Below, one piece after another: positions 1-64,000 of a stretch of 64,000 nt of DNA. Origin of the DNA: Streptomyces sp. DvalAA-43 (GTDB lineage: Bacteria > Actinomycetota > Actinomycetes > Streptomycetales > Streptomycetaceae); NCBI RefSeq assembly GCF_900091725.1, contig NZ_FMBW01000030.1, positions 248,001 to 312,000 of the forward strand, in the 5' to 3' direction. A model generated the notes under the pieces. That model saw only the letters and a program-made list of their open reading frames with translations. It made no database searches and was not told where the DNA came from. Within the stretch, counting starts at the first letter, position 1. The number at the start of each line of letters is the position of its first letter. Position numbers and translations under genes: made by a program.

Positions 1-67
1 CTGACGGTCTCCACGACGGCTCTCCCCTTCCACTTCCGCGTCCACTGCGATGGTCTTCGTTCTCCAT

Positions 68-130
68 GGTGTCCCCTGGGCACTCCTTGATGCCCCCTGG
101 ACGCTCCACGGTGTCCCCTGGGCGACCCTT
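68..130. repeat. three 21-bp tandem repeats
   Basis: Three head-to-tail 21-bp units begin at 68, 89 and 110, with consensus GGTGTCCCCTGGGCnCTCC plus two variable bases. The first and third share their first 14 bases exactly; the middle unit has diverged. Twenty-one bases is two helical turns, so equivalent bases fall on the same DNA face. No gene is recognised from 1 to 352 apart from this array and the hairpin at 136-200. Confidence 0.7.
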
Positions 131-135
131 CCCCG

Positions 136-200
136 TAACCGGGGACCGCCTCCCCGTTTCGCGGGGACACCGATGCAAACGGGGAAACAGTCCCCGGTTA
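136..200. promoter_or_regulatory. nested inverted repeat upstream of the M6 protease
   Basis: Outer arms TAACCGGGGAC (136-146) and GTCCCCGGTTA (190-200) are perfect complements. Inner arms TCCCCGTTT (151-159) and AAACGGGGA (177-185) are also perfect complements. The interior loops are four bases on each side and the apical loop is 17 bases. It lies about 150 bases before the protease start. It could be a terminator of a gene to the left, a structured leader or an operator pair; there is no T-tract. Confidence 0.55.
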
Positions 201-352
201 TTTCCCTCCTTCTATGTGACCTGGGTCACATATTCGTGGCGGGAAACCAGCCGAACGGCGCACTCAACGAGCGCCCGCGCACCACCCGCAACAGGCTGAT
301 CCGCAGAGCGCAGTCAGGGCCGGCCGACTGCCGCGGACCCCGAGGCGCCTGT

Positions 353-1630
353 ATGCAAAAGCCCCGCCACCGGATACGCAACCAACGCCACCCGATCGCG
401 CTCGCCTCCGCAACAGCCCTGGTCATAGCCGCGATGGCCACGGCAAGCAGCACGCTCCCGACAGGCAGCCGGGCCTCGGCCGGCCCGGTGGCCACCGCGC
501 GTGCGGCAGGCATAGCCCCGTGCCGGATACCGGCGACCATGGGCGTACAGATGTCGGAGGGGGTGCCGACACCGGCGGGCTACGCCCGCTCCACGGGCCG
601 GATCCGCGCCCTCAACCTGATGATCGACTTCCCGGACGCACCGGGCGTCGGTTCGGCGATGACCCGGTACGCCGAATTCTTCCCGCAGACCACCGCCTGG
701 TTCCGGACCGCCTCGTACGGACGGCTCACCTACGTCCCCGACGCCCCCCTGAAGTCCTGGCTGCGGATGCCACTGCCGTTCGCGAAGTACGGGATACAGC
801 GCGGCTCACCGTACGAACCGGGCTACCACCACCTCGTCGACGACATCGTCGCCGCCGCCGATCCGAAGGTGGACTTCGCCAAGTACGACCTGATCAACAT
901 CCTGGTCACCCCGAACGCCGGGCCCTCCGCCCTGGACACCGTCCTGTCCGTGACCTTCTCCGGCAACGACGACGCCCCGCGGGCGGACGGCGTCCCGCTC
1001 GCCAACACGTCCTTCATCTACAGCCACCAGGACGACGGCTCGGGCTCGTTCAAGAAGACCGGATACCGCGTCCTGCCGCACGAGAACGGCCATGTCTTCG
1101 GCCTCCCCGACCTCTACACGATGGAGGGCGGCGGCTCGGTCGGGCACTGGGACATCATGTCCGAGGACTGGGGGGCCAATAACGACCTGCTGGGCTGGCA
1201 CAAGTGGAAGCTCGGCTGGCTGGACAACAAGCAGATCAGCTGCGCCGCGCGCTCCGGCACCAGCGACCATCTGCTCGGACCGCTGGCCACCCGGGGCGGC
1301 ACCAAGCTGGCGTTCGTACCGCTGAGCAGCGACTCCGGCTACGCGGTGGAGGTACGGACCCGGGCCGGCAACGACCAGGCGGTCTGCCGGCCGGGCGTGC
1401 TGATCTACAAGGTGAGCTCGGACGTCGACACCGGGCAGGGCCCGGTCTCCGTCGCGGACAGCACCAAGGGCAGCGCCGGCTGCACCCGGCTGCCCAACGT
1501 CCACACCGAGCTGTCCGACGCCACCTTCCAGCCCGGCCAGACCTTCACCGACCGGACCAGCAAGATACAGATATCCGTGGTCGACAAGGACGACAAGGGA
1601 AACTACCGGGTCCGCATAACCCGCCCCTGA
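353..1630 (+). CDS. secreted M6-family zinc metalloprotease
   Basis: A 425-residue exported protease of the M6 (immune inhibitor A) type. ATG at 353 is chosen because it follows GAGG at a suitable distance and begins a basic, then hydrophobic, Ala-rich signal peptide (residues 1 to about 50). The zinc site HENGH is at residues 243-247 and is followed by VFGLPD, the extended M6 signature with Glu244 as catalytic base. Downstream, the GHWDIMS segment is the family's Met-turn-like stretch. The C-terminal third resembles the beta-rich domain of the family. Its 3' end overlaps the convergent acyl-CoA ligase by 28 bases. The family degrades extracellular proteins; the substrate here is unknown. Confidence 0.9.
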   Translation: MQKPRHRIRNQRHPIALASATALVIAAMATASSTLPTGSRASAGPVATARAAGIAPCRIPATMGVQMSEGVPTPAGYARSTGRIRALNLMIDFPDAPGVGSAMTRYAEFFPQTTAWFRTASYGRLTYVPDAPLKSWLRMPLPFAKYGIQRGSPYEPGYHHLVDDIVAAADPKVDFAKYDLINILVTPNAGPSALDTVLSVTFSGNDDAPRADGVPLANTSFIYSHQDDGSGSFKKTGYRVLPHENGHVFGLPDLYTMEGGGSVGHWDIMSEDWGANNDLLGWHKWKLGWLDNKQISCAARSGTSDHLLGPLATRGGTKLAFVPLSSDSGYAVEVRTRAGNDQAVCRPGVLIYKVSSDVDTGQGPVSVADSTKGSAGCTRLPNVHTELSDATFQPGQTFTDRTSKIQISVVDKDDKGNYRVRITRP

Positions 1631-3474
1631 CCAGGCGCCCCGCCCCCGGCCGCGCCCCGGCTCCCCGGCCGTCCCCGGACCTCCGCCTCGACAGGCCCGC
1701 GCAGCTCCCGCTTGAGGATCTTCCCGGTCGGATTCCGGGGCAGCGGCTCGTCCCGTACGAGCACATGGGCCGGGACCTTGAACGCGGCCAGGCTGCGCCC
1801 GACGTGCGCCCTCAGCTCCTCGGCCGTGACGGTGGCACCGGCCCGCAGCCGCACGACGGCGGCGACCTCCTCGCCCAGGACCGGGTGCGCCACCCCCAGC
1901 ACCGCCGCGTCCTCGACGTCCGGGTGGTCGTGCAGCACGGCCTCGACCTCCACGCAGTACACGTTCTCGCCGCCGCGGATCACCATGTCCTTGATCCGGT
2001 CGACGACATCGACCCGCCCCTCGCGGACCACCGCGAGATCACCGGTCCGGAACCACCCGTCCGTGAACGCCCGCGCGGTCGCCGCCTCGTCGCGCCAGTA
2101 GCCGCGGATCAGGGACTGGCCGCGCAGCCACAACTCCCCGACCTCGCCCTCGGGCAGCGCCTCGCCCGCGGACCCGGCGATCCGCACCTCGGTGGTGGGG
2201 GTCGGACGGCCGACGCTGCCCGGGTGGAGCCGGTACTCGGCACCGAAATTCGCCAGGACTCCGCCACTGGTCTCGGTCAGGCCGTAGCCGTTGCGGGGTT
2301 CGATGCGGTCGCCGTACCGGGAGGTCAGCCGGGCGACCAGATCGGGCGGGGCGGCGGCGCCCCCGGTGTTCAGCATCCGCAGGCTCTCCAGGGCGTCGCC
2401 CGCCTGCTCGGCCGCGGCAAGCAGTTGGAGCGCGGTCGCCGGGACGCCCGCGTAGTGGGTGACGCCGTGCTCGCGGATCAGCCGCAGCGCCTCCTGCGCG
2501 TCCCACTTCCGCATCAGGACGAGGGTGCCCCCGGCCGCCATCGCCGCGTAGAAGCCGGTGAACGCGGCGACATGGAAGAACGGGAACGTCAGCAGCGACA
2601 CCGGGGCGGGCCCCTGCCCCGGGATGATCCCGCGGCCGAGCGCGGAGGCCGCCGCGTGGAACCTCGGGTTGAGCGCCGCCCCCGCCTGGGCGAGATGGGT
2701 GGCGACCGCGCCCTTGGGCCGGCCGGTGGTGCCGGAAGTGTAGAGGATCGTCGCGTCGTCCTCGGGCCGGATCTCGACCTCGGGGGGCGCGGCGAGCGGA
2801 TCGGGCGCGGGCAGGTCCTCGTACCGCTCGACGCCGCCCGGTGCCGCACCCTCCTCGTGGAAGACACCCGGTACCGATCCCTCCCCCTGGAGCCCGTCCG
2901 GTACCGCCTCCTCCCCGTGGAAGACGACCACGCGCGCCCCGTTCCGCGCCGCCCACCCGGCGACCCTGGGCAGCCGCTCGCCGTCCACCAGGAGAATCCT
3001 CGGCTCCGAGTCGTCCAGCGCGTAGGTGAACTCGTCCTCGGTCCACCAGGCGTTGAGCGGTACGGCGACCAGGCCGGCCAGCTGCGCCGCCCAGAAGGCG
3101 ATCTGCCACTCGGGGTGGTTGCGCATCGCGACGACGGCCCGGTCGCCCCGGCGGAGCCCGTACGTCCCGGTCATCCGGCAGGCCAGGGCGGACGCGGCGG
3201 CGAAGAACTCGGCGTACGAGTAGCAGCGCTCCGCCGAGATCAGGAAGGGGCGGTCCCCGAAGGCCCAGGTGGTCTCGACGAACTCGCGGAGCGTCCTGGG
3301 CCCGTCCGCGTACACGAGCGGGCCGATGTGCGCCCCGTCCTCCGTCCGCACCACGGCGAACGGGGCTCCGGGGGCGGTCAGCGCGGCTTCGATACGCAGG
3401 GCGGCCGCGGCCACGGCCGCCGGGTCGGGGCCGGGGGCGGCGGGGGTCGGGCCGGTCGGGTCGGTGTGCGGCAC
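1603..3474 (-). CDS. AMP-dependent acyl-CoA synthetase/ligase
   Basis: A 623-residue member of the ANL superfamily, which adenylates a carboxylic acid and transfers it to CoA. Visible motifs are the phosphate loop YTSGTTGRPKGA (near residue 245), YGLTETSGG (near 397), RTGDL (near 475) and the C-terminal catalytic-lysine segment NPTGKILKREL (near 583). Residues about 175-215 carry an internal duplication of a VFHxEEA-type sequence that looks like a local repeat expansion. The substrate cannot be read from sequence. Two TGAG-type repeats just upstream look like a TetR-family operator, which would suit a fatty-acid or acyl-CoA gene. Confidence 0.88.
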   Translation of the reverse strand: MPHTDPTGPTPAAPGPDPAAVAAAALRIEAALTAPGAPFAVVRTEDGAHIGPLVYADGPRTLREFVETTWAFGDRPFLISAERCYSYAEFFAAASALACRMTGTYGLRRGDRAVVAMRNHPEWQIAFWAAQLAGLVAVPLNAWWTEDEFTYALDDSEPRILLVDGERLPRVAGWAARNGARVVVFHGEEAVPDGLQGEGSVPGVFHEEGAAPGGVERYEDLPAPDPLAAPPEVEIRPEDDATILYTSGTTGRPKGAVATHLAQAGAALNPRFHAAASALGRGIIPGQGPAPVSLLTFPFFHVAAFTGFYAAMAAGGTLVLMRKWDAQEALRLIREHGVTHYAGVPATALQLLAAAEQAGDALESLRMLNTGGAAAPPDLVARLTSRYGDRIEPRNGYGLTETSGGVLANFGAEYRLHPGSVGRPTPTTEVRIAGSAGEALPEGEVGELWLRGQSLIRGYWRDEAATARAFTDGWFRTGDLAVVREGRVDVVDRIKDMVIRGGENVYCVEVEAVLHDHPDVEDAAVLGVAHPVLGEEVAAVVRLRAGATVTAEELRAHVGRSLAAFKVPAHVLVRDEPLPRNPTGKILKRELRGPVEAEVRGRPGSRGAAGGGAPGQGRVMRTR

Positions 3475-3490
3475 GAGCGATCTCTCTCAG

Positions 3491-3561
3491 CAGCTGAGTG
3501 TTTGCTCCGTACATGCGCGACGCTCAGCATCTGAGCGCTTGCTCAGTACACGCGCGACGCT
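3491..3561. promoter_or_regulatory. TetR-type operator repeats before the acyl-CoA ligase
   Basis: Two related blocks about 37 bases apart contain TGAGTGTTTGCTCC (3495-3508) and the perfect palindrome arms of TGAGCGCTTGCTCA (3532-3545). Each is followed by a GTACA-type and CGCGACGCT segment, so the whole block is duplicated. Position in the leader of the ligase gene and the dyad form suggest binding by a TetR-family repressor; no such regulator gene lies in the window. Confidence 0.5.
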
Positions 3562-3637
3562 ATGCCCGCCCCCGCCCCCCGTCAAGGCACCTGCCCCGCC
3601 GCCCCCGGGGCCGGGTCAGCGCGCGGCCGGGGCCCGG

Positions 3638-4228
3638 TCAGCGCGCGGCCGGATATCCGGCCCGAGCGGCGCCGACGAGCTCGTCCAGCCGCCCCGCGCC
3701 GAGGGCCCCGGACGCCGTCGAGGCGATCCGGCCACGCTCGTCCACGATCAGGGTCACGGGCAGCCCCTGGGTGGTCAGCAGCCCCTTGGGCAGTGTGAGG
3801 AGCTGCTTTCCGCGCGGGTCGACAATGCTCGGGTAGGGCATCTGGAACTTCTGGGCGAAGCCACGCGCCGCGCCGGGCGATCCGTCCCGGTTCAGCCCCA
3901 GGACCACGACGTCCTGCTCCTTCATCCTCTGGTGGAAGCTCACCAGGACCGGCGTCTCCTTGCGGCAGGGCTCGCACCAGGAGGCCCACGCGTTGACCAC
4001 GACGGTCTTGCCCGCGTAGTCGGAGAGACGCAGCGGGCGCCCGTCGACGTCGAACCCGGTGAAGTCCGGCGCGGCGGGACGGTGCGCGACGTCTATCAGG
4101 AGCGTGCCGTCCTTGCTGCGGTGATAGCCCTGGGGCGTACCGGGGTCGTTTCCACTGATCACGAGCGCGCCGATGAGAACGGCGGCGCAGGCCAGGGCGG
4201 CCAGGAAGGGAACAAGCGGGCGTTTCAT
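3638..4228 (-). CDS. TlpA/ResA-like membrane-anchored thioredoxin-fold protein
   Basis: A 196-residue protein with an N-terminal membrane anchor or uncleaved signal (residues 5-27) followed by an AhpC/TSA-redoxin fold. The redox motif WCEPC places the cysteines at 85 and 88, and the cis-Pro region GLPVTLIVD follows later. Start at ATG 4228 is supported by GAAGGA seven bases upstream; a longer frame upstream has no signal. Proteins of this type reduce disulfides outside the membrane, often for cytochrome c maturation, but no ccs genes are adjacent. The stop is 163 bases from the ligase start, and the gene is divergent from the serine protease. Confidence 0.88.
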
Positions 4229-4418
4229 GGGGGGTCCTTCGGGGCGGCGGTGGTCACGCGCCACCCGGTGTCCGGGCCGGGGGCCCCGCCCCCGCGGCAC
4301 GCCGTCGCACCCCGGTCACCCGTGCGGCGACGCCCGGCGCTCCGAGGAGGATCCGGGACCCGCGGTGCGGTGCGGACGCGACACGCGGGAATGCGGAAAC
4401 ACCCCCGTGCATGCTGAA

Positions 4419-4459
4419 CAACGTTTCTTGCTGGTCAGTACAACGTTTCTTGCTGGTCA
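4419..4459. repeat. 19-bp direct repeat, 22-bp period
   Basis: The sequence CAACGTTTCTTGCTGGTCA occurs exactly at 4419-4437 and 4441-4459. It lies in the gap between the TlpA-like gene (minus strand) and the trypsin-like protease (plus strand). Two identical sites roughly two helical turns apart look like a paired activator or repressor site. Confidence 0.55.
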
Positions 4460-4710
4460 TTCAGAACGGTACGCCCACCCCCAACTCGCCCGACGAACAA
4501 CCCCCTTACCAGCGCGTGGCCGCGCACCCGCCCCCCTCTCGGCCGGACGGTCCCGCTCCGGTCCGCGCGCTCTCCCCCGTACGGAACGGGGGGGTAGCCA
4601 CAGCGTCGACCGGCCCGTTGCCCGGATGGCCCGGCACTTCTCGGACAACGAGGCTGAATGCATACGGATCCACCAAGCAACGGACCCACCAAGCAAAAAG
4701 GGAACTCTCT

Positions 4711-5571
4711 GTGTTCAGCCTCAAGCCGCCGCACCACCGAACCGCCCGCGCCGCCCGCACCGCCGCCGTCGGCGCTCTCGCCGCCGCGGCCTGCGCCACC
4801 GTCATGGCCGGCAGCGCCGGAGCCATCGTCAACGGATCGGACTCCACCGAGAGCTACCCGTTCATGGCGACCATCCCGGAGTCGGCCCCCACGCACGGTC
4901 TGAACGACGGGACCTGCGGGGCATCGCTGATCGACCGGCAGTGGGTACTGACGGCGGCCCACTGCGTGAAGGGCGACGGCCTCGAACTGGACGGCATCGT
5001 GCGCGTCGGCAGCGACCACCGCAAGTCCGGCGGCACCGTCCGGAAGATCGACCGGACCTTCGTCCACCCCGGCTATGTGAACGGCAACAACAAGGCCGCC
5101 AACAAGGACGACATCGCGCTGATACGCCTGGACCGCCCCGTCACCCAGAAACCCGTCCAGATCGCCGGGCGGGCCGGGAAGCCCGGCACACCGACCCGGC
5201 TGCTCGGCTTCGGCACCACCGTCGACACCGAGTTCGCGTTCCCCGACCGGCTCCAGGAGTTGAACACCCGCAGGGGCGCCGCATCCGAGTGCGCGCCCGG
5301 CTACGCGGACCGGACCCGGCTGTGCACCATCACCACCGTGCCCAAGGCCATGGCGTGCTTCGGTGACTCCGGCGGGCCGCAGGTCGTGAAGGGCCGGGGC
5401 GGCCGCTGGGAGCTGATCGGCGTCACCTCGGGGCCCGGCGCCCCGGGCGTGCCGTGCTCGGGAGGCCCCGGCCTCTACACCAGCGCGCCTGCTTACGTGG
5501 GCTGGATCGACAGGACCATGAGGACCAACCACGCCCCGTCGACCGCACCCCGGGGCTCAGACCTCACCTAG
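4711..5571 (+). CDS. secreted trypsin-like serine protease (S1 family)
   Basis: A 286-residue chymotrypsin-fold protease. GTG at 4711 is chosen because it follows AAAGGGAA and starts a twin-basic, Ala-rich signal peptide. The mature chain probably begins near AIVNGSDS, the usual IVxG start of an activated S1 enzyme. The catalytic triad is His84 (TAAHC), Asp134 (DDIALIRL) and Ser220 (GDSGGP). Cysteine pairs around His84 and Ser220 match the family. Just before the start there is a small duplication, CCACCAAGCAA twice, 18 bases apart. It ends with a hairpin at 5586-5617. The substrate is not predictable beyond trypsin-like specificity. Confidence 0.92.
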
Positions 5572-5585
5572 ACCGGCGTGATCCG

Positions 5586-5617
5586 AGTGCGGCTCCCCTT
5601 CGGCGGGGTGCCGCACT
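5586..5617 (+). terminator. hairpin after serine protease
   Basis: Arms AGTGCGGCTCCCC and CGGGGTGCCGCACT form a 13-bp stem with one mismatch around TTCGG. There is no T-run, as is common in Streptomyces. Confidence 0.5.
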
Positions 5618-5688
5618 TCGCCGTCGTCACCGGCCGCACGGCCGCCGGGTCTCCCTCTCTCCGGAGCCTGTCGCAATAGTCATTACAC

Positions 5689-5706
5689 TTGCGCAACCTC
5701 TAAAGT
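5689..5706 (+). promoter_or_regulatory. TTGCGCAA site 1 with -10-like TAAAGT
   Basis: Palindrome TTGCGCAA (5689-5696) is followed after four bases by TAAAGT (5701-5706), 63 bases before the tatB-like start. The same palindrome occurs in four other intergenic gaps up to 11363. Confidence 0.55.
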
Positions 5707-5768
5707 ATTGATGCCGGGGCCGCCCCGGCGGCGACCGGTCACGCGACCGCGAAGGCGAGAGGTGTCGG

Positions 5769-6275
5769 ATGTTCTCCGATGTGGGACCCCTGGAACTGGC
5801 GACGCTGGCGGTACTCGCCATCCTCCTGTTCGGGCCGGACAGACTGCCCGAGTTCATCCAGAACGCGGCGGCGCTCATCCGTAAGTTCCGCGAGTTCTCC
5901 GATAACGCGAAGCAGGAGATCCGCTCCGAACTGGGCCCGGAGTTCGCCGACTTCGAGTTCGAGGACCTGCACCCGAAGACATTCGTACGCAAGCACGTAC
6001 TCGACGACGAAGGCGAAGGCGACGACGAAGGCGGAAGCAACGGCCTCGCACTCGGGCTCGGCCTCGGGCCCGGACTCGGACTCGGACTCGGACTCGACGA
6101 GATCCGCAACTCCCTCGACCCGACGGAGGAGTTGACGGAGGCTGTCGATGCGCTCCGGTCGGCGGGCGACCCCCCTCCCGAGCGCGCGGCCTCACCGACA
6201 CGGGTCAACCTGACGAAGGAATCCGGGACAGAAGCAACAGCCCGAGCACCGATCAACCACTTCGACGCCACATGA
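5769..6275 (+). CDS. tatB: TatB-like twin-arginine translocase subunit
   Basis: A 168-residue protein with the TatA/B architecture. A short N-terminal segment (FSDVGPLEL) precedes a single transmembrane helix, then the hinge FGPDRLPEF, then a charged amphipathic helix. In Tat export the TatB protein pairs with TatC to recognise folded substrates. The E/D-rich tail contains an unusual Gly-Leu alternation (about residues 96-113) encoded by repeated CTCGGA hexamers, a likely slippage hotspot. The start follows GAGAGG. A TatA homologue is encoded nearby on the other strand, but no tatC is seen, so partner assignment is inferred from family only. Confidence 0.82.
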   Translation: MFSDVGPLELATLAVLAILLFGPDRLPEFIQNAAALIRKFREFSDNAKQEIRSELGPEFADFEFEDLHPKTFVRKHVLDDEGEGDDEGGSNGLALGLGLGPGLGLGLGLDEIRNSLDPTEELTEAVDALRSAGDPPPERAASPTRVNLTKESGTEATARAPINHFDAT

Positions 6276-6316
6276 CACCGCACCCCGCCGTGACCCAACT
6301 CACGTCACTTCAATGG

Positions 6317-6334
6317 TTGCGCAATGATTAAACT
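6317..6334 (+). promoter_or_regulatory. TTGCGCAA site 2 with -10-like TAAACT
   Basis: TTGCGCAA (6317-6324), four bases, then TAAACT (6329-6334), the same spacing as site 1. The -10-like box is six bases from the ATG at 6341, which fits leaderless transcription. Confidence 0.55.
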
Positions 6335-6340
6335 GTCGTC

Positions 6341-6571
6341 ATGGACACAGGAACCCCGACGGGGTGGGAAGCGGCGGTACTTTTCGGGGGCCCCGCGGAC
6401 GGCGTGCGGATGCGGGTCGCCGACCGGCCGCGAACGATCCAGGTGACCTGCCCCTGTGAGCTGGAAGCCCCGTCGAACGGGATGCGCGCGGAGGCGCTGC
6501 ACATCTACCGTCGCGACCTGCGAGTGAAGAGCGAGCCGCTGCGGTACGGCTTCGACGGGGCCAGCCCCTGA
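6341..6571 (+). CDS. small conserved hypothetical protein
   Basis: A 76-residue soluble protein with no signal peptide or membrane segment. The GGPADGVRMRVADRP segment and the CPCELEAP pair of cysteines are the most distinctive features. The function is not recognised. The ATG has no Shine-Dalgarno sequence and lies just after a -10-like TAAACT, so leaderless expression is likely. It sits between the TatB-like and TatA-like genes and shares their TTGCGCAA promoter element. Confidence 0.6.
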   Translation: MDTGTPTGWEAAVLFGGPADGVRMRVADRPRTIQVTCPCELEAPSNGMRAEALHIYRRDLRVKSEPLRYGFDGASP

Positions 6572-6589
6572 TGGAGCGATACGCGCTAC

Positions 6590-6877
6590 TCAGCGGGCGG
6601 CGTCGCTCTCCGCCACGGAACGGGCCGACGCGACATCGCCCGGTGCCGCCCGGATGGTCCGCGGCGTCTCCTGCACCGGGGCATCCTCGGCGGGAGCGGG
6701 AGCGGCAGCGGGCTCCGCGGCGCCGTCCTGCTTCATGGCCTTGGCCTCGCTCTTGAGGATGCGCATCGACTTGCCCAGGGACCTGGCGGCCTCCGGCAGT
6801 TTCTTCGAGCCGAACAGCACGATCACCACGATCGCGACGATCAGCAGGTGCCAGGGTTCCAGTCCGTTGCGGAGCAT
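6590..6877 (-). CDS. tatA: TatA/E-like twin-arginine translocase subunit
   Basis: A 95-residue TatA-type protein that would form the protein-conducting part of the Tat system. The start at 6877 gives [13 protein letters not shown] and a single membrane helix, then the hallmark FGSKKLPE and the amphipathic helix [12 protein letters not shown]. The tail is rich in Ala, Pro and Glu. Upstream in-frame codons would add a non-homologous extension and are rejected. It is divergent from the LCP gene, with a TTGCGCAA palindrome in the shared gap. Genomes of this genus usually have another tatA beside tatC, so this may be an accessory copy. Confidence 0.88.
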
Positions 6878-6951
6878 CCCGCCCACCCCATTCTCTTCAT
6901 CCGGCAGAGGTGGGTACCGGGCGCACCACACCACCTGTAACGCTTGCTACA

Positions 6952-6959
6952 TTGCGCAA
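6952..6959. promoter_or_regulatory. TTGCGCAA site 3, divergent tatA / LCP gap
   Basis: The palindrome lies 75 bases from the tatA-like start and 66 bases from the LCP start. It is followed by CTGTACAAC, which keeps the AA step seen downstream of the other sites. Confidence 0.5.
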
Positions 6960-7024
6960 CTGTACAACCTTGCAGTGGGGCCAGACGTCCCCTTCGTATG
7001 AGGCAGACGGATGAGGGCGTACGC

Positions 7025-8572
7025 ATGACAACCAGCCACCCGGCGGCTCCACCGCGGCGCAGGCGCACGGCACCGGCGCCGCGCGAGGGCGGACGGCGCA
7101 ACGTCCCCGAAGGACGGCGCGACGTCCGCGCAGGACGACGCCGCAAACGCAGCCGGCTGCGAATAGCCCTCGCCATAGCCCTGTCCATACTCGTGCTCGG
7201 CGCAGCCGGGCTCGGCTGGATCTTCCTCGAACTGAACGGAAACATCGACACGTTCAGCGCGGACGGCATCTCCGGAGAACGCCCCGAGGCGGCGAAGGGC
7301 GCGAACGTCCTCGTCATCGGATCGGACGCGCGCACCGGCGGCAACAGCGCGCTGGGCGGCGGGGACAAGGACGACATCGGCCGCTCCGACACCGCCTTCC
7401 TGCTCCATGTCTACGCCGACGGCCGGCACGCCGTCGCCGTGTCCATTCCGCGCGACACCCTGGTCACCATCCCGCCCTGCAAACTGCCGGACGGCTCCTG
7501 GACCAAGACCCGGACCAACACCATGTTCAACGCGGCCTACTCCGTGGGCCAGACGGCCAAGGGCAGTCCCGCCTGCACCCAGAACACCGTCGAGGAACTC
7601 ACCGGGCTGCGCGTGGACCACACGGTGGTCGTCGACTTCAAGGGCTTCGCAGAGCTGACGGACGTGGTCGGCGGTGTGAAGGTGTGCCTGCCGCAGGACA
7701 TCCACCAGAAGGACCTCAACCCCAACCGCACCACTCGGGGAAAGCTCCTCTTCCGCAAGGGGGAGCAGACGGTCGCCGGTCAGAAGGCCCTGGACTACGT
7801 ACGTATCCGGCACGGCATCGGCGACGGCTCCGACATAGGCCGTATCAAGCGCCAACAGGCTTTCGTGGCCAGCCTGATCGCACGGGTGAAGAGCGACGGC
7901 CTCACCCCCACCAAGCTGCTGCCGCTCGCCGATGCCGCCACCAAGTCGATGACGGTCGACCCCGGTCTCGGCTCGGCCGACAAACTGATCTCCTTCGCGA
8001 TGTCCCTGAGAGACATCGACCTGCACAACACCAAGTTCGTCACCATCCCCTGGCGGTACGAGGGTGCTCGCGTGGCGATCGTCCAGCCGGACGCCGACGA
8101 GCTCTGGGCCGCGCTGAAGGCCGACCGGACCATCGACGGCAAGGACGCCAGCGGCAAGAAGGGCGCGGCGACGGCCTCCGCCTCACCGAGCGCCGAGGAG
8201 CCCGTCTCCGGGGACGGTATCGACGTCGCCGTCTACAACGGCACCACCACCAAGGGGCTCGCCGCACGTGCCGCAACCGCTCTCACCGACCACGGATTCA
8301 CCGTCACCGGTACGGGGAACGCGAGCACCCAGGACCACGCCGACACCGTGATCGAGTACGGGCCGGGGCAGAAGAGCCGGGCCGAGAGCGTCGCCGGACT
8401 CTTCCCCGGTGCCCGGCTGCAGTCGGGCACCGGCACGGGCATCAGCGTGATCCTGGGCCGGTCCTACCCGGCCGAGGGCCCCTCGGCCAAGGCGACCGGG
8501 GTGCCCAAGGCCGTGGCCGACGACGCCCGCTCGGCCGATGACGACCTGTGCTCCAACCTGTCGTACGGGTAG
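7025..8572 (+). CDS. LCP (LytR-CpsA-Psr) family protein with LytR C-terminal domain
   Basis: A 515-residue membrane-anchored protein that would transfer polymer chains such as wall teichoic acid, teichuronic acid or glycan onto peptidoglycan. A basic cytoplasmic head of about 45 residues is followed by one membrane helix (about 48-70). The extracytoplasmic LCP core has GSDARTGG, the Asp/Arg motif SIPRDTLV, and a later VRIRHGIGDGSDIGRIKRQQ segment. A Ser/Ala linker leads to a LytR_C domain beginning at VAVYNGTTTKGLA (about residue 400). ATG 7025 follows GAGGGCG. The divergent gap with tatA holds a TTGCGCAA site. Confidence 0.9.
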   Translation: MTTSHPAAPPRRRRTAPAPREGGRRNVPEGRRDVRAGRRRKRSRLRIALAIALSILVLGAAGLGWIFLELNGNIDTFSADGISGERPEAAKGANVLVIGSDARTGGNSALGGGDKDDIGRSDTAFLLHVYADGRHAVAVSIPRDTLVTIPPCKLPDGSWTKTRTNTMFNAAYSVGQTAKGSPACTQNTVEELTGLRVDHTVVVDFKGFAELTDVVGGVKVCLPQDIHQKDLNPNRTTRGKLLFRKGEQTVAGQKALDYVRIRHGIGDGSDIGRIKRQQAFVASLIARVKSDGLTPTKLLPLADAATKSMTVDPGLGSADKLISFAMSLRDIDLHNTKFVTIPWRYEGARVAIVQPDADELWAALKADRTIDGKDASGKKGAATASASPSAEEPVSGDGIDVAVYNGTTTKGLAARAATALTDHGFTVTGTGNASTQDHADTVIEYGPGQKSRAESVAGLFPGARLQSGTGTGISVILGRSYPAEGPSAKATGVPKAVADDARSADDDLCSNLSYG

Positions 8573-8665
8573 GGCAGCCCGACAGGTGGTCGCGCCCACC
8601 GAGCGGGCGCGGGCCCGGCCGGGGGCAGGTCGCCGCCCGGCCCGGGGCAGGTCGTCGCGCAGCCT

Positions 8666-8753
8666 GGGCAGGTCGTCTCCCGCCCCAGGGCCAGCAGTCT
8701 CCCGCCCCTGGGCAGGTCGTCTCCCGCCTCAGGGCCGGCCGTCTCCCGGCTAC
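8666..8753. repeat. two 44-bp imperfect tandem repeats
   Basis: GGGCAGGTCGTCTCCCGCC starts at 8666 and again at 8710. Each copy is followed by a CAGGGCCnGCnGTCTCCCG segment. Further partial copies of GGGGCAGGTCG lie at 8623-8655. The array fills the gap between the convergent LCP and TerD-like genes and ends inside the TerD stop region. Confidence 0.6.
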
Positions 8754-9334
8754 TTGCTGACGGCGAAGCGCATCAGGGCGTGCTCGCTGCCCTGCTTGAT
8801 CTTCCCGGTCGTATTGATCACTTCGAGCTTCCAGCTGTCGCCCACGCGCACGGCCTTGGCCACGGCGCACCCGTTGTCCTGGGTGAGCAGGCTCGGCCAG
8901 ATGTCGGCGACCTGCTGGGTGCTGCCCCCGGTGGCGTCGTACACCTTGAAGCTGATGTTGCGTGCCTTCTGGAAGGAGCTGCCCTTCTTGTAGGCGGCGG
9001 CGACGAACACGATCGACGTGATCTGGGACGGAATCCGCGCGAACTCGACGGTCACCGTCTCGTCGTCCCCGTCTCCGCGCCCGGTCTGGTTGTCGCCGCT
9101 GTGCACCAGCGAACCATTGCCCATCGGGTCGAGGGAGTCGAGACCGGCGAGGCGCACCGGGTCTCCGCCCTGCATCGCGACGGCGATCAGGTCGAGGTCG
9201 GTTCCGGACTTGCGGCGGAGTATCCCCATCACCCCGCCGCTGCTGCCGGCGGTGGGGTCCCAGGACACTCCGATGGACAGATGGGTCACTCCGTCCAGAT
9301 CCGCCGGGCCGTCTTCCTTCGTGAGCGTAATCAT
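8750..9334 (-). CDS. TerD-family protein
   Basis: A 194-residue cytoplasmic protein of the TerD (stress, tellurite-resistance, Ca2+-binding) family. The start at 9334 follows AAAGGA. Recognisable blocks are HLSIGVSWDP near the N-terminus, DLDLIAVAMQ, then VHSGDNQTGRGDGDDE with the acidic residues that bind calcium in this family, and FARIPSQITSIVFVAA. The C-terminal ADIWPSLLTQDNGCAVAKA departs from typical TerD, so it may be a diverged paralogue. A second, longer TerD protein lies two genes away. Confidence 0.8.
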   Translation of the reverse strand: MITLTKEDGPADLDGVTHLSIGVSWDPTAGSSGGVMGILRRKSGTDLDLIAVAMQGGDPVRLAGLDSLDPMGNGSLVHSGDNQTGRGDGDDETVTVEFARIPSQITSIVFVAAAYKKGSSFQKARNISFKVYDATGGSTQQVADIWPSLLTQDNGCAVAKAVRVGDSWKLEVINTTGKIKQGSEHALMRFAVSK

Positions 9335-9452
9335 GTATGAATCATCCTTTTTGACGACGGGCGCGACACATAAGAGTGTGCCTGGGCCCTCATGGTCCTT
9401 CACACCCCTCCCCGTCACACCGGAATTCGCGCCCCGCCACCTTCAGCGCGAC

Positions 9453-9482
9453 GGCGTGGAGTGCGATGGCGTGGAGTGCGAT
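9453..9482. repeat. two exact 15-bp tandem units
   Basis: GGCGTGGAGTGCGAT at 9453-9467 and 9468-9482, in the gap between the TerD-family gene and the ArsR gene. Confidence 0.6.
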
Positions 9483-9549
9483 GTCCGGCGCCGACACGAC
9501 TACGGGCCCGGACAACATCTCCGGGCCCGCTCCCACGATCCCGAAGCTG

Positions 9550-9912
9550 TCAGGCACCGGCCCCGCGCAGCCGGCCCACCGGTCCCGACGCCGTCTCGGC
9601 ACGTGCGGCCAGCTGACCGACCATGAGCCGGACCACGGTCACGACATCGGGATCGTCGACGTAGTAGACCTGGCGCCGGCCGTCGCGGCGGGAGCGTACG
9701 AGACCGGCGAGCCGCAGTTTCGTCAGGTGCTGGCTGACCGCGGGCAGGGCGCCGCCCACCCGGGCCGCGAGGTGGGTGACATCGCTCTCGCCCTGCGCCA
9801 GCGCCCACATGATGTGCAGCCGCGCCGAGGACGCCAGCAACCCGAACGCGGCGGCTGCCTCGGCCAGCACCTCGGCGGACGGATCCTCCGGCCCACCAAC
9901 GTCTGCCGCCAC
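9550..9912 (-). CDS. ArsR-family winged-helix regulator
   Basis: A 120-residue regulator. GTG 9912 is preceded by GGGAGCGGG. The core is the ArsR winged helix, ESDVTHLAARVGGALPAVS followed by QHLTKLRLAGLVRSRRDGR, then the wing QVYYVDDPDV. The usual alpha-3 metal motif ELCVCDL is absent (the equivalent region reads GESDVTHLA), so arsenic-type sensing is unlikely. The C-terminal helix DPDVVTVVRLMVGQL may still form an alpha-5 dimer-interface site. The regulated gene is not evident; both neighbours are TerD-family genes on the same strand. Confidence 0.85.
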   Translation of the reverse strand: MAADVGGPEDPSAEVLAEAAAAFGLLASSARLHIMWALAQGESDVTHLAARVGGALPAVSQHLTKLRLAGLVRSRRDGRRQVYYVDDPDVVTVVRLMVGQLAARAETASGPVGRLRGAGA

Positions 9913-10042
9913 AACCCGCTCCCGTCCCGTCCCGCGTCCTGGCCACCGTCCCGTGCCCCGGCCCAGTCTAGGTGTCCGGCACCGGGCGCCCGTGCGGGCG
10001 CACGCGACTCGGACCGGCAGGTCAGCCCGCAGTCCTCAGTCC

Positions 10043-11176
10043 TCAGTCCTCGTAATAGTTGTTCACGATCACATCCGGCTCGTCGTCGCTGAACGCCTCA
10101 TTGAGCAGCGCACCTCCGACCAGCCCGGCCGCACCGGCACCGATGAGCGCCCCCGTACCGAATCTGCGACCGCCCTGCTGGTCCTGGTGGTCCGCGTGCG
10201 GGGCCGGATACCCCTGCTGCGAATAGCCCTGCTGCGGGTACCCCTGCTGCGGATAGCTGGGCTGGGGCGGTGTGTAGTACGGCGGAAGGGTGGTCTGCAC
10301 CCGTTGGGCGCAGCCGCCGCATACCTGGATCTGCCGGGGCACACCCCACTGCGGGGACCACGTCACGGGCGTCGTACCGGGGCCATGGCTGGGATCGAAG
10401 AAGCAGGTCATGGGAGAACTCCCTGTCGGTTGTGATGAATTGGCACCCATCGGCGACTGCGGAACGACAACGGTCGGCGTCGGCACAGGAGGCGCGCTCG
10501 GTACCGGAGGCGCAGTCGGTACCGGAGGCACAGTCGGCGCGTACGTATTAACGCCCCCGCCATCCGCGACAACGGAGGCCGGAGCAGGGGACTTCGCCCC
10601 CGGCGCCTCGCGCAGGACGTCGACGCCGTAGTCGGTGGCGATGCCCGCGAGCCCGGAGACATACCCCTGCCCCACCGCGCGGAACTTCCACTCCGCACCG
10701 CGCCGGTACAACTCACCGAAGACCATCGCGGTTTCCACCGACAGACTCCCGGCCACCAGGTCGTAGCGCGCGAGCTCGGCGCCCCCTTCCTGGTCGGTCA
10801 CACGGATGTGAGCACCGCGCAACTGCCCGAAGTTCTGGCCGCGGGCCGCACCCTCGTAGATGGACACCGGAAAGACGATCTTGGCGACATCGCCCGGAAC
10901 CCTGGCGAGATCGACAAGAACCTGTTCCTGATCCCCGACAACACCACTGCTTCCGCTTCCGGAATGGCGGACCGACCCGTCCGGACTGCTCAGGTTGTTG
11001 AAGAAGACGAAGTGCTGGTCGGACAGGACCTTCCCCGCCCGGTTGCACAGCAGCGCGCTGGCGTCCAGCTCGCAGCCGGCCCCCACCTGCCATCCCAGCC
11101 CGACCGTCACGGCAGCCAGGCCGGGAGCCTGTTTGCTCAATGAGACGTTTCCGCCCTTGGTCAGGGGCACACCCAT
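10043..11176 (-). CDS. TerD-family protein with Pro-rich linker, zinc-ribbon-like motif and Gly-zipper tail
   Basis: A 377-residue multidomain protein. The start at 11176 follows GGAGGAAG. Residues 1 to about 190 are a TerD domain (VTVGLGWQV, DASALL, FFNNLSSPDGSVRHSG, and VSIYEGAARGQNFGQL). A proline/valine linker rich in PPVPTAPPVP follows. Next come FFDPSHGPG and CGGC, which may make a small zinc-binding knuckle, then QQGY-type repeats, and a Gly-rich segment GALIGAGAAGLVGG that could insert in membrane. The acidic tail ends in NNYYED. This domain order suggests a membrane-tethered stress protein. Two TTGCGCAA sites lie in the divergent gap with glsB. Confidence 0.85.
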   Translation of the reverse strand: MGVPLTKGGNVSLSKQAPGLAAVTVGLGWQVGAGCELDASALLCNRAGKVLSDQHFVFFNNLSSPDGSVRHSGSGSSGVVGDQEQVLVDLARVPGDVAKIVFPVSIYEGAARGQNFGQLRGAHIRVTDQEGGAELARYDLVAGSLSVETAMVFGELYRRGAEWKFRAVGQGYVSGLAGIATDYGVDVLREAPGAKSPAPASVVADGGGVNTYAPTVPPVPTAPPVPSAPPVPTPTVVVPQSPMGANSSQPTGSSPMTCFFDPSHGPGTTPVTWSPQWGVPRQIQVCGGCAQRVQTTLPPYYTPPQPSYPQQGYPQQGYSQQGYPAPHADHQDQQGGRRFGTGALIGAGAAGLVGGALLNEAFSDDEPDVIVNNYYED

Positions 11177-11259
11177 GAACTTCCTCCGCAGTCGCTCCGG
11201 CGTACGCCGTTCGGCGCTCGTCGTACTCAAACGCGGTCCGGAGACCTTGAGTTCCACAG

Positions 11260-11277
11260 TTGCGCAATATCTTAAAT
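11260..11277 (+). promoter_or_regulatory. TTGCGCAA site 4 with TTAAAT
   Basis: TTGCGCAA (11260-11267), four bases, then TTAAAT (11272-11277). It sits in the 256-base divergent gap between the long TerD-family gene and the GlsB gene. Confidence 0.5.
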
Positions 11278-11355
11278 GAAGATTCCGTCACCGCCCCCAC
11301 CCCGGGGAACACGCAACCACCGACACCGCGCCCGCGTCCTAGAAATATCCATAGC

Positions 11356-11363
11356 TTGCGCAA
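11356..11363. promoter_or_regulatory. TTGCGCAA site 5, before glsB-like gene
   Basis: The palindrome lies 70 bases before the GlsB start and is followed by CCGAGCAAC, so a second CAAC half-site sits nine bases after the first. Confidence 0.5.
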
Positions 11364-11432
11364 CCGAGCAACATACGACGGCCGGCCGAACGGGAGACGC
11401 TCCCGGACACGGCCGCACAAGGAGACAACGAC

Positions 11433-11699
11433 ATGGGCATCGTCAGCTGGATCATCCTCGGCCTCCTCGCGGGCGCGATCGCCAAGATCCTGCTTCCCGG
11501 CCGCGACCCGGGAGGCTTGATCGGTACGACGCTCATCGGCATCACGGGCGCCTTCGTGGGCGGCTGGATCTCCGCCCGGTTCCTGGACCGCCCGGTGGCG
11601 AAGCAGTTCTTCGACCTGCCCACCTGGGGCGCGGCCATCGGCGGCTCCCTCGTGCTGCTCATCGGGTACCGCCTGCTGTTCGGCAACTCCCGGGACTGA
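11433..11699 (+). CDS. GlsB/YeaQ/YmgE-family small membrane protein
   Basis: An 88-residue protein with three hydrophobic helices and the family's Gly-rich turns: the first helix ends at GAIAKILLPGRDPGG, then GTTLIGITGAFVGG, and a third near the C-terminus. The family is associated with envelope and general stress responses. AAGGAG lies eight bases before the ATG. It has its own TTGCGCAA element upstream. Confidence 0.9.
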   Translation: MGIVSWIILGLLAGAIAKILLPGRDPGGLIGTTLIGITGAFVGGWISARFLDRPVAKQFFDLPTWGAAIGGSLVLLIGYRLLFGNSRD

Positions 11700-11738
11700 C
11701 CGACTACGCCTTCCCGACCCCGGCCCCCGGCCCTGCCG

Positions 11739-12602
11739 CTACATGCGGCTGTTACGCGCGAGCCCCGCTTCGATGTCGTCCAGAGCCCGGCGCGCAGCGG
11801 CCAACTGCTCACGCAGTTCGGCCTCCGCGCTCGCCGACGCGGTGCGGGGCGCCGGGACCTCGCCGCTCCGCCCGGTCTCCAACTCCCGGGCCTCCTGGAG
11901 CGAGTTGATGACCACCCCGATCAGTAGGTTCACCAGAAGGAACGAGCCGAACAGAACGAAGGAGGCGAAATATACGATGGTCCAGCGGGAGATCTCCAGA
12001 CCGGCCCGTACCGCGTCGCCGAGGCCGTCGAGGGTGATCAGGAGGAAGAGGGTGAGAGCCGCCCGGCCGAGTGAGCCGTAGTGCTCCGGGTCGGCCGATG
12101 AGAAGAACACCCAGCCGATCATGGCGTAGATGTAGAGCAGGAGTGCCCCGACCAGAACGAAACTCACGGTGCCCGGCAGGCTCTTGCCCACGGCCACGAT
12201 GACGATCCTCAGCTGGGGCAGAAAGCGGGCCGCGCGCACCACACGCGCCAGGCGCAGCAGGCGCAGAATGGTGGCGTTCTCGCGCGCGAAGGGCATGAAC
12301 GCCAGCGCGACCACCGCGAGGTCGAATACGTTCCACGGGTCACGGAAGAAGTCTCCGGGCCGGTCGGCGTACGCCGCGGCGCGAAGCAGGATCTCCACGG
12401 TGAACACCGCAAGGAACAGGTGCTCCGCCGTCTTGAGCGGGGCGTGCCAGTCGTGCACGGCACCGGCATAGGTCTCGACGCCGAGCAGGGTGGCGTTGCC
12501 CACGATGAGGCAGAAGACCACGGCCCCGAATGTCGCGGAATCCACGATCCGACGGCTGCCGGCCGCCACGGCACCTCGTAACTGACCGGTCCGGTCCGAC
12601 AT
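11739..12602 (-). CDS. voltage-gated cation channel of the bacterial six-helix family
   Basis: About 287 residues with six transmembrane helices and a re-entrant pore loop. The S4-type helix carries arginines at three-residue spacing (LRLLRLARVVRAARFLPQLR). The pore segment reads LITLDGLGDA where NaChBac-type sodium channels have TLESWAS, so selectivity may differ. The C-terminal helix is charged and predicted to form a coiled coil (AEAELREQLAAARRALDDIE), as in prokaryotic sodium channels. The start is uncertain: ATG 12602 has GAGGGATGGGG upstream, while 12614 and 12638 are also in frame. Convergent with glsB. Confidence 0.82.
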   Translation of the reverse strand: MSDRTGQLRGAVAAGSRRIVDSATFGAVVFCLIVGNATLLGVETYAGAVHDWHAPLKTAEHLFLAVFTVEILLRAAAYADRPGDFFRDPWNVFDLAVVALAFMPFARENATILRLLRLARVVRAARFLPQLRIVIVAVGKSLPGTVSFVLVGALLLYIYAMIGWVFFSSADPEHYGSLGRAALTLFLLITLDGLGDAVRAGLEISRWTIVYFASFVLFGSFLLVNLLIGVVINSLQEARELETGRSGEVPAPRTASASAEAELREQLAAARRALDDIEAGLARNSRM

Positions 12603-12984
12603 CCCTGACCCCATCCCTCGCAGACCCTTTCCGGTCATGAGCTGAAGTGGATCTTAAGACGTGCAGCAGGCCCCGTAGCCCACCCCTCGGCCAGTCCAGC
12701 GCTCACAGACCCTGCACGCACAAGCAGCAGGTCAGGGCGGTACTGTGGCCGTTTCACGCGGCTACCGCACTATGGCAGCCCCTCCATCGATCCGCATCCG
12801 CTCAACCGCCCCTGGTCGGTCATCCGTTCTTCCCGCTGTCCGCCCGAGCGAGATCGCAGAGTGCAGGGCACCACGCCCGCCCAGCGGGCTTGTGCATCCC
12901 GTCGAAGATCCACTCACTGGTTTTGCCAGGGTGCTCCTCAAGTCCCCGTCTTCGCGGGATGTGTCCAGAACGATGACTCCCCAG
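12603..12984. other. intergenic stretch with no recognised gene
   Basis: Apart from possible channel N-terminal codons up to 12638, no coding region or RNA could be supported. The segment abuts the decayed IS4 transposase and may contain further unrecognisable remains of it, since the minus-strand frame continues open after the homology ends. Confidence 0.4.
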
Positions 12985-13440
12985 ATCAGGGCGACTCCCT
13001 CTCAGGGGCTCGAAACGGGTTTCCGATTCTCCAAACGGTGTGGAACAGGAGCTGGAACGAAGCTGGGGACAGGCGGCGGCGCAGGTGCTGCGGAGCGGCC
13101 TCGGAGACTCTCGGCGGCCTCGCCGGGCCCAGGGAAGCGGTGGGCTGACGCCAGGTGGCGTGGGAGAGCTCGGGAAGCAACACAAGTGCGAGGACGAAGC
13201 AGACGGCGACTCGGGCGGGCAGTGCCCGCAGCCGCCGCTGGAGGCGGCCGGTCTCCTCCAGAACCGCGCGAACCGTTTGAGGGTGACATACGGCGTCAGT
13301 TCGCCGAGGTGGCCCTGGGGCGAACAGCCCGAAGGCAACCATGAGGGAACGCGTGATCGTGGTGATGGCGGGCTGAAGGCTCAGTGGGATTCGCTCGGTG
13401 GGCCGGCTTGATCTTGGCGGAACGCCTTCGTCCACCAGGG
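12985..13440 (-). pseudogene. IS4-family transposase N-terminal relic
   Basis: Minus-strand translation matches the N-terminal domain of IS4-type transposases but only if two frames are combined. MVAFGLFAPG is in one frame, GHLGELTPYVT in the next, and AVLEETGRLQRRLRALPARV back in the first, continuing through ALVLLPELSH and HLRRRLSPASFQLLFHTV. The frame stops soon after, before any catalytic Asp. It is a truncated, frameshifted remnant just upstream of the toxin operon. Confidence 0.72.
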
Positions 13441-13632
13441 GTCCCGTCGACTTCGCGGCCTCGGGTGTGGCCGATCGGAATTTACTGATTGCACCAGCGA
13501 CGCTCGGGTTGATAAAGATGAACATGCGAACGGTTGTTCAACCTGCCGGGGTGGTCTGAGCCGGAGGCTGCGGCACCGGTACCGGCTGAGTGACAACGCT
13601 GAGACGGATCGGCGCGCGGAGGGGGCTCTCGC

Positions 13633-14058
13633 ATGGTGGCATGGGACATCAGACCGCAGGGGGTGCAGGGCCAGTTGAAGGTCACCGGCACGCATGCCGG
13701 AGACTTGGAGAAGGCCCTGACCGCGCTGATGGCGACCATGTCGGAGGCTGCGCAGGCGGCAGGTACGGCCGTGCCGGGGGCACAGGCCACCACACCTCTG
13801 CAGGGCCCGGTGGCACCGGGACAGGCGCCGTTGTCGCAAAAGGCGACGGGGCCGGTGGCCGCGGCGCTGGGCGAGTACCTGGGAGAGCGCCAGAAGGATT
13901 TCAAGGCGATGGCCGAGCGCATCGAGGCGGCCGTCCTGGGAGCGGTCGAAGCCACGAACGCGTACTGCGAAGGCGACCTGGAAGCCGCCGAGCACGCGCA
14001 GAACGCGGCAAAGGCCATACGCCTGGACCTCCTCAAGGACACCGGGGGACACAGATGA
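13633..14058 (+). CDS. DUF6507-like small helical protein, toxin partner
   Basis: A 141-residue, Ala-rich, all-helical protein of the size and helix-turn-helix hairpin style of WXG100/ESX-type partners. It begins WDIRPQGVQGQL, the signature by which DUF6507 proteins are recognised. It has no signal peptide. GGAGGGGG precedes the ATG. Its TGA overlaps the toxin ATG (ATGA), so the two are translationally coupled. The inferred role is as secretion chaperone or co-substrate of the toxin through a type VII system, which is not encoded in this window. Confidence 0.75.
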   Translation: MVAWDIRPQGVQGQLKVTGTHAGDLEKALTALMATMSEAAQAAGTAVPGAQATTPLQGPVAPGQAPLSQKATGPVAAALGEYLGERQKDFKAMAERIEAAVLGAVEATNAYCEGDLEAAEHAQNAAKAIRLDLLKDTGGHR

Positions 14059-16856
14059 GCGGCAACGCTCCGGTCGACCCGGTCGGGATACCGGTCTTCA
14101 CCGGTGACCTGGCCCTGCTCGACACAAAAGTGACGGCATTGTCCACCGACGGCGCGGAGATCGCGACGGCCGCAGGTGACGTACACACCAGCTTCGGCGG
14201 ACTGCGTTCCTTCTACAAAGCCCCCGAAGCGGAGCAACTGTTCGCCACGACCAAGCCGGTCGCGGACACCGGACTCGATCTGAGCTCGGACCTGTGCGTC
14301 ATCGCCGGCGCCCTGGGCACCTACTCGGACGACGCCTACCCATTGGTCGAGAAGCTCAAGGAACTCAAGCGGGACGCCGTCGCCTTCCGCGTCAAGGTCG
14401 ACGGCGACGACAAGTGGCGCGAGGACGGCGACCTGGTCGAGGAGAACAACCACCGTCGCAATGAGATAGCCGAGGTCTGGGCCGCCTTCCAGGAGGTGGA
14501 ACGGACCTGCCACGCCAAGATCGTCGCCCTGGTCGGAGGCAAGGCACTCAAGACGAACGACGGTTCCACCAAGGAGGGCATGTACGGCTACGACGCCGAA
14601 GCCCTCAAACAGGCGAAGAGCCTGCCCTGGGGAGACGCGGTCGAGGAATCGACCCCATGGTGGCAGGTGTGGGAGCACGCCTACGACTTCGGCAAGGGCT
14701 TTGTCGTCGACGGCGTCTGGGGCACCATCAAGGGCCTGGGCACCCTGGTCGGCGTCGACGGCTGGGACGCCGCGAAACAGGCGTGGACCGGCCTGGCCAA
14801 ACTCGCCACCGGAATAGCGATCGCGATCATCCCCGGTGTGAACGCCGCCTTCTGGGCACTCCCCGACGACAAACTCCCTTCCTGGGTAAGGGACTCACGC
14901 ACCGCGATGAAGGAGACCGGCAAGGCACTGATTGCCTGGGACCAATGGGGCAGCAACCCCTCCAGGGCTGCCGGGGCGGTCACCTTCAACGTCCTGACCA
15001 CTGTCTTCACCGGCGGCACCGGCGGCGCAGCGGCAGGCGCGGGCAAGGCCGGCATGGCGGCCAAGGCCCTCTCCTTCGCAGGCAAGGCTGGCCGGATCGT
15101 CGACCCCATGACCTACGTCTTCAAGGGCGCGGGCGCGGGACTCTCGAAGATCAGCGACGTGATGGCCGGGCTGAAGGGCCTGGGCAGGTTCGAGACCCCG
15201 AGCATCAACGTGGACGGTGCGATCGCTCTCCCCGAAGGTGCCGTCCACCTCCCCGACGGGGCAATCCACCTCCCGTCGGGCTCGGCGATTCCGGACGGGG
15301 CGATCAAGCTCCCCGACGGCAACATCAAGCTCCCCGAGGGCACCACCGCTCTTCCGCCGGACACGGTGAAGCTTCCGGTGGACGGTCCGTCGCGGTTCAT
15401 GGACCCCAAAGGCAATATCTACGACGCAGACGGCGCGATCACCCAGCACGCGAAGGACGCCCCGACGGGCAAGCCGGACGCGGGCGCGGACATCCCGCGC
15501 GTCGACGCCCCGAAGGTGGACTCCCCGGCCACGGTCAAGGCCCCGGAGCACGAGTTGGCAGGCGTCGGCGGGCGCGGCGGCGGCGCGATCCGGCTGGGCA
15601 GCGACATCTCCGACCCGGTCCGCGTGGGTGACCAGACACCGGGCGCCCGCCCGGACACCACCGATGGCGGCCACGCGGGGCACGGGCCCTCCAACGACCT
15701 CAACGCTCCCCGGGGCGGCCACGGCGACACCCCCTCCACGGGCAGCCACACGAACACCCCATCGACCGTTGGCCACACAGATGGCCTGGGCGGCACCGGT
15801 CACACGGACGGCCCACCCACCGGTGGCGGCCACCACGAGCCCCCGCCCGCGGGCGGCCACCAGCCGGACGGACCGGGCGGCACGGGCGTCGGCCACCACG
15901 CACCTCCGGCCTCGGCAGCCCCTGACGAGGTGACCCGCGCGGCCCACCGCGCGGAGTACGAGGCTGCGCGTGAGGTTCCGGTCAAGGACCGAACGCCTGA
16001 GGAAAGCATGGCCATCACCCGCGAGCACGTCCGGCTGGCCAACGAGGACCCGGTCTGGCGGGCGGAGCATTACGACAAGTGGGGTCCCGGCTATCGCAAC
16101 AATGCCGACGCGCTGGTCGACGGCCAACCCCTGCCGAAGCTGACCGAGAAGGTTCCCGGCACGTGGATCGCTGCATCCGACATCCCGCACGCACACCCGG
16201 GCGGGTTCCACCTCACCCCCTTGGAGAGGGACAGGGCCACTGTCGTCCCCGACGAACTCACGCACCTCGACAAGGTTGCGGCCAAGCGCATGGCAGGCAT
16301 GGACCTGAGCGCGGCCGAGAAGGTCTTTGAGAAGAATCCGAGCCTTGAGAACGCGTACGACCTGGCCCACGCACAGGAGCACTACAACCAGACGGTCGGC
16401 GAGGGCATCGCCAACAACTCCAAGCTGGGTGAGGACCTCGGAGAAGACGCCGCGAGGCACCACATGCTTCTGCAGAATGAGTTCGAAGGTGCCCATGAGA
16501 TCACCGACCTCCCTGAGACGGCCAACGGTTCGAAGAGGTTCGACCAGCTCTGGCGTGACAAGAACGGCAACCTCATCATCGTTGAGGCGAAGAGCCCCAA
16601 TGGGACGCTGGAGTGGCGCCGCGGCAACGGTCGACTCGACCGCGACTTCATGGTGAAGCAGGGATCCCTTGAGTACGTCCGCACGATCGTTGCCGATATG
16701 AAGGATCGCGTCATGACTTCACCGGGGGAGGCCAAATACATCATCGAGCTCGAAAACGCCATCAAGTACAAGACCCTGCGTTACGTCCTCGTCCAGGCCT
16801 CTGAGAACACCGGTCAGTATGCTGGGGCCGTGCTCCATTACTTCAAACTCTTCTAA
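14055..16856 (+). CDS. polymorphic toxin with C-terminal restriction-endonuclease-like domain
   Basis: A 933-residue protein built like type VII polymorphic toxins. Residues 1 to about 190 are helical and WXG-like. A Gly/Ala-rich hydrophobic stretch follows (about 240-380), then a run of short LPxG-type repeats (about 389-442), then a Gly/His/Pro/Thr-rich linker to about 620. The C-terminal tip is the toxin: Asp830 in FDQLWRDKNGN, then IIVEAK with Glu844 and Lys846, the D-x(n)-ExK pattern of PD-(D/E)xK nucleases. DNA is the likely target, RNA possible. The tip region uses more A/T-ending codons than the N-terminus, consistent with module exchange. Imm49 follows 12 bases after the stop. Confidence 0.85.
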   Translation: MSGNAPVDPVGIPVFTGDLALLDTKVTALSTDGAEIATAAGDVHTSFGGLRSFYKAPEAEQLFATTKPVADTGLDLSSDLCVIAGALGTYSDDAYPLVEKLKELKRDAVAFRVKVDGDDKWREDGDLVEENNHRRNEIAEVWAAFQEVERTCHAKIVALVGGKALKTNDGSTKEGMYGYDAEALKQAKSLPWGDAVEESTPWWQVWEHAYDFGKGFVVDGVWGTIKGLGTLVGVDGWDAAKQAWTGLAKLATGIAIAIIPGVNAAFWALPDDKLPSWVRDSRTAMKETGKALIAWDQWGSNPSRAAGAVTFNVLTTVFTGGTGGAAAGAGKAGMAAKALSFAGKAGRIVDPMTYVFKGAGAGLSKISDVMAGLKGLGRFETPSINVDGAIALPEGAVHLPDGAIHLPSGSAIPDGAIKLPDGNIKLPEGTTALPPDTVKLPVDGPSRFMDPKGNIYDADGAITQHAKDAPTGKPDAGADIPRVDAPKVDSPATVKAPEHELAGVGGRGGGAIRLGSDISDPVRVGDQTPGARPDTTDGGHAGHGPSNDLNAPRGGHGDTPSTGSHTNTPSTVGHTDGLGGTGHTDGPPTGGGHHEPPPAGGHQPDGPGGTGVGHHAPPASAAPDEVTRAAHRAEYEAAREVPVKDRTPEESMAITREHVRLANEDPVWRAEHYDKWGPGYRNNADALVDGQPLPKLTEKVPGTWIAASDIPHAHPGGFHLTPLERDRATVVPDELTHLDKVAAKRMAGMDLSAAEKVFEKNPSLENAYDLAHAQEHYNQTVGEGIANNSKLGEDLGEDAARHHMLLQNEFEGAHEITDLPETANGSKRFDQLWRDKNGNLIIVEAKSPNGTLEWRRGNGRLDRDFMVKQGSLEYVRTIVADMKDRVMTSPGEAKYIIELENAIKYKTLRYVLVQASENTGQYAGAVLHYFKLF

Positions 16857-16867
16857 GGAGAAACGCG

Positions 16868-17719
16868 TTGGTCTCGATCATTCCCCGCCACCCCTTTCCC
16901 ACGGGGAACGCGGAAGCGGGCCTCGCTGTTCTCCAGGAGAGCGTCGACGGGTGGATCGACGGTCTGGAGGCGGACTCCACAGGTCTGGGCGAGGCCTTCG
17001 ACACCTCGCTCATGCTGGCCAAAGGGCACTGCCTGCTGGACCCGCGAGGATCGATCTTCCCCACCTGGGACGCCTGGGTGAACTCGATGCAGATCGGCTC
17101 CGCCGTCTTCGCCGTCGCGACCACGACCGAGAGCCACGTCCAGTGCCGCATCGCGCACAAAGACCGCACTCTCCAAGCCACCGGTACGCAGCAGTACGTG
17201 ACCCCGGGCACCTGGCTCACGGCCTTCTACCTCGCCGTGGTGTGCCGGGAACGGGAAAGGATCACGGCCCTGTGCCGAGTGCCCCTGTCTCTGCTGCGGG
17301 AGAACGGTCCACACTACGACGAGTTCGAGTACGCCTGGATCGACGCCCTCCAGACCTACTGGCTCGGCGGCGACGGCCTCGGCTCGAAGCTGGTGGCCGC
17401 GGTCGACGGCGCGGACTCGGACACCATCGCCGACCAGGAGACGGTGGGCAAGCTCCTCTACCCGCCGATGGAGATGTTCCACCGGGTCATCCGCAACGAC
17501 CACGCCGGCTTCAACCGCGCTCTCGCCGCCGCCCTCCAGTGGCACAAGGAGTACTGGACCGATGAGACCCGGGCCGGCCTGATCTCGGGCCTCGTCGCGC
17601 TCGCGCCGCTCGCCATGGCCTGCTTCGCCCACGACGCGGGCATCCCTATCGAAGTCGAGTCCGAGTACCTGCCTGCCACCCTCCTGGGACGCAACTGGTG
17701 CGGTGAGTTCCCCACGTAA
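16868..17719 (+). CDS. Imm49-family immunity protein
   Basis: A 283-residue cytoplasmic helical protein matching the Imm49 type. The N-terminus has IPRHPFPTGNAEAGLA. The middle contains DEFEYAWIDALQTYW, and the C-terminus has ALAPLAMACFAHDAGIPIE and SEYLP. TTG 16868 is taken as start because AAGGAG lies seven bases upstream and homology begins at once. It is 12 bases after the toxin stop, so it is probably co-transcribed and neutralises the toxin's nuclease domain. Imm49 has not been tied to one toxin class, so the pairing is inferred from position. Confidence 0.85.
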   Translation: MVSIIPRHPFPTGNAEAGLAVLQESVDGWIDGLEADSTGLGEAFDTSLMLAKGHCLLDPRGSIFPTWDAWVNSMQIGSAVFAVATTTESHVQCRIAHKDRTLQATGTQQYVTPGTWLTAFYLAVVCRERERITALCRVPLSLLRENGPHYDEFEYAWIDALQTYWLGGDGLGSKLVAAVDGADSDTIADQETVGKLLYPPMEMFHRVIRNDHAGFNRALAAALQWHKEYWTDETRAGLISGLVALAPLAMACFAHDAGIPIEVESEYLPATLLGRNWCGEFPT

Positions 17720-17726
17720 GGCGCAC

Positions 17727-17940
17727 ATGACCACCCTCCTTCCCCGCCACGCGTTCCGTACGGACAACGCGGCCGAGGCCATGGCGCCGATCGTCGCGTC
17801 AGCCCAGGACAGCAGGTCACACCCGCACCAGTTCTCCAGCGCCTCGCCCACGAAGCCCTCAGCGCCCCCTACCCCCCGTACATCGAGCGCGCCACCCGCT
17901 ACACTGGCGGCGGCGAGCAGGCCCTCATCGGTCGATCACC
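17727..17940 (+). pseudogene. truncated second Imm49 paralogue (N-terminal fragment)
   Basis: ATG 17727 with AAGGCG upstream begins TTLLPRHAFRTDNAAEAMA, clearly similar to the N-terminus of the intact Imm49 gene just before it. Similarity ends after about 30 residues. The following frame becomes Ser/Pro-rich and runs towards the tRNA. A C-terminal Imm49-like relic lies separately at 21771-21929. Confidence 0.65.
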
Positions 17941-18013
17941 AATCTGTCCAAAGCACGTCAAGAAACCGCTCCGTGCGCGGCACCGTTTTAGACACGCTTA
18001 TCGACAGATCCCC

Positions 18014-18086
18014 GCCTTCGTAGCTCAGGGGATAGAGCACCGCTCTCCTAAAGCGGGTGTCGCAGGTTCGAATCCTGCCGGGGGCA
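18014..18086 (+). tRNA. tRNA-Arg (anticodon CCU)
   Basis: Cloverleaf folds fully. The acceptor stem is GCCTTCG with CGGGGGC (two G-U pairs). The D stem is GCTC with GAGC, and the anticodon stem CCGCT with AGCGG encloses loop CTCCTAA. The T stem GCAGG with CCTGC encloses TTCGAAT. Anticodon CCU is at 18047-18049 and reads AGG. CCA is not encoded. Its 3' end is duplicated at 20592-20608. Confidence 0.95.
18069..18085 (+). other. attachment-site copy in the tRNA 3' end (att 1)
   Basis: The 17 bases CGAATCCTGCCGGGGGC, from the T loop to the end of the acceptor stem, recur exactly at 20592-20608. Repetition of a tRNA 3' end is the standard footprint of a tyrosine-integrase element. Confidence 0.7.
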
Positions 18087-18104
18087 CAGCAAAGCACCAG
18101 GTCA

Positions 18105-18138
18105 GAAGCCCTTCCGCCCGAGTGGGCGGGAGGGCTTC
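18105..18138 (+). terminator. terminator after tRNA-Arg
   Basis: A 15-bp stem, GAAGCCCTTCCGCCC with GGGCGGGAGGGCTTC (one G-U pair), around the loop GAGT. Confidence 0.75.
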
Positions 18139-18147
18139 CGGCGGCCG

Positions 18148-18981
18148 GTGATTGACAAGCTATTCCCGGATGCGTACCGGATGGCCCACGACCTCGGCGT
18201 GCTCGTCGAGATCCTCACCAACGGCTCCCGCCTCGCCGCCCCGAAGCACCTGGCCCCGCTCACACGTCGGCGCCCGAGCCGGATCACCCTCAGCCTGTAC
18301 GGCGCCACCGCCAAGTCCTACGACGGACCGACCCGCCGCAAGGGCGCGTACCGGATGTTCCTCCAGGGCCTGACCGCCGCCCACGAAGCCGACCTCCCCC
18401 TTGGCCTGGCGCTGATCATCACGCGGCACAACGCCCACGAGGCCGACCAGATGCGGGCCTCCGCCGACCGCTACGGACTGCCGTCCCGCGAGTACACCCA
18501 CATGTCACCCACGATCTACGGCGGTGCCGCGCCCTCGCCTCCCAGGCACCCGACCATCTCGCCGACCGCGAGCCGTTGCGGAGCTGCAACGCCGGCCACA
18601 CGTTCTTCCATGTCGATCCGCGGAGGGATGGCACCGATCTGCAAGGTCGGCCGCGACAACGCCATCCCGCTCATCACCGAAGGAGTCGAGGGCGACCTGC
18701 CCGACTTCCTGTGGGTGCTCGCCGATGGCTTCGGGCCGATGAAAGCCGCACTGGACGAGGAACGCGAGGCTCGCCACGACGCAGCACTAGCCGATCTTGC
18801 CGAGCGGCACGCAACCACCCCGCGCAGGCCCGCTCGGGAGATCATCGCCGAGGCGCATGAGCAGCGGTTCGAGCCGACTCTCACGTCCACAACAGCTACG
18901 GGTCGAGGCATCGGAACCCTTCAAGGTATCTGGTGGCCAAAGAAGCCCAGGCTCGGACACCACAGGTTGGTTCGGCCATGA
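18148..18981 (+). pseudogene. radical SAM/SPASM-type protein, 5'-truncated and frameshifted
   Basis: The translation shows a radical SAM barrel middle: VLVEILTNGSRLA, RITLSLYGATAKSYDG and LGLALIITRHNA. The expected N-terminal CxxxCxxC cluster is missing, because the frame begins right after the tRNA terminator. A SPASM-like end is visible only by changing frame: RSCNAGHTFFHVDPR is in another frame around 18576-18620, and ICKVGRDNAIPLITEG is back in the first. At least two frameshifts are therefore present. It lies inside the tRNA-bounded island and is probably dead. Confidence 0.75.
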
Positions 18982-19342
18982 ACGGGCGCATGGAGTCGGC
19001 TCGGCATTGTCTGCCGACCTTCAAATCCGGTCTGATGAGACGCAGTTGTTGTCTTGCATGCCCAGAACACTGCGAACCTCCGTACCGCCATCGCCAACTC
19101 CCTTGCCCAGTACGACCTACTCGGCTCCGACAGGTACGGCCGCCGCGCAGCGCTGACCTGAACCTGCGATGGGCCTCTGCACCCTCCCGGCCGGCCACCC
19201 CGCCCAGCGCCACCGCGGCACTTGCGAGGCGCACCTCAATCAGCGTGAAGTCCGAATACCACCTCACCACCAACCAGTCGGGGCGAGCGCGGCCCGAAGC
19301 CCCCGTCCGGCGAAGTGCCGGCCCGTCTCACCTGCTCCGCCC
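18982..19342. other. degraded DNA inside the tRNA-bounded island
   Basis: No intact gene. One plus-strand frame ending at a TGA near 19157 gives a coding-like tail, NTANLRTAIANSLAQYDLLG, which resembles the C-terminus of a lost protein but is not identifiable. Confidence 0.4.
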
Positions 19343-20473
19343 TCAGCGCAGGGTGCGGGCCTCGGCCTCGACGTCGTAGTCGTACATCCAGGGCGTGCCG
19401 AGGATCGGGGCTTTGTCCGCGGCCATGAGTTCAACGTTGAACCGGGAGCCCTGCTGGAACCGGGCCGCACGATCGCGCCGCAGCGTCTGGTAGCGGACCA
19501 GGACATGGGGCACGTCGGCGGTGCTCACCCCTTCCAGCAGCGTGGCCAGCCCCATCCCGTCCTCGATGGCCTGGTTGGCGCCCTGCCCCATGTAGGGCAG
19601 CATCGAATGGGCCGCGTCGCCGAGCAGCGCCAGCCGCCCCTGCGACCATTGCCGCAGTGTTTCCCGGTCGTAGATACCCCACCGGAAGGTCGCGTCGACC
19701 TGCGAGACGACCTTGCGTGCCAGCAGATCCCAGCCGTCGCCGAAATCGACGGCCAACCGCTGTGGGTCGCCCGGCGCCGACCAGGACTCACGCGTCTGCT
19801 CATCGGCCGCGGTAAATGCCACGAAATTCAGCAGCTCACCCCTGCGCACGGGGTAGACCAGCAGATTCTTGGTGCCGTCGTTCCAGAACCGCACGGCACC
19901 ATCGGGCCAGTCGGGCACCCGCTCCGCGGGCATCACGCCGCGGTATGCCGTAAGGCCGGAGAACACCGGGTCGCGTGGCTCCACGACATACTGCTGCAGC
20001 ACCGAATGGATGCCGTCGGCGCCGACCACGACATCGCCCTCGGCGCTCTCCCCGTTCTCGAACGTCACCACGGCGCGGTCGTCGTCCTGTCTGAACGCCA
20101 CACACCGGTGATTGATGTGCAATGCGTCGCCCGGAAGGCTGGAGACCAGCAGGTCCACCATGTCCGCGCGGTGCATGCCGAACATGGTGTACCCGTCGTC
20201 TCCACCGAGCGACAACGAGGACACCTCCGTGCCGTCCGCATCGCAGACCGCGAATCCGGTGATGGAAGCCCCGATCCGGGTGACCTTGTCGTAGAGACCG
20301 AGCCGCTCAAGCACCCGCAGGCTGTTGGGCGCGAGCATGAAACCCGCCCCGACCTCGCCGAGCCGGTGGGCCTGTTCGTACACATCCGCATGGACGCCCT
20401 TGGCCCGCAGCGCCACCGCCGCGGCCAGACCGCCGATACCACCGCCGACGATCACCACGCGCATTCCGGCCAC
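19343..20473 (-). CDS. FAD-dependent monooxygenase (aromatic hydroxylase type)
   Basis: A 376-residue flavoprotein of the PHBH/salicylate-hydroxylase group. It has the dinucleotide-binding GGGIGGLAAAVAL at the N-terminus, the mid-protein DG motif GDVVVGADGIHS, and the FAD-ribityl motif LALLGDAAHSMLP followed by GQGANQAIEDG. GTG 20473 is preceded by AAGAGG. It uses NAD(P)H and oxygen to hydroxylate a small, probably aromatic, compound. It is the only intact gene between the two tRNA-end repeats, so it is the likely cargo of the island. No pathway partner is adjacent. Confidence 0.88.
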   Translation of the reverse strand: MAGMRVVIVGGGIGGLAAAVALRAKGVHADVYEQAHRLGEVGAGFMLAPNSLRVLERLGLYDKVTRIGASITGFAVCDADGTEVSSLSLGGDDGYTMFGMHRADMVDLLVSSLPGDALHINHRCVAFRQDDDRAVVTFENGESAEGDVVVGADGIHSVLQQYVVEPRDPVFSGLTAYRGVMPAERVPDWPDGAVRFWNDGTKNLLVYPVRRGELLNFVAFTAADEQTRESWSAPGDPQRLAVDFGDGWDLLARKVVSQVDATFRWGIYDRETLRQWSQGRLALLGDAAHSMLPYMGQGANQAIEDGMGLATLLEGVSTADVPHVLVRYQTLRRDRAARFQQGSRFNVELMAADKAPILGTPWMYDYDVEAEARTLR

Positions 20474-20591
20474 CGGGACCTCTTTCCACCATCACCAAGG
20501 CACTCGGACACCTGCACGCACATGCTGAGCGACTGCGACGCGGCAACCCGCCATTGAGCCGTAGGCAGCATGTCGCCCACCGCAAGAGGCC

Positions 20592-20608
20592 CGAATCCTG
20601 CCGGGGGC
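20592..20608 (+). other. second copy of the tRNA-Arg 3' end (att 2)
   Basis: Exact 17-base match to 18069-18085. An AGGTCAGA-type sequence follows both copies and each is succeeded by a terminator hairpin. No tRNA body precedes this copy. It marks the distal edge of a 2.5-kb island. Confidence 0.7.
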
Positions 20609-20637
20609 TCTGACCACGCAGTAGGTCAGAGGTGTCG

Positions 20638-20671
20638 AGAGCCCTCCCGTTCCTTCGGACGGGAGGGCTCT
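20638..20671 (+). terminator. terminator following the second att copy
   Basis: A 13-bp perfect stem, AGAGCCCTCCCGT with ACGGGAGGGCTCT, and a TCC/GGA inner extension. This is probably the original terminator of the tRNA gene before the island inserted. Confidence 0.75.
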
Positions 20672-20803
20672 TCGCTGCCGGAAGCCCATGGAGTCCACAT
20701 CCAGTCCCCATGGAGGCCGCATTCCCTCGAAGGGGCGGCTCCGGTTCTCCGGCAGAGACGCCGCCCCGGTGAGGAGGCTCCGTGCGTGGCCGGTGGCCAG
20801 TGG

Positions 20804-21583
20804 CTATCGGACGTCGACGAAGTCGCCCGCCGCGTTGACTGCCGGGGTCGTGGCCGTGCCCGCGAAGCTGTAGCGGAAGTAGCCGTCGGTGGTGGCGGTG
20901 ACGGTCGACTTGAGGTCGCCCGTCGAGTTGGACTTGATGGTCTTCACCGTGGTGTAGGTGTTGCTGCCCTTCTTGCGGAACTGCAGCTTCACCGACTGGT
21001 TCGTGTAGCCGTGGTACTTGTTGTCCTCCCAGTTGGCCCGGGAGAGCTTGCCGGTGACCGTGATGGTCTTGCCCTTCTTCACCGGCTCCGGCGAGGCGTT
21101 GACCGTCAGCTTCGAGTAGCGCTGCACCTTGAACGTGGTGGCCGCGTCGCGGTGGATGTAGTCGAGGTCATTGGCGGAGACCAGCGTGCCGAGCTTCCAG
21201 GTGGCCGCCGCGTTGTTGCCGACGAAGCCGACCGATGCCTTTGGGTCGAACGTCAGCGTGCCCGTGCAGGTCGACGTGGTGGCGCTCGCCTTGACGCACT
21301 TGATCTCGTCGTCCCAGATCTGCGCGTAGTTCGGATTCGGGCCGAAGGCGCTGATGTACGTGGTCTTGGCGATGCCGGAATCGTCCGATGCGGTCACCGA
21401 GACCTTGGCGGACACCACGTTGGTGGTACCGACCACGACAGGCTTGCCGCCGTTGATGACGACCTTGTCGATCGTGATGTCGCCCGATCCGCCGTCCTCC
21501 GCCTGGGCGGCGGTGACCCCGGTCGCGGCGACGGCCAGTGCGACGCCGGTGCCGAGCACGGCGAGGCGCATGGTTGTACGCAT
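20804..21583 (-). CDS. secreted beta-rich protein of unknown function
   Basis: A 259-residue exported protein. An N-terminal signal peptide (about residues 1-28, ending AAQA) is followed by Thr/Val/Lys-rich sequence with Ig-like character. The second half, after SKLTVNASPEPVKKGKT, resembles one Ig-like repeat (VTGKLSRANWED through VKLQFRKKGSNTY). Two cysteines in CVKASATTSTC may form a disulfide. No catalytic motif is seen. It lies alone between the island and the capsule-type locus. Confidence 0.75.
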   Translation of the reverse strand: MRTTMRLAVLGTGVALAVAATGVTAAQAEDGGSGDITIDKVVINGGKPVVVGTTNVVSAKVSVTASDDSGIAKTTYISAFGPNPNYAQIWDDEIKCVKASATTSTCTGTLTFDPKASVGFVGNNAAATWKLGTLVSANDLDYIHRDAATTFKVQRYSKLTVNASPEPVKKGKTITVTGKLSRANWEDNKYHGYTNQSVKLQFRKKGSNTYTTVKTIKSNSTGDLKSTVTATTDGYFRYSFAGTATTPAVNAAGDFVDVR

Positions 21584-21770
21584 GAATATCCCCCCACGGA
21601 TTTCATTGATCGATCAAGGGGGAGCGTACGACGTTGGCCAAGGGTCCACCACGTTGTTGATTATTCGATTCGGCGACTCGGCTCGCTGGTCTGCTGGGCA
21701 GCTGCCCGTCCCGTCCCTGCGCCAACCGCCGGGCTGGCGACCGCACTTGGGCCTCTGCGGCGGGGGCGGG

Positions 21771-21929
21771 TCGGCGGCGCCGGGCGCCCAACTGGCCCTG
21801 GGACCACTGGCGATGGCGTGCCTCGCCTTCGGCCACGGGTTCCCTCTCCCGTCGGTCCAGCCGCATCCGGCCCATCTGCCCCAGTATCTGCTCGACCGCA
21901 GACGGATCGAGGAGATACCCAGTCCCTGA
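21771..21929 (+). pseudogene. Imm49-like C-terminal relic
   Basis: The plus-strand frame ending at 21929 reads AQLALGPLAMACLAFGHGFP and then LPQYLLDRR. Compared with the intact Imm49 C-terminus (ALAPLAMACFAHDAGIPIE, then SEYLP), nine of twelve residues match in the LALGPLAMACLA block. No start or N-terminal half is present here. It could be the far end of the truncated paralogue at 17727 or a separate dead immunity gene. Confidence 0.55.
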
Positions 21930-21990
21930 TCCTGATCCATTCCGGCTCCGGCGGCGCGATCACGCGGACGGAGGCGGTTGCGGCCCCCGC

Positions 21991-22965
21991 TCAGGAAGGC
22001 AGGGACGCCGCCATCGCCGCCGCCGCGCGGCGCACCCGGGACGCGTCGTCGCGGACGGTCCGGCTGAACTCCATGTGCAGGAACGGCACGCCCTGGTCCT
22101 CCGCCTCTCTGCCCTGTACGTTGCCGCGGCCCTCCAGCGCGCAGCGGCGGGCCCAGGCGCGGCAGACGGCGAAGCCCTCGTGGCGCAGTGCCGTCGCGGT
22201 GCGGCGGGCGGTGGGCAGGCCCTTGTCCGCCGAGCCAAGGGAGGCGATCACGTCGTAGCCCGGTTCGGTGCTGTCGGCGAAGCCGTGGACCTGGAGGCCG
22301 GGGAGGTGGCGGGCGGCCAGTTCGTCGCAGACGGCGTCGAACACCGTGTCCCTGCGGTGGGCCACGTCGGCGCGGCCCTTCCGGTCGGCGTTGCGGTGGG
22401 CGCCGGCCATGACGAGTACGCCGCCCCGCCGGGCCCGCAGCACTCCGATGCCGAGCTGCTCGCTGCCGGAGTCGGCCACCGGGTGCGGCACCTGGACCGA
22501 CCAGCGGGTCGTGGCGCTCAGGTCGATGTAGATCCGGCCCCAGCCCCGGTGGCCCTCCGCCGCCCGGTCGGAGATCTCCGCGAACCGGCGGCCGGTCACC
22601 GTGTCGGTGAAGGTGCTGATGCCGAAGTCGATGCCGTCGAGGCGGCGCCCGGCCTCGGCCCGCCGGCCGTCGAGGAAGAGGCCCACGGCTTCGGCGGCGG
22701 TACGGCGCTGGGCTCGCAGGGGTGGTAGGTAGTCGCTGCGCGCGACCGTGTCGTGGGTGAAGTCGGTGATGCGGCGGGCCAGATCCACGCCGTCGCGGCC
22801 ACCCGCCACGGAACCTCCGGGGCGGTCGTCCCCCGCACCCGGCCCTCGGCCCCCGAACGGTACAAAAAGGGCCACGAGTGCCCCGAGAGTGATGACCATC
22901 ACGGCGATACCGATCAGTGTTCGCTTGATCGTTACCTTCGAGGTCGAATTCCCTGCCATAGACAT
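21991..22965 (-). CDS. membrane-anchored hydrolase-like protein (poly-gamma-glutamate hydrolase / N-formylglutamate amidohydrolase fold)
   Basis: A 324-residue protein with a short cytoplasmic head, one membrane helix (about residues 15-36) and an extracytoplasmic domain. AGAHRNADR, DVAHRRDTVFDAVCDEL, LQVHGFADS and the C-terminal FLHMEFSRTVR have the His/Glu spacing seen in zinc hydrolases of the poly-gamma-glutamate hydrolase and N-formylglutamate amidohydrolase group. That fold fits its place, divergent from a CapA/PgsB/PgsC locus, where it could trim the polymer. Assignment is by pattern only. Two in-frame ATGs (22965, 22959) exist and neither has a clear ribosome-binding site. Confidence 0.65.
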   Translation of the reverse strand: MSMAGNSTSKVTIKRTLIGIAVMVITLGALVALFVPFGGRGPGAGDDRPGGSVAGGRDGVDLARRITDFTHDTVARSDYLPPLRAQRRTAAEAVGLFLDGRRAEAGRRLDGIDFGISTFTDTVTGRRFAEISDRAAEGHRGWGRIYIDLSATTRWSVQVPHPVADSGSEQLGIGVLRARRGGVLVMAGAHRNADRKGRADVAHRRDTVFDAVCDELAARHLPGLQVHGFADSTEPGYDVIASLGSADKGLPTARRTATALRHEGFAVCRAWARRCALEGRGNVQGREAEDQGVPFLHMEFSRTVRDDASRVRRAAAAMAASLPS

Positions 22966-22980
22966 ATAAAAATATCAGGG
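22960..22980. promoter_or_regulatory. compact divergent promoter with an AT-rich core
   Basis: Only 15 bases separate the minus-strand ATG (22965) from the plus-strand GTG (22981). The core ATATAAAAATATC is strikingly A/T-rich and offers a -10-like box on each strand. Neither gene has room for a leader, so leaderless transcripts are likely. Confidence 0.45.
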
Positions 22981-24195
22981 GTGTCCCGCCATTCATCTTC
23001 CGTCTCCGTCGCTCGCGCCACCGCGCCCGTGCTCCTCCTCGCGGCCCTCACCGGCTGCTCGGTCACGGGTGGTGGCAGCGACTCCGCGGATGCGAAGGAG
23101 GGGCCTTCCTTCACCGTCGCCGCGGCAGGCGACGTCCTGATCCACCCCCAGCTGACCGAGCAGGGACGCAAGGACGCCGCGGCGGCCGGGGACAAGACCG
23201 GGAAGAAGATCGACTTCCATGCGCTGATGGCCGGGGTCAAGCCCGTGATCAGCAAGGCCGATCTGGCGATCTGCCACTTCGAGCCGGTCGCGGGCAAGCC
23301 GCAGGGACCGTTCGAGGGCTTCCCCGACTTCATCGTGCCGCCGCAGATCACCACGGCGCTCAAGGACGTCGGCTACGACACCTGCTCGACGGCCTCGAAC
23401 CACACCCTCGACCACGGCGCCTCCGGCGTACGGAACACGCTCGACGCACTCGACGGGGCCGGGCTCAAGCACACCGGGTCCGCGCGCAGCAGCGCCGAGG
23501 CCGCCAAGCCGCTGATCATGGACGTCAAGGGCGTGAAGGTCGCCCAGCTGTCCTACGCCTTCGGCTTCAACGGGCGGAAGGTCCCGGCCGACAAGCCGTG
23601 GCTGACCAACGAGACCGACTTCAAGCGGATCGCCGCCGCAGAGAAGGCCGCCCGCAAGGCCGGTGCCGAGGTGGTGATCCTCAGCATCCACTGGGGCCGC
23701 GAGCACCATCCGGACCCGAGCAACGGGCAGCTGAAGCTGGCCCGCAGGCTGGCACGGGAGACCGGGATCAACCTGGTGATCGGCCACCACGCCCATGTGG
23801 TGCAGCCGATGGAGAAGATCGGCAACACGTGGATCGCGTACGGCCTGGGCAATCAGGTGGCGCGGCACGACGTGCCCTCGGGACTGACCGAGGAAGGCGT
23901 CATCGGCTGGTTCGAGTTCCACAAACGCGGTGACACCTGGGACGTGGACGCCCGGTACGTACCGACGCTGCTGACGATTCCGCCGGATGCCGACGGCAAC
24001 GGCACACAGGATCCCGATGCGGCGGTGAAGGACCACCGGCTGGTGGACCTGGCGACCTCGCTGGAGGACGCCGACAAGCTGCCGCCCACGGAACGGGCCA
24101 GATACCGGATGGCCTTCGAGCGGACCCAGGGCACGCTGCTCAACCGGGGCGCCGTCAAGGACGGACTGAAACCCCTGAAGGGCCTGCCGGAGTGA
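22981..24195 (+). CDS. capA: CapA/PgsA-family lipoprotein, poly-gamma-glutamate synthesis
   Basis: A 404-residue lipoprotein whose signal ends in the lipobox LTGC (about residues 22-25). The mature part is a CapA-type calcineurin-like domain: AAAGDVLIHPQ at the start, TASNHTLDHGASG, then VILSIHWGREHHPDPS, VIGHHAHVVQP and AYGLGNQVARH. In Bacillus the CapA/PgsA protein works outside the membrane with PgsB and PgsC to make or export poly-gamma-glutamate. GTG 22981 is the only start that preserves a full lipoprotein signal. It heads the locus with the HAMP protein, pgsB, pgsC and the NlpC/P60 gene. Confidence 0.88.
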   Translation: MSRHSSSVSVARATAPVLLLAALTGCSVTGGGSDSADAKEGPSFTVAAAGDVLIHPQLTEQGRKDAAAAGDKTGKKIDFHALMAGVKPVISKADLAICHFEPVAGKPQGPFEGFPDFIVPPQITTALKDVGYDTCSTASNHTLDHGASGVRNTLDALDGAGLKHTGSARSSAEAAKPLIMDVKGVKVAQLSYAFGFNGRKVPADKPWLTNETDFKRIAAAEKAARKAGAEVVILSIHWGREHHPDPSNGQLKLARRLARETGINLVIGHHAHVVQPMEKIGNTWIAYGLGNQVARHDVPSGLTEEGVIGWFEFHKRGDTWDVDARYVPTLLTIPPDADGNGTQDPDAAVKDHRLVDLATSLEDADKLPPTERARYRMAFERTQGTLLNRGAVKDGLKPLKGLPE

Positions 24196-24267
24196 GCCCG
24201 GGAACCAGACCGGGATCGGGTCCGGGATCAGGGCCGGGGACCAGACCGGGATCAAGACCGGGAGTGA
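24196..24267. repeat. six 12-bp tandem repeats directly after capA
   Basis: Units start at 24196, 24208, 24220, 24232, 24244 and 24256, with consensus GnCCGGGATCnn. The array begins at the base after the capA stop codon. Confidence 0.7.
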
Positions 24268-24666
24268 ACCCCGGTCCCGGGGTGTGCACGGGAGTGAGTA
24301 CGGAAGCGCGTACGGGAGCGGCTACGGGGCCGGGTCCCATCGGCTGACCCCTGCGGACCGGCGACCTGCCGGACCCGACCGCACTCTCCGCCCGAGCCGC
24401 ACACTCCGCCCGCTTCACCGACGGCGCCCGCACCGCCACCTCCACCGCTTCCACCACCTCCGGCCCGGCCGGGACGCCCGGCTGCCGGGCTGCCCGGACG
24501 GCTCGGGGAGGGGCCGGAGACGGCAGTGGTTCCGTCCGGATGCCGGAAGTCGGAAAGCTCACACTCACCACGCTCCGTACAACCTTCCGCAAAGCTTTTA
24601 TGTCCAGCAAACGGCTGTGCCTCGTTCAGCACGCCGGAACCGAGCAGACAGTCAAAGGGGAACACG
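24268..24666. other. leader region of the HAMP-pgsB-pgsC genes
   Basis: No gene is recognised. The segment contains a 29-base stretch at 24412-24440 identical to 29412-29440 inside the NlpC/P60 gene. A less GC-rich stretch around 24580-24610 (CGCAAAGCTTTTATGTCC) probably holds the promoter. Confidence 0.5.
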
Positions 24667-26967
24667 ATGGCCGCTTCGTCCTCGAAGCGCCGGCACAAGG
24701 TCCGCCGGCGGGCCGATATGTCGCTTCTGGGTGGCATACGTCCCCCCATCGCGGTGCTCTCCGCGCTCCTGCTCTCCCTGGCGGGCATCACCGCCCTCGG
24801 GCTGGGCAAGGCGAGCCAGGACTCCGTACCGAAGGCGGTGCTGACCTCTCAGCAGCACTTCGCCGAGGACGGCGCCGTCACGATGCGCGCCTCGATCGAC
24901 GAGAGCGTCACCGACCTGACCCGCACCGCGGGCCTCTTCAACGCGGGTGACCCGGCCACGCCCGACGCCGTACTCGACAAGATCGGCAGCGTCTACCAGA
25001 AGTGGACGGGCACCGCCGTGGTCGAGATCGAGTCCGGCCGGATGCTCGCCGCCCGCGGCGAGAACGTCCCCGTCACCGCCATCGACACCGGCAAGCTCGC
25101 CGAGAAGGACGGGCTCAGCCCGCGCATCGTGCGGCTCCAGAACGGCGAGAGCAGGCTGCTCGCCTTCGCCCTGCTGTCCTGGCCGGACCGGCCGCAGCAG
25201 TTGCTGATCGCCTCCAACAGCCTCCGCTTCCCCGGCGTCAGCCGCGGCCAGTTCCGCTCGATCGCCGTCGTCGACACCACGGGGCACATCCTCAGCCGCG
25301 ACGGCGTCCAGGAGCCGGAGCAGGTCAAGACCGACAAGCAGCGCGAGGACGCCAAGCGCTCCGCCAAGCAGCTGACCGCCTTCGCCAAGACGGCCGCGAC
25401 CAAGACCGCACAGCACCCGCTCAAGGCCAAGGAGCCCGGCTCCGGCGGCTTCCCCGGGGTCAGCGGCAGCCTGCGCGGCAACACCTTCCGCGGTGACCGC
25501 GCCGTCGCCGGGTACGCCGCGCTCGCCGGCCCGCAGCCCGGCGAAGGCACCGTCGCCACCTCCCTCGGGCTCACCGTCGTCGCCATGGTCGACGTCGCCG
25601 AGGACCCCACCCGCGTCGCGGGCCCCTTCTTCGGCCTGGTCTCCGCCGCCGCCCTGCTGCTCATCGGCGCACTCGCGGTGGCGCTGCTGCTCGGCACCGT
25701 GCAGCGGCCGCTCCTGAAGCTGTTCCTGGAGAGCCGGCGGCTGACCCGGGGCGATCTGACCCGCCCGGTCTCCGTCCCCAGATTCGGTGAGACGGCCCGC
25801 ATCGGGCGCGCCCTGGAGCGTCTGCGCCGCCAGCTCCTCGGCGAACCGGCCGATGCCGGGGCCGCCGCGTCCGACGCCGGGCGCCCGGGGCGCCGGAGCC
25901 GGCTCGGCAGCCGCGCGCTCATCGTCATCTGCGGCGTCCTCCTGCTGGCCTGGTCCGCACCGATGCTGCTGCTCTTCAACCGCGCCGACTCGACCGTGGC
26001 CGTACCCGAGCAGGTCGTCAGCGACCAGCGCGAGCGCACCCACACCATCTCCGACCGGGTCCGGCGCGCGCTCAACGAGGGCCACGCCGACCTGGTGTCC
26101 GTCGCCTCGCTGATCGGCAACCGCACCTCCCCCGACGACATGGAGAAGGTCCTGGAGCGCACCCGCATCGAGCACCAGCGCTACCGCTCGATCTACGTAC
26201 GCTCCGCCGACGGCACCGTCCAGGCCCGCTCCGGCGAGAAGCCGCACGCGCTGCCCGGCGGCTCCAAGGACAAGCCGCTCACCCAGCCCATCACCGTGCT
26301 GAACAAGTCCGGCAAGGAGCCCTCCGTCGCCGGGTACGCGGAGATCCCGGGCCGGAACGGCGCCATGGTGATCGGCGAGTTCCGGATCGACTTCATCAAC
26401 GGGCTGCTCAAGCGCCCCGGGCTCGGCCAGATCCGGGTGGTCGACAGCGAGCACCGGGTCATCGGCGGCAACTCCGGCTACCTCGCCTTCGACTCCCTGC
26501 CGAAGCGGCTGGACGAGCTGGTCTCCGGCACGAACCAGCGGGTCGGCATGAACGCCCCCGCGGGCTCGGTCGTCTACCGCGACGGCGACGGCGTGCAGAT
26601 CTCCGCCGCCTCGCCCTTCGCCGGTGGCGGCGCCGCGAAGCAGCTCCGCTGGACGGTGGTCAGCTGGCAGCCCGCCTCCGGCCTCGCCATCCCCGAGTAC
26701 AGCCTGCAGAACCGCACCGTGCTCGCCGGTCTGCTCGGCATCACCGCCGCCGTGGCCTGCCTCGGCTGGCTGTACATCGTCGTCGTACGTCCGCTGCGCG
26801 AACTGGCCGGTCAGGCCGAATCGCTGGCCGACGGCGACCGGCGCACCGTGCTCTTCCCGCACCACCACGACGAGGTCGGCGCGGTCACCCGCAGTCTGGA
26901 AATTGTCCGGCAGCAGCTCCAGGAGCAGCGCAAACGCGACAGCGCTCCCCTGGTCGGAAGGAACTGA
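24667..26967 (+). CDS. four-TM sensor-like membrane protein with two HAMP domains, no kinase
   Basis: A 766-residue protein. ATG 24667 follows AAGGGGAA. It has two modules of the same plan: a membrane helix (about 24-42), an extracytoplasmic domain of about 275 residues, a second helix (about 320-345) and a HAMP-like linker (LTRGDLTRPVSVPRFGETARIG). A third helix (about 418-440), another extracytoplasmic domain, a fourth helix (about 681-705) and a terminal HAMP (LRELAGQAESLADGD onwards) follow. There is no histidine kinase, GGDEF or phosphatase domain after the last HAMP. Seven bases before pgsB, it probably senses or organises polymer assembly. Confidence 0.8.
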   Translation: MAASSSKRRHKVRRRADMSLLGGIRPPIAVLSALLLSLAGITALGLGKASQDSVPKAVLTSQQHFAEDGAVTMRASIDESVTDLTRTAGLFNAGDPATPDAVLDKIGSVYQKWTGTAVVEIESGRMLAARGENVPVTAIDTGKLAEKDGLSPRIVRLQNGESRLLAFALLSWPDRPQQLLIASNSLRFPGVSRGQFRSIAVVDTTGHILSRDGVQEPEQVKTDKQREDAKRSAKQLTAFAKTAATKTAQHPLKAKEPGSGGFPGVSGSLRGNTFRGDRAVAGYAALAGPQPGEGTVATSLGLTVVAMVDVAEDPTRVAGPFFGLVSAAALLLIGALAVALLLGTVQRPLLKLFLESRRLTRGDLTRPVSVPRFGETARIGRALERLRRQLLGEPADAGAAASDAGRPGRRSRLGSRALIVICGVLLLAWSAPMLLLFNRADSTVAVPEQVVSDQRERTHTISDRVRRALNEGHADLVSVASLIGNRTSPDDMEKVLERTRIEHQRYRSIYVRSADGTVQARSGEKPHALPGGSKDKPLTQPITVLNKSGKEPSVAGYAEIPGRNGAMVIGEFRIDFINGLLKRPGLGQIRVVDSEHRVIGGNSGYLAFDSLPKRLDELVSGTNQRVGMNAPAGSVVYRDGDGVQISAASPFAGGGAAKQLRWTVVSWQPASGLAIPEYSLQNRTVLAGLLGITAAVACLGWLYIVVVRPLRELAGQAESLADGDRRTVLFPHHHDEVGAVTRSLEIVRQQLQEQRKRDSAPLVGRN

Positions 26968-26973
26968 ACGGCC

Positions 26974-28653
26974 GTGCTCTTCCTCTACGGCGTGCTCGTC
27001 GTGTGCTGTGTGATCCTCCTGGTCTCCGGCATCGTCGAACAGCGGCGCCACTTCACCAATCTGGAGCGCATACCCACCCGGGTGCTGATCAACGGCATCC
27101 GCGGCAAGAGCTCCATCACCCGCCTCTGCGCGGGCGCCCTGCGCGGCGGCGACCTGGTCACCGTGGCCAAGACGACCGGCACCGCGGCCCGCTTCATCCA
27201 CCCCGACGCCACCGAGGAGCCGGTCTACCGCAAGTTCGGCATCGCCAACGTCGTCGAGCAGATCGGCATCGTGCGGCGCGCGGCCTCCTACAACCCGGAC
27301 GCGCTGGTCATCGAGTGCATGGCGGTCATGCCGGCGCTCCAGGAGATCAACCAGTCCAAGCTGATCCGGTCGACGATCGGCGTGCTGTGCAACGTACGTG
27401 AGGACCACCTCGCCGAGATGGGCCCCACGCTCGACGACGTGGCCCGCTCGCTGTGCCGCTCCATGCCGGAGGGCGGCATCTGTGTCACCGCCGAGCAGGA
27501 CCGCTTCCACATCCTCCAGGAGGAGGCCGACGCCCGGGACTGCAAGCTGATCTACGCCGACCCGGAGACGGTGAGCGACGAGGAGCTGCGCGGCTTCAGC
27601 TGGTTCACCTTCAAGGAGAACGTGGCGATCGCGCTGACGGTCGCCGAGCTCCTCGGCGTGGACCGGGAGACCGCGCTCCAGGGCATGTACGACGCCCCGC
27701 CGGACCCGGGTGTCCTCTCGGTCGAGCGGTACCGCACCCACGACGACAAGCGGCTGCGCTTCGCCAACGTCTTCGCGGCGAACGACCCCGAGTCGACGCT
27801 GATGAACATCAACCAGCTGCTCGACCTCGGCGCGATCGAGCGCCCGCTGAACGTCGTGATCAACTGCCGCCCGGACCGGGTCGAGCGCAACGGCCAGATG
27901 GGGCAGATCATCCCCGATCTCCAGCCGGAGAAGGTGTTCGTGATCGGTCACCCGGCGAAGAGCGCCATCGACGCGATCCCCTCGGAGTGGCGCCACACCG
28001 CGGTCGACCTCGGCGGCGACAAGCGCGACCCCGAGGAGTTCATGAACGAGCTGCTCGGGCACCTCGGGCCGGAGTCCTCGCTGGTCGCGATCGGCAACAT
28101 CCACGGGCAGGGCGAACTGCTCCTGGAGCACCTCGCCGAACTGCCCGCCGACGAGACGCCGGACGAGATCCCGGACGGCCCGTCGGGCGGGGCGTCGACC
28201 GGTGCTCCCGCGCAGGCCACCTCGCAGGCGCCCGTACACACCGACGCCCCGGCCGGCAACCCGGCCGACGACGGCCCGGCCACCGCTGCCCTCCCGCTGG
28301 TCCCGGCCCAGCAGCAGCAGCCGCGGCACGACGAGACCCTGGCGCTCCCCCGCTACACCCCGCGCCTCGACCCGTACCAGCCCTACCCCGAGGCGTACGA
28401 GGCGCGGTACCAGCAGACCGCGCACCTGGCCGCCCCCGTGCAGCCGCAGTCACACCAGCAGCCTCACTCGCCCCAGCCCCAGCACGGGCACCCACAGCCG
28501 CAGGATCACCAGGCGCCCCCGCGGCAGCAGACCCCGCAGCACCAGAGTCCGGAAGACCCGGCCGAACCGCCCGCACCCCATGTCCGCGGCATGTTCGAGC
28601 CGGTCCGGCCGCCCGCCCCGGCCCAGCAGGAATACCCAGGAGAACCCCGTTGA
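26974..28653 (+). CDS. pgsB: PgsB/CapB poly-gamma-glutamate synthase with Pro/Gln-rich extension
   Basis: A 559-residue protein. One N-terminal membrane helix is followed by a Mur-ligase-like amide ligase core with the ATP-binding loop LINGIRGKSSITRL (about residues 38-51), then KTTGTAARFIHPD and NVREDHLAEMGP. PgsB activates glutamate carboxyl groups and extends the chain. The core ends near residue 395, matching the usual length. The remaining 165 residues are a low-complexity tail rich in Pro, Gln, His and Ala, absent from Bacillus PgsB. GTG start; its TGA overlaps the TTG of pgsC. Confidence 0.92.
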   Translation: MLFLYGVLVVCCVILLVSGIVEQRRHFTNLERIPTRVLINGIRGKSSITRLCAGALRGGDLVTVAKTTGTAARFIHPDATEEPVYRKFGIANVVEQIGIVRRAASYNPDALVIECMAVMPALQEINQSKLIRSTIGVLCNVREDHLAEMGPTLDDVARSLCRSMPEGGICVTAEQDRFHILQEEADARDCKLIYADPETVSDEELRGFSWFTFKENVAIALTVAELLGVDRETALQGMYDAPPDPGVLSVERYRTHDDKRLRFANVFAANDPESTLMNINQLLDLGAIERPLNVVINCRPDRVERNGQMGQIIPDLQPEKVFVIGHPAKSAIDAIPSEWRHTAVDLGGDKRDPEEFMNELLGHLGPESSLVAIGNIHGQGELLLEHLAELPADETPDEIPDGPSGGASTGAPAQATSQAPVHTDAPAGNPADDGPATAALPLVPAQQQQPRHDETLALPRYTPRLDPYQPYPEAYEARYQQTAHLAAPVQPQSHQQPHSPQPQHGHPQPQDHQAPPRQQTPQHQSPEDPAEPPAPHVRGMFEPVRPPAPAQQEYPGEPR

Positions 28654-29132
28654 TCCCCTCCGTCCTCACCCCTGAGATTGCCGCCATTGGCATCGCCCTG
28701 GGGCTGATGTTCTCGCTGGTCTGCTATCTGACGACCAACCTCTCCCCCGGCGGGATGATCACCCCGGGCTGGCTGGCGCTCACCCTCGTCGAGGACCTCC
28801 AGCGCGCGGCCATGGTGGTCGGCGTGACCGTTCTGACGTACGTGGCGGTGCTCGGCCTCCAGAAGGTCGTGATCCTCTACGGCAAGCGGCTGTTCTCCAC
28901 GGTCGTCCTCACCGGTGTCATCTTCCAGGCGACGCTGATGATCGTGCTGTCGATCGAGTTCCCGCTGATGTACACCAACCAGACCCTGGGCTTCATCGTC
29001 CCCGGCCTGATCGCGTACCAGCTCGTCCGCCAGCCCAAGGGCGCGACCCTGCTGGCGACCGGCTCGGTGACGCTCATGGCCTATGTCGTTCTCACCGCAG
29101 GCATCCTGCTCGGCGCGCTGCCGACCGTCTGA
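28650..29132 (+). CDS. pgsC: PgsC/CapC poly-gamma-glutamate biosynthesis membrane protein
   Basis: A 160-residue membrane protein with about five helices. The start is TTG 28650, overlapping the pgsB stop (TTGA) and preceded by AGGAGA. Family landmarks are IAIGIALGLMFSLVCYLTT, NLSPGGMITPGWLAL and, at the end, PGLIAYQLVRQPKG. PgsC forms the membrane part of the PgsBCA complex for polymer elongation and export. Translational coupling with pgsB argues for equimolar production. Confidence 0.9.
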   Translation: MIPSVLTPEIAAIGIALGLMFSLVCYLTTNLSPGGMITPGWLALTLVEDLQRAAMVVGVTVLTYVAVLGLQKVVILYGKRLFSTVVLTGVIFQATLMIVLSIEFPLMYTNQTLGFIVPGLIAYQLVRQPKGATLLATGSVTLMAYVVLTAGILLGALPTV

Positions 29133-29158
29133 CCCGACCCTCCGGAGCTGACTGACTC

Positions 29159-30235
29159 ATGAGTCCCAAGACCAAGCGCCGCCCCCGTCAGGCGCTGCAC
29201 GCCGTCACGGTGACCGCTCTGCTCGCGGGCAGCGCCTACCTCACCGTCGAGCTGCGCAAGGACGAACAGGCGAAGGCCCCCGCCGTGCAGGCCGTCACCG
29301 ACAACCCGGCGCTGAAGTCGTCGAACCTGAAGAGCGGCAAACAGCGCTGGGAGCGGCTGCGCAACCCGTCCCGCACCCTGCTGCGCGGCACCGACGGCGA
29401 GATCCTCGCCAGCTTCACCGACGGCGCCCGCACCGCCACCCTCACCGGCCCCAGCCGCACCTTCACCGAGCCCAGCACCACCGCGTCCAAGGTCGTCACC
29501 GAGGACTGGGTGCGGCTGATGCCGTACCAGTGGAAGAAGGGCTCCGAGAACGAGAAGTGGTTCAAGGACTGGTTCAAGGAGTTCTTCGGCAGCGAGGAGG
29601 ACGACCTCTTCGCCACCGCCTTCCAGTACGTCGCCGACGCCCCGGTCAAGAAGGACGACGAGGGGGTCTCCTACGCCGGTGACGCCAACTTCGGTCCGCT
29701 CAACCCGAACGGCAGCGAGGGCAACGACCTGCGGCTGGAGGAGTCCGACTTCTTCGACTACCTCGGCATCCCGTACACCTTCCGCAACGGCACGACGATG
29801 CAGCCCCGTACCGAGCGCGCCCGCTCCATGGACTGCTCGGGCTTCATCCGCACGGTGTTCGGCTACCGGGCCCGCTACCCGCTCATGGCCACCGACGCGT
29901 CCGGCGACGGCCTGCCGCGTACCGCCAACGGGATGGCCCGCTCGCACCGCGGCACGGACGTGATCGCCCTCAAGGGCATCACACCGGCCGACCGGCCGAA
30001 GAACATCGATGTGCTGCAACCCGGTGACCTGGTCTTCTTCAAGCTCGACCAGCGCACCAAGGAGCGTCTCGACCACGTCGGCATGTTCCTCGGGCACGAC
30101 ACCGACGGCCACAAGATCTTCATCTCCAGCCGCGAGGAAGCCAATGGCCCGACCATCGGCGACAAGGGCGGCACGTCCCGTCTCGACGGCAACGGCTACT
30201 ACGCGGCGACGCTGCGCAGCGCGAAGCGCCTGTAA
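29159..30235 (+). CDS. exported NlpC/P60-family enzyme of the capsule locus
   Basis: A 358-residue protein with an N-terminal signal or anchor (about residues 13-31). It has an SH3-like or regulatory middle region with many aromatic and charged residues (KWFKDWFKEFFGSEEDD), and a C-terminal NlpC/P60 domain. Catalytic Cys226 is in SMDCSGFI and His306 in LDHVGMFLG. NlpC/P60 enzymes cleave gamma-D-glutamyl bonds, so this one may cut poly-gamma-glutamate or attach or remodel it at the wall rather than act as an ordinary muropeptidase. It lies 26 bases after pgsC and the operon ends in a double hairpin. Confidence 0.85.
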   Translation: MSPKTKRRPRQALHAVTVTALLAGSAYLTVELRKDEQAKAPAVQAVTDNPALKSSNLKSGKQRWERLRNPSRTLLRGTDGEILASFTDGARTATLTGPSRTFTEPSTTASKVVTEDWVRLMPYQWKKGSENEKWFKDWFKEFFGSEEDDLFATAFQYVADAPVKKDDEGVSYAGDANFGPLNPNGSEGNDLRLEESDFFDYLGIPYTFRNGTTMQPRTERARSMDCSGFIRTVFGYRARYPLMATDASGDGLPRTANGMARSHRGTDVIALKGITPADRPKNIDVLQPGDLVFFKLDQRTKERLDHVGMFLGHDTDGHKIFISSREEANGPTIGDKGGTSRLDGNGYYAATLRSAKRL

Positions 30236-30240
30236 CACCG

Positions 30241-30304
30241 CTGACGGCGCCAACGCCGTCAGCACCGGTGCCGTTCGCTGCGGGACGCCCGCAGCGAACG
30301 GCAC
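30241..30304 (+). terminator. double hairpin terminator after the capsule locus
   Basis: First hairpin 30241-30262: CTGACGGCG, loop CCAA, CGCCGTCAG. Second hairpin 30268-30304: a perfect 17-bp stem starting GTGCCGTTCGC with a three-base loop. They separate the convergent NlpC/P60 and membrane-protein genes and could serve both strands. Confidence 0.8.
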
Positions 30305-30349
30305 CGGCACCGGCGAGCGACCCCGGCAGGCGACCCCGCCGGGGTGGCG

Positions 30350-32206
30350 TCAGCGCAGTTCCTCCGGGCACGGCGTGCCGGGTGACAGCTGGTACGGGGC
30401 GGCCAGCCGGTAGACACCCGGCCTCGGCGCGAGCAGTTCCGTCCACTCGTCGCCGTCCGCGTCCTCGTCGACCTTGAGCAGACAGCCGTTGTCGTTGACG
30501 AAGGTCCGTGGGGTGTCCTCGTCCGTGCGCCGCTTGGACTCCTCGGTCTCCTGCGGCCGCTCGACGCTCTTGCCCTCGGCGTCGACCAGGGCGAGCCAGC
30601 GCGAGTACGGGATGCGGATCAGGACGCGGCCCGGTGTCTTCACATGGATGGTCAGCTCGCCCGCGCCGGCCCGGTCCACCGTGGCCGGCGGATCGGCCAG
30701 CGGCACCGGGCCGTCCACCTCGAAGAGCCGCCAGTTGGCGTCGGACCACACCGGCTTCAGGTACGGCAGCCCCTCGTCGACGAGCTGCGCCTCCTGCACC
30801 GCGCCGTTGGAGTCCGGCGTCCCCTTGGGCAGCACCACGTAGTGCACCGCCCAGCGGTCGAGCCACTGGCGGTAGTTGGCGCTGTTCAGGGTGTCGTCGT
30901 AGAAGAGCGGATTGCGCTCCATGTCCGCCTGCCGGTTCCAGCCCCGGGCCAGGTTGACGTACGGCGCGAGCGCGGACGCCTCCCGGTGGCTGCTCGCGGG
31001 CACGACCTCGACCCTGCCCCGCTCGGCGCCGACCTGTTGCAGCTCATTGACGAGCGGGGCCAGCTCACGCGCCCAGGAGGCGGTGGGGGCGGTGCGGACG
31101 ATGTCGTCGACGCCCTTGAAACCGATCCAGAAGTTCAGCCCGGCGAACGCGATGACCAGCGCGTACCAGCGCCGGGAGCGCGGTGCGGTGTACGGCAGCG
31201 CGGCAAGGAGCACCACCCCGGCGAACAGCATCGCCATCCGGGTGATGTTCGAGCCGATCTGCGAGTCGATCACATAGGTCAGCAGCGTCCCGACGCCGTA
31301 CACGGCGGCCGCGGTGCGGACCGTCTTCCAGTCGCGCGGTACGAGGACGAAGACGAGGACCGCGAAGATGAACGGCAGCGAGAGCGTCGCGATGGACATG
31401 GGCTGCGTACCGGAGAACGGGAACAGCCAGGCGGACAGCGCCACCACCGCGACCGGGGCCAGCCCGATGGCGTACGCGCCGGGGCGCCGCTTGTTCAGGA
31501 ACAGCGCGGCGGCGACCACGCCCAGGAACAGCCCGGCCACGGGGCTGCTCGCCGTCGCGAGCCCGGCGAGCGGCGCGGCGACGGCCGCCTTCGCCCACCG
31601 CCTACGGGGGGCGCAGCGACAGCTGCTCCGGTGGAGCCGGTGCTCGCACCGGAGGTAGGGCCAGCAGAACACCGCGGCCGTCGCACCCACCGCGAACATC
31701 ATGCCGAGCCCGAACGTCACCCGCCCCGACAGCGCGTTGCACAGATACGCGAACGCCCCGGCGAGCGAGCAGGCCAGCGGATTACGGACGGCCCGGACCC
31801 GGACCAGGATCAACGCGGTCAGCGCCGCCGACACGGTCCCGGCGACCATCATCGTCGTACGCACCCCGAGCACCGACATCAGATACGGCGAGACGACGCT
31901 GTACGAGACGGGGTGCATGCCCCCGTACCAGGCGAGGTTGTACGCCGTACCGGGGTGCCGCCCGACGAACTCGGCCCAGGCGTCCTGGGCCGCGAGGTCG
32001 CCGCCGCTGTTCGCGAAGAAGAAGAACCAGAGCAGGTGGGTGAGGGCGGCCACGGCCGTCGTCAGCAGGACCGGGTGGCGGCGGCACCAGTCCTTGATCC
32101 CGGCCGGGGAGCCACCGGCCTCCGGCCCGGACCGGCGCCCGGTGTCCTGTTCGGAGTCCACGAGGCCCACGGCCGTCTCCGCCCGTCTCGGCTCAGCAGT
32201 GGTCAC
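30350..32206 (-). CDS. polytopic membrane protein with C-terminal extracytoplasmic domain
   Basis: A 618-residue protein with roughly ten to twelve hydrophobic helices in its first 380 residues. A soluble domain of about 240 residues follows. Early sequence (FFFFANSGGDLAAQDAW and GGMHPVSYSVVSPY) resembles GT-C or YfhO-like membrane proteins; similar proteins are often labelled MFS transporter. The soluble domain has PYSRWLALVDAEG and many aromatic residues typical of lipid-sugar enzymes' outer domains. GTG 32206 is chosen because CGGGGAGA lies upstream; an ATG ten codons earlier is possible. The substrate is unknown. Convergent with the capsule locus. Confidence 0.7.
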   Translation of the reverse strand: MTTAEPRRAETAVGLVDSEQDTGRRSGPEAGGSPAGIKDWCRRHPVLLTTAVAALTHLLWFFFFANSGGDLAAQDAWAEFVGRHPGTAYNLAWYGGMHPVSYSVVSPYLMSVLGVRTTMMVAGTVSAALTALILVRVRAVRNPLACSLAGAFAYLCNALSGRVTFGLGMMFAVGATAAVFCWPYLRCEHRLHRSSCRCAPRRRWAKAAVAAPLAGLATASSPVAGLFLGVVAAALFLNKRRPGAYAIGLAPVAVVALSAWLFPFSGTQPMSIATLSLPFIFAVLVFVLVPRDWKTVRTAAAVYGVGTLLTYVIDSQIGSNITRMAMLFAGVVLLAALPYTAPRSRRWYALVIAFAGLNFWIGFKGVDDIVRTAPTASWARELAPLVNELQQVGAERGRVEVVPASSHREASALAPYVNLARGWNRQADMERNPLFYDDTLNSANYRQWLDRWAVHYVVLPKGTPDSNGAVQEAQLVDEGLPYLKPVWSDANWRLFEVDGPVPLADPPATVDRAGAGELTIHVKTPGRVLIRIPYSRWLALVDAEGKSVERPQETEESKRRTDEDTPRTFVNDNGCLLKVDEDADGDEWTELLAPRPGVYRLAAPYQLSPGTPCPEELR

Positions 32207-32424
32207 TGCGAATCTCCCCGTCCCTACCCGGACCATTGTCGGAACCGACGGCGTACCGCGCGGGCCTCATGTGCCGGAAGACGCGCTCCAGGATCCACGC
32301 GTTGTCTCCGGGACGCTAGCACGCACCGTTTTACTGTCCGAAAATGCCCGTATGGAACGGGCGAATCTCCTGCGGACTGCCACACTCCACCAAGATCCTT
32401 TAGTCACACGATCAGGGAGTATTT

Positions 32425-32574
32425 ATGCGTACATGGCAAGCGCGTACGGCAACGCTCGCGGCCTCGATGGGCGTGATGGCGCTCGAAAACGCCTGTGCCA
32501 CGCAACGCTCGTCGCGTTGCGTGGCACAGGCCGTTCCAGGCGTCGAGCCGTCGCCCAACCGTTTGATCAGCTGA
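32425..32574 (+). CDS. possible 49-residue small protein
   Basis: ATG 32425 has GGGAG five bases upstream and opens a 49-codon frame, MRTWQARTATLAASMGVM onward, with a weak signal-like start and two cysteines. It runs through the hairpin at 32491-32531 and ends eight bases inside the convergent carboxypeptidase gene. The good ribosome-binding site is the main support; overlap with a terminator argues against it. Confidence 0.22.
   Translation: MRTWQARTATLAASMGVMALENACATQRSSRCVAQAVPGVEPSPNRLIS
32486..32531 (-). terminator. terminator of the D-Ala-D-Ala carboxypeptidase gene
   Basis: A perfect 17-bp stem, arms 32491-32507 and 32515-32531, loop of seven. On the minus strand the stem is followed by GTTTTC, so it is oriented for the carboxypeptidase gene. 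Confidence 0.8.
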
Positions 32575-35035
32575 TTCGCGTCAGTTTCTTGCTGAATCCG
32601 GGAGCCTTCAGGTCCTCCTGGAGGGCCACCGGGGCGCTGGCCCTGCCGGGGCCGGTTCCGACGGTGACCACACCCACCGTGGTGCCCGCCGACGCCTCGT
32701 GCGGGATCGTCTTTCCGTCGTTCGACACGGACAGTTCGACCTTCAGGCCCGGCCAGCCCTTCGCCTTCAGGTCGCGGGTCGCGACCAGCGCGGTCCGGCC
32801 GCCGAGCCCGTCGTCCACGTACCCGACGACGTCACCCTTCTTCACGACCCGGGCGGAGGTGACGGCCTTCTGCGCATCCTTGATCAGCTTGAGGCTGTTG
32901 TTCAGCGACATCACCAGACTGTCGTACGGCTTGCCGGTACCCGCCTGCTGGCCCATGACGGCGCCGTAGATCCACAGCTTGCGCCCGTCGACGACGGTGT
33001 TCGCGGCCCAGAGCAGGTTGCCGCCGGCCGGAGTGGACGAGCCGGTCTTGATGCCGCTCACCCCCGGCTCCAGCAGGATGGTGTTGTTGTTGTAGATCAC
33101 CGTGTCGACCCCCGGGATCTTGATCTGCGGGGTGTCGACGATCTCCCGGAACACATCGTTCTGCATGACCGCCCGCGCCAGCTTGAGCTGGTCCTCGGCG
33201 GTGGAGACGGTGTTCTTGTCCAGACCGCTCGGGTCGGTGTACGTCGTGTTCTTCATGCCGAGGTCCTTGGCCGCGGCATTCATCTTCGCCACGAACTCCT
33301 TCTCGGACGGGGCGTCCCAGCGGGCGAACAGCCGCGCCGCGTTGTTGCCGGAGGGGATCATCAGCAGTTGGAGCATCTGCTTCTGAGTGAACCGCTGCCC
33401 CTTCTTGATCGGCGCCGTCGACTCGTCCTCGTGCTTGGACTCGTCCTCCGCCTGCTGGTCGACGGTGATCTTCTCGCCCTCTTCCTTCCCCTTGAGGGGG
33501 TGGTCCTTGAGGACCACGTACGCCGTCATGACCTTGGCGACACTGGCGATGGGCGCGGGCTTCTGCGCACCCGCGCTGCCCATCGAGCCGACGCCGTCCA
33601 CGCTCACCGCCGACTGGCCCTGCTCCGGCCAGGAGAGGTTCAGACGGTCACCGTCGAAGGTGTACGCCGACTCGACCGACAGCCCCAGCTCAGGGTCCGG
33701 GAGCGGGCGCACCGTCTGCACGATCGCAAAGACGATCAGCAGGAGCAGGGCCAGCGGGGTCCAGATCTTGACCCTGCGGACGGCGGTGCGGACCGGCGTC
33801 TCCGGCGGCGGGGGGGTGTTCGTCAGCTCGGCCAGCAGGTCGAGCGGCGGCCTGGGCGGCATCGGCTGCTGCGTGGTCCGCTCGGCGGTGTACAGCGGGG
33901 CGGAGGCGGCCGGGGCAGCGGGCGTCTCGGGCTTACGGGGCGCGGGAGCCGACGCGGGCCGTACGTCGTCGCTGCGCAACGGTACGAACTTGCTGGTCCG
34001 TTCGGCGGCGGACTCGGGCGCGGATTCTGCCGTGGACTTGGGCGTTGATTCGGGCTTGGACTTCGAGGCGGGCGGGGTGATCTTCAGCGCGGTCGTCGGC
34101 TGGTCGACCCGGGCGGCGGGCGCCCTGAAGATGGCGGTCGGCTGATCGATGCCCTGCTTGTCATCGTCAACGGCGTCGCCAGCCTCGTCGGCGGCGTCGT
34201 CGTCTTCGGCTTCCTTTGCCTTGGCGTCCTCGGACTTGGCGTCCTCGGACTCGCCTGCGGCGGCCTTGGCCTCGTCGGACTTCTCGGCCTTCCCGGCCTT
34301 CCCGGCCTTCTCGGCCTTCTTCTCGTCGGAGGAGGCCTTGTCGCCGGACGGCTCGTCTTCGGACGGCTTGTCCGTGTCCTCGGCTGCGTCCGCAGCCTTT
34401 TCCGCGTCCTCGTCCGCGTCGGCGGCCTTCTCCGCGTCGTCGGACTTCGCATCGTCCGCCGCGTCGTCACCGTCCGCGTCGTCGTCCTTCGACACCCAGG
34501 CGGCAACGGCCGCACGCAACCGCGCGTCGCCTTCCCCGGTGCCGTCCCCGGCACCTTCGGCAGCCTCAGCAGGCCCGGCGGGCTCCGCCGGCTCCTCCTC
34601 ATCCGCTGCGGCATCCGCGGCGTCGGGCGCATCGGCGCTCACAGCGGCCTCAGGTGCCTTCTCCGGACGCCCGGAGCCCTTCCCGGCCCCCTCGGTCTCC
34701 GCGGCCTCCTCGGCGCTCACAGCGCCACCAGAGCCCTCGGTCTCCGCCGACGGCCGCGCGTCGTCACCACCCTCGGCGTCGTCACCACCCTCGCCGCCCT
34801 CGCCGTCGCCGGACGGCATCGTGCGGAAGACAGCCGTGGCCGTGTCCGTCTTGATGCCCTCGTCGTCCGTCGTGGCCGGCGCCGTGCGGAAGACGGCCGT
34901 GGCCGTGTCCGTCTTGGTGTCGGCCGCGTCATCGGCGGGCGGTTCACGGAAGACGGCAAGCCGCGGATCACTCTCGCTCCGAGCCGTACCCGACGACTTC
35001 TGCTGCTCCGACTTGTCGGGGGACTCGCCCGCCAC
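32567..35035 (-). CDS. D-alanyl-D-alanine carboxypeptidase with long cytoplasmic head
   Basis: An 822-residue penicillin-binding protein. GTG 35035 is chosen because GAGGAGG precedes it and the product begins VAGESPDKSEQQ. Residues 1 to about 420 are an acidic, Ala/Lys-rich, probably disordered cytoplasmic head with recurring TAVFR-type motifs. One membrane helix follows near 425-445. The outer domain is an S11 carboxypeptidase: SVAK (near 495), SGN (near 561) and KTG (near 663). It trims the terminal D-Ala of peptidoglycan stems. Repeated Thr-containing motifs in the head suggest Ser/Thr-kinase control, which is inference. Confidence 0.9.
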   Translation of the reverse strand: MAGESPDKSEQQKSSGTARSESDPRLAVFREPPADDAADTKTDTATAVFRTAPATTDDEGIKTDTATAVFRTMPSGDGEGGEGGDDAEGGDDARPSAETEGSGGAVSAEEAAETEGAGKGSGRPEKAPEAAVSADAPDAADAAADEEEPAEPAGPAEAAEGAGDGTGEGDARLRAAVAAWVSKDDDADGDDAADDAKSDDAEKAADADEDAEKAADAAEDTDKPSEDEPSGDKASSDEKKAEKAGKAGKAEKSDEAKAAAGESEDAKSEDAKAKEAEDDDAADEAGDAVDDDKQGIDQPTAIFRAPAARVDQPTTALKITPPASKSKPESTPKSTAESAPESAAERTSKFVPLRSDDVRPASAPAPRKPETPAAPAASAPLYTAERTTQQPMPPRPPLDLLAELTNTPPPPETPVRTAVRRVKIWTPLALLLLIVFAIVQTVRPLPDPELGLSVESAYTFDGDRLNLSWPEQGQSAVSVDGVGSMGSAGAQKPAPIASVAKVMTAYVVLKDHPLKGKEEGEKITVDQQAEDESKHEDESTAPIKKGQRFTQKQMLQLLMIPSGNNAARLFARWDAPSEKEFVAKMNAAAKDLGMKNTTYTDPSGLDKNTVSTAEDQLKLARAVMQNDVFREIVDTPQIKIPGVDTVIYNNNTILLEPGVSGIKTGSSTPAGGNLLWAANTVVDGRKLWIYGAVMGQQAGTGKPYDSLVMSLNNSLKLIKDAQKAVTSARVVKKGDVVGYVDDGLGGRTALVATRDLKAKGWPGLKVELSVSNDGKTIPHEASAGTTVGVVTVGTGPGRASAPVALQEDLKAPGFSKKLTRIS

Positions 35036-35230
35036 CGATGCCTCCTCCATGCGGCACGGGGGACACCCCCGCGCTGTCCGAACCATCTACCAGTGTCCTG
35101 TGTGAACCACCGGCCCGGCTGCTAGACGAGAACGACATACCTACTGGTTCCCATACAAAGCACCCAGGCACTCTCGACAGACCAATGTGAGAGGGGTCAC
35201 CCTGTCATTCATCCACGCGGGGAGGCATGG

Positions 35231-35953
35231 ATGGGCAGGAGCCGCAGAACAATTCCGGAGGAGCTTCTGCTGCTCGCTCTGGACCCGACCACGGGTACCA
35301 CAGCGCAGCCGCAGTCGCTCGACCTCGGCCTCGCCGGAGCTCAGCTAGTGGAGCTGGCTCTGGCAGGACGGATAGCCCCTGACGGGGATCGTATCGCCGT
35401 GGTGATGCCACGGCCGACAGGAGATCCGACTCTGGACTCCGCACTGGAACTGCTGCGCCGACGCGGCAGCCCGGTTCGGGCGGTCCACTGGATCGGCGGG
35501 CCCCGACTGGGGCTGCGTCAGATCTACCTCGCTCACCTGGAGCGGTGCGGCATGGTGCATGCCGTGGCGGGCCAGATGTGCGGAGTGCTGCCGACGACTC
35601 GCTACCAGGCGACGGACACGGCAATCAGCCGGGACATCAGAACCAGGCTGGACAGTGCGATCCGCACCGGCGTACCGCCGGACCCGCGGACCGCGGCGCT
35701 CGCCGCGCTGGCCCACGCGGTCGGACTCGGCAAGCACCTGTATCCCGGGAACGAGGGGCGTTCATCACGCTCCCGGCTCCGGGACCTGATCAGACACGAC
35801 CCGATGGGCGGACTCGTGGCGCACGCCGTGATGGACGTCCAGAACGGGGCGGTCGCACAGCCGCGCCGCAATCAGGCGGCCGGAGTTCCGTTGCAACCGC
35901 AAGTGCAGTCGCAATCACGCCGCGGCAGCATGGCGCACACCGCGGCCCACTAG
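35231..35953 (+). CDS. GPP34 (Golgi phosphoprotein 3-like) family protein
   Basis: A 240-residue soluble protein beginning with RTIPEELLLLALDPTTG, the hallmark start of bacterial GPP34 proteins, then LGLAGAQLVELALAGRI. GPP34 proteins bind phosphoinositides in eukaryotes; actinobacteria have many paralogues of unsettled function, probably membrane-lipid associated. GGGGAGG precedes the ATG. The C-terminal 40 residues are Gln/Arg-rich and variable. Divergent from the carboxypeptidase, with about 195 bases between them. Confidence 0.88.
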   Translation: MGRSRRTIPEELLLLALDPTTGTTAQPQSLDLGLAGAQLVELALAGRIAPDGDRIAVVMPRPTGDPTLDSALELLRRRGSPVRAVHWIGGPRLGLRQIYLAHLERCGMVHAVAGQMCGVLPTTRYQATDTAISRDIRTRLDSAIRTGVPPDPRTAALAALAHAVGLGKHLYPGNEGRSSRSRLRDLIRHDPMGGLVAHAVMDVQNGAVAQPRRNQAAGVPLQPQVQSQSRRGSMAHTAAH

Positions 35954-36110
35954 GCGCACCACGCACCACGCCCGGGGCCGCACGCACCACCCCAGCACCG
36001 CAGCATCTCAGCACCCCCAGCATCTCGATGCGACAGCACCGCAGCTCGTCAGCACCAACCGAATACCGCCGCACCGTCGTCCCCAGGACCCGGTTCGGGA
36101 GCCGCACCAC

Positions 36111-36145
36111 GCGCGGGGCAGCCGTCAACCACGGCTGCCCCGCGC
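36111..36145 (+). terminator. terminator after the GPP34 gene
   Basis: A perfect 15-bp stem, GCGCGGGGCAGCCGT with ACGGCTGCCCCGCGC, loop CAACC. The 157 bases between the stop and this hairpin are a low-complexity run of GCACC, CAGCAC and CAGCATC motifs with no gene. Confidence 0.8.
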
Positions 36146-36242
36146 GCTCGTGTGTGGTCATTTTCCAGCGCGGCCGGGGTCAGGGGTGGCAATCTGCTCA
36201 GCAGTAGATACGCACAGCTACATAGCCGGAGGTGCCGTTTCC

Positions 36243-37112
36243 GTGCCGACCAACGTCAATCCCACCGTCAGACGACGCCGGTTGGGCCAGGAATTGCGCC
36301 GCCTGCGCGAGCTCAAGGGCATGACGGCCGAGGAGGTGGCGGAGCGACTGCTCGTCTCGCAGTCGAAGATCAGCCGCCTGGAGAACGGCCGCCGGTCCAT
36401 CAGCCAGCGCGACGTCCGCGATCTCTGCGGGGTGTACGAGGTCGAGGATCACCGGATCGTCGACTCACTGATGCAGATGGCCAAGGACTCGCGCCAGCAG
36501 GGCTGGTGGCACGCCTTCGGCGACATCCCGTACAGCGTCTACATCGGGCTGGAGACGGATGCCGAATCGCTGCGGGTGTACGAACCCCAGGTGGTCCCCG
36601 GCCTGCTGCAGACCCGGAGCTACGCCGAGGCCCTGATCAACGGAGCGCTGCCGGAGGCCCCGCCGGGCGACATCGACAAGCGCGTCAGCGTCCGGGCCCG
36701 CCGCCAGGACCGGATCACCGATCCGGAGCATCCGCTACGGCTGTGGGCGGTCATCGACGAGTCGGCGCTGCGCCGGATGGTCGGCAGCAAGCAGGTGATG
36801 ATCGAACAGCTGGAGCAGTTGGTCGAGCTGTCCCTCCTGCCGCATGTGACCGTGCAGGTGCTGCCGTTCGAGATGGGCGCGCACCCCGGTATCAACGGGC
36901 AGTACGCCATTCTGGAATTCCCGGACGCCGCCGACTCCAGCGTCGTCTATATCGAGGGCGTCACCAGCGACCTCTATCTGGAGAAAGCCCACGATGTGCA
37001 GCGGTACAGCGTCATGTACGAGCACCTGCGGGCACAGGCGCTGAATGTGGAGCAGACCCGGCAGTTCATCACCGAGATCGTGAAGGAATACACCCGGCTC
37101 AGCAACGGCTGA
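36243..37112 (+). CDS. XRE-family regulator with DUF5753-type sensor domain
   Basis: A 289-residue regulator. The start is GTG 36243, after GGAGG. The N-terminal helix-turn-helix (about residues 15-70) reads MTAEEVAERLLVSQSKISR and then LENGRR. The C-terminal DUF5753 domain includes PGLLQTRSYAEALI, RRQDRIT and VQVLPFEMGAHPGINGQY. Such regulators work with a small DUF397 protein, here the next gene. Its position beside a D-Ala-D-Ala carboxypeptidase and GPP34 gene is reminiscent of the Streptomyces coelicolor pair Scr1/Scr2, which influences antibiotic production; that orthology is from memory and unverified. Confidence 0.9.
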   Translation: MPTNVNPTVRRRRLGQELRRLRELKGMTAEEVAERLLVSQSKISRLENGRRSISQRDVRDLCGVYEVEDHRIVDSLMQMAKDSRQQGWWHAFGDIPYSVYIGLETDAESLRVYEPQVVPGLLQTRSYAEALINGALPEAPPGDIDKRVSVRARRQDRITDPEHPLRLWAVIDESALRRMVGSKQVMIEQLEQLVELSLLPHVTVQVLPFEMGAHPGINGQYAILEFPDAADSSVVYIEGVTSDLYLEKAHDVQRYSVMYEHLRAQALNVEQTRQFITEIVKEYTRLSNG

Positions 37113-37377
37113 GCACGGACCGAGCTTCGGCTGAGCGCCGGCCGAGCACCCCACGCGGCCCGGTCCGCAAAGTCCGGATTGTGGAAAATGAAGTGATGTC
37201 ACAAGGCAGGCGGCGGTAAGGTACACCGCCGTCTGCCCCAAGCGGAAGATCAGATTGGTATATGCCACTCGGTCGAGTGAACGCCCCCTTCGCTCAAGGG
37301 ACTTGACGAGTAGCGTCGATCACGCCAACCGGAACGCTGTTGGTGTCATTCACGCGACTCTTTGAACCGGAGTGAAC

Positions 37378-37584
37378 ATGGCCATTCGTCAGGGTGCTAC
37401 GGACAAGTGGACGAAGTCCTCGTATTCCGGGGGCAACGGCGCCTGCGTCGAAGTCAAGTCCCCTCTTGCGCAGGCAATTGCGGTGCGTGACTCGAAGGCT
37501 CCCGAGGGCCCTTCGATCACCTTCGTCCCCGCCGCATGGAACGCATTCGTACGCGATGTCGGCCAGGACGCCGTCAGCGCCTGA
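37378..37584 (+). CDS. DUF397 protein, partner of the XRE regulator
   Basis: A 68-residue protein with the two DUF397 signatures, WTKSSYSGGNGACVEVK and IAVRDSKAPEGPSI, ending FVPAAWNAFVRDV. The ATG at 37378 is preferred over the GTG two codons earlier; CGGAG precedes both. DUF397 proteins bind and antagonise their cognate XRE regulator. The 265-base gap from the XRE stop suggests its own promoter rather than strict co-transcription. Confidence 0.92.
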   Translation: MAIRQGATDKWTKSSYSGGNGACVEVKSPLAQAIAVRDSKAPEGPSITFVPAAWNAFVRDVGQDAVSA

Positions 37585-37702
37585 CCGACGTTTTCCCGCT
37601 CGCATCGCGGTGCCGATTCCAGTGCCGTCGTCAGCCCTCTCGACTGGTCCGCCGTCCTGGCCGAGGGGGCTCGGTGCCCGAATCCGGCGGACAGCGGCGC
37701 GC

Positions 37703-38542
37703 TCAGCGCAGCTGATCGACGTACAGATCGGTACCCGGCACCGTCGGAATGAACGGCGCCACCAGCTCCACCCGCCCCAGGCCGGATTCCGCGACCGCCG
37801 CGTCGAGCCCGGTGAAGTGCTCGGCCCAGCACTCCCTCGGGTCCTCCTGGAGGAACCACAGCAGGGTCAGCCGGGTGTCGACGCCCTCGACCTGCTTCAC
37901 ATAGCTCATCCGGTCACCGGGCAGCGGCGTGGGACGGAAGAGGGTCACCATCGCCGCCGGTGAACCGGCCAGCCGCTTCGGCAGGTGCCGCGAGCGCAGC
38001 CACTCCAGCAGTTCGGGCCGCGCCCCCGCCCCCTCGGCGTCGATCACTTCGAGGACCAGCCCCCGGTAGGGGTGGTCAAGGGCATGGAAGTCCCGGGGCC
38101 CCGCGGCACCGTCCCGGTAGACCGTCGCCTCGTGGTCCTGGAACGCGGTGAACACATGGGTGCGGGCCTGGTGGACCCGGCCGTCCCGGTTGAGCCGCTT
38201 GTTGATGCCGACGGTCCACCTCATGTGGTCGTCGTAGCGCCCGTCCGTCACCCAGTACGTCGACAGGTAGCAGCCGGCCGTGACAGGCCGCGCGACGGCG
38301 GACGCCTCCGGGTAGCGCAGCTCCTGGAGCTCCCGGGTGGCCACCCAGCGCCGCCCGGCGAACATCCAGGGCATCGCCATCGCGCCCGCGTAGTAGTGGT
38401 CGTCCTCGTACCAGCGGTTGTACGCGTACTCATGGCCCGGGTGCGGTTCCACCATGGTGATCAGCGCATGGCCGGGATGGACGCCGTACGGCCCCAGCGC
38501 GGCCAGTTCGGCGTAGGTGTCGCTCCGCGTCTCGTCGCTCAT
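37703..38542 (-). CDS. uncharacterised protein, possible ferredoxin-like alpha-beta barrel
   Basis: A 279-residue soluble protein starting at an ATG with GGAAGGGG upstream. The N-terminal half contains NRWYEDDHYYAGAMAMPWMF and a later LSTYWVTDGR; the C-terminal half repeats the plan with LEVIDAEG and TLFRPTPLP. The two-fold arrangement and Trp/Tyr-rich surface resemble dimeric alpha-beta barrel (EthD-like) proteins, but no family is certain. Divergent from an SDR gene over a perfect palindrome, so both probably belong to one small catabolic or detoxifying unit. Confidence 0.7.
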   Translation of the reverse strand: MSDETRSDTYAELAALGPYGVHPGHALITMVEPHPGHEYAYNRWYEDDHYYAGAMAMPWMFAGRRWVATRELQELRYPEASAVARPVTAGCYLSTYWVTDGRYDDHMRWTVGINKRLNRDGRVHQARTHVFTAFQDHEATVYRDGAAGPRDFHALDHPYRGLVLEVIDAEGAGARPELLEWLRSRHLPKRLAGSPAAMVTLFRPTPLPGDRMSYVKQVEGVDTRLTLLWFLQEDPRECWAEHFTGLDAAVAESGLGRVELVAPFIPTVPGTDLYVDQLR

Positions 38543-38578
38543 GCCGTTCCCCTTCCGTACTCCGCAGCGGCGTCCTAC

Positions 38579-38595
38579 TCTGACGCCCCGTCAGA
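38579..38595. promoter_or_regulatory. perfect palindromic operator between divergent genes
   Basis: TCTGACG-CCC-CGTCAGA, 7-bp arms, 36 bases from the minus-strand start and 27 bases from the SDR start. Its form suits a TetR-family repressor controlling both genes. Confidence 0.65.
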
Positions 38596-38622
38596 AGAAC
38601 TGCCAGAGCCGGGAGGCCACCG

Positions 38623-39405
38623 ATGTTGCTCGCGGGGAAGACCGTCATCGTGTCCGGGGTGGGCCCCGGTCTCGGCCACCGGGTCGCGGCGGCGGTCGTG
38701 CGGGACGGCGGGAACGCGGTGCTCGGGGCGCGCACCGCCGCGAATCTCGCCAAGTCGGCCGCGGAGATCGATCCGGACGGCCGGCACACGGCCCGGCTGG
38801 CCACCGACATCACCGACGAGGCGCAGTGCGCGGCGCTCGCCGCGCTGGCCGTGGAGCGGTTCGGCCGGATCGACGCGGTGGTCCATGTCGCCGCCTGGGA
38901 CAGCTACTTCGGCGGGATCGAGGACGCCGACTTCGCCACCTGGCAGTCGGTGATCGACGTCAATCTGCTCGGCACGCTGCGGATGACCCGCGCCTGCCTG
39001 CCCGGCCTCAAGGAGCGGGGCGGCTCGGTGGTGATCATCGGTACGCAGTCCGCGGTGGCCGCGCCGACCCAGGTCCGGCAGGCGGCGTACGCGGCCTCGA
39101 AGGGGGCGCTCACCTCGGCCATGTACTCCCTGGCGCAGGAGCTCGGCCCGCACCGGATCAGGGTCAACACGGTGCTGCCGGGCTGGATGTGGGGGCCGCC
39201 GGTGCAGGCGTTCGTACGGTTCACGGCGGACAGCGAGGGGGTGCCCGAGGCGGAGGTGCTGGGCAGGCTCACCGAACGCATGGCGCTGCCCGAGCCGGCC
39301 ACCGACGGCGATGTGGCCGAGGCCGCCGTATTCATGGCCTCGGACCGGGCGCGGGCGATCACCGGGCAGTCGCTCCTGGTCAACGCGGGCGAGCTGATGC
39401 GATAG
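38623..39405 (+). CDS. short-chain dehydrogenase/reductase
   Basis: A 260-residue classical SDR. The cofactor loop is SGVGPGLG in place of TGxxxGxG; the acidic or basic specificity position reads GARTAANLA, favouring NADP. VNLLGTLRMT and the catalytic Ser/Tyr/Lys set are present (GTQSAVAAPTQ, then YAASK). The C-terminal LVNAGELMR is normal for the family. The substrate is unknown. It shares a palindromic operator with the divergent gene at 37703. Confidence 0.9.
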   Translation: MLLAGKTVIVSGVGPGLGHRVAAAVVRDGGNAVLGARTAANLAKSAAEIDPDGRHTARLATDITDEAQCAALAALAVERFGRIDAVVHVAAWDSYFGGIEDADFATWQSVIDVNLLGTLRMTRACLPGLKERGGSVVIIGTQSAVAAPTQVRQAAYAASKGALTSAMYSLAQELGPHRIRVNTVLPGWMWGPPVQAFVRFTADSEGVPEAEVLGRLTERMALPEPATDGDVAEAAVFMASDRARAITGQSLLVNAGELMR

Positions 39406-39516
39406 GGCCGGGCGGCCACGTGCGGCTGCGTCGAAGCCCGCCCCTTGCGGCTGCGTTCGCGCCCGCCACCCGCGGCCGCGACAGAGCCCGCCACCTGCGA
39501 TAGAGCCCCCTCTCCG

Positions 39517-39546
39517 CCGCACGGGACCCGCATCCCGTGCGGTTTT
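39517..39546 (+). terminator. intrinsic terminator after the SDR gene
   Basis: A 10-bp perfect stem CCGCACGGGA / TCCCGTGCGG followed by TTTT, the cleanest factor-independent terminator in the window. Confidence 0.85.
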
Positions 39547-39560
39547 CTGTGCTCTGCGGC

Positions 39561-39620
39561 GTACTTCGGAGTTCTTCGTGGTTCTTCGTGGTTCTTCGGA
39601 CTTCCTCGGGGTTCTCGCGA
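39561..39620. repeat. six 10-bp tandem units
   Basis: Units in exact register from 39561: GTACTTCGGA, GTTCTTCGTG, GTTCTTCGTG, GTTCTTCGGA, CTTCCTCGGG, GTTCTCGCGA. The surrounding gap 39547-39878 shows no gene; an AT-richer stretch near 39690-39720 may be the symporter promoter. Confidence 0.65.
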
Positions 39621-39878
39621 TCCCCGTACGGCCTGACGAAGTGCCCGCCCATGGTGTGTCCGCCGTCACGTCGGCGACAACGGCCGCGTAAGTCAAGAGC
39701 AGGCAAAATCGTTCGGCTTACTGACCTGCGTTCACATCCCTGACCATCTAAACCTTGACCTCGACACCGGGCAGGCGGTTCAATCCCCGATGTCCCCGCT
39801 CCCGCACGGGGGCCCGCTGAACGGCCGTACTGACGAAGCGCGCACCCCGTTCACAAGGCGGACCCCTGGAGGGGGCAC

Positions 39879-41468
39879 ATGAACAGTCTCGACTGGGTCG
39901 TGCTCATCGGCTACTTCGGCGTGATGATCGCGATCGGGATCTGGTCCCACAAGCGCGTGGACAACGTCAGCGACTTCTTCACGGCGGGCGGCCGGATGCC
40001 GTGGTGGCTCTCCGGCATCTCGCACCACATGTCCGGCTACAGCGCGGTGATGTTCACCGGTTACGCGGGCATCGCGTACCAGTACGGCGTCACGTCCTTC
40101 GTCACCTGGTCGCTGCCGATCGCCATCGGTATCGGCATCGGCGCCCAGCTCTTCGCTCCCCGGCTCAACCGCCTGCGCTCGCGGCTGCGTGTCGCCTCGC
40201 CGCTCGAATACCTGAAGAACCGCTACAACATCCCGACCCAGCAGGCGCTCGCCTGGTCCGGGCTGCTGCTGAAGATCGTGGACGTCGGCGCCAAGTGGGC
40301 GGCCATCGCCACCCTGCTGTCCGTGTTCACCGGCATCTCGATCACCCAGGGCATCTTCATCACCGGCTGCATCACCGCCGTCTACTGCACGGTCGGCGGG
40401 CTGTGGGCGGACGCGCTCACCGAACTGGGCCAGTTCGTCATCCAGCTCTTCGCCGGTGTCGCGATGCTCGTCACCGCCATGGGCAAGCTCGACGGCTTCA
40501 GCACCCTGTGGACGGTCTGGGACAAGCTGCCCGAGGGCCATACGGACCCCACGGCCGGTCCGTACACCGTGACCTTCCTGCTGGCCTATCTCTTCATCAA
40601 GACCTTCGAGTACAACGGCGGCATGTGGAACCAGGCCCAGCGCTACATGGCCACGGAGTCCGCCGCCGCCGCGAAGCGTTCGGCCAGGCTCTCCGCCGCG
40701 CTCTGGCTGGTCTGGCCCACGGTCCTGTTCTTCCCGATGTGGTGCGCCCCGCTGCTGGTCCACGCGCAGAAGCCGGACGCCTCGGACAGCTACGCCCTGA
40801 TGACCGAACAGCTGCTGCCACACGGCCTGTTGGGACTGGTCGTGGTCGGTTTCTTCTCGCACACGATGGCCATGTGCTCCTCGGACGCCAACGCCATCGC
40901 GGCGGTCTTCACCCGGGACATCGCCCCGGTCCTCTCCAGGTCGGCGCGCCAGTGGGGCAGCCGGGCCGGGCTGCTGGCGGCGCGGCTGTCCACGCTCGGC
41001 TTCCTCGCGCTGTCGATGGCGCTCGCCACCCAGATCAACTCACCGACGTTCAAGGACATCATCTCCGTCGTCATCAAGTGGGTCGCCGGTCTGATGGGCC
41101 CGATCGCCATTCCGTTCATGCTCGGGCTGCTGCGCGGGTTCCGCAGGTCGGGTCCGACGGCGGCGCTCGTCAGCTGGGCGGCGGGACTGCTGGCGTTCTA
41201 CTTCACCAACTACGACCTCGACGGCTCGGTGAAGACGGATGTCGCCCTCCAGTACCAGGTGGCCCTGCCGCTGGCGATCTCGCTCGTCCTCTACATCGTG
41301 ATCGGCTTCGTCAAGCCCGAGGACACCCCGGAGCGCGACGCGATCATCGAGCGGATCAACTCGGACGGAGACGGTGGCGGTTACGGTGCCGGCGCGGCGG
41401 CCGGCGCGGGTGTGCCCACGCAGTCCGGCTCCGGGGACGCGGCCGTCACCGAGGGGCTGAAAGACTGA
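39879..41468 (+). CDS. sodium/solute symporter (SSS family)
   Basis: A 529-residue transporter with 13 or so predicted helices. The N-terminal helix DWVVLIGYFGVMIAIGIWS and the FFTAGGRMPWWLSGISHHMS region are characteristic of sodium:solute symporters of the sugar and carboxylate branch. The C-terminal 45 residues are a Gly/Asp-rich cytoplasmic tail. A GGAGGGGG sequence precedes the ATG. No metabolic operon surrounds it, so the solute cannot be named. Confidence 0.88.
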   Translation: MNSLDWVVLIGYFGVMIAIGIWSHKRVDNVSDFFTAGGRMPWWLSGISHHMSGYSAVMFTGYAGIAYQYGVTSFVTWSLPIAIGIGIGAQLFAPRLNRLRSRLRVASPLEYLKNRYNIPTQQALAWSGLLLKIVDVGAKWAAIATLLSVFTGISITQGIFITGCITAVYCTVGGLWADALTELGQFVIQLFAGVAMLVTAMGKLDGFSTLWTVWDKLPEGHTDPTAGPYTVTFLLAYLFIKTFEYNGGMWNQAQRYMATESAAAAKRSARLSAALWLVWPTVLFFPMWCAPLLVHAQKPDASDSYALMTEQLLPHGLLGLVVVGFFSHTMAMCSSDANAIAAVFTRDIAPVLSRSARQWGSRAGLLAARLSTLGFLALSMALATQINSPTFKDIISVVIKWVAGLMGPIAIPFMLGLLRGFRRSGPTAALVSWAAGLLAFYFTNYDLDGSVKTDVALQYQVALPLAISLVLYIVIGFVKPEDTPERDAIIERINSDGDGGGYGAGAAAGAGVPTQSGSGDAAVTEGLKD

Positions 41469-41548
41469 CGCCCCGCGGTACGGGAGCGGGGTCGGCGCGT
41501 ACGGCAGGCAGCCGCGCCCCGCCCCCGCCCCGTCCTGCGGCGGGCGTC

Positions 41549-42664
41549 TCAGGCGCGCGGGTAGCGGGCCAGCCAGCCCGGTGCGGCGGCCGAGGGGCTG
41601 TGCAGGGCCGGACCCTGCGTCATCTCCATCGCGAAGTCGTCCGCGAGCTCCAACAGCGTTGCCCTGCCCTCCAGTTCGGTGAGCCACGCGGGCGGCAGCG
41701 CGGTCTCGCCGTGCAGCGCGCCGAGCAGCGCCCCGCACAGGGCCCCGGTGGCGGCGGAGGGCCCGCCGTGGTTGACGGCCAGCCGCAGCCCGTGCCGGAT
41801 GTCCTCGCCGACCAGCGCGCAGTACAGGGCGACGGCGAGGACCTCCTCCGCGGCGTCCGTGGCCCCCAGCGACTCGATCAGGGCGGGTCCCGGGATGCCC
41901 TGGCGCACGGTGCCGAGGGCCTGCTTCAGCGCCTCGGTGACCGGTTCGTGTCCCGGGCGCTCGGCGAGCAGCCCCAGCGCGTGCTGGACGGAGCCGTCCA
42001 GGGTCTCGCCCCGGGCCAGGCCGTGCACCATCACGGCGAGGGCGCCCGCCGAGAGCAGCGCGGTGGGGTGGCCGTGGGTCTGGGCGGCGCACTCGACGGC
42101 GAGCTGGAGGACGAGCTGGGGCTCCCAGCCGACGAGCAGCCCGAACGGCACGGACCGGGTGAGGGCCGCCGAGTCCCGCGCCTCGGGGTTCTTGGGCTTG
42201 TCGAGGGTGCCCATGACGGTGTCGCCGAGCCCGGTGAGGCACTCCCGGGTGGGGCTCCGGCGGGCGTACAGCCACTCCTCCTGGGCGAGCCAGCCGTTGT
42301 CCTCGCGGCGTTCGTCGGGCCCCCAGTCGTGCTGGGTGGCCGCCCACCGCAGATGGGCCCGGTGCACGTCGGTGGGCGGGTGCCAGGCCCCGGTGTCACG
42401 GCGGACCTGGGCGCGGATCAGCCCGTCGACGGTGAACAGGGTGAGCTGGGTGACGGCGGTGACGTTGCCGCGCCCGCCGTGCGCGGGTACGAGGTCGGTG
42501 ACGCCGTCGTCACCCTGGGCCGCCCGGATCTCTTCGAGCGTGAGCCCGTCGACCCCCGCCCCGAGCGCGTCCCCGATGGCCCCGCCCAGCAGCGCGCCGC
42601 GCACCCGGCTGCGGAAGTCCTGCTGCTCGGCCCGGCCCCACACAGCCGTGGTCCCTGTGCTCAC
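41549..42664 (-). CDS. ADP-ribosylglycohydrolase-family protein with degenerate metal sites
   Basis: A 371-residue protein of the ARH/DraG fold. GTG start with GGGAGGG upstream. The opening GALLGGAIGDALGAGVDG is canonical. The first Mg2+ motif, normally TDDTQ, reads TAVTQ (about residue 70), and the second, normally GGDSDST or GGDTDT, reads GGPSAAT (about residue 297). All the acidic ligands that define the di-magnesium centre are therefore lost while the fold is well kept. It is probably a catalytically inactive ADP-ribose or NAD-metabolite-binding protein. This call rests on family motifs known for DraG and ARH3. Confidence 0.85.
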   Translation of the reverse strand: MSTGTTAVWGRAEQQDFRSRVRGALLGGAIGDALGAGVDGLTLEEIRAAQGDDGVTDLVPAHGGRGNVTAVTQLTLFTVDGLIRAQVRRDTGAWHPPTDVHRAHLRWAATQHDWGPDERREDNGWLAQEEWLYARRSPTRECLTGLGDTVMGTLDKPKNPEARDSAALTRSVPFGLLVGWEPQLVLQLAVECAAQTHGHPTALLSAGALAVMVHGLARGETLDGSVQHALGLLAERPGHEPVTEALKQALGTVRQGIPGPALIESLGATDAAEEVLAVALYCALVGEDIRHGLRLAVNHGGPSAATGALCGALLGALHGETALPPAWLTELEGRATLLELADDFAMEMTQGPALHSPSAAAPGWLARYPRA

Positions 42665-42870
42665 CGTGCCCTCCCCCGTCGGCCCGTGGTCCGGCCCGCC
42701 TGCGACTGCGCAGCACTGTAATCGAACAGGAACCGTCGGTAGAGGCCCCGGAATCGGGTACGCGTGGGTATGTGCGCAGTTGGCCCGCAGAAAAATACTG
42801 GCGGGTTATCGCGATGATTCTGCCCGGCCCTGGGAGTCTCACCATTACCGACAAGCACAGGAGAAAACAC

Positions 42871-43515
42871 GTGACTCAGCTGCTCAGGGTCCAGAACTTC
42901 AATGTGTCGAGCGACGGCTTCGGCGCCGGTGAGAACCAGTGCCTGGAGCGCCCGTTCGGTGACGCCGATCCCGGGGCGCTGTTCTCCTGGGCCGGGGCCA
43001 CCGCGAGCTGGCCGATGCGCACCGATCCCGGCGGCAGCCGTGGCCTGGACGACTACCTGACGCGGGACTACGCCCGCAACATCGGCGCCGAGATCATGGG
43101 GCGCGGCAAGTTCGGCCCCCAGCGCGGGCCCTGGGAGGACCTCGACTGGCGCGGCTGGTGGGGCGACGAACCGCCGTTCCGCACACCGGTGTTCGTGATG
43201 ACCCACCACACGCGCCCCTCGTTCACCCTCTCCGACACCACGTTCCACTTCGTGGACGACGAGCCCGCCGCGGTCCTCGAACGGGCCCGGGAAGCGGCCC
43301 AGGGCAAGGACGTCCGGCTCGGCGGCGGGGCCACCACCATCCGGGAGTTCCTCGACGCCGACCTCGTCGACACCCTGCACGTGGCGGTCTCGCCGGTGGA
43401 GCTGGGATCGGGATCGCGGCTCTGGAAGTCGCCCGACGAGCTGCTCGACCGGTACCACCTGGACGTCGTGCCCAGCGCGAGCGGGGTGACGCACCACCTG
43501 TTCTGGCGGAAGTAG
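42871..43515 (+). CDS. dihydrofolate reductase / RibD C-terminal-domain family protein
   Basis: A 214-residue protein of the DHFR-like RibD_C fold. GTG 42871 is preceded by AGGAGAA. VQNFNVSSDGF opens the fold, EIMGRGKFGPQ and TPVFVMTHH are mid-fold strands, and VRLGGGATTIREFL is the NADPH-binding segment typical of the family. VDTLHVAVSPVELGSG follows. Proteins of this type reduce pterin- or pyrimidine-like substrates using NADPH; most free-standing actinobacterial members have no assigned substrate. It is convergent with the ATPase gene. Confidence 0.88.
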   Translation: MTQLLRVQNFNVSSDGFGAGENQCLERPFGDADPGALFSWAGATASWPMRTDPGGSRGLDDYLTRDYARNIGAEIMGRGKFGPQRGPWEDLDWRGWWGDEPPFRTPVFVMTHHTRPSFTLSDTTFHFVDDEPAAVLERAREAAQGKDVRLGGGATTIREFLDADLVDTLHVAVSPVELGSGSRLWKSPDELLDRYHLDVVPSASGVTHHLFWRK

Positions 43516-43528
43516 CCGAACAGCCCTG

Positions 43529-43554
43529 GCGGGCGGGGTTCAGGCCCCGCCCGC
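43529..43554. terminator. bidirectional hairpin between convergent genes
   Basis: A 10-bp stem GCGGGCGGGG / CCCCGCCCGC with loop TTCAGG, between the DHFR-like gene and the ATPase-TPR gene. Confidence 0.6.
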
Positions 43555-43592
43555 GGGGGCCGGGTCACCGCGGGCCCTCGCCGCGCCGGCGC

Positions 43593-46052
43593 TCAGGCCC
43601 CGCCCGCGGCTCCCGGCCCGCCCAGCCGGTCCCGCTGTGCCCGCGCCCAGGCGTACGCCGGGTCGATCTCCAGCGCCCGGTCCAGGTCGGCCAGCGCGTC
43701 GGAGGTGCGGCCCAGCGCCTCGTACGCCAGCGCGCGGCTGCCCAGGGCCCAGGCGTACGCCGGGTCCGCGGCGAGCGCCCGGCCGTACTCCGCGACCGCC
43801 GCCTCATAGCGTCCGCCGAAGCGGTACACATCGCCCCGCTCGCCCATGATCCCGGCCGTGCCGGGGCTCAGCCGCTCGGCCCGGTCCAGATCGGCCAGGG
43901 CCCCCGCGCCGTCGCCCAGGAAGCGCCGGACGTGTGCCCGGCGGGTCAGCGCCCAGGTGTAGTCCGGCCACAGGACGACGGCCCGGTCCAGGTCCTCCAG
44001 GGCGTCGGCGGCGCGGCCGAGGGCGACTTTGACCTGGCCCCGGCTGCCCAGGGTGAGAGGCTCCTTCGGGGCCAGGGCATGTGCGCGGTCCAGCTCCGCG
44101 AGCGCCTCCTCGTACCGGCCCATGCGCCGGTAGGTCTCACCGCGCTCATGGGCCACCCAGGCGGCCTCCGGCGCCAGTTCGGCGCAGCGGTCGATGTGGC
44201 GCAGGGCCGCGTCGAACTCCCCGAGCGCCCGCCGGGTGATCGCCGCCCCGTGGTGGCCCCCCGAATCCTGCGGGTCCGCGTCGACCGCCCGCGCGTGGTC
44301 GTCGAGCGCGTCCTGGTACCGGCCGAGGCTGAAGTGCTGCCAGCCGCGCGCGTTGTACGCCGCCGCCCTGCCGTTGTCGTCCAGCTCGGGGCGGGCCAGC
44401 AGCAGCCCCAGCACCCGTACCGCGCCGTACTGTTCCTCGGCCAGCGCTGCCAGGCATTCGGCCGCCCACGACCACAGGTGCTCGTCCCCGCCGTCCTCGC
44501 CCGCCTCCGTGAGGGCCCGCGCCCAGCGGCGGGCGGCCGGTGTGTCCGCCCAGCAGGCGTCGACGCCGTCGCGCAGGGCGCCGGGCAGCGCGGTACGGGG
44601 CGCGGAGCACAGCAGGTGGTAGAGCTCCTCGCCCCGTTCGGTGCGCCAGGCGAGCCGGCTCCACGGGCGCCCCGCCGCGTCGCCGTGTCCGTCCTCCTCC
44701 GCCGTCCGCCGCGCGGCGAACAACGCGGCGAGCCGGGCATGGCCGTCCCGCCAGGCCCGCGGCGCCCCGGCCCGGCGCAGGCGCAGCATCGGCGCGCGCA
44801 CGACCTCGTGGTAGCGGGCGCGGCCGGGGCTCGCGGTCACGAAGGGCAGGGAGCACAGCCAGGCGTACACATCGGGTGCGTCGGCCGTGGGACCGAGCGC
44901 CGCCCCGGTACCGGGTGCGTCGGCCGTGGCCCCGAGTGCCGCCCCGGTACCCAGCGCCGCCCCCGTGATGTCCTCGTCCAGTCGCCGGGGCAGGGCGCAG
45001 GCGAGCGCGGCCGTGCGCAGGGCCGGGTCTCGTTCCCATTTCAGGAAGCGTTCGACGGCGGTGGCGCTGGGGTCGTCCACCTCGTCCGGGGCGGTGGGCC
45101 GGGACCCGGCGAGGGTGGAGACGAGCACGGGCAGCCGTCCGGACAGCCTCAGCACCTCGGCGACGACCGGTTCGTCGGTGATGCCCTTGGCGGCGAGCAG
45201 CCCGCGCGCCTCCGTGTCGGTGAACGGCCGGAGCGGCAGATCGGTGACGAAGTTCTCGGCCCCGTCCCAGTGCGCGGGGTCCAGGCGGCGTTGTCCGGCG
45301 AGGGTGAAGACCACGTTGTCCGGCAGGGCGGCCCGGTGGGTGCGGGTGATCAGTTCGTGCAGCCAGCCGTCGAGGTAGGGGGCGGTCCGCTCGTAGGTGT
45401 CGAGGAAGACCGCGATCCAGGGCGCCTCCTCGCCGACCCGGGCCAGATCGTCCAGGAAGGCTCCGGTGAGGGCCCGCACCGGATCCGCCGAGGCCCCGGA
45501 GTCGCCGCCGCGTCCGAACCGCGTGCCGAGCGCGCTCCGCACCCCGTCCGCGCCCCGGGCCACCAGCGCCGGGTCGACGGCCCCGGCGAACGCGCCGAGG
45601 AGCGGGATCATGCCGGCCCCGATCAGCCCGGCATGGGCGAGCGCGAGCGATCCCGCCGAGGGGTCCTGCGAACCGGTGGTCAGCGCCTCCTGGAGCCGTT
45701 GCCGGTAGGTGGCCAGCAGCCGGTCCAGCGCCTTGAACGGATGGCCCTGCCGGCCGAACTGCTCGGAGAGCGCGGCCAGCAGCGCGGGTACGGAGTCGGC
45801 GGACTCGTCCGCGTGGACGGTGACGGCCCCGCACTCCTGCGCCACGCGCGCCATCTCCCGTACGAGGGAGGTCTTCCCGACGCCCGCGTTGCCCCGGACG
45901 TGAAAGACGAAGCGGTGGCGCACGTCTTCCGGGGGAAGGTCGAAGTTCCCCCGGAAGACGTCGAGTTCGGCTGTCCGGCCGATGAACGAGGCGCGTCTGC
46001 GGTCCTCGATGATCTGCTGCATCGAGCGGCGTTGCGGTCGGGCGGGTGCCAT
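43593..46052 (-). CDS. AAA-type ATPase with C-terminal TPR array
   Basis: An 819-residue protein. ATG 46052 lies five bases after the fbiC stop. The N-terminal segment FIGRTAELDVFR leads to Walker A GNAGVGKTSL (about residue 54) and an STAND/Orc-like ATPase core with FLDTYERTAPYLD. A helical middle contains a 13-residue duplication (GAALGxTADAP) around residues 367-393. From about residue 560 there are at least seven TPR units (for example DALDDHARAVDADPQD and DALADLDRALEIDPAYA). STAND-like ATPases with TPRs act as ligand-triggered switches or signalling scaffolds. Co-transcription with fbiC is likely but functionally unexplained. Confidence 0.82.
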   Translation of the reverse strand: MAPARPQRRSMQQIIEDRRRASFIGRTAELDVFRGNFDLPPEDVRHRFVFHVRGNAGVGKTSLVREMARVAQECGAVTVHADESADSVPALLAALSEQFGRQGHPFKALDRLLATYRQRLQEALTTGSQDPSAGSLALAHAGLIGAGMIPLLGAFAGAVDPALVARGADGVRSALGTRFGRGGDSGASADPVRALTGAFLDDLARVGEEAPWIAVFLDTYERTAPYLDGWLHELITRTHRAALPDNVVFTLAGQRRLDPAHWDGAENFVTDLPLRPFTDTEARGLLAAKGITDEPVVAEVLRLSGRLPVLVSTLAGSRPTAPDEVDDPSATAVERFLKWERDPALRTAALACALPRRLDEDITGAALGTGAALGATADAPGTGAALGPTADAPDVYAWLCSLPFVTASPGRARYHEVVRAPMLRLRRAGAPRAWRDGHARLAALFAARRTAEEDGHGDAAGRPWSRLAWRTERGEELYHLLCSAPRTALPGALRDGVDACWADTPAARRWARALTEAGEDGGDEHLWSWAAECLAALAEEQYGAVRVLGLLLARPELDDNGRAAAYNARGWQHFSLGRYQDALDDHARAVDADPQDSGGHHGAAITRRALGEFDAALRHIDRCAELAPEAAWVAHERGETYRRMGRYEEALAELDRAHALAPKEPLTLGSRGQVKVALGRAADALEDLDRAVVLWPDYTWALTRRAHVRRFLGDGAGALADLDRAERLSPGTAGIMGERGDVYRFGGRYEAAVAEYGRALAADPAYAWALGSRALAYEALGRTSDALADLDRALEIDPAYAWARAQRDRLGGPGAAGGA
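44874..44951. repeat. two 39-bp in-frame tandem units in the ATPase gene
   Basis: Units 44874-44912 and 44913-44951 encode the duplicated 13-residue segment; a third, partial copy follows. Confidence 0.7.
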
Positions 46053-46057
46053 ACGGC

Positions 46058-48640
46058 TCAGTCTGGCAGCACCGGAAGCAGCTCCGGAAGGTGACCGTCG
46101 GACGCCTCGGCCGCCGCCACCCGTTCCGCCGGGACCTCCCCGTACAGCGTCGTTCGCGGCTTCGCCGGGCGCCCGGCGAGCTCCGCGATGGCGATCAGGT
46201 CCTGGATGGAGCGGTACGAGCCGTAACTCGACCCGGCCATCCGGGAGATGGTCTCCTCCATCAGGGTGCCGCCCAGGTCGTTGGCGCCCGAGCGGAGCAT
46301 CTCGGCCGCGCCCTCGGTGCCGAGCTTGACCCAGCTGGTCTGGATGTTGGTGATGTGCGGGTGCAGCAGCAGCCGGGCCATGGCGGTGACGGCCCGGTTG
46401 TCGCGGTCGGTCGGGCCGGGGCGGGCGATGCCCGCGAGGTAGACCGGCGCGTTGGTGTGGATGAACGGCAGCGTCACGAACTCCGTGAAGCCGCCGGTCT
46501 CCTGCTGGAGCCGGGCCAGAGTCCGCAGATGGCCCAGCCAGTGGCGGGGCTGGTCGACATGCCCGTACATCATCGTGGAGGACGAGCGCAGGCCCACCTC
46601 GTGGGCGGTCCTGATGACCTCCAGCCAGGTCGCGGTGGGCAGCTTGCCCTTGGTGAGGACCCAGCGCACCTCGTCGTCCAGGATCTCGGCCGCCGTGCCG
46701 GGGATCGAGCCGAGCCCGGCCTCCTTGGCGGCGATCAGCCAGTCGCGGATGGACAGGCCGGTGCGGGTGGCGCCGTTGACGACCTCCATCGGGGAGAAGG
46801 CGTGCACATGCATGCCGGGGACGCGCTCGCGCACCGCCTTCGCGATGTCGAAGTACGCGGTGCCGGGCAGGTCCGGGTGGATGCCGCCCTGCATGCAGAC
46901 CTCGACGGCGCCGACGTCCCACGCCTGCGCGGCCCGGTCGGCGACCTGGTCCAGGGAGAGGGTGTAGGCGTCGGCGTCGGTGCGCCGCTGGGCGAAGGCG
47001 CAGAACCGGCAGCCGGTGTAGCAGACGTTGGTGAAGTTGATGTTCCTGGTGACGATGTACGTGACGTCGTCACCGACCACGTCGCGGCGCAGGGTGTCCG
47101 CGATCCGGCACAGCTCGTCGAGCGCCGGGCCGTCCGCGTGGAGCAGGGCGAGCGCCTGCTCGTCGGTGAGCTTCGTCGGGTCGTCGGCGGCCTGGCTCAG
47201 CGCCTCGCGCACATCGCCGTCGATCCGGGACGGCACCATGCCGGGCGCGGCGGCCTCGCGCAGCGCCTCCCAGTCCCCGTACACCTCGTCGAAGTCCTCG
47301 CGGCGGTCACCGGTGCGGCCCTCGGTGTCGATGGTGCGGTGCAGGTCGGTGCGGCCGCTGGCGCCGAACTCCTGGTCGGGCTCCTGCCAGGGCAGCCCGA
47401 CGGGGGCGGCGTCCTCGCGGGCGAGCCCCGTCTCCGGGTCGGCGAGGGCGCGGACGTGCGGCAGGAGGCGGGGGTCGAGCCAGGGCTCGCCGCGCCGGAT
47501 GAACTCCGGGTAGATGGTGAGCCGTTCCCGCAGCGCGAAGCCGCTCTCGGCGGTCCTGGCCGCGAGCTCGTCGATGTGCGGCCAGGGGCGCTCGGGGTTC
47601 ACATGGTCCGGGGTGAGCGGCGAGATCCCGCCCCAGTCGTCGATCCCGGCGCCGATGATCATCGCGTACTCCGCGTCGACCAGGTTCGGCGGCGCCTGGA
47701 TGCGGGCGGACGGGCCGAGGATGTGCCGGGCCACGGCGATGGCGGCGGCCAGCTCCTCCAGCTCCGCGTCCGGCATGGCGCGCATCGCGGTGTCCGGCTT
47801 GGCGCGGAAGTTCTGGACGATGACTTCCTGGATGCCGTGGTAGGCGCGGGCGGTCCTGCGCAGCTCGAAGAGGGAGTCGGCGCGCTCCTCGTACGACTCG
47901 CCGATGCCGATCAGGATGCCGGTGGTGAACGGGACGTTGGACCGCCCCGCGTCCTCCAGCACCCGCAGCCGTACGGCCGGCTCCTTGTCCGGGGAGCCGT
48001 GGTGCGGGCCGCCGGGCTCGGACCACAGGCGGGTGGCGGTCGTCTCCAGCATCATCCCCATGGACGGGGCGACGGGCTTGAGCCGCTGGAGGTCGGTCCA
48101 GGTCATGACGCCCGGGTTGAGGTGGGGCAGCAGCCCGGTCTCCTCAAGGACCCGGATCGCCATGGCGCGTACGTACGCGAGGGTGTCGTCGTACCCCTCG
48201 GCCTCCAGCCACTCCCGCGCCTCGGGCCACCGGTCCTCGGGCCGGTCCCCGAGCGTGAACAGCGCTTCCTTGCAGCCCATGGCCGCACCCTTGCGGGCGA
48301 TGTCCAGCACCTCGTCGGGCGAGAGGAACATCCCGTGCCCCTCGCGCCGCAGCTTGCCGGGCACGGTCACGAAGGTGCAGTAGTGGCACTTGTCGCGGCA
48401 GAGCCGGGTCAGCGGGATGAAGACCTTCCGGGAGTACGTGATGACCCCCGGCCTGCCCGCGGCGTCGAGCCCCGCGTCCCGCACCCGGGCGGCCGAAGCG
48501 GCGAGGCCGGTCAGATCCTCCCCCCGCGCCTGGAGCAGGACGGCCGCCTCGGCCACATCGAGAGCGACACCGTCACGGGCCCGCTTGAGGGCACGCCGCA
48601 TGGAATTGGTCGTCGGACGTCCGCGCTGAGGATCGGTCAT
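46058..48640 (-). CDS. fbiC: FbiC, bifunctional FO synthase (CofG + CofH)
   Basis: An 860-residue fused radical SAM enzyme that makes FO, the deazaflavin chromophore of cofactor F420, from tyrosine and a ribitylaminouracil intermediate. The CofG half has its cluster cysteines at 81, 85 and 88 (CRDKCHYC) and the CofH half at 540, 544 and 547 (CYTGCRFC). Both halves show SAM-binding Gly-rich strands. ATG 48640 begins [16 protein letters not shown]; an upstream extension overlaps a transposase relic and is rejected. The ATPase-TPR gene follows after five bases. An F420-dependent oxidoreductase is encoded at the right edge of the window. Confidence 0.96.
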
Positions 48641-48794
48641 GAACCCGAGCATACGAGCGGGGCCCGCGCCCCGGACCAGGGCATCTGGCCCGGGGGCTTC
48701 GATTCCTCGGGCGGGACCGGGCAGAGCGCGAGCGCCGGGTACGAAATCGGCGGTCGCCCATGACGTGACGTCGGTGTCCCGGAGCCACAGCGTG

Positions 48795-48920
48795 TAGGAG
48801 CCGTCGTCGAACGCTGCTTCGACCGCTTGAAGCAATGGCGCGGCATCGCCACCGCTACGACAAGCCCGCCGAGTCTGCCAAGCAGCAGTCGCTCTCGCAT
48901 CGCTCCTGATGTCGGCCTGA
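48795..48920 (+). pseudogene. IS5-family transposase C-terminal relic
   Basis: The plus-strand frame [16 protein letters not shown] is the classic C-terminal block of IS5-group transposases. A frame change then gives YDKPAES and a second change gives [13 protein letters not shown] before TGA at about 48919. Two frameshifts and loss of everything upstream show it is a dead fragment, adjoining the 5' end of fbiC. Confidence 0.75.
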
Positions 48921-48936
48921 CATTTGACGACAGAAC

Positions 48937-49614
48937 CTAGCGGGCCTGATCGGTGGGTGCCAGACCGGACTCCCAGGCCCAGGCGGCGATGCCGACCCGG
49001 TTACGTACGTTCAACTTGCGCTGGAGACTGGCCAGATGGGACTTGACGGTGGCGAGCGAGATGAAGAGCTCCTCGCCGATGTCGGTGTTGGACAGCCCTC
49101 CGGCCACCAGCGCCGCGACCTCCTCCTCGCGTGGCGTCAGCGGCTCGGGGGACGGCTTCCCCTCCCCGAGCACCGGTGGGACGAGCCGGTGCAGCATGCG
49201 CGCGGTGATCTGCGGGCTGATGAGGGCGTCGCCGGACATCGCCGCACGTACCGCTTCCACCAGCAGCGTCGGTCCGGAGCGTTTCAGCAGGAAACCCGAA
49301 GCTCCGGCGCGCAGCGCGGTGTGTACGTACGCGTCGAGGTCGAAGGTGGTGACCACGACGACCCGTAGCGGCGGGTCCGCGCCGGGTCCGGCGAGCCGCC
49401 GAGTCAGTTCCAGGCCGTCGAGACCCGGCATCCGGATGTCCGCGAGGAGCACGTCGGGGCGGAGCCTCAGGGCGGCGCCCAGCGCGGTGACACCGTCTGC
49501 CGCCTCGCCGATCACGGTCATGTCGGGTTGGGCGTCCAGGACGAGGCGGAAACCGGCGCGGATGGTCTCCTGATCGTCCGCCAGCAGAATCCGGATGGTG
49601 CCGTTGCCACTCAT
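48937..49614 (-). CDS. NarL/FixJ-family response regulator
   Basis: A 225-residue regulator. The receiver domain has [15 protein letters not shown] at the start, the phosphorylated Asp in [13 protein letters not shown], and the lysine in FLLKRSGP. The C-terminal LuxR-type helix-turn-helix is [19 protein letters not shown], continuing through [12 protein letters not shown]. Its ATG overlaps the kinase stop (ATGA), so kinase and regulator are translationally coupled. The target is unknown; the neighbouring arginine deiminase gene is on the same strand upstream. Confidence 0.93.
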
Positions 49615-50960
49615 ACGACGGTCCCCTCGGGTGCTGTGTGCCGAGCGGCGGCCGTACGTTCGTGGCGGCCGCTGGTCGGTGCCGCGCTGTCGGGCAGCGG
49701 GAGCGTGGCCGCGACCTGCCAGCCCGCGGTCCCGTGCGGCCCCGCGGTCAGCGTGCCTCCGAGAGCCTCGGCGCGGTCGGTGAGGCCCGCCAGTCCGAGA
49801 CCGCCCCGCGAGCGCTCCGGGAGCGGAGAGGTCCGCTCGGCGGCCCGGACCCCGGCCTCGGCGGCATCGGTGACAGTGAGATGAAGGGCCGTACCGCCGC
49901 CGTACGGAACCCGCCGGGTGGCGATGCGGACGGTGACGGCAGCGGGAGCGTGGCGGCGCACGTTGGTGAGGGATTCCATCACGATGCGGTATCCGGTCGC
50001 GCTGACCTGCACGGGTAACCCTTCCAGTACACCGGCGGGCACATCGAGCAGGGCCGGAACGGTGCCGGTGCGGGTGAACCGGTCTGCCAGGGCGGGCAGC
50101 TCGCCGAGGTCGCGCTGACGGTCGCGGGTGGGCGCGGCGCGCTGCGCGCGGGGCGGCCGTCCGGACGGCTCGGCGGCGTCGCCCGAACCGGCAGCATCCC
50201 CTTCACGGTCCCGGTCCTCCTGTGCGTTGAGCGTCCGGACCGTGCGGTCCATCACGGCCAGCGCCTGCATGCCCGCCTCCTCCATCCGCGGCAGCAATTC
50301 CACGGCCCGCCCGGGGTCCTCGCGTGCCAGGAGCCGAGCGGCTTGGACAAGGACCACCACCCCCATGACATCGTGCGAAGCGAAGTCGTGCAGGTCGCGG
50401 GCCACTTCGAGAAGCTGCTCACGACGCTGGTCCGCGAGCGCCCGGCGCCTCCTGGAGTCCTGGCCGCGCACATACCCGCCCAGCGCCGCGGCGCCCGCCG
50501 CCAGCAGGGACCAGAACAGGCACAGCACGCCGATCTCCGCCGCTGCCGCAGGCGGCGTCAGATGCGGGCCGATCCGCAGCGGCAGCACCGCGACCGCCGC
50601 GCCGAGCACCATGGTGCATGCGATCGCCCCGGCCCGCCCGTTCATCCGGCGCACCGTCGGCACCAGAAGAGCGAGCAGCGCGCACGTCTCCACAGCCCAC
50701 CACCAGCCCGTGGCGTTGACAACCGGCCCCTGGAAGCAGGCCGTCACCACCAAGGAGGCAGCGGCGGCAAGCCACGGCCGGCGGGCTGCGGGAGGCAGCG
50801 GCAGGCGGGCCGCCGTCGCCACTGCCGTACCGGCCGTCACCAGACCCACGGCGACGATCGCGACACCCGCCGTGGACGCGGTCGCCCACGCGGCGGTGGA
50901 CAGGCCCAGGAACAGAAGCCCGCCGAGGACACGCAGGACGGGCAGGTGTCGATCGCTCAT
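49611..50960 (-). CDS. NarL-type sensor histidine kinase
   Basis: A 449-residue membrane kinase. Several N-terminal helices (about residues 1-150) are followed by the HisKA_3 dimerisation segment with the phospho-His in ARDLHDFASHDV, where the usual DxxxHxL spacing is varied. The ATPase domain has the N-box ESLTNVRRHAPA and the G-box GGLGLAGLTDRAEALGG. ATG 50960 is preferred; 50966 is also possible. Between the DHp and ATPase domains there is a long Asp/Glu/Arg/Pro-rich insert (about residues 247-290). No extracytoplasmic sensor domain is evident, so it probably senses the membrane. Confidence 0.88.
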   Translation of the reverse strand: MSDRHLPVLRVLGGLLFLGLSTAAWATASTAGVAIVAVGLVTAGTAVATAARLPLPPAARRPWLAAAASLVVTACFQGPVVNATGWWWAVETCALLALLVPTVRRMNGRAGAIACTMVLGAAVAVLPLRIGPHLTPPAAAAEIGVLCLFWSLLAAGAAALGGYVRGQDSRRRRALADQRREQLLEVARDLHDFASHDVMGVVVLVQAARLLAREDPGRAVELLPRMEEAGMQALAVMDRTVRTLNAQEDRDREGDAAGSGDAAEPSGRPPRAQRAAPTRDRQRDLGELPALADRFTRTGTVPALLDVPAGVLEGLPVQVSATGYRIVMESLTNVRRHAPAAVTVRIATRRVPYGGGTALHLTVTDAAEAGVRAAERTSPLPERSRGGLGLAGLTDRAEALGGTLTAGPHGTAGWQVAATLPLPDSAAPTSGRHERTAAARHTAPEGTVV

Positions 50961-51016
50961 GAGCATCGACCTTATGAGACACGGTGGTTGGCGCGGATGG
51001 CGCCCCGGGACCGGGA

Positions 51017-53002
51017 TCAGTCCCGCTCGGTCCACCACGGCCGAGTCCCGGACAGGCTTCGCAGAGCGTTGGTCGCGCAGTGCACTTCCCCGCCGACGGT
51101 GCCGAGGTGGTGCGAGTAGGCCCAGTCCTCCACCCAGACGATCCGGGTGCCCGTGCCGCTCAGGGCCTTCTCGGCCGCCCGCTCGAAGACGTCCCGGCCG
51201 TCCCTTTCCGGGGCGTGCTGTCGTGGCGCCAGGTAGACCCCGGTGCCGGTGCTCACGCCGTTGGACGCGCCGGGCAGGTAGTTGGCAACCACGTCCCGGC
51301 GCGGATACCCGGCGGGCACGTCGAGCCGGTCGAAGAGAGCGGGAACACGGACGATATGGCGTTCCGTCAGCCCCACTTGCTCGCGGAGGGTACGCAGAGC
51401 GGAGTCGATGCCCTTTCGGGCGATCTCCGTGCCCTGGGTCAGTGAGGGCTTGCGCAACGCGTCGGCGACCGTGAGACGGGGATCCTCGGTGTCCTCCGGA
51501 GCGATTCCGCGGACCAGCGACTCCCCGCCCCGACCGCGCTCCACGAGATCCTCCAGCAGTTTCCGGCCCAAGTCGGGGTCGGCGACAACGGCCACCCAGC
51601 CCCGGTCGTTCCTGGCCGGGACGAAGGACAGGAACTCGTCGATGTGACCGACCCCCAGCCAGCTGGTGTCCACCGATATCGGCCGCTGGTAGCCCTGCGC
51701 GGCGAGCATCCGGGTGAAGGAGGCGTCCGGGGACTCCTTGCCTCCCGTACCACCGTAGATGACCCGGCCCACCGGGTAGCGGTGGCCTCGCCAGGTGTAC
51801 GGCGGGACGGTGCCGAAGTTCCCGGTGGAGCTGAACGAACCGTAGTACAGGCTGTCGTCGCTGCCGACGCGCTGGGGATCGTACTGCTGAATCACACCCG
51901 TGCCGGGACCGCGGAGCAGCGGGAACACGCTCCGCGAGGCGTCCCTGAGCGGGAAAGAGGGTGTGGCCGTGCCGGGCATCACGTCCGCGGACCGCATGAT
52001 GACGGTGACGCGGTGTTCCCGGCCGCCCGGCGCGGGGATGGACGCGTAGGCGGCCTTGAACAGGTCCTGCATCCAGACATCGCCGCCGGTGGGGTAGTTG
52101 TACAGCGGGGCGGGCAGCCCGGCCCGGTCGAGGCCGCGTCGCAGATCGCGGCGGAACGCGGCTTCCCCCGGTCGCACAGGCCGTGGCTGCACGGCGGGAT
52201 CGTAGTGCTTGCCGCGCTCCACCTCGACCGGCGAGGTGCTGTGATCGGCCGTCATCATGTGCTGTACCGGCATCAGGTCGTGCTGGAACACGAGCGGCGC
52301 GACCCGTAGTCGTACCCGGTCCTCGGTCATGGTGCCACCGAGTTCCACCTTGAGAACGATGTCGGTGAAGCCCGCCCACTTCTGGGGGTCGCGCACGAAA
52401 TCCTTGGCCTCCACGCCCAGCCTGATGCCGTGACGCAGTTCGTCGGTGGTCAGCCGGTCGTCGGGCCTCAGCGGAACCATGCGGCCACGGCGCTCGGCGA
52501 AGATCCGGACATGCTTGCGGGAGGCCGGGTCGGCAGCGACGGTGGCGGTGGTGCCGGCCCTGACGTGCGGGACGGCGGTGATGTGCACCGGCGCGAGGTC
52601 CGCGAGGTCGGCAGGGCCGTTGACCACGGCGTCCGTGGCATCGTTGCAGTCCGCCAGGCTCTTGTCGGGCAACCGCGCGCCTCCGGGGCCCGCGGTGGGG
52701 CAACGCCGCTGGTCGTCGTCCACGTTGGGCAGCATGAGCGCACCGCGGCGGCGGGTCCAGGTGTCCTTGCCGGCCTGGTCGTCCTGGGTGATCAGGCCAT
52801 CCCGGTTCGTATCCGCCCGGATCACCGGTCCGGGAGGCGCGGCGTGCGCCGGTTGTGCGGGGAACGTCCCCGTCACGACCGTGAGGAGAGCGGTTCCCAG
52901 CGCACCCGCGCTCATGGGCACAAGGCGGCAGCGCCGGCGGCGCGGGCGCCCGGCAGTGCCGGAGCCGGTGGCCGAGAGAGCCAACAGTGTTTCGTCGTCC
53001 AT
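51017..53002 (-). CDS. secreted protein-arginine deiminase (PAD family)
   Basis: A 661-residue exported enzyme that would convert peptidyl-arginine to citrulline. ATG 53002 follows GAGGGTGGGG. A signal peptide ends near AHAAPP. A calcium-loop-like segment follows (DTNRDGLITQDD). The C-terminal catalytic domain carries all four residues expected from vertebrate PADs: Asp308 in GDVWMQD, His453 and Asp455 in HIDEF, and Cys642 in GEVHCATN, at spacings close to human PAD4 (350, 471, 473, 645). This differs from the agmatine or PPAD type. The two-component genes lie 56 bases downstream on the same strand. Confidence 0.92.
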   Translation of the reverse strand: MDDETLLALSATGSGTAGRPRRRRCRLVPMSAGALGTALLTVVTGTFPAQPAHAAPPGPVIRADTNRDGLITQDDQAGKDTWTRRRGALMLPNVDDDQRRCPTAGPGGARLPDKSLADCNDATDAVVNGPADLADLAPVHITAVPHVRAGTTATVAADPASRKHVRIFAERRGRMVPLRPDDRLTTDELRHGIRLGVEAKDFVRDPQKWAGFTDIVLKVELGGTMTEDRVRLRVAPLVFQHDLMPVQHMMTADHSTSPVEVERGKHYDPAVQPRPVRPGEAAFRRDLRRGLDRAGLPAPLYNYPTGGDVWMQDLFKAAYASIPAPGGREHRVTVIMRSADVMPGTATPSFPLRDASRSVFPLLRGPGTGVIQQYDPQRVGSDDSLYYGSFSSTGNFGTVPPYTWRGHRYPVGRVIYGGTGGKESPDASFTRMLAAQGYQRPISVDTSWLGVGHIDEFLSFVPARNDRGWVAVVADPDLGRKLLEDLVERGRGGESLVRGIAPEDTEDPRLTVADALRKPSLTQGTEIARKGIDSALRTLREQVGLTERHIVRVPALFDRLDVPAGYPRRDVVANYLPGASNGVSTGTGVYLAPRQHAPERDGRDVFERAAEKALSGTGTRIVWVEDWAYSHHLGTVGGEVHCATNALRSLSGTRPWWTERD

Positions 53003-53185
53003 GGCCCCACCCTCGGCCACGGACCGTGGACGGGGCATCCACCCGATGGCTGGTTCCCGCGCGGGAGGCGACGGCCGCCTCATCCTTTCGGCGGACCGGC
53101 CGACCGGGACGTGCGCGGGCCCGGCGAGGCAAGCAGCATCCCGCTGACAGCACCGTCCACAGCCACCGTTCCTCCAGCCGCTCCG

Positions 53186-53560
53186 TCACGCCAGAAGCAC
53201 CTCGGACCGCTTGACGACACCCAGCGTGAGGTCCTCGCCGACCTCCCACGGCTGTTGCCCGGTCGGCCACGACACGGCCACCGCACGTCCTCTCCCGCTG
53301 CGACGTTGGTGAAGGTGCCGTCGTACTCGTACCGCACGTAGTCGCTCAGCGGCTCGGACGCAACGCGCAGGCGACGCATGACGACACCCCGGCCGGTCGT
53401 CTCGACGACCACGTCCAGCCACGAGCGCCACCACGACGATCGGTCGGCCGGGTCGTACCGGTACCCGTCCTGCCAGCGGATGAACTCCGGGTCGTCGCGC
53501 ATGTAGCTGTGTCGCGGGTTCGGACGCGGCACCCGGGCTGGTTCCGTGGCTTCGCGGGTG
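53186..53560 (-). pseudogene. DUF6879-like gene, truncated and frameshifted
   Basis: The minus strand reads HSYMRDDPEFIRWQDGYRYD, then RGVVMRRLRVASEPLSDYVR and YEYDGTFTNVAAGEDVRW, the core of DUF6879 proteins that accompany XRE/DUF397 regulators. After VRW the frame is lost; the expected end, SWPTGQQPWEVGEDL, is found in another frame up to a stop at 53186. The normal N-terminus is missing because the gene runs into the oppositely oriented XRE fragment. Confidence 0.7.
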
Positions 53561-53781
53561 GAGGCGGCGACGAACATCCCTCCATGGACGGCCCGTTCAC
53601 CTTGCTCGCACCCAGGGGCCGTGGCGAGGCTGTGTACACGGAGATTCAGGGGCATGCCCGCCTCATCACCGACCCAGATGAGGTCCGTCTGTTCAGCGAG
53701 CGCTATGGGATCGTGCGGGCGCAGGCTCTCACCCCGAGGGAGTCCCTGATGCTCATCAAGAAGATGCTGGGAGAGCTATGA
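53560..53781 (+). pseudogene. C-terminal fragment of an XRE/DUF5753 regulator
   Basis: Only the end of the DUF5753 domain survives: MDGPFTLLAPRGRGEAVYTE, then ARLITDPDEVRLFSERYGIV, then PRESLMLIKKML. There is no helix-turn-helix upstream; homology starts near 53560. Its TGA overlaps the ATG of the next DUF397 gene (ATGA), the normal arrangement, so the 3' end of the operon is intact while the regulator has lost its DNA-binding half. Confidence 0.72.
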
Positions 53782-54023
53782 ACAGCGAGCAACTGCGCTG
53801 GTTCAAGAGCAGTTACAGCGGTGACGAAGGCGGAACCTGCGTCGAGGTCGCCTACAACTGGCGCAAGTCCAACCACAGCAGCGGCGAAGGCGGCAACTGC
53901 ATCGAGGTCGCAAGTTGCGCCGCTGCCGTCCACATCCGCGACTCCAAGAACGTCCAGGGGCCCCGACTCGACGTCGCCCCCGGCGCCTGGGCGGCGTTCG
54001 TTTCGTACGCGCAGCAGGGCTGA
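53778..54023 (+). CDS. DUF397 protein with a duplicated N-terminal motif
   Basis: An 81-residue protein. It has two consecutive copies of the DUF397 first motif, WFKSSYSGDEGGTCVEV and WRKSNHSSGEGGNCIEV, but only one of the second motif, VHIRDSKNVQGPRL. The normal single-copy protein is about 65 residues, so this is an internal duplication. It is orphaned, because its cognate XRE regulator at 53560-53781 lacks its N-terminal half. Confidence 0.88.
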   Translation: MNSEQLRWFKSSYSGDEGGTCVEVAYNWRKSNHSSGEGGNCIEVASCAAAVHIRDSKNVQGPRLDVAPGAWAAFVSYAQQG

Positions 54024-54114
54024 GCGCCCTGCCGTGGCGGGCGTCCGCCGGGTCGTGACAGCCGCGACCCGGTGGACCGCGACGCGGCTGACCGGGACGC
54101 GGTGGGCAGCGACG

Positions 54115-54126
54115 TAAAAGCTTTTA
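54115..54126. promoter_or_regulatory. AT-rich palindrome TAAAAGCTTTTA
   Basis: A perfect 12-base palindrome in the 325-base gap between the DUF397 gene and the winged-helix gene, an outlier in base composition here. The rest of the gap contains GC-rich short repeats around 54050-54110 and no gene. Confidence 0.45.
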
Positions 54127-54348
54127 AGTCTTCATCTTGAGGACGTGCTAAAAACCCAACCCGACCCGTCTCTGTGACCTGCGGGCCCCTGTCACTCGCA
54201 CGGGTGACTTCGGCCAACTTCGCTGGATTTCTGGGCAGCTTGCGGGCATATGCTCACGCCAACACAGCCCCAAACGCATGTCGGCCCCCGGCCGGGAGTG
54301 ATGATCCCGAACGAGGGCCTGACCACCTAGGAAGACTCGAACTTCCCG

Positions 54349-55284
54349 ATGGATACACAGCAGGTTAGCGTGCGCGCACGCTCCGCGCCCTCCGTTCGCG
54401 GGGGCGGCACGCCGGATTCCGGCGTCCACCACGTCAACACCCGCCAGACCAGCCAGTTCACGATCATCGGCAACCACCTCGCCCAGCACCGCGAGCTGTC
54501 CCTGCTCGCGATCGGGCTCTCGACGTACATCCAGTCGCTTCCCGCCGGGGCCCGCATCGGCGTCAAGAAGCTCGCCGAGCGCTTCCCCGAGAGTGAGGCC
54601 CGCATTGCCGCCGCGTTACGCGAACTGGAGGCCCACGGCTATCTGAGCCGTACCCGCGAGCGGCTGCCCAACGGCCGTGTCGTCACGCGTACGTGCTCCT
54701 ACAACCAGCCGAGCGGCGCCGCACAACGACACCCGGCCCCGGCGCCCAAGCCACGCCGCCCTGCCCCCGCACCCGTACCCGTGGTCGCCACTCCGCCGCC
54801 CCCGGCCCCCGCACCGGCCCCCGTACCGGCAACACCGGCACCCACCGCCCCCAGGGCACCGTCCTCACCCCTCCCCCAGCCGCGCAAGGCTCTCCCCCAG
54901 CTCCTCCGCGCCGCCACCGCGCTGCTCACCGAGCTCCCACGCCACGCGGCTCAGCTCGTCCTCAGCGAGGACGACGTCGCCCGCCTCGCGCCCGCCGTCG
55001 CCACGTGGTTCGAGCGGGGAAGCACGCCCGCCGCACTCCGGAAGGCCCTCACCGACGACCTTCCCCAGCCGGTCAAGTACCCCGCGAAATTCGTCGGGCA
55101 CCGGCTCACCAAACTCCTCCCGCCCCCACCGACCCTTGCCATGCCCGCAGTCGGGCTCCAGAACTGCGACAGCTGCAACCGCGCCTTCCGCTCCCCGTTC
55201 GCGGGCAACTGCCACGACTGCGCGGCCGACGACGGCTCCCACGCCCGTTCCTTATCCTGGCCGGGTGATCACCACCGCTCCTGA
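54349..55284 (+). CDS. winged-helix DNA-binding protein with zinc-ribbon-like C-terminus
   Basis: A 311-residue protein. Residues about 30-110 form a helix-turn-helix of the replication-initiator or GntR-like kind (RIGVKKLAERFPESEARI, then AALRELEAHGYLSRTRE). A 70-residue Pro/Ala linker follows, then a helical domain (about 180-255), then CDSCNRAFRSPFAGNCHDC near the C-terminus, a likely Cys4 zinc ribbon. Similar proteins are widespread in Streptomyces, with no settled function. The start has AGGAAG 18 bases upstream, so a later start is possible. Its end overlaps the HAD gene by 20 bases. Confidence 0.75.
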   Translation: MDTQQVSVRARSAPSVRGGGTPDSGVHHVNTRQTSQFTIIGNHLAQHRELSLLAIGLSTYIQSLPAGARIGVKKLAERFPESEARIAAALRELEAHGYLSRTRERLPNGRVVTRTCSYNQPSGAAQRHPAPAPKPRRPAPAPVPVVATPPPPAPAPAPVPATPAPTAPRAPSSPLPQPRKALPQLLRAATALLTELPRHAAQLVLSEDDVARLAPAVATWFERGSTPAALRKALTDDLPQPVKYPAKFVGHRLTKLLPPPPTLAMPAVGLQNCDSCNRAFRSPFAGNCHDCAADDGSHARSLSWPGDHHRS

Positions 55285-55918
55285 ACTCGTCATATTCGAC
55301 TGCGACGGCGTACTCGTCGACAGCGAACGCATCGCCGTCCGGATCCAGGTCCAGGTGGGTGCCGAGCTGGGGTGGGCGCTGACGGCGGAGGAGATCGTCG
55401 AGAAGTTCGTGGGGCGGTCGAACAAGTCCATCGGCGAACTGATCGACGCCCAGTTGCCCGGCCGGTCCGCCGCCTGGCAACAGCGCTTCGAGGCCCTCCA
55501 CCGCGACGCGGTCGAGACCGAACTCGTCGCGGTGGACGGCATTCAGGAGGCCCTGGCCGCCCTCACGCTCCCCACCTGCGTGGCCTCCAGCGGCAGTCAC
55601 GAGAAGATGCGCCACACCCTCGGCCACACCGGGCTCCACTCCCACTTCGCGGGCCGCATCTTCAGCGCCTCGGAGGTCGCCCACGGGAAGCCCGCCCCCG
55701 ATCTCTTCCTCCACGCGGCCCGGCGCATGGGCGTCGAGCCCGCCGCCTGCGTGGTCGTCGAGGACAGCAAGTACGGCGTACAGGCGGCCCGTTCGGCCGG
55801 GATGCGGGCGTTCGGCTACGCGGGCGGACTGACCCCGGCGAACTGGCTGGAGGGCCCGGACACCGTCGTCTTCGACGACATGCGCAAGCTGCCGGTGCTG
55901 CTGTCTCCCGGGAGCTGA
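55265..55918 (+). CDS. HAD-superfamily phosphatase (beta-phosphoglucomutase-like)
   Basis: A 217-residue HAD enzyme. GTG 55265 begins just before the nucleophile motif VIFDCDGVLVDSE; motif II is CVASSGSHEKM, motif III/IV is GKPAPDLFLHAARRMGV and VVVEDSKYGVQAA. The cap domain is helical, as in subfamily I phosphatases and phosphoglucomutases. The substrate, probably a small phosphosugar, is undetermined. It overlaps the upstream winged-helix gene by 20 bases, so the two are co-transcribed. Confidence 0.92.
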   Translation: MITTAPELVIFDCDGVLVDSERIAVRIQVQVGAELGWALTAEEIVEKFVGRSNKSIGELIDAQLPGRSAAWQQRFEALHRDAVETELVAVDGIQEALAALTLPTCVASSGSHEKMRHTLGHTGLHSHFAGRIFSASEVAHGKPAPDLFLHAARRMGVEPAACVVVEDSKYGVQAARSAGMRAFGYAGGLTPANWLEGPDTVVFDDMRKLPVLLSPGS

Positions 55919-56282
55919 GCGGTTCCGGTCCGGGGTCGGACGTCAGGACCGGATGTCAGCGGGTGCGGGCCGAACGGTCTTCTCCGGGCCGCGGCTGTAG
56001 TCGGGTTCTGCTGTGATGCGGTGTCCGTTGTGATGCGGTGTCCGTCCGGCGACCGGCCCGGCGCGGGGGAAAGCACGCGGGAGCACCGGCCCGAGCTCGT
56101 CGACGCCGACGCGGGAACAGACACCGGGCACCCCGCTACGGCATCAGCAGAGCCGTCGAGCGCCCCGAGCCCCTCAAGGCCATCGGCAAGCCCGGAAGAT
56201 CTTGGTCGACAGAGAGCGAGCTCGCGTCCGGGGCAAGGTCCCCCCTTCCCTGCTGCCTGCCTCGCCAGGTATCTTGCATCGC
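55919..56282. other. intergenic stretch upstream of the PadR gene
   Basis: No gene is recognised. It contains two perfect 17-bp tandem units, TGTGATGCGGTGTCCGT, at 56012-56028 and 56029-56045. A TATCTTGCATCGCATG sequence immediately before the PadR start could be both promoter and PadR operator. Confidence 0.5.
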
Positions 56283-56657
56283 ATGGAACCAGGTTATTCA
56301 TCTAAGCAGGCTCGGGCTACCGCCCAGCTGCGCAAGGGCGTCCTGGAGTACTGCGTCCTCGCTCTGATGCGGGACCGCCCTCGCTACGGCGTGGAACTCC
56401 TGGCCGCCCTGGAGGACTCCGGTGCCCTGGCCACCAGCCAGGGCACCGTCTATCCGCTGCTCTCCCGGCTCCGCCGCGACGACCTGGTCACCACCACCTG
56501 GCAGGAGTCCGCCGTCGGGCCGCCGCGCCGCTACTACGCGCTCACCGACGGTGGCCGGGCCGCGCTTGAGGAGTTCACTCTCCTGTGGCCCGGCTTCCGC
56601 GACGCCGTCGACGCTTTCTTGAACGTCCCCCGCCCCTCCCCTGGAGACCCCGCATGA
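56283..56657 (+). CDS. PadR-family transcriptional regulator
   Basis: A 124-residue winged-helix regulator. The motifs KGVLEYCVLALMRDRPRYG, then TSQGTVYPLLSRLRRDDLV and GPPRRYYALTDGGRAAL are those of the PadR family, with the C-terminal helix for dimerisation. ATG 56283 has no clear ribosome-binding site and may be leaderless. Its TGA overlaps the ATG of the next gene (ATGA). PadR/HAAS pairs are common; the regulator probably represses this operon. Confidence 0.93.
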   Translation: MEPGYSSKQARATAQLRKGVLEYCVLALMRDRPRYGVELLAALEDSGALATSQGTVYPLLSRLRRDDLVTTTWQESAVGPPRRYYALTDGGRAALEEFTLLWPGFRDAVDAFLNVPRPSPGDPA

Positions 56658-57256
56658 AGACCTCCGACCTTGTCCAGGACTACCTCCGCGCCGTGGAACG
56701 CGAGGCATCCGCACTGCCCGCGGAGCGCCGCCAGGAACTCCTCGCCGACCTCGCCGAACACATCGAGGTCACCCGTGCCGAACGCCCCGACACCGCGGTC
56801 GTCGTGGTCCTGGCCGAACTGGGCGACCCCCGGACGATCGCGGCGACGGCACTGGCCGAGTCCGCCCACGGGAACGCCTGGGTCCCGGCACGCAGCCACG
56901 GCGACGACGCCCCGTCCGCCCGGCCCGGCCGGGTCCACCCCCTGGTCCCGCTCCTGATGCTCACCCTCGCCGTCCCTTTCGGGATGGTCTTCCCCGACCA
57001 GCCGGGGCCTGTGTTCGGCTTCCTGTTCCGCGTCGTCGGCGCCGTCCTGCTGTGCACCTCGGTGCACTGGCGGGCCGTCCAGAAGACCACCGGCGTCCTG
57101 CTGACCGCCGTCCTGCCCACGGTCCTCATCGCCACCTGGAACCTCTCCTCCGGCGTCCTGCAGGAGGACAACGCTCCCGCTCTCCTGCCCAACCTGGTGA
57201 TCACCGCCCTGATTGCAGCCGCGTGCACCTGGCTCTGGCGGATCCGCCGCGCCTGA
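56654..57256 (+). CDS. HAAS-domain membrane protein
   Basis: A 200-residue protein. The N-terminal 65 residues are the helical HAAS signature found in PadR partners (VQDYLRAVEREASALPAERR, then ELLADLAEHIEV). The remainder has about four membrane helices (RVHPLVPLLMLTLAVPFG onward). Translational coupling to the PadR gene by ATGA marks it as the regulator's partner; such pairs are thought to respond to membrane state. The precise function is unknown. Confidence 0.88.
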   Translation: MKTSDLVQDYLRAVEREASALPAERRQELLADLAEHIEVTRAERPDTAVVVVLAELGDPRTIAATALAESAHGNAWVPARSHGDDAPSARPGRVHPLVPLLMLTLAVPFGMVFPDQPGPVFGFLFRVVGAVLLCTSVHWRAVQKTTGVLLTAVLPTVLIATWNLSSGVLQEDNAPALLPNLVITALIAAACTWLWRIRRA

Positions 57257-57361
57257 GAGGCAGACGCGGCGCCCGCCGCCACTGGTGCTGAATTCCTCAA
57301 GTTGTGCGTAGGAACTCTTTGTTGGGGATGCCACTCGGGGTGTGTTGTGCCGGGGGCGGGG

Positions 57362-57690
57362 TTGCTGCGGGCTCGGACTGCTTCGGGGCCGGATGAGGAG
57401 AGGGTGATCACCAGGCTGGCGGGAGCGCGGAAAGCGCCGGCTGACCTGGTGATGAGAGCACGGATCACTGCTCTGAGCTGGGACGGTCTGAGGGTGGCCG
57501 GGATCGCGGCGGAGCTGGGCTGACCAGGTGCGAGGATGGTGAACTGGCCGCGGAAAACGAATCGGTGCACCTGAATGAACACCCGACGCCCTTCCCGAAG
57601 CCGCCCGCCGCCCGCCGCCCGCCGCCACGGGATCGAGGCGGGGCGTTCACAAGTCCGCAGAATCCTGTCGGCCGAGCGGCCTCCGCATCC
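57362..57690 (+). pseudogene. IS630-type transposase N-terminal relic
   Basis: The plus strand gives RKAPADLVMRARITALSWDG and RVAGIAAELG, the first helix-turn-helix of IS630 transposases, then a stop. About 100 bases later another frame gives RHGIEAGRSQVRRILSAE, the second such block. Intervening sequence and the catalytic domain are lost. The rest of the gap to 57860 contains nothing recognisable. Confidence 0.55.
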
Positions 57691-57860
57691 GGGACGGGCA
57701 GCGGGTCACGATGACCGCGTCCTCCCGCAACAGCGTCTTCCACCAGCAGTTCTTACACGTTCGTCGGCGGCCGCGAACTCCGGTGCCCGTACGCGCGAGG
57801 GCCGGGCGCCCCGCACCGATTGGTGCGGCTCGCCCGGCCCCTGCCTTCACCTCATCCGCG

Positions 57861-60800
57861 TCAGCGGGCGACCGCCTTCGTCGCCTTGCTGGTGGAGGAA
57901 CCGTTGCTGTGACCGGTGCGGCGGGCGGTCACCTTCACGGTGATCTTCTTGCCGCTCTGGGCCGACTTGAGCGTCAGCGAGGACTTGGTCGCGCCCGAGA
58001 TCGCCTTGCCGTTCGCGTACCACTGGTAGCCGTACGAGGTCGGGGCTGGCGTCCAGGTGCCGTGGGCGGCCTTGAGGACCTTGCCCACCTTCGCGGTGCC
58101 CGAGATCGTGGGCTGCTTGGTGGCCTTGGGTGCGCTGCCGGTGGCGATCTTCACCGAGGCGGTGGTCGCGGAACCGTCGGCGTGACCGGTGCGGCGGGCC
58201 GTGACGGTGACGGTGACCTTCTTGCCGAGCAGCGAGGCCGGGACGGTGTACGTCGACGCCGTCGCACCCTTGATCGCCTTGCCGTCGGACTTCCACTGGT
58301 AGGCGTAGGAAGTGGCGGCGGGCGTCCAACTGCCCGCCCCTGCGGTCAGCTTGGCGCCCACTTTCGCGGTGCCGGTGATCTTCGGGGCGGTGGTCGCCTT
58401 GGGCGCCGCGCCCTTGGCGACCGTGAGCGCCGCCGAGGTGGCCGGGACGTCCGCCGTACCGGTGCGGCGGGCCGTGACGGTGACCGTGAGCTTCTTGCCG
58501 AGCAGCGACGCCGGGACGGTGTACGTGGACGCGGTGGCGCCGGTCACCGGCTTGCCGTCGGCGTTCCACTGGTAGGCGTACGACGTCGGGGCGGGGGTCC
58601 AGGTGCCGGGTGACGCGGTGAGGCGGTCGCCGACGCGGGCGGTGCCGGTGATCGTCGGCGGCGCGCTGTTGCGGAGCGGGGCCGCCGCTGTGACCTCGAA
58701 GGAGCCGCGACCGTACGCCCAGTTGTTGTGGGTGATGACGCTGAGGGACCAGGTGCCGACGGTGGCCCCGGTCAGGTCGAGGACGGCCGTCAGGGTCTTC
58801 CGGTCCGCCGATACCGCGGTGGTGGTCGATTCGATCGTCTTGCCGGAGAGCTGGATCCGTACCTTGTCGTCCTTGTGCAGAGCCGTACCGGTCACCTGGA
58901 CCGTGGCCTTGCTCCCGGCGGCCCCGGTGGCCGGGGAGACCTCTCCGATGCTCACCTTCTCCGCGCCGCAGATGATGGACGAGCAGACCGCCTCGGCCTT
59001 GTACGAGGTCTTCGACGCCTTCTCCGGCAGCGACAGGACCAGAATGCTCGGGGTGGGCTCGGTGGAGTAGGCCTCGCTCACGGCGCACTGGTAGCCCGTG
59101 GGGATGAAGCGCATGCAGCCGTTGTCGAGGCTCGCGTCGTACAGCGCGGGCACCGCGGTCTCGGTGGCGCCCGTGGTGTCGCTGATCGCCATGTCGAACC
59201 GGTCGCGGTACGCCGTGGGCAGCGCGGCGCAGACGGCGGTGTGCTGCTCGTCGAGGGTGCCGGTGATCGGACCGTACCCGTAGGCGACGCTGGCGACCTT
59301 CTCGCACTCGGCGGCCGGTCCGTCGGCACCGGCGATGCGCAGGGCGTCGAAGTGGTACGAGCCGGGGGCCTTCAGCGTCGCGGGGACGGTGACCAGGACC
59401 TGGTAGTGGGTGGAACCGGTGACGGCGCACGCCTGGTTCCGGTTGCAGAGGGCGGTGCCGTCGGCGTCGTACACCACCACGTTCGCGGCGCCGAGCTCGT
59501 CACGGACGTCGATGTGCAGGGTGTCCTCGGCATCGGCGGTGGTGACCTGGCGGCAGCGCAGCTCGCCGGCGGCGCCCATGGTGCCGCCGGCGGACGGGCC
59601 GCCGACCTTCGTCGCCGGGTTCGCGGTGCAGCCCTTGGCGGTCGCGGTGACGTCGCGGCGGGTCAGCGTGTAGTCGGCGGCGGTGTCACGGCCGGTGACC
59701 AGCACGGTGTGGGCGACACCGGGAGCAAGCTCGCAGGTCGTCCAGCTGGAGAGGGTCGAGTAGATCGAGCAGACCCGCTTGCCGTGGGGGTCCAGGACGG
59801 TGAACTCGGCGGTGGACTTGGTGCCGGGGGCCGCCTGGAGCTGGAGGTTCTCCTGTGCACTGTGGCCGTCGGCCGGGATGCTCAGGCAGTGCGAGAAGAC
59901 ACCGTCGCCGGTGGAGAACCGGGCCGCCGGACTCGTCGCGGTGAAGTTCCCCGCCGGAATGGCGGGGCAGTCGCTCGCCACGTCGGTGCGGTGCAGGGCG
60001 AGGGCGTACGGACCGGTCGGCTCCGACGAGTCGTCGGTGGAGACCAGGGCGCGGAACGGGGCCTTGCCGGTGAGTGCACACGTGCCGGCCGACAGATCGG
60101 ACCAGTCGCACCGCTGGGCGCCGCCGGCGTCGACGACGGTCACTTCGGGGCGCGGCTCGGGCCCGTTGAGGGCCTTCAGCACGGCCAGGCGGGCGTCCGC
60201 GGGAAGCGGCAGGGAGAGGCAGTCGATCTCACCGGCAGCGGCGAACGAGCCCTGGTAGAGGCCGAGCTCAACGGGCTCGCACCCGGTGGTGGCGGAGCTG
60301 TCGAGGATGAGGGTGGGGTGGTCGGTGAAGACGGTGTAGTCACCGGCGGCGGGAAGGCTGCAGACGCCGCCCCAGGTGGTGCAGACGGTCTTGCCGTCCC
60401 CGTCGTACACGGCGAGCGTCGAACGGGCGCCGTCGCTGACCGAGTACACGTTGTAGCGTCCGGCGGCCGGGGCGGTGAACGTCTTGCAGCCGCTGGCCGG
60501 GTCCGCGGTCGTGGGTGCGGAGTTGTACGCGTTCAGGGGGACATGGGTGCAGCCGGCCGGGTCCGAGATGCGGCGGACGGTGAGGGTGTACTCGGCGGGG
60601 AAACCGTGCTCGGCCGAGGTGACCTGCGAGAGGACCCGGTAGGGGCCGTCGCCGGGCAGTACGCAGCCCTCGCTGTCGTCCTCGTTGAAGTGCGGGCAGA
60701 TCCGGGCGCCGGTCTCGTCGGTGATCCACGACAGGCTCTGGCCGTACGAGGTCGTCGCGATGGTGTCGGTGATCCGCTCACCCGGCTTGCCGGTGAACGG

Positions 60801-61379
60801 CTGGCACTGGATGGCGGTCGGCCCGGCGGCCGAGCCGACGACGGGGGCGGTGTCCCAGGCGGTGCTGATCTCCGGCGCGCAGCCCTTGGTGGTGGCGAGC
60901 GGGATGACGGCGACGGTGGGCTCGCTCGGGTCGAACCCGTTGTTCGACAACCGGAGCGTGAATTCGCCCGCGCGGGGCAGCCGACACCAGCCGGCGCCCC
61001 ACACGGAGTCGTAGCAGTTGATCTCCGTGTCGCCGTCGAAGACGTCGGCGTACGTGTTGGCGCCGCCTGCGAGCACGACCTTGTGCAGCCCGGCGGCCCC
61101 GGCCGTGATCATGAAGCAGGCCGTGCCGTAGCCCGGGACCGTCGGCCTGCCCTCCGTCGGGGCGGCCTCGCCGAAGCCGGAGAGCGGCAGGGTGGCGCAG
61201 TCCTCGTCGGCCGTGGCATCGGCCGCCGCCGCTGCGGGGGCGTACGCCTGGGCGGCGCCCGCGGGTATCAGCAGCGAGAGCAGAACAGACAGTGCGAGCA
61301 ACAGCGCGGCGTACGCCGCCGCTCTGCCGGATCTCGCGGATCTCGCGGATCTCGCGGCCTTGCTTGGACAGTTGGGCAT
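57861..61379 (-). CDS. large secreted protein with three C-terminal Ig-like repeats
   Basis: A 1172-residue exported protein. The signal peptide includes an ARSARSAR run from three 9-bp repeats and a long hydrophobic core. Residues about 60-840 hold several similar Cys-containing beta domains (for example CRLPRAGEFTLRLS, then CSLPAAGDYTVFTD), each about 110-130 residues. An IPT/TIG-like segment follows (about 850-935). The last 240 residues are three tandem repeats of about 90, with TWTPAPTSYAYQW and KKxTVTVTARRTG in each. No enzymatic motif is seen. It probably acts as an adhesin or surface matrix protein. Confidence 0.88.
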   Translation of the reverse strand: MPNCPSKAARSARSARSGRAAAYAALLLALSVLLSLLIPAGAAQAYAPAAAAADATADEDCATLPLSGFGEAAPTEGRPTVPGYGTACFMITAGAAGLHKVVLAGGANTYADVFDGDTEINCYDSVWGAGWCRLPRAGEFTLRLSNNGFDPSEPTVAVIPLATTKGCAPEISTAWDTAPVVGSAAGPTAIQCQPFTGKPGERITDTIATTSYGQSLSWITDETGARICPHFNEDDSEGCVLPGDGPYRVLSQVTSAEHGFPAEYTLTVRRISDPAGCTHVPLNAYNSAPTTADPASGCKTFTAPAAGRYNVYSVSDGARSTLAVYDGDGKTVCTTWGGVCSLPAAGDYTVFTDHPTLILDSSATTGCEPVELGLYQGSFAAAGEIDCLSLPLPADARLAVLKALNGPEPRPEVTVVDAGGAQRCDWSDLSAGTCALTGKAPFRALVSTDDSSEPTGPYALALHRTDVASDCPAIPAGNFTATSPAARFSTGDGVFSHCLSIPADGHSAQENLQLQAAPGTKSTAEFTVLDPHGKRVCSIYSTLSSWTTCELAPGVAHTVLVTGRDTAADYTLTRRDVTATAKGCTANPATKVGGPSAGGTMGAAGELRCRQVTTADAEDTLHIDVRDELGAANVVVYDADGTALCNRNQACAVTGSTHYQVLVTVPATLKAPGSYHFDALRIAGADGPAAECEKVASVAYGYGPITGTLDEQHTAVCAALPTAYRDRFDMAISDTTGATETAVPALYDASLDNGCMRFIPTGYQCAVSEAYSTEPTPSILVLSLPEKASKTSYKAEAVCSSIICGAEKVSIGEVSPATGAAGSKATVQVTGTALHKDDKVRIQLSGKTIESTTTAVSADRKTLTAVLDLTGATVGTWSLSVITHNNWAYGRGSFEVTAAAPLRNSAPPTITGTARVGDRLTASPGTWTPAPTSYAYQWNADGKPVTGATASTYTVPASLLGKKLTVTVTARRTGTADVPATSAALTVAKGAAPKATTAPKITGTAKVGAKLTAGAGSWTPAATSYAYQWKSDGKAIKGATASTYTVPASLLGKKVTVTVTARRTGHADGSATTASVKIATGSAPKATKQPTISGTAKVGKVLKAAHGTWTPAPTSYGYQWYANGKAISGATKSSLTLKSAQSGKKITVKVTARRTGHSNGSSTSKATKAVAR

Positions 61380-61554
61380 TCCGTTCCCCCCGGACCGGTG
61401 AAGTGTGCGCTTCTGCCGGGAGCTTCACGAACGGCGAGCGAACGCGGGATGGCCCGGGACACAAGCGAGATGTGCGCGACTCGTAAAGATGAGTGCACGC
61501 GATCATCGCACATGCGTCCGGGGCCACCCGAGGCATTTCGGTTCCGGTCGCGGG

Positions 61555-63036
61555 CTACTTGCCCAGCACCGCCTTCATCACGCTCTTCGCGATCGGCGCG
61601 CCCAGTCGGCCACCGGAGATGTCCGACCGCGAGATGTCCATGGCCGTCGGGTCGATGAACACCGCGACCGCCACCGACTTGCCACCGGCCTTGCCGTACG
61701 AGACGAACCAGCCGTACGGCACCTCGTCGTTCACGTTGACGCCGCGCTGCGCCGTACCGGTCTTGCCGCCGACCGTGACGCCGTCGATCAGGGCGCGCTG
61801 GGCGCTGCCCTCCTTGGCCGTGAACTCCATCATTTCCTGGACCTTCTTCGCCGTCTCCTCGGACACGGCCTGGCTCTTGAGCTTCGGCTCGTTCTTCTCC
61901 AGGACCGACAGGTCGGGGCCGCGCAGCTCGTCGACGATGTAGGGCTGCATCAGCTTGCCGTCGTTGGCGAGGGCGGCCGTCACCATCGCCATCTGCATCG
62001 GCGTACTGGTGAGGCTGCCCTGCCCCATGCCCGTCAGCGCGGTGCCGGGCTTGTCCAGCTTCTCCGGGTAGAGGCTCTTGGAGGCGAGCATGTCGCCGAA
62101 CTCGTCGGAGTAGACATCGGCGTTGAAGCCGAACTTCTCCGCGGTCTCCCGCATCTTCTCGGCACCGACCTTGGACGCGGCGTCGAGGAAGACGTTGTTG
62201 CAGGAGTACTGCATCGCGGTCTTCATCGACGCCTTGTTGCACGTCGCGTCACCGGCCTCGCTGCTGATCTTGTTCGTGGAGAGCGGCAGGGGGTACGGGG
62301 AGACGGCGTCGGTGCGCGCGTCGACATCGGTGACGACGCCGTTCTCCAGGGCCGCGGCCGCGGTGAGGATCTTGAACGTCGAGCCGGGCGGGAAGGTCTC
62401 CCGGAGCGGGCGGTTGGCCAGCGGCTTGCCCTTGTCCTTGATGAGCGCCTGGAACTTGTCCCCCTCCTTGAACGAGTTCCCGGCGAAGACCGACGGGTCG
62501 TACGAGGGCGTGGAGACCAGGGCCAGGACCTTCCCCGTCTCCGGCTCCAGCGCGACGACCGCACCCCGCGCGCCGAGGTCGCTCAGCCCCTTGTACCCGG
62601 CCTTCTGCGCCTTCGGGTCGATCGTGGTGATCACATCACCGCCGCGCCGCGGGTCGCCGGTGATGATGTCCTTGGCGTGCCGGAACGCGAAGCGGTCGTC
62701 CTGGCCGCTGAGGATGCTGTCGTACGTCTTCTCCAGGAGGGACATGCCCTGCGACTGGGAGGCGTAGCCGGTGACGGGGGCGTACATCGGGCCCTGCTTG
62801 AAGGTCCGCTTGTACTTGAAGTCCGTCCCCTCGACCGCCTTGGAACCGGTGATCGCCTCGCTGCCGACGATGATGTCACCGCGCGGGGTGGCGAACTGGG
62901 CGATCTTCACCCGGCGGTTGTTCTCGTGCGTGGCCAGGGGCTCGCTCTTGACGTACTGGATCCAGTTCGCCCGCAGGAGCAGCGCCATCACCAGCAGCCC
63001 GCAGAATATGGCTATGTGCCGCAACGGCCTGTTCAT
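61555..63036 (-). CDS. class B penicillin-binding protein (PbpA/FtsI-like transpeptidase)
   Basis: A 493-residue bitopic protein: a short head, a membrane helix (about 8-25), a pedestal domain, and a transpeptidase domain with GSTFKIL (active-site Ser-x-x-Lys), SCNNVF (SxN) and KTGTAQRG (KTG). It cross-links peptidoglycan. Streptomyces genomes carry several such PBPs; the length and the short pedestal resemble the PbpA group involved in differentiation or apical growth. It is monocistronic as far as can be seen and is followed on the same strand by the large repeat protein. Confidence 0.92.
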   Translation of the reverse strand: MNRPLRHIAIFCGLLVMALLLRANWIQYVKSEPLATHENNRRVKIAQFATPRGDIIVGSEAITGSKAVEGTDFKYKRTFKQGPMYAPVTGYASQSQGMSLLEKTYDSILSGQDDRFAFRHAKDIITGDPRRGGDVITTIDPKAQKAGYKGLSDLGARGAVVALEPETGKVLALVSTPSYDPSVFAGNSFKEGDKFQALIKDKGKPLANRPLRETFPPGSTFKILTAAAALENGVVTDVDARTDAVSPYPLPLSTNKISSEAGDATCNKASMKTAMQYSCNNVFLDAASKVGAEKMRETAEKFGFNADVYSDEFGDMLASKSLYPEKLDKPGTALTGMGQGSLTSTPMQMAMVTAALANDGKLMQPYIVDELRGPDLSVLEKNEPKLKSQAVSEETAKKVQEMMEFTAKEGSAQRALIDGVTVGGKTGTAQRGVNVNDEVPYGWFVSYGKAGGKSVAVAVFIDPTAMDISRSDISGGRLGAPIAKSVMKAVLGK

Positions 63037-63257
63037 CGTCGATCCACTCCCGTACTCGCCCGTGCGTGATCCTTAACTGGGAAAGATACCGATTACGTCG
63101 AAATGGTTGCACTCACAACCAATCCGGTACGGCGGACGGGCCGCGCCCGCCGGGGCGATCGTTCAGTGGCACTGGGCGAAGTCGTCGGCTTGCGCCCGCG
63201 AACTCGCCTGGACGAACTGAGCTTGTTCCACTTTGACGGACACCATTGGTGTGGTGG

Positions 63258-63400
63258 TCAGGCTGCGAGTGCGGTCTCGTACTCGGCGGGGCCGAGGTAG
63301 CCGAGGCTGCTGTGCAGTGGGTGCGAGCCGCACCGGCCCTCGATGGAATCGAGGATCGCGGTGCGGGCGGCCGCCCGGCTGGGCTCATCGGGCACTTCGA
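63258..63400 (-). pseudogene. IS3-family transposase C-terminal relic
   Basis: The minus strand reads AARTAILDSIEGRCGSHPLH followed by SSLGYLGPAEYETALAA and TGA at 63258. That is the end of IS3 orfB. The catalytic residues upstream are absent. Confidence 0.75.
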
Positions 63401-63600
63401 CCGCAAGGTCCACCTGATCGTGGACCGGCACTCGGCCCACCGCTCGAAGACCGTCCGGACCTGGCTCGCCGACCACGAGGACGCGATCGAACTGCGCTTC
63501 CTTCCGTCGTACTCACCCGAACTGAACCCCGACGAACAGGTAGACGCCGACCTCAAACGCGGTCTGCCCCCACACCCACCGGGCCCGGAACATGCAGGCA
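63380..63600 (+). pseudogene. IS630-type transposase C-terminal relic
   Basis: The plus strand reads GHFDRKVHLIVDRHSAHRS, then LADHEDAIELRFLPSYSPEL and NPDEQVDADLKR, the DDE C-terminus of IS630 transposases, then loses homology. It faces the IS3 relic. Confidence 0.75.
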
Positions 63601-63628
63601 TGTGCCTGAAGGCAACGAAAGGCCGGAA

Positions 63629-63657
63629 GGCGGGCGGAAGCGCCGAAGCCGCCCGCC
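63629..63657 (-). terminator. hairpin after the LLM oxidoreductase gene
   Basis: A 9-bp perfect stem GGCGGGCGG / CCGCCCGCC with an 11-base loop, 12 bases downstream of the minus-strand stop. Confidence 0.55.
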
Positions 63658-63668
63658 CGAGACGCCCG

Positions 63669-64000
63669 TCAGAGGTACTCCGCGTACCCGTCCAGCGCCC
63701 GCAGTACGTCCCGTTCGCTCGCCGGGGGCAGTTGCAGGACGATCTCCTCGATGCCCAGCTCCGCGTAGTGCGCCAGCTTGCCGGCGCTGGGGAGGACCGC
63801 GTAGGGGACGATCTGGAGGTGCTTCGGGTCGCGGCCCGCCGCCTCCCAGGCGCCGCGGAGCTCCGGGAGGGACTCGGTCAGGCCCCGGCCGCCGATGGGG
63901 AGCCAGCCGTCGGCGTACTCGGCGATGTGAGCGAAGAGCTTCGGGCCCGCCGCGCCGCCGATCAGGGTGCGCGGGCCGTTCACCGGGCCGCGGGGCCGCT
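63669..64000 (-). CDS. LLM-class F420-dependent oxidoreductase, C-terminal part (cut by the window edge)
   Basis: About 110 residues of a luciferase-like (beta/alpha)8 barrel enzyme, running off the right edge in an open frame. LIGGAAGPKLFAHIAEYADG and the final AELGIEEIVLQLPPASERDV are typical of the F420-dependent branch. The frame from 64000 stays open, so an internal start at 63983 is not the true one. F420 for this enzyme would depend on the FbiC gene in this window. Confidence 0.8.
   Translation of the reverse strand, partial: RPRGPVNGPRTLIGGAAGPKLFAHIAEYADGWLPIGGRGLTESLPELRGAWEAAGRDPKHLQIVPYAVLPSAGKLAHYAELGIEEIVLQLPPASERDVLRALDGYAEYL

Follow-up and report, generated by a model that had tools for sequence, protein, structure and literature searches.

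The palindromes that precede a set of envelope, Tat, TerD and GlsB genes in the 64-kb stretch of Streptomyces DNA analysed here (the window) are probably operators of one ArsR-family repressor. The initial annotation had proposed a dedicated regulator for this Tat/LCP/TerD/GlsB set, and the proposal is supported, since the motif lies 5′ of the same families elsewhere and tracks one ArsR-family gene. Its remark that no known regulator matched is superseded by a candidate encoded inside the window itself (9550-9912, minus strand). The motif, its conservation, its target genes, its co-occurrence with ArsR and its promoter register have been established by computation.

The annotation had started from the 8-base word TTGCGCAA, and its description of the word holds. 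Exact palindromes are present at 5689, 6317, 6952, 11260 and 11356 (five in 5.7 kb), all in gaps 5′ of genes (TatB-like, p76, TatA/LCP, TerD and GlsB). An AA step follows every one of the five on the plus strand, at a measured distance of six bases, and the -10-like hexamers TAAAGT, TAAACT and TTAAAT lie four bases after the word at 5689, 6317 and 11260, respectively. The window count of six compares with a mean expectation of 0.35 and was reached in none of 100 shuffles; the sixth copy, at 51450, falls within a stretch that scores as coding. Genome-wide, the bare word shows no enrichment (45 copies versus 67 for the reversed word as control), and codon use marks 20 of these 45 as coding. The comparison of coding and intergenic density, by which the annotation proposed to judge its idea, thus goes partly against the bare 8-mer, which is rejected as the functional unit for its lack of enrichment. 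The signal is an extended 24-bp palindrome, with TTGCGCAA only as its core; the idea of a palindrome with its own regulator stands, with the unit corrected from 8 to 24 bp.

Written as TTN6TTGCGCAAN6AA, the extended pattern was matched 106 times, the matches being spread over 52 of 150 Streptomyces genomes; the reversed pattern was matched three times. Sites were also scored with a PWM. Within the fetched regions, where 84% of the sequence is coding, none of the 93 sites with a PWM score of at least 20 falls inside a called gene more than 30 bp from its end, and 81 of them face TatA, LCP, TerD, GlsB, p76, TatB-like, membrane protein or ArsR genes. Occurrence 5′ of the same families, akin to the conservation that the annotation had asked for, was seen in other Streptomyces. 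Around ArsR orthologues, 72 of 80 loci carry a site, whereas permuted palindromic PWMs hit 0.36 loci on average and 27 at most; the other eight named loci have none inside the stored flanks. Literature titles and the beginnings of abstracts concerning the 8-mer, promoter palindromes, or ArsR with TerD, LCP or MgtA do not describe such a regulon. The features of the window are as follows.

5681-5704, no strand assigned: degenerate candidate operator 5′ of the TatB-like gene, core 5689-5696 exact; PWM 11.6
5769-6275, plus strand: TatB-like protein (PF02416; NF002377, 108 bits, cut-off 96)
6309-6332, plus strand: candidate operator of p76, exact extended match; PWM 33.1
6341-6571, plus strand: p76, a 76-aa protein with relatives in 20 of 150 genomes, its own included
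6590-6877, minus strand: second TatA-type protein (PF02416; NF001854, 98.6 bits, cut-off 72)
6944-6967, no strand assigned: candidate operator between divergent TatA (minus) and LCP (plus), exact extended match; PWM 36.0
6966-6989, plus strand: sigma-E-like LCP promoter, AAC (6966-6968), N17, CGTC (6986-6989)
7025-8572, plus strand: LCP-family glycopolymer transferase with a LytR_C domain (PF03816, PF13399), start placed by choice at the ATG at 7025
8750-9334, minus strand: short TerD-domain protein (PF02342, 64.6 bits), downstream of ArsR
9550-9912, minus strand: ArsR/SmtB-family wHTH protein, proposed operator binder (HTH_5, NF033788, co-occurrence)
10043-11176, minus strand: long TerD-domain protein (PF02342, 232.5 bits)
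11251-11255 and 11230-11233, minus strand: sigma-E-like TerD promoter, GGAAC, N17, CGTT
11252-11275, no strand assigned: candidate operator between TerD (minus) and GlsB (plus), exact TTN6TTGCGCAAN6AA; PWM 30.8
11348-11371, no strand assigned: second candidate operator, closer to GlsB, one mismatch to the stricter form; PWM 22.1
11433-11699, plus strand: GlsB/Transgly_assoc small protein (PF04226, 30.8 bits, cut-off 25.3)

This genome's paralogous cluster holds an identical copy of the 24-mer at 6944-6967 (C71:129519). The TatB-like site lacks the left outer TT and has a -10-like TAAAGT at 5701-5706; in the fetched regions three further TatB-like genes were called, each with a site that has a PWM score of at least 16.5. 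No PWM site was called at the start of the short TerD gene, and p76 found no match in Pfam at 0.001 or in NCBIfam at 0.01.

Window LCP and TerD both combine a -35 AAC with a -10 CGTY 17-18 bp apart, as in sigma-E-type promoters, and the AA of the LCP -35 is the right arm of the 6944-6967 operator. Across 483 oriented sites, AAC-N17/18-CGTY was counted 45 and 22 times beside the site, against a mean of 5.1 per offset; the spacing agrees with the sigma-E target table in PMC6767563. At p76 and the TatB-like gene, the dyad overlaps a TAAAnT -10 and not a sigma-E-like -35. The p76 operator covers part of the -10-like TAAACT (6329-6334), 6 nt 5′ of the ATG at 6341, a layout shared by other p76 genes and a spacing from which the transcript may be leaderless. 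What the annotation had suggested as a possible unusual promoter class is better read as an operator over ordinary elements, and overlap with a sigma-E-like -35 or a -10 fits repression. It is unlikely that ArsR binds these sites but activates, class-II-like, over the -35. The operator centre of LCP and TerD would fall near -43 if their elements are read as sigma-E-like, which would favour activation, but that of p76 would fall within the spacer, at about -20, a position more in keeping with repression.

The proposed repressor matches PF01022 (HTH_5) at 37.0 bits (gathering 22), PF12840 at 27.6 (27) and NCBIfam NF033788 at 77.4 (cut-off 55), and its profile matches include solved SmtB, NmtR, CzrA and 6o8l-type chains, the last of which we take to be SqrR. 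The classical ligands of ArsR/SmtB proteins are an alpha-3 Cys motif or an alpha-5 D-x-H...H-x2-E. The ArsR alignment has no Cys in invariant or nearly invariant columns, and in the profile alignment SmtB H106 and H117 pair with D89 (variable) and Q100. Since it shows no classical metal ligands, the protein is filed by its predicted domain as ArsR-family and not as a metalloregulator. Elsewhere, ArsR heads an ArsR-MgtA gene pair at 33 of 47 loci, and the second ArsR copy of this genome, in its second cluster, lies beside a magnesium-translocating P-type ATPase (MgtA). The identity of MgtA was established with the NCBIfam equivalog TIGR01524 (cut-off 610.75) at L044 (717.7 bits), L347 (989.6) and L146 (668.5), and was labelled by BLAST only at the other loci. 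A riboswitch as the real regulator was rejected from a scan of four loci, in which L044, L146 and L160 gave no Rfam match and L347 a single M-box.

Motif and ArsR occur together in 49 of 150 genomes (motif in 52, ArsR in 50; Fisher p 1e-34, species not being independent). In a replication on 175 new genomes, with the threshold fixed beforehand, both were found in 59 (62 and 62; Fisher p 6e-39, with the same non-independence). ArsR is present, but no site scores 12 or more, in the 15 kb retrieved from G214 and the 14 kb from G269; two other genomes (G028 and G317) have ArsR with weak sites only. Three cases were all kept as misses in these counts: an operator-bearing genome without ArsR in which a decayed ArsR relic lies beside neighbours common to other genomes (G080), an ArsR frame that runs into N (G321), and an ArsR of 112.6 bits, below the preset 119, followed by MgtA (G304). 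The co-occurrence is partly linkage, because ArsR is often in the same cluster; a control with TatA failed and was uninformative, as ordinary TatA scores alike.

On a rival view, which we consider rather improbable, a different, more widespread regulator binds the operators and ArsR merely travels in the same cluster. In its favour, G005 and G246 keep strong p76 operators (34.9 and 29.5) without an ArsR orthologue, and 42 of 47 ArsR promoters of the main Streptomyces set have no site. A site lies at most 420 bp upstream of called ArsR genes in only five of these 47, so that autoregulation is a minority in Streptomyces; with flanks of 1.5 kb, two of nine Streptomyces ArsR loci show one. In favour of ArsR as the binder, a site lies within 320 bp 5′ of the gene at 22 of 80 loci. 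Against the rival view, the motif is rare where an ArsR orthologue is missing (3 of 100 genomes of the first set, and 3 of 113 among the new genomes, a set with 16 members from outside the genus), and in G120 a short piece of contig encodes an ArsR of 45% identity with a site 62 bp upstream. A separate autoregulated family around this protein was rejected, the search having found only the query close (next 102 bits, 47%) and its better rows being mostly orthologues already known; fourteen loci of a neighbouring ArsR subfamily have no site near the gene. Also against it, in a genus of another family TCRAn4TTGCGCAAn4TTGA precedes ArsR in all five loci fetched from five genomes, with MgtA following in four, and none of TatA, LCP, TerD, GlsB or p76 was called in any of them. 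All five sites belong to a single genus, and their PWM scores are low (6.5 to 11.4); their outer arm reads TC in place of TT, and the promoter block around them is conserved more widely. Of seven distant ArsR loci that could be read, three are preceded by a near-match, which in one of them includes the exact core; the sequence of L375, a class-level locus, stops where ArsR starts and leaves no upstream region to read. MgtC and an M-box-led Nramp gene were seen near ArsR-MgtA in a genome of another family. A palindrome that belongs to the promoter itself, as spacer or -35 context of an ECF sigma factor, and serves neither repressor nor activator is most improbable: the AAC-N17/18-CGTY register beside many sites resembles published sigma-E promoters (PMC6767563), but one sigma factor cannot explain a dyad that overlaps the TAAAnT -10 at p76 and the TatB-like gene, and 98 of the 150 Streptomyces genomes lack the exact pattern.

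In the preferred reading, repression by ArsR, a homodimer would bind TTS-n5-TTGCGCAA-n5-SAA, the half-sites meeting between TTGC and GCAA; what the sequence shows is a 24-bp inverted repeat over promoter-like elements. The operator would cover the -35 (AAC) of the sigma-E-like LCP and TerD promoters or the -10 of p76-type promoters, bound ArsR would most likely repress by excluding RNA polymerase, and its release would turn on wall-polymer attachment (LCP), Tat export, TerD and GlsB. From the MgtA and MgtC neighbours, together with the lack of a conserved Cys or an SmtB-type ligand set, we infer a Mg2+-related signal for this putative dimeric repressor. Envelope stress is a plausible signal, and the gene neighbourhood points to Mg2+ at least as much. 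This points to joint control of magnesium supply and cell-wall upkeep.

For the LCP, accessory Tat, TerD and GlsB genes of roughly one in three Streptomyces sampled (52 of 150), the analysis names a candidate regulator, an operator and a set of targets that can be put to the test. If correct, Mg2+ transport would be coupled to the envelope-stress response through operator/promoter overlap, and the ArsR family would gain a subfamily that probably responds to something other than a soft metal. More tentatively, a metal-ligand-free ArsR-type repressor from a Mg2+-uptake operon (ArsR-MgtA) may have been co-opted by Streptomyces to form a second gate on envelope promoters of the sigma-E type; Mg2+ or membrane state plus sigma-E would then open wall-polymer attachment, the second Tat set and TerD, as a Gram-positive counterpart of PhoPQ logic. 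The PhoP/PhoQ-MgtA system of enterobacteria joins MgtA Mg2+ uptake to envelope remodelling through a two-component system, whereas the protein here is a one-component ArsR-type, which makes the likeness an analogy only.

With the ArsR/SmtB family (SmtB, NmtR, CzrA, SqrR) the system shares the wHTH domain, a palindrome over promoters and frequent linkage to a P-type ATPase. It differs from that family in that the window ArsR lacks a conserved Cys and an SmtB-type alpha-5 His pair, in that its predicted targets are envelope, Tat and TerD genes and not metal efflux, and in that the ATPase is of the Mg2+-translocating type. The WhiJ/BldB (XRE-DUF397) regulators are likewise a Streptomyces system with genes in the window, and were set aside because the operator of WhiJ9, the one site compared, consists of direct repeats CGXXCTCAAC (PMC10294661) and not of a TTGCGCAA palindrome. 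The passages compared in PMC6767563, on the sigma-E envelope stress regulon of S. coelicolor, describe no 24-bp palindrome, and its main text does not contain the terms TerD, TatA or SCO3767. That regulon nevertheless resembles the present set in its AAC-N17/18-CGTY promoters and in having LCP genes as targets, and as its sigE mutants require high Mg2+ (PMC6767563), the link between Mg2+ and the envelope is directly testable.

The regulon that the initial annotation proposed from five copies of the palindrome TTGCGCAA within 5689-11363 is real, and comparison of sequences makes it quite likely that these palindromes act as operators of one ArsR-family regulator, the putative binder. Six copies are present in the window, where 0.35 would be expected, and none of 100 window shuffles contained six. 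The five claimed copies lie, as described, in gaps preceding genes for a TatB-like protein, p76 (a 76-aa protein without family), TatA and LCP (a divergent pair), a long TerD and GlsB. Both the AA step and the -10-like strings reported nearby, three in number, are found as well. The sixth copy (51450) falls in a stretch scoring as coding. Genome-wide, the bare 8-mer shows no excess (45 copies versus 67 of the reversed word) and 20 of the 45 score as coding by codon use, which speaks in part against the 8-mer as originally proposed. The extended palindrome is enriched: among 150 Streptomyces genomes, 52 carry TTN6TTGCGCAAN6AA, with 106 matches in all, while the same pattern reversed matches 3 times. 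A pair of copies 14 bp apart elsewhere in the strain's own genome (L005, G000:C10:54334 and 54348) is without the outer arms and is possibly an unrelated site.

The outer arms emerged from the alignment of the five window copies, with TT at -12/-11 and AA at +11/+12. In the strain's own genome, exact matches to TTSn5TTGCGCAAn5MAA are confined to window sites 6309 and 6944 and to a second TatA/LCP cluster (C71:129519); window sites 11252 and 11348 each differ from it by one mismatch. The weakest window site is 5689, with its left arm missing and a matrix (PWM) score of 11.6; in the fetched regions three further TatB-like genes were called, and all three have sites. An order-wide draw of 197 genomes, 16 of them outside the window's genus, contained the motif in 70, every one within that genus.

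Sites were found upstream of the same gene families in other Streptomyces genomes. The main set combined 60 regions, each 7.5 to 19 kb long and taken from other genomes, with L044 (the second cluster), locus L061 and the window's first 20 kb; genes were called by a simple purpose-written codon-use caller, and the PWM derives from 62 unique sites in the very regions that it scans. No site among the 93 with PWM of at least 20 reaches further than 30 bp into a called gene, in sequence that is 84% coding. A gene start within 450 bp is faced by 87 of them, and 81 face one of eight target families. Since the regions were picked for holding a site or the ArsR gene, the family proportions describe the regulon and not all family copies.

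Target families: sites (PWM at least 20) facing each, where one site may face two; genes with a site of at least 14 within 420 bp upstream
TatA: 36 sites; 35 of 38 genes
LCP: 30 sites; 31 of 33 genes
TerD: 20 sites; 21 of 30 genes
p76: 8 sites; 9 of 14 genes
GlsB: 7 sites; 6 of 8 genes
Membrane protein c22: 4 sites; 4 of 5 genes
ArsR: 4 sites
TatB-like: 2 sites; 3 of 4 genes

Rarer site neighbours include rodA/ftsW-like genes (L108 and L120; also in genome G215), a small secreted-type gene (L108/L120), a TatC-like gene (L118), an alkaline phosphatase (L164) and an SLT-domain protein (L160; weak label, 18.3 bits). Regulon size varies widely, as G215 (L352-L357) carries 13 exact operators and four ArsR-type matches.

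The proposed regulator recurs at site-bearing loci.

Window 9550-9912, minus strand: small wHTH protein of the ArsR family (HTH_5 37.0, cut-off 22; NF033788 77.4, cut-off 55)

With an orthologue threshold of 119 bits (next row 97), fixed before replication, and mismatching genomes retained, the first 150 genomes held ArsR in 50, the motif in 52 and both in 49; 175 previously unused genomes held each in 62 and both in 59. Genomes with the motif and no counted ArsR include those with a degenerate remnant of ArsR, still flanked by its usual neighbours (G080), a homologue of 45% identity that is preceded by a site at 62 bp (G120), an orthologue at 112.6 bits, below the threshold (G304), and an ArsR frame interrupted by N (G321). 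A search for an ArsR orthologue in G005 and G246 found none, and these are true exceptions with strong p76 operators (L295:8554 and L342:7019). Conversely, ArsR accompanies weak sites without the exact motif in G028 and G317, and in G214 and G269 no site reaches 12 over the 15 and 14 kb covered.

Of 425 loci found with an ArsR orthologue, the best 80 form a named set, whose species overlap those of the first sample. In this set, 72 loci carry a site of at least 20 and eight carry none, while 100 permuted palindromic PWMs gave a mean of 0.36 loci and a largest value of 27. A site of at least 14 lies within 320 bp upstream of ArsR at 22 of these 80. In one genus of another family, ArsR matches at 107 to 118 bits in seven genomes, and TCRAn4TTGCGCAAn4TTGA (TCAA in three, TCGA in two) precedes ArsR in all five fetched loci; MgtA, a magnesium-translocating P-type ATPase, then follows in four, and no TatA, LCP, TerD, GlsB or p76 was called in the five. 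The outer arms differ from the Streptomyces form (Streptomyces PWM 6.5 to 11.4), and the sites sit in a more widely conserved promoter block and all come from a single lineage. This limited likeness and independence slightly lowers our confidence in the ArsR reading, which we still regard as likely. A class-level search gave ArsR of at least 119 bits at eight loci of other families, seven readable upstream (L375 ends at the ArsR gene): three have near-matches just upstream (L371, L372 and L374; exact core only in L372) and four have none there. Thirteen listed class-level loci with ArsR at 98 to 114 bits showed no site of at least 8. Streptomyces orthologues read at the same short flanks have a site in 2 of 9. 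A neighbouring ArsR subfamily was read at fourteen loci (L298-L309, L311, L312), in many of which a transporter-like gene adjoins; none has a site close to the ArsR gene, and two have a weak match more than 1 kb away.

The main set has 47 ArsR genes; an ATPase gene follows on the same strand at 33 of them, and the window copy belongs to the other 14. Where checked, this ATPase is of the magnesium-translocating type (TIGR01524, cut-off 610.75: 717.7 bits in the second cluster, 668.5 in L146, 989.6 in L347). In L347, from a genome of another family, MgtC and Nramp genes lie near ArsR-MgtA, with an M-box Mg2+ riboswitch upstream of the Nramp gene (L347:7545-7722, minus strand, 125.5 bits); in L373, MgtC adjoins ArsR. 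As the aligned ArsR has no conserved Cys and no SmtB-type His pair, it is the neighbour genes that suggest a Mg2+-related signal. The second cluster (L044, G000:C71:120000-139000) holds TerD, TatA, LCP, MgtA and ArsR, and its operator at 9520 (C71:129519) is a 24-mer identical to the window operator at site 6944; the window cluster appears to be a paralogous copy that lacks an adjoining MgtA.

Among 483 oriented sites (both readings of each, with sequence duplicates removed, drawn from the main set, additional regions and the 80 named loci), the AAC register of the arm is followed by CGTC or CGTT starting at 17 bp in 45 and at 18 bp in 22. The mean per offset, with the peak counted in, is 5.1; AAC is present in 61 of these 67. 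The accessible text of PMC6767563 gives the same 17/18-bp spacing for sigma-E targets, and that of PMC10771440 mostly 18-bp spacers by its own definition.

Promoter-like elements in the window
LCP: AAC 6966-6968, CGTC 6986-6989
TerD, minus strand: GGAAC and CGTT

At p76 in the window, the operator arm instead opens a TAAAnT -10 that lies six bases ahead of the ATG, and the layout in other species is similar. Some promoters would thereby have their -35 covered by the operator, and others their spacer and -10, a placement that fits a repressor.

Other features of the window
22993-30235: poly-gamma-glutamate/capsule-type genes
23029-24195: PGA_cap
26974-28653: PgsB (TIGR04012, 382 bits)
28650-29132: CapC
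36243-37584: HTH-DUF5753 regulator and DUF397 partner, WhiJ/BldB-type
53778-54023: second DUF397 gene, two matched stretches, WhiJ/BldB-type

A literature search that took in few subscription papers found no published description of the palindrome or the regulon. By its domain, the regulator belongs to the ArsR/SmtB family. Unlike classical ArsR members, it is without their metal ligands, and its envelope targets are unusual in comparison with theirs.
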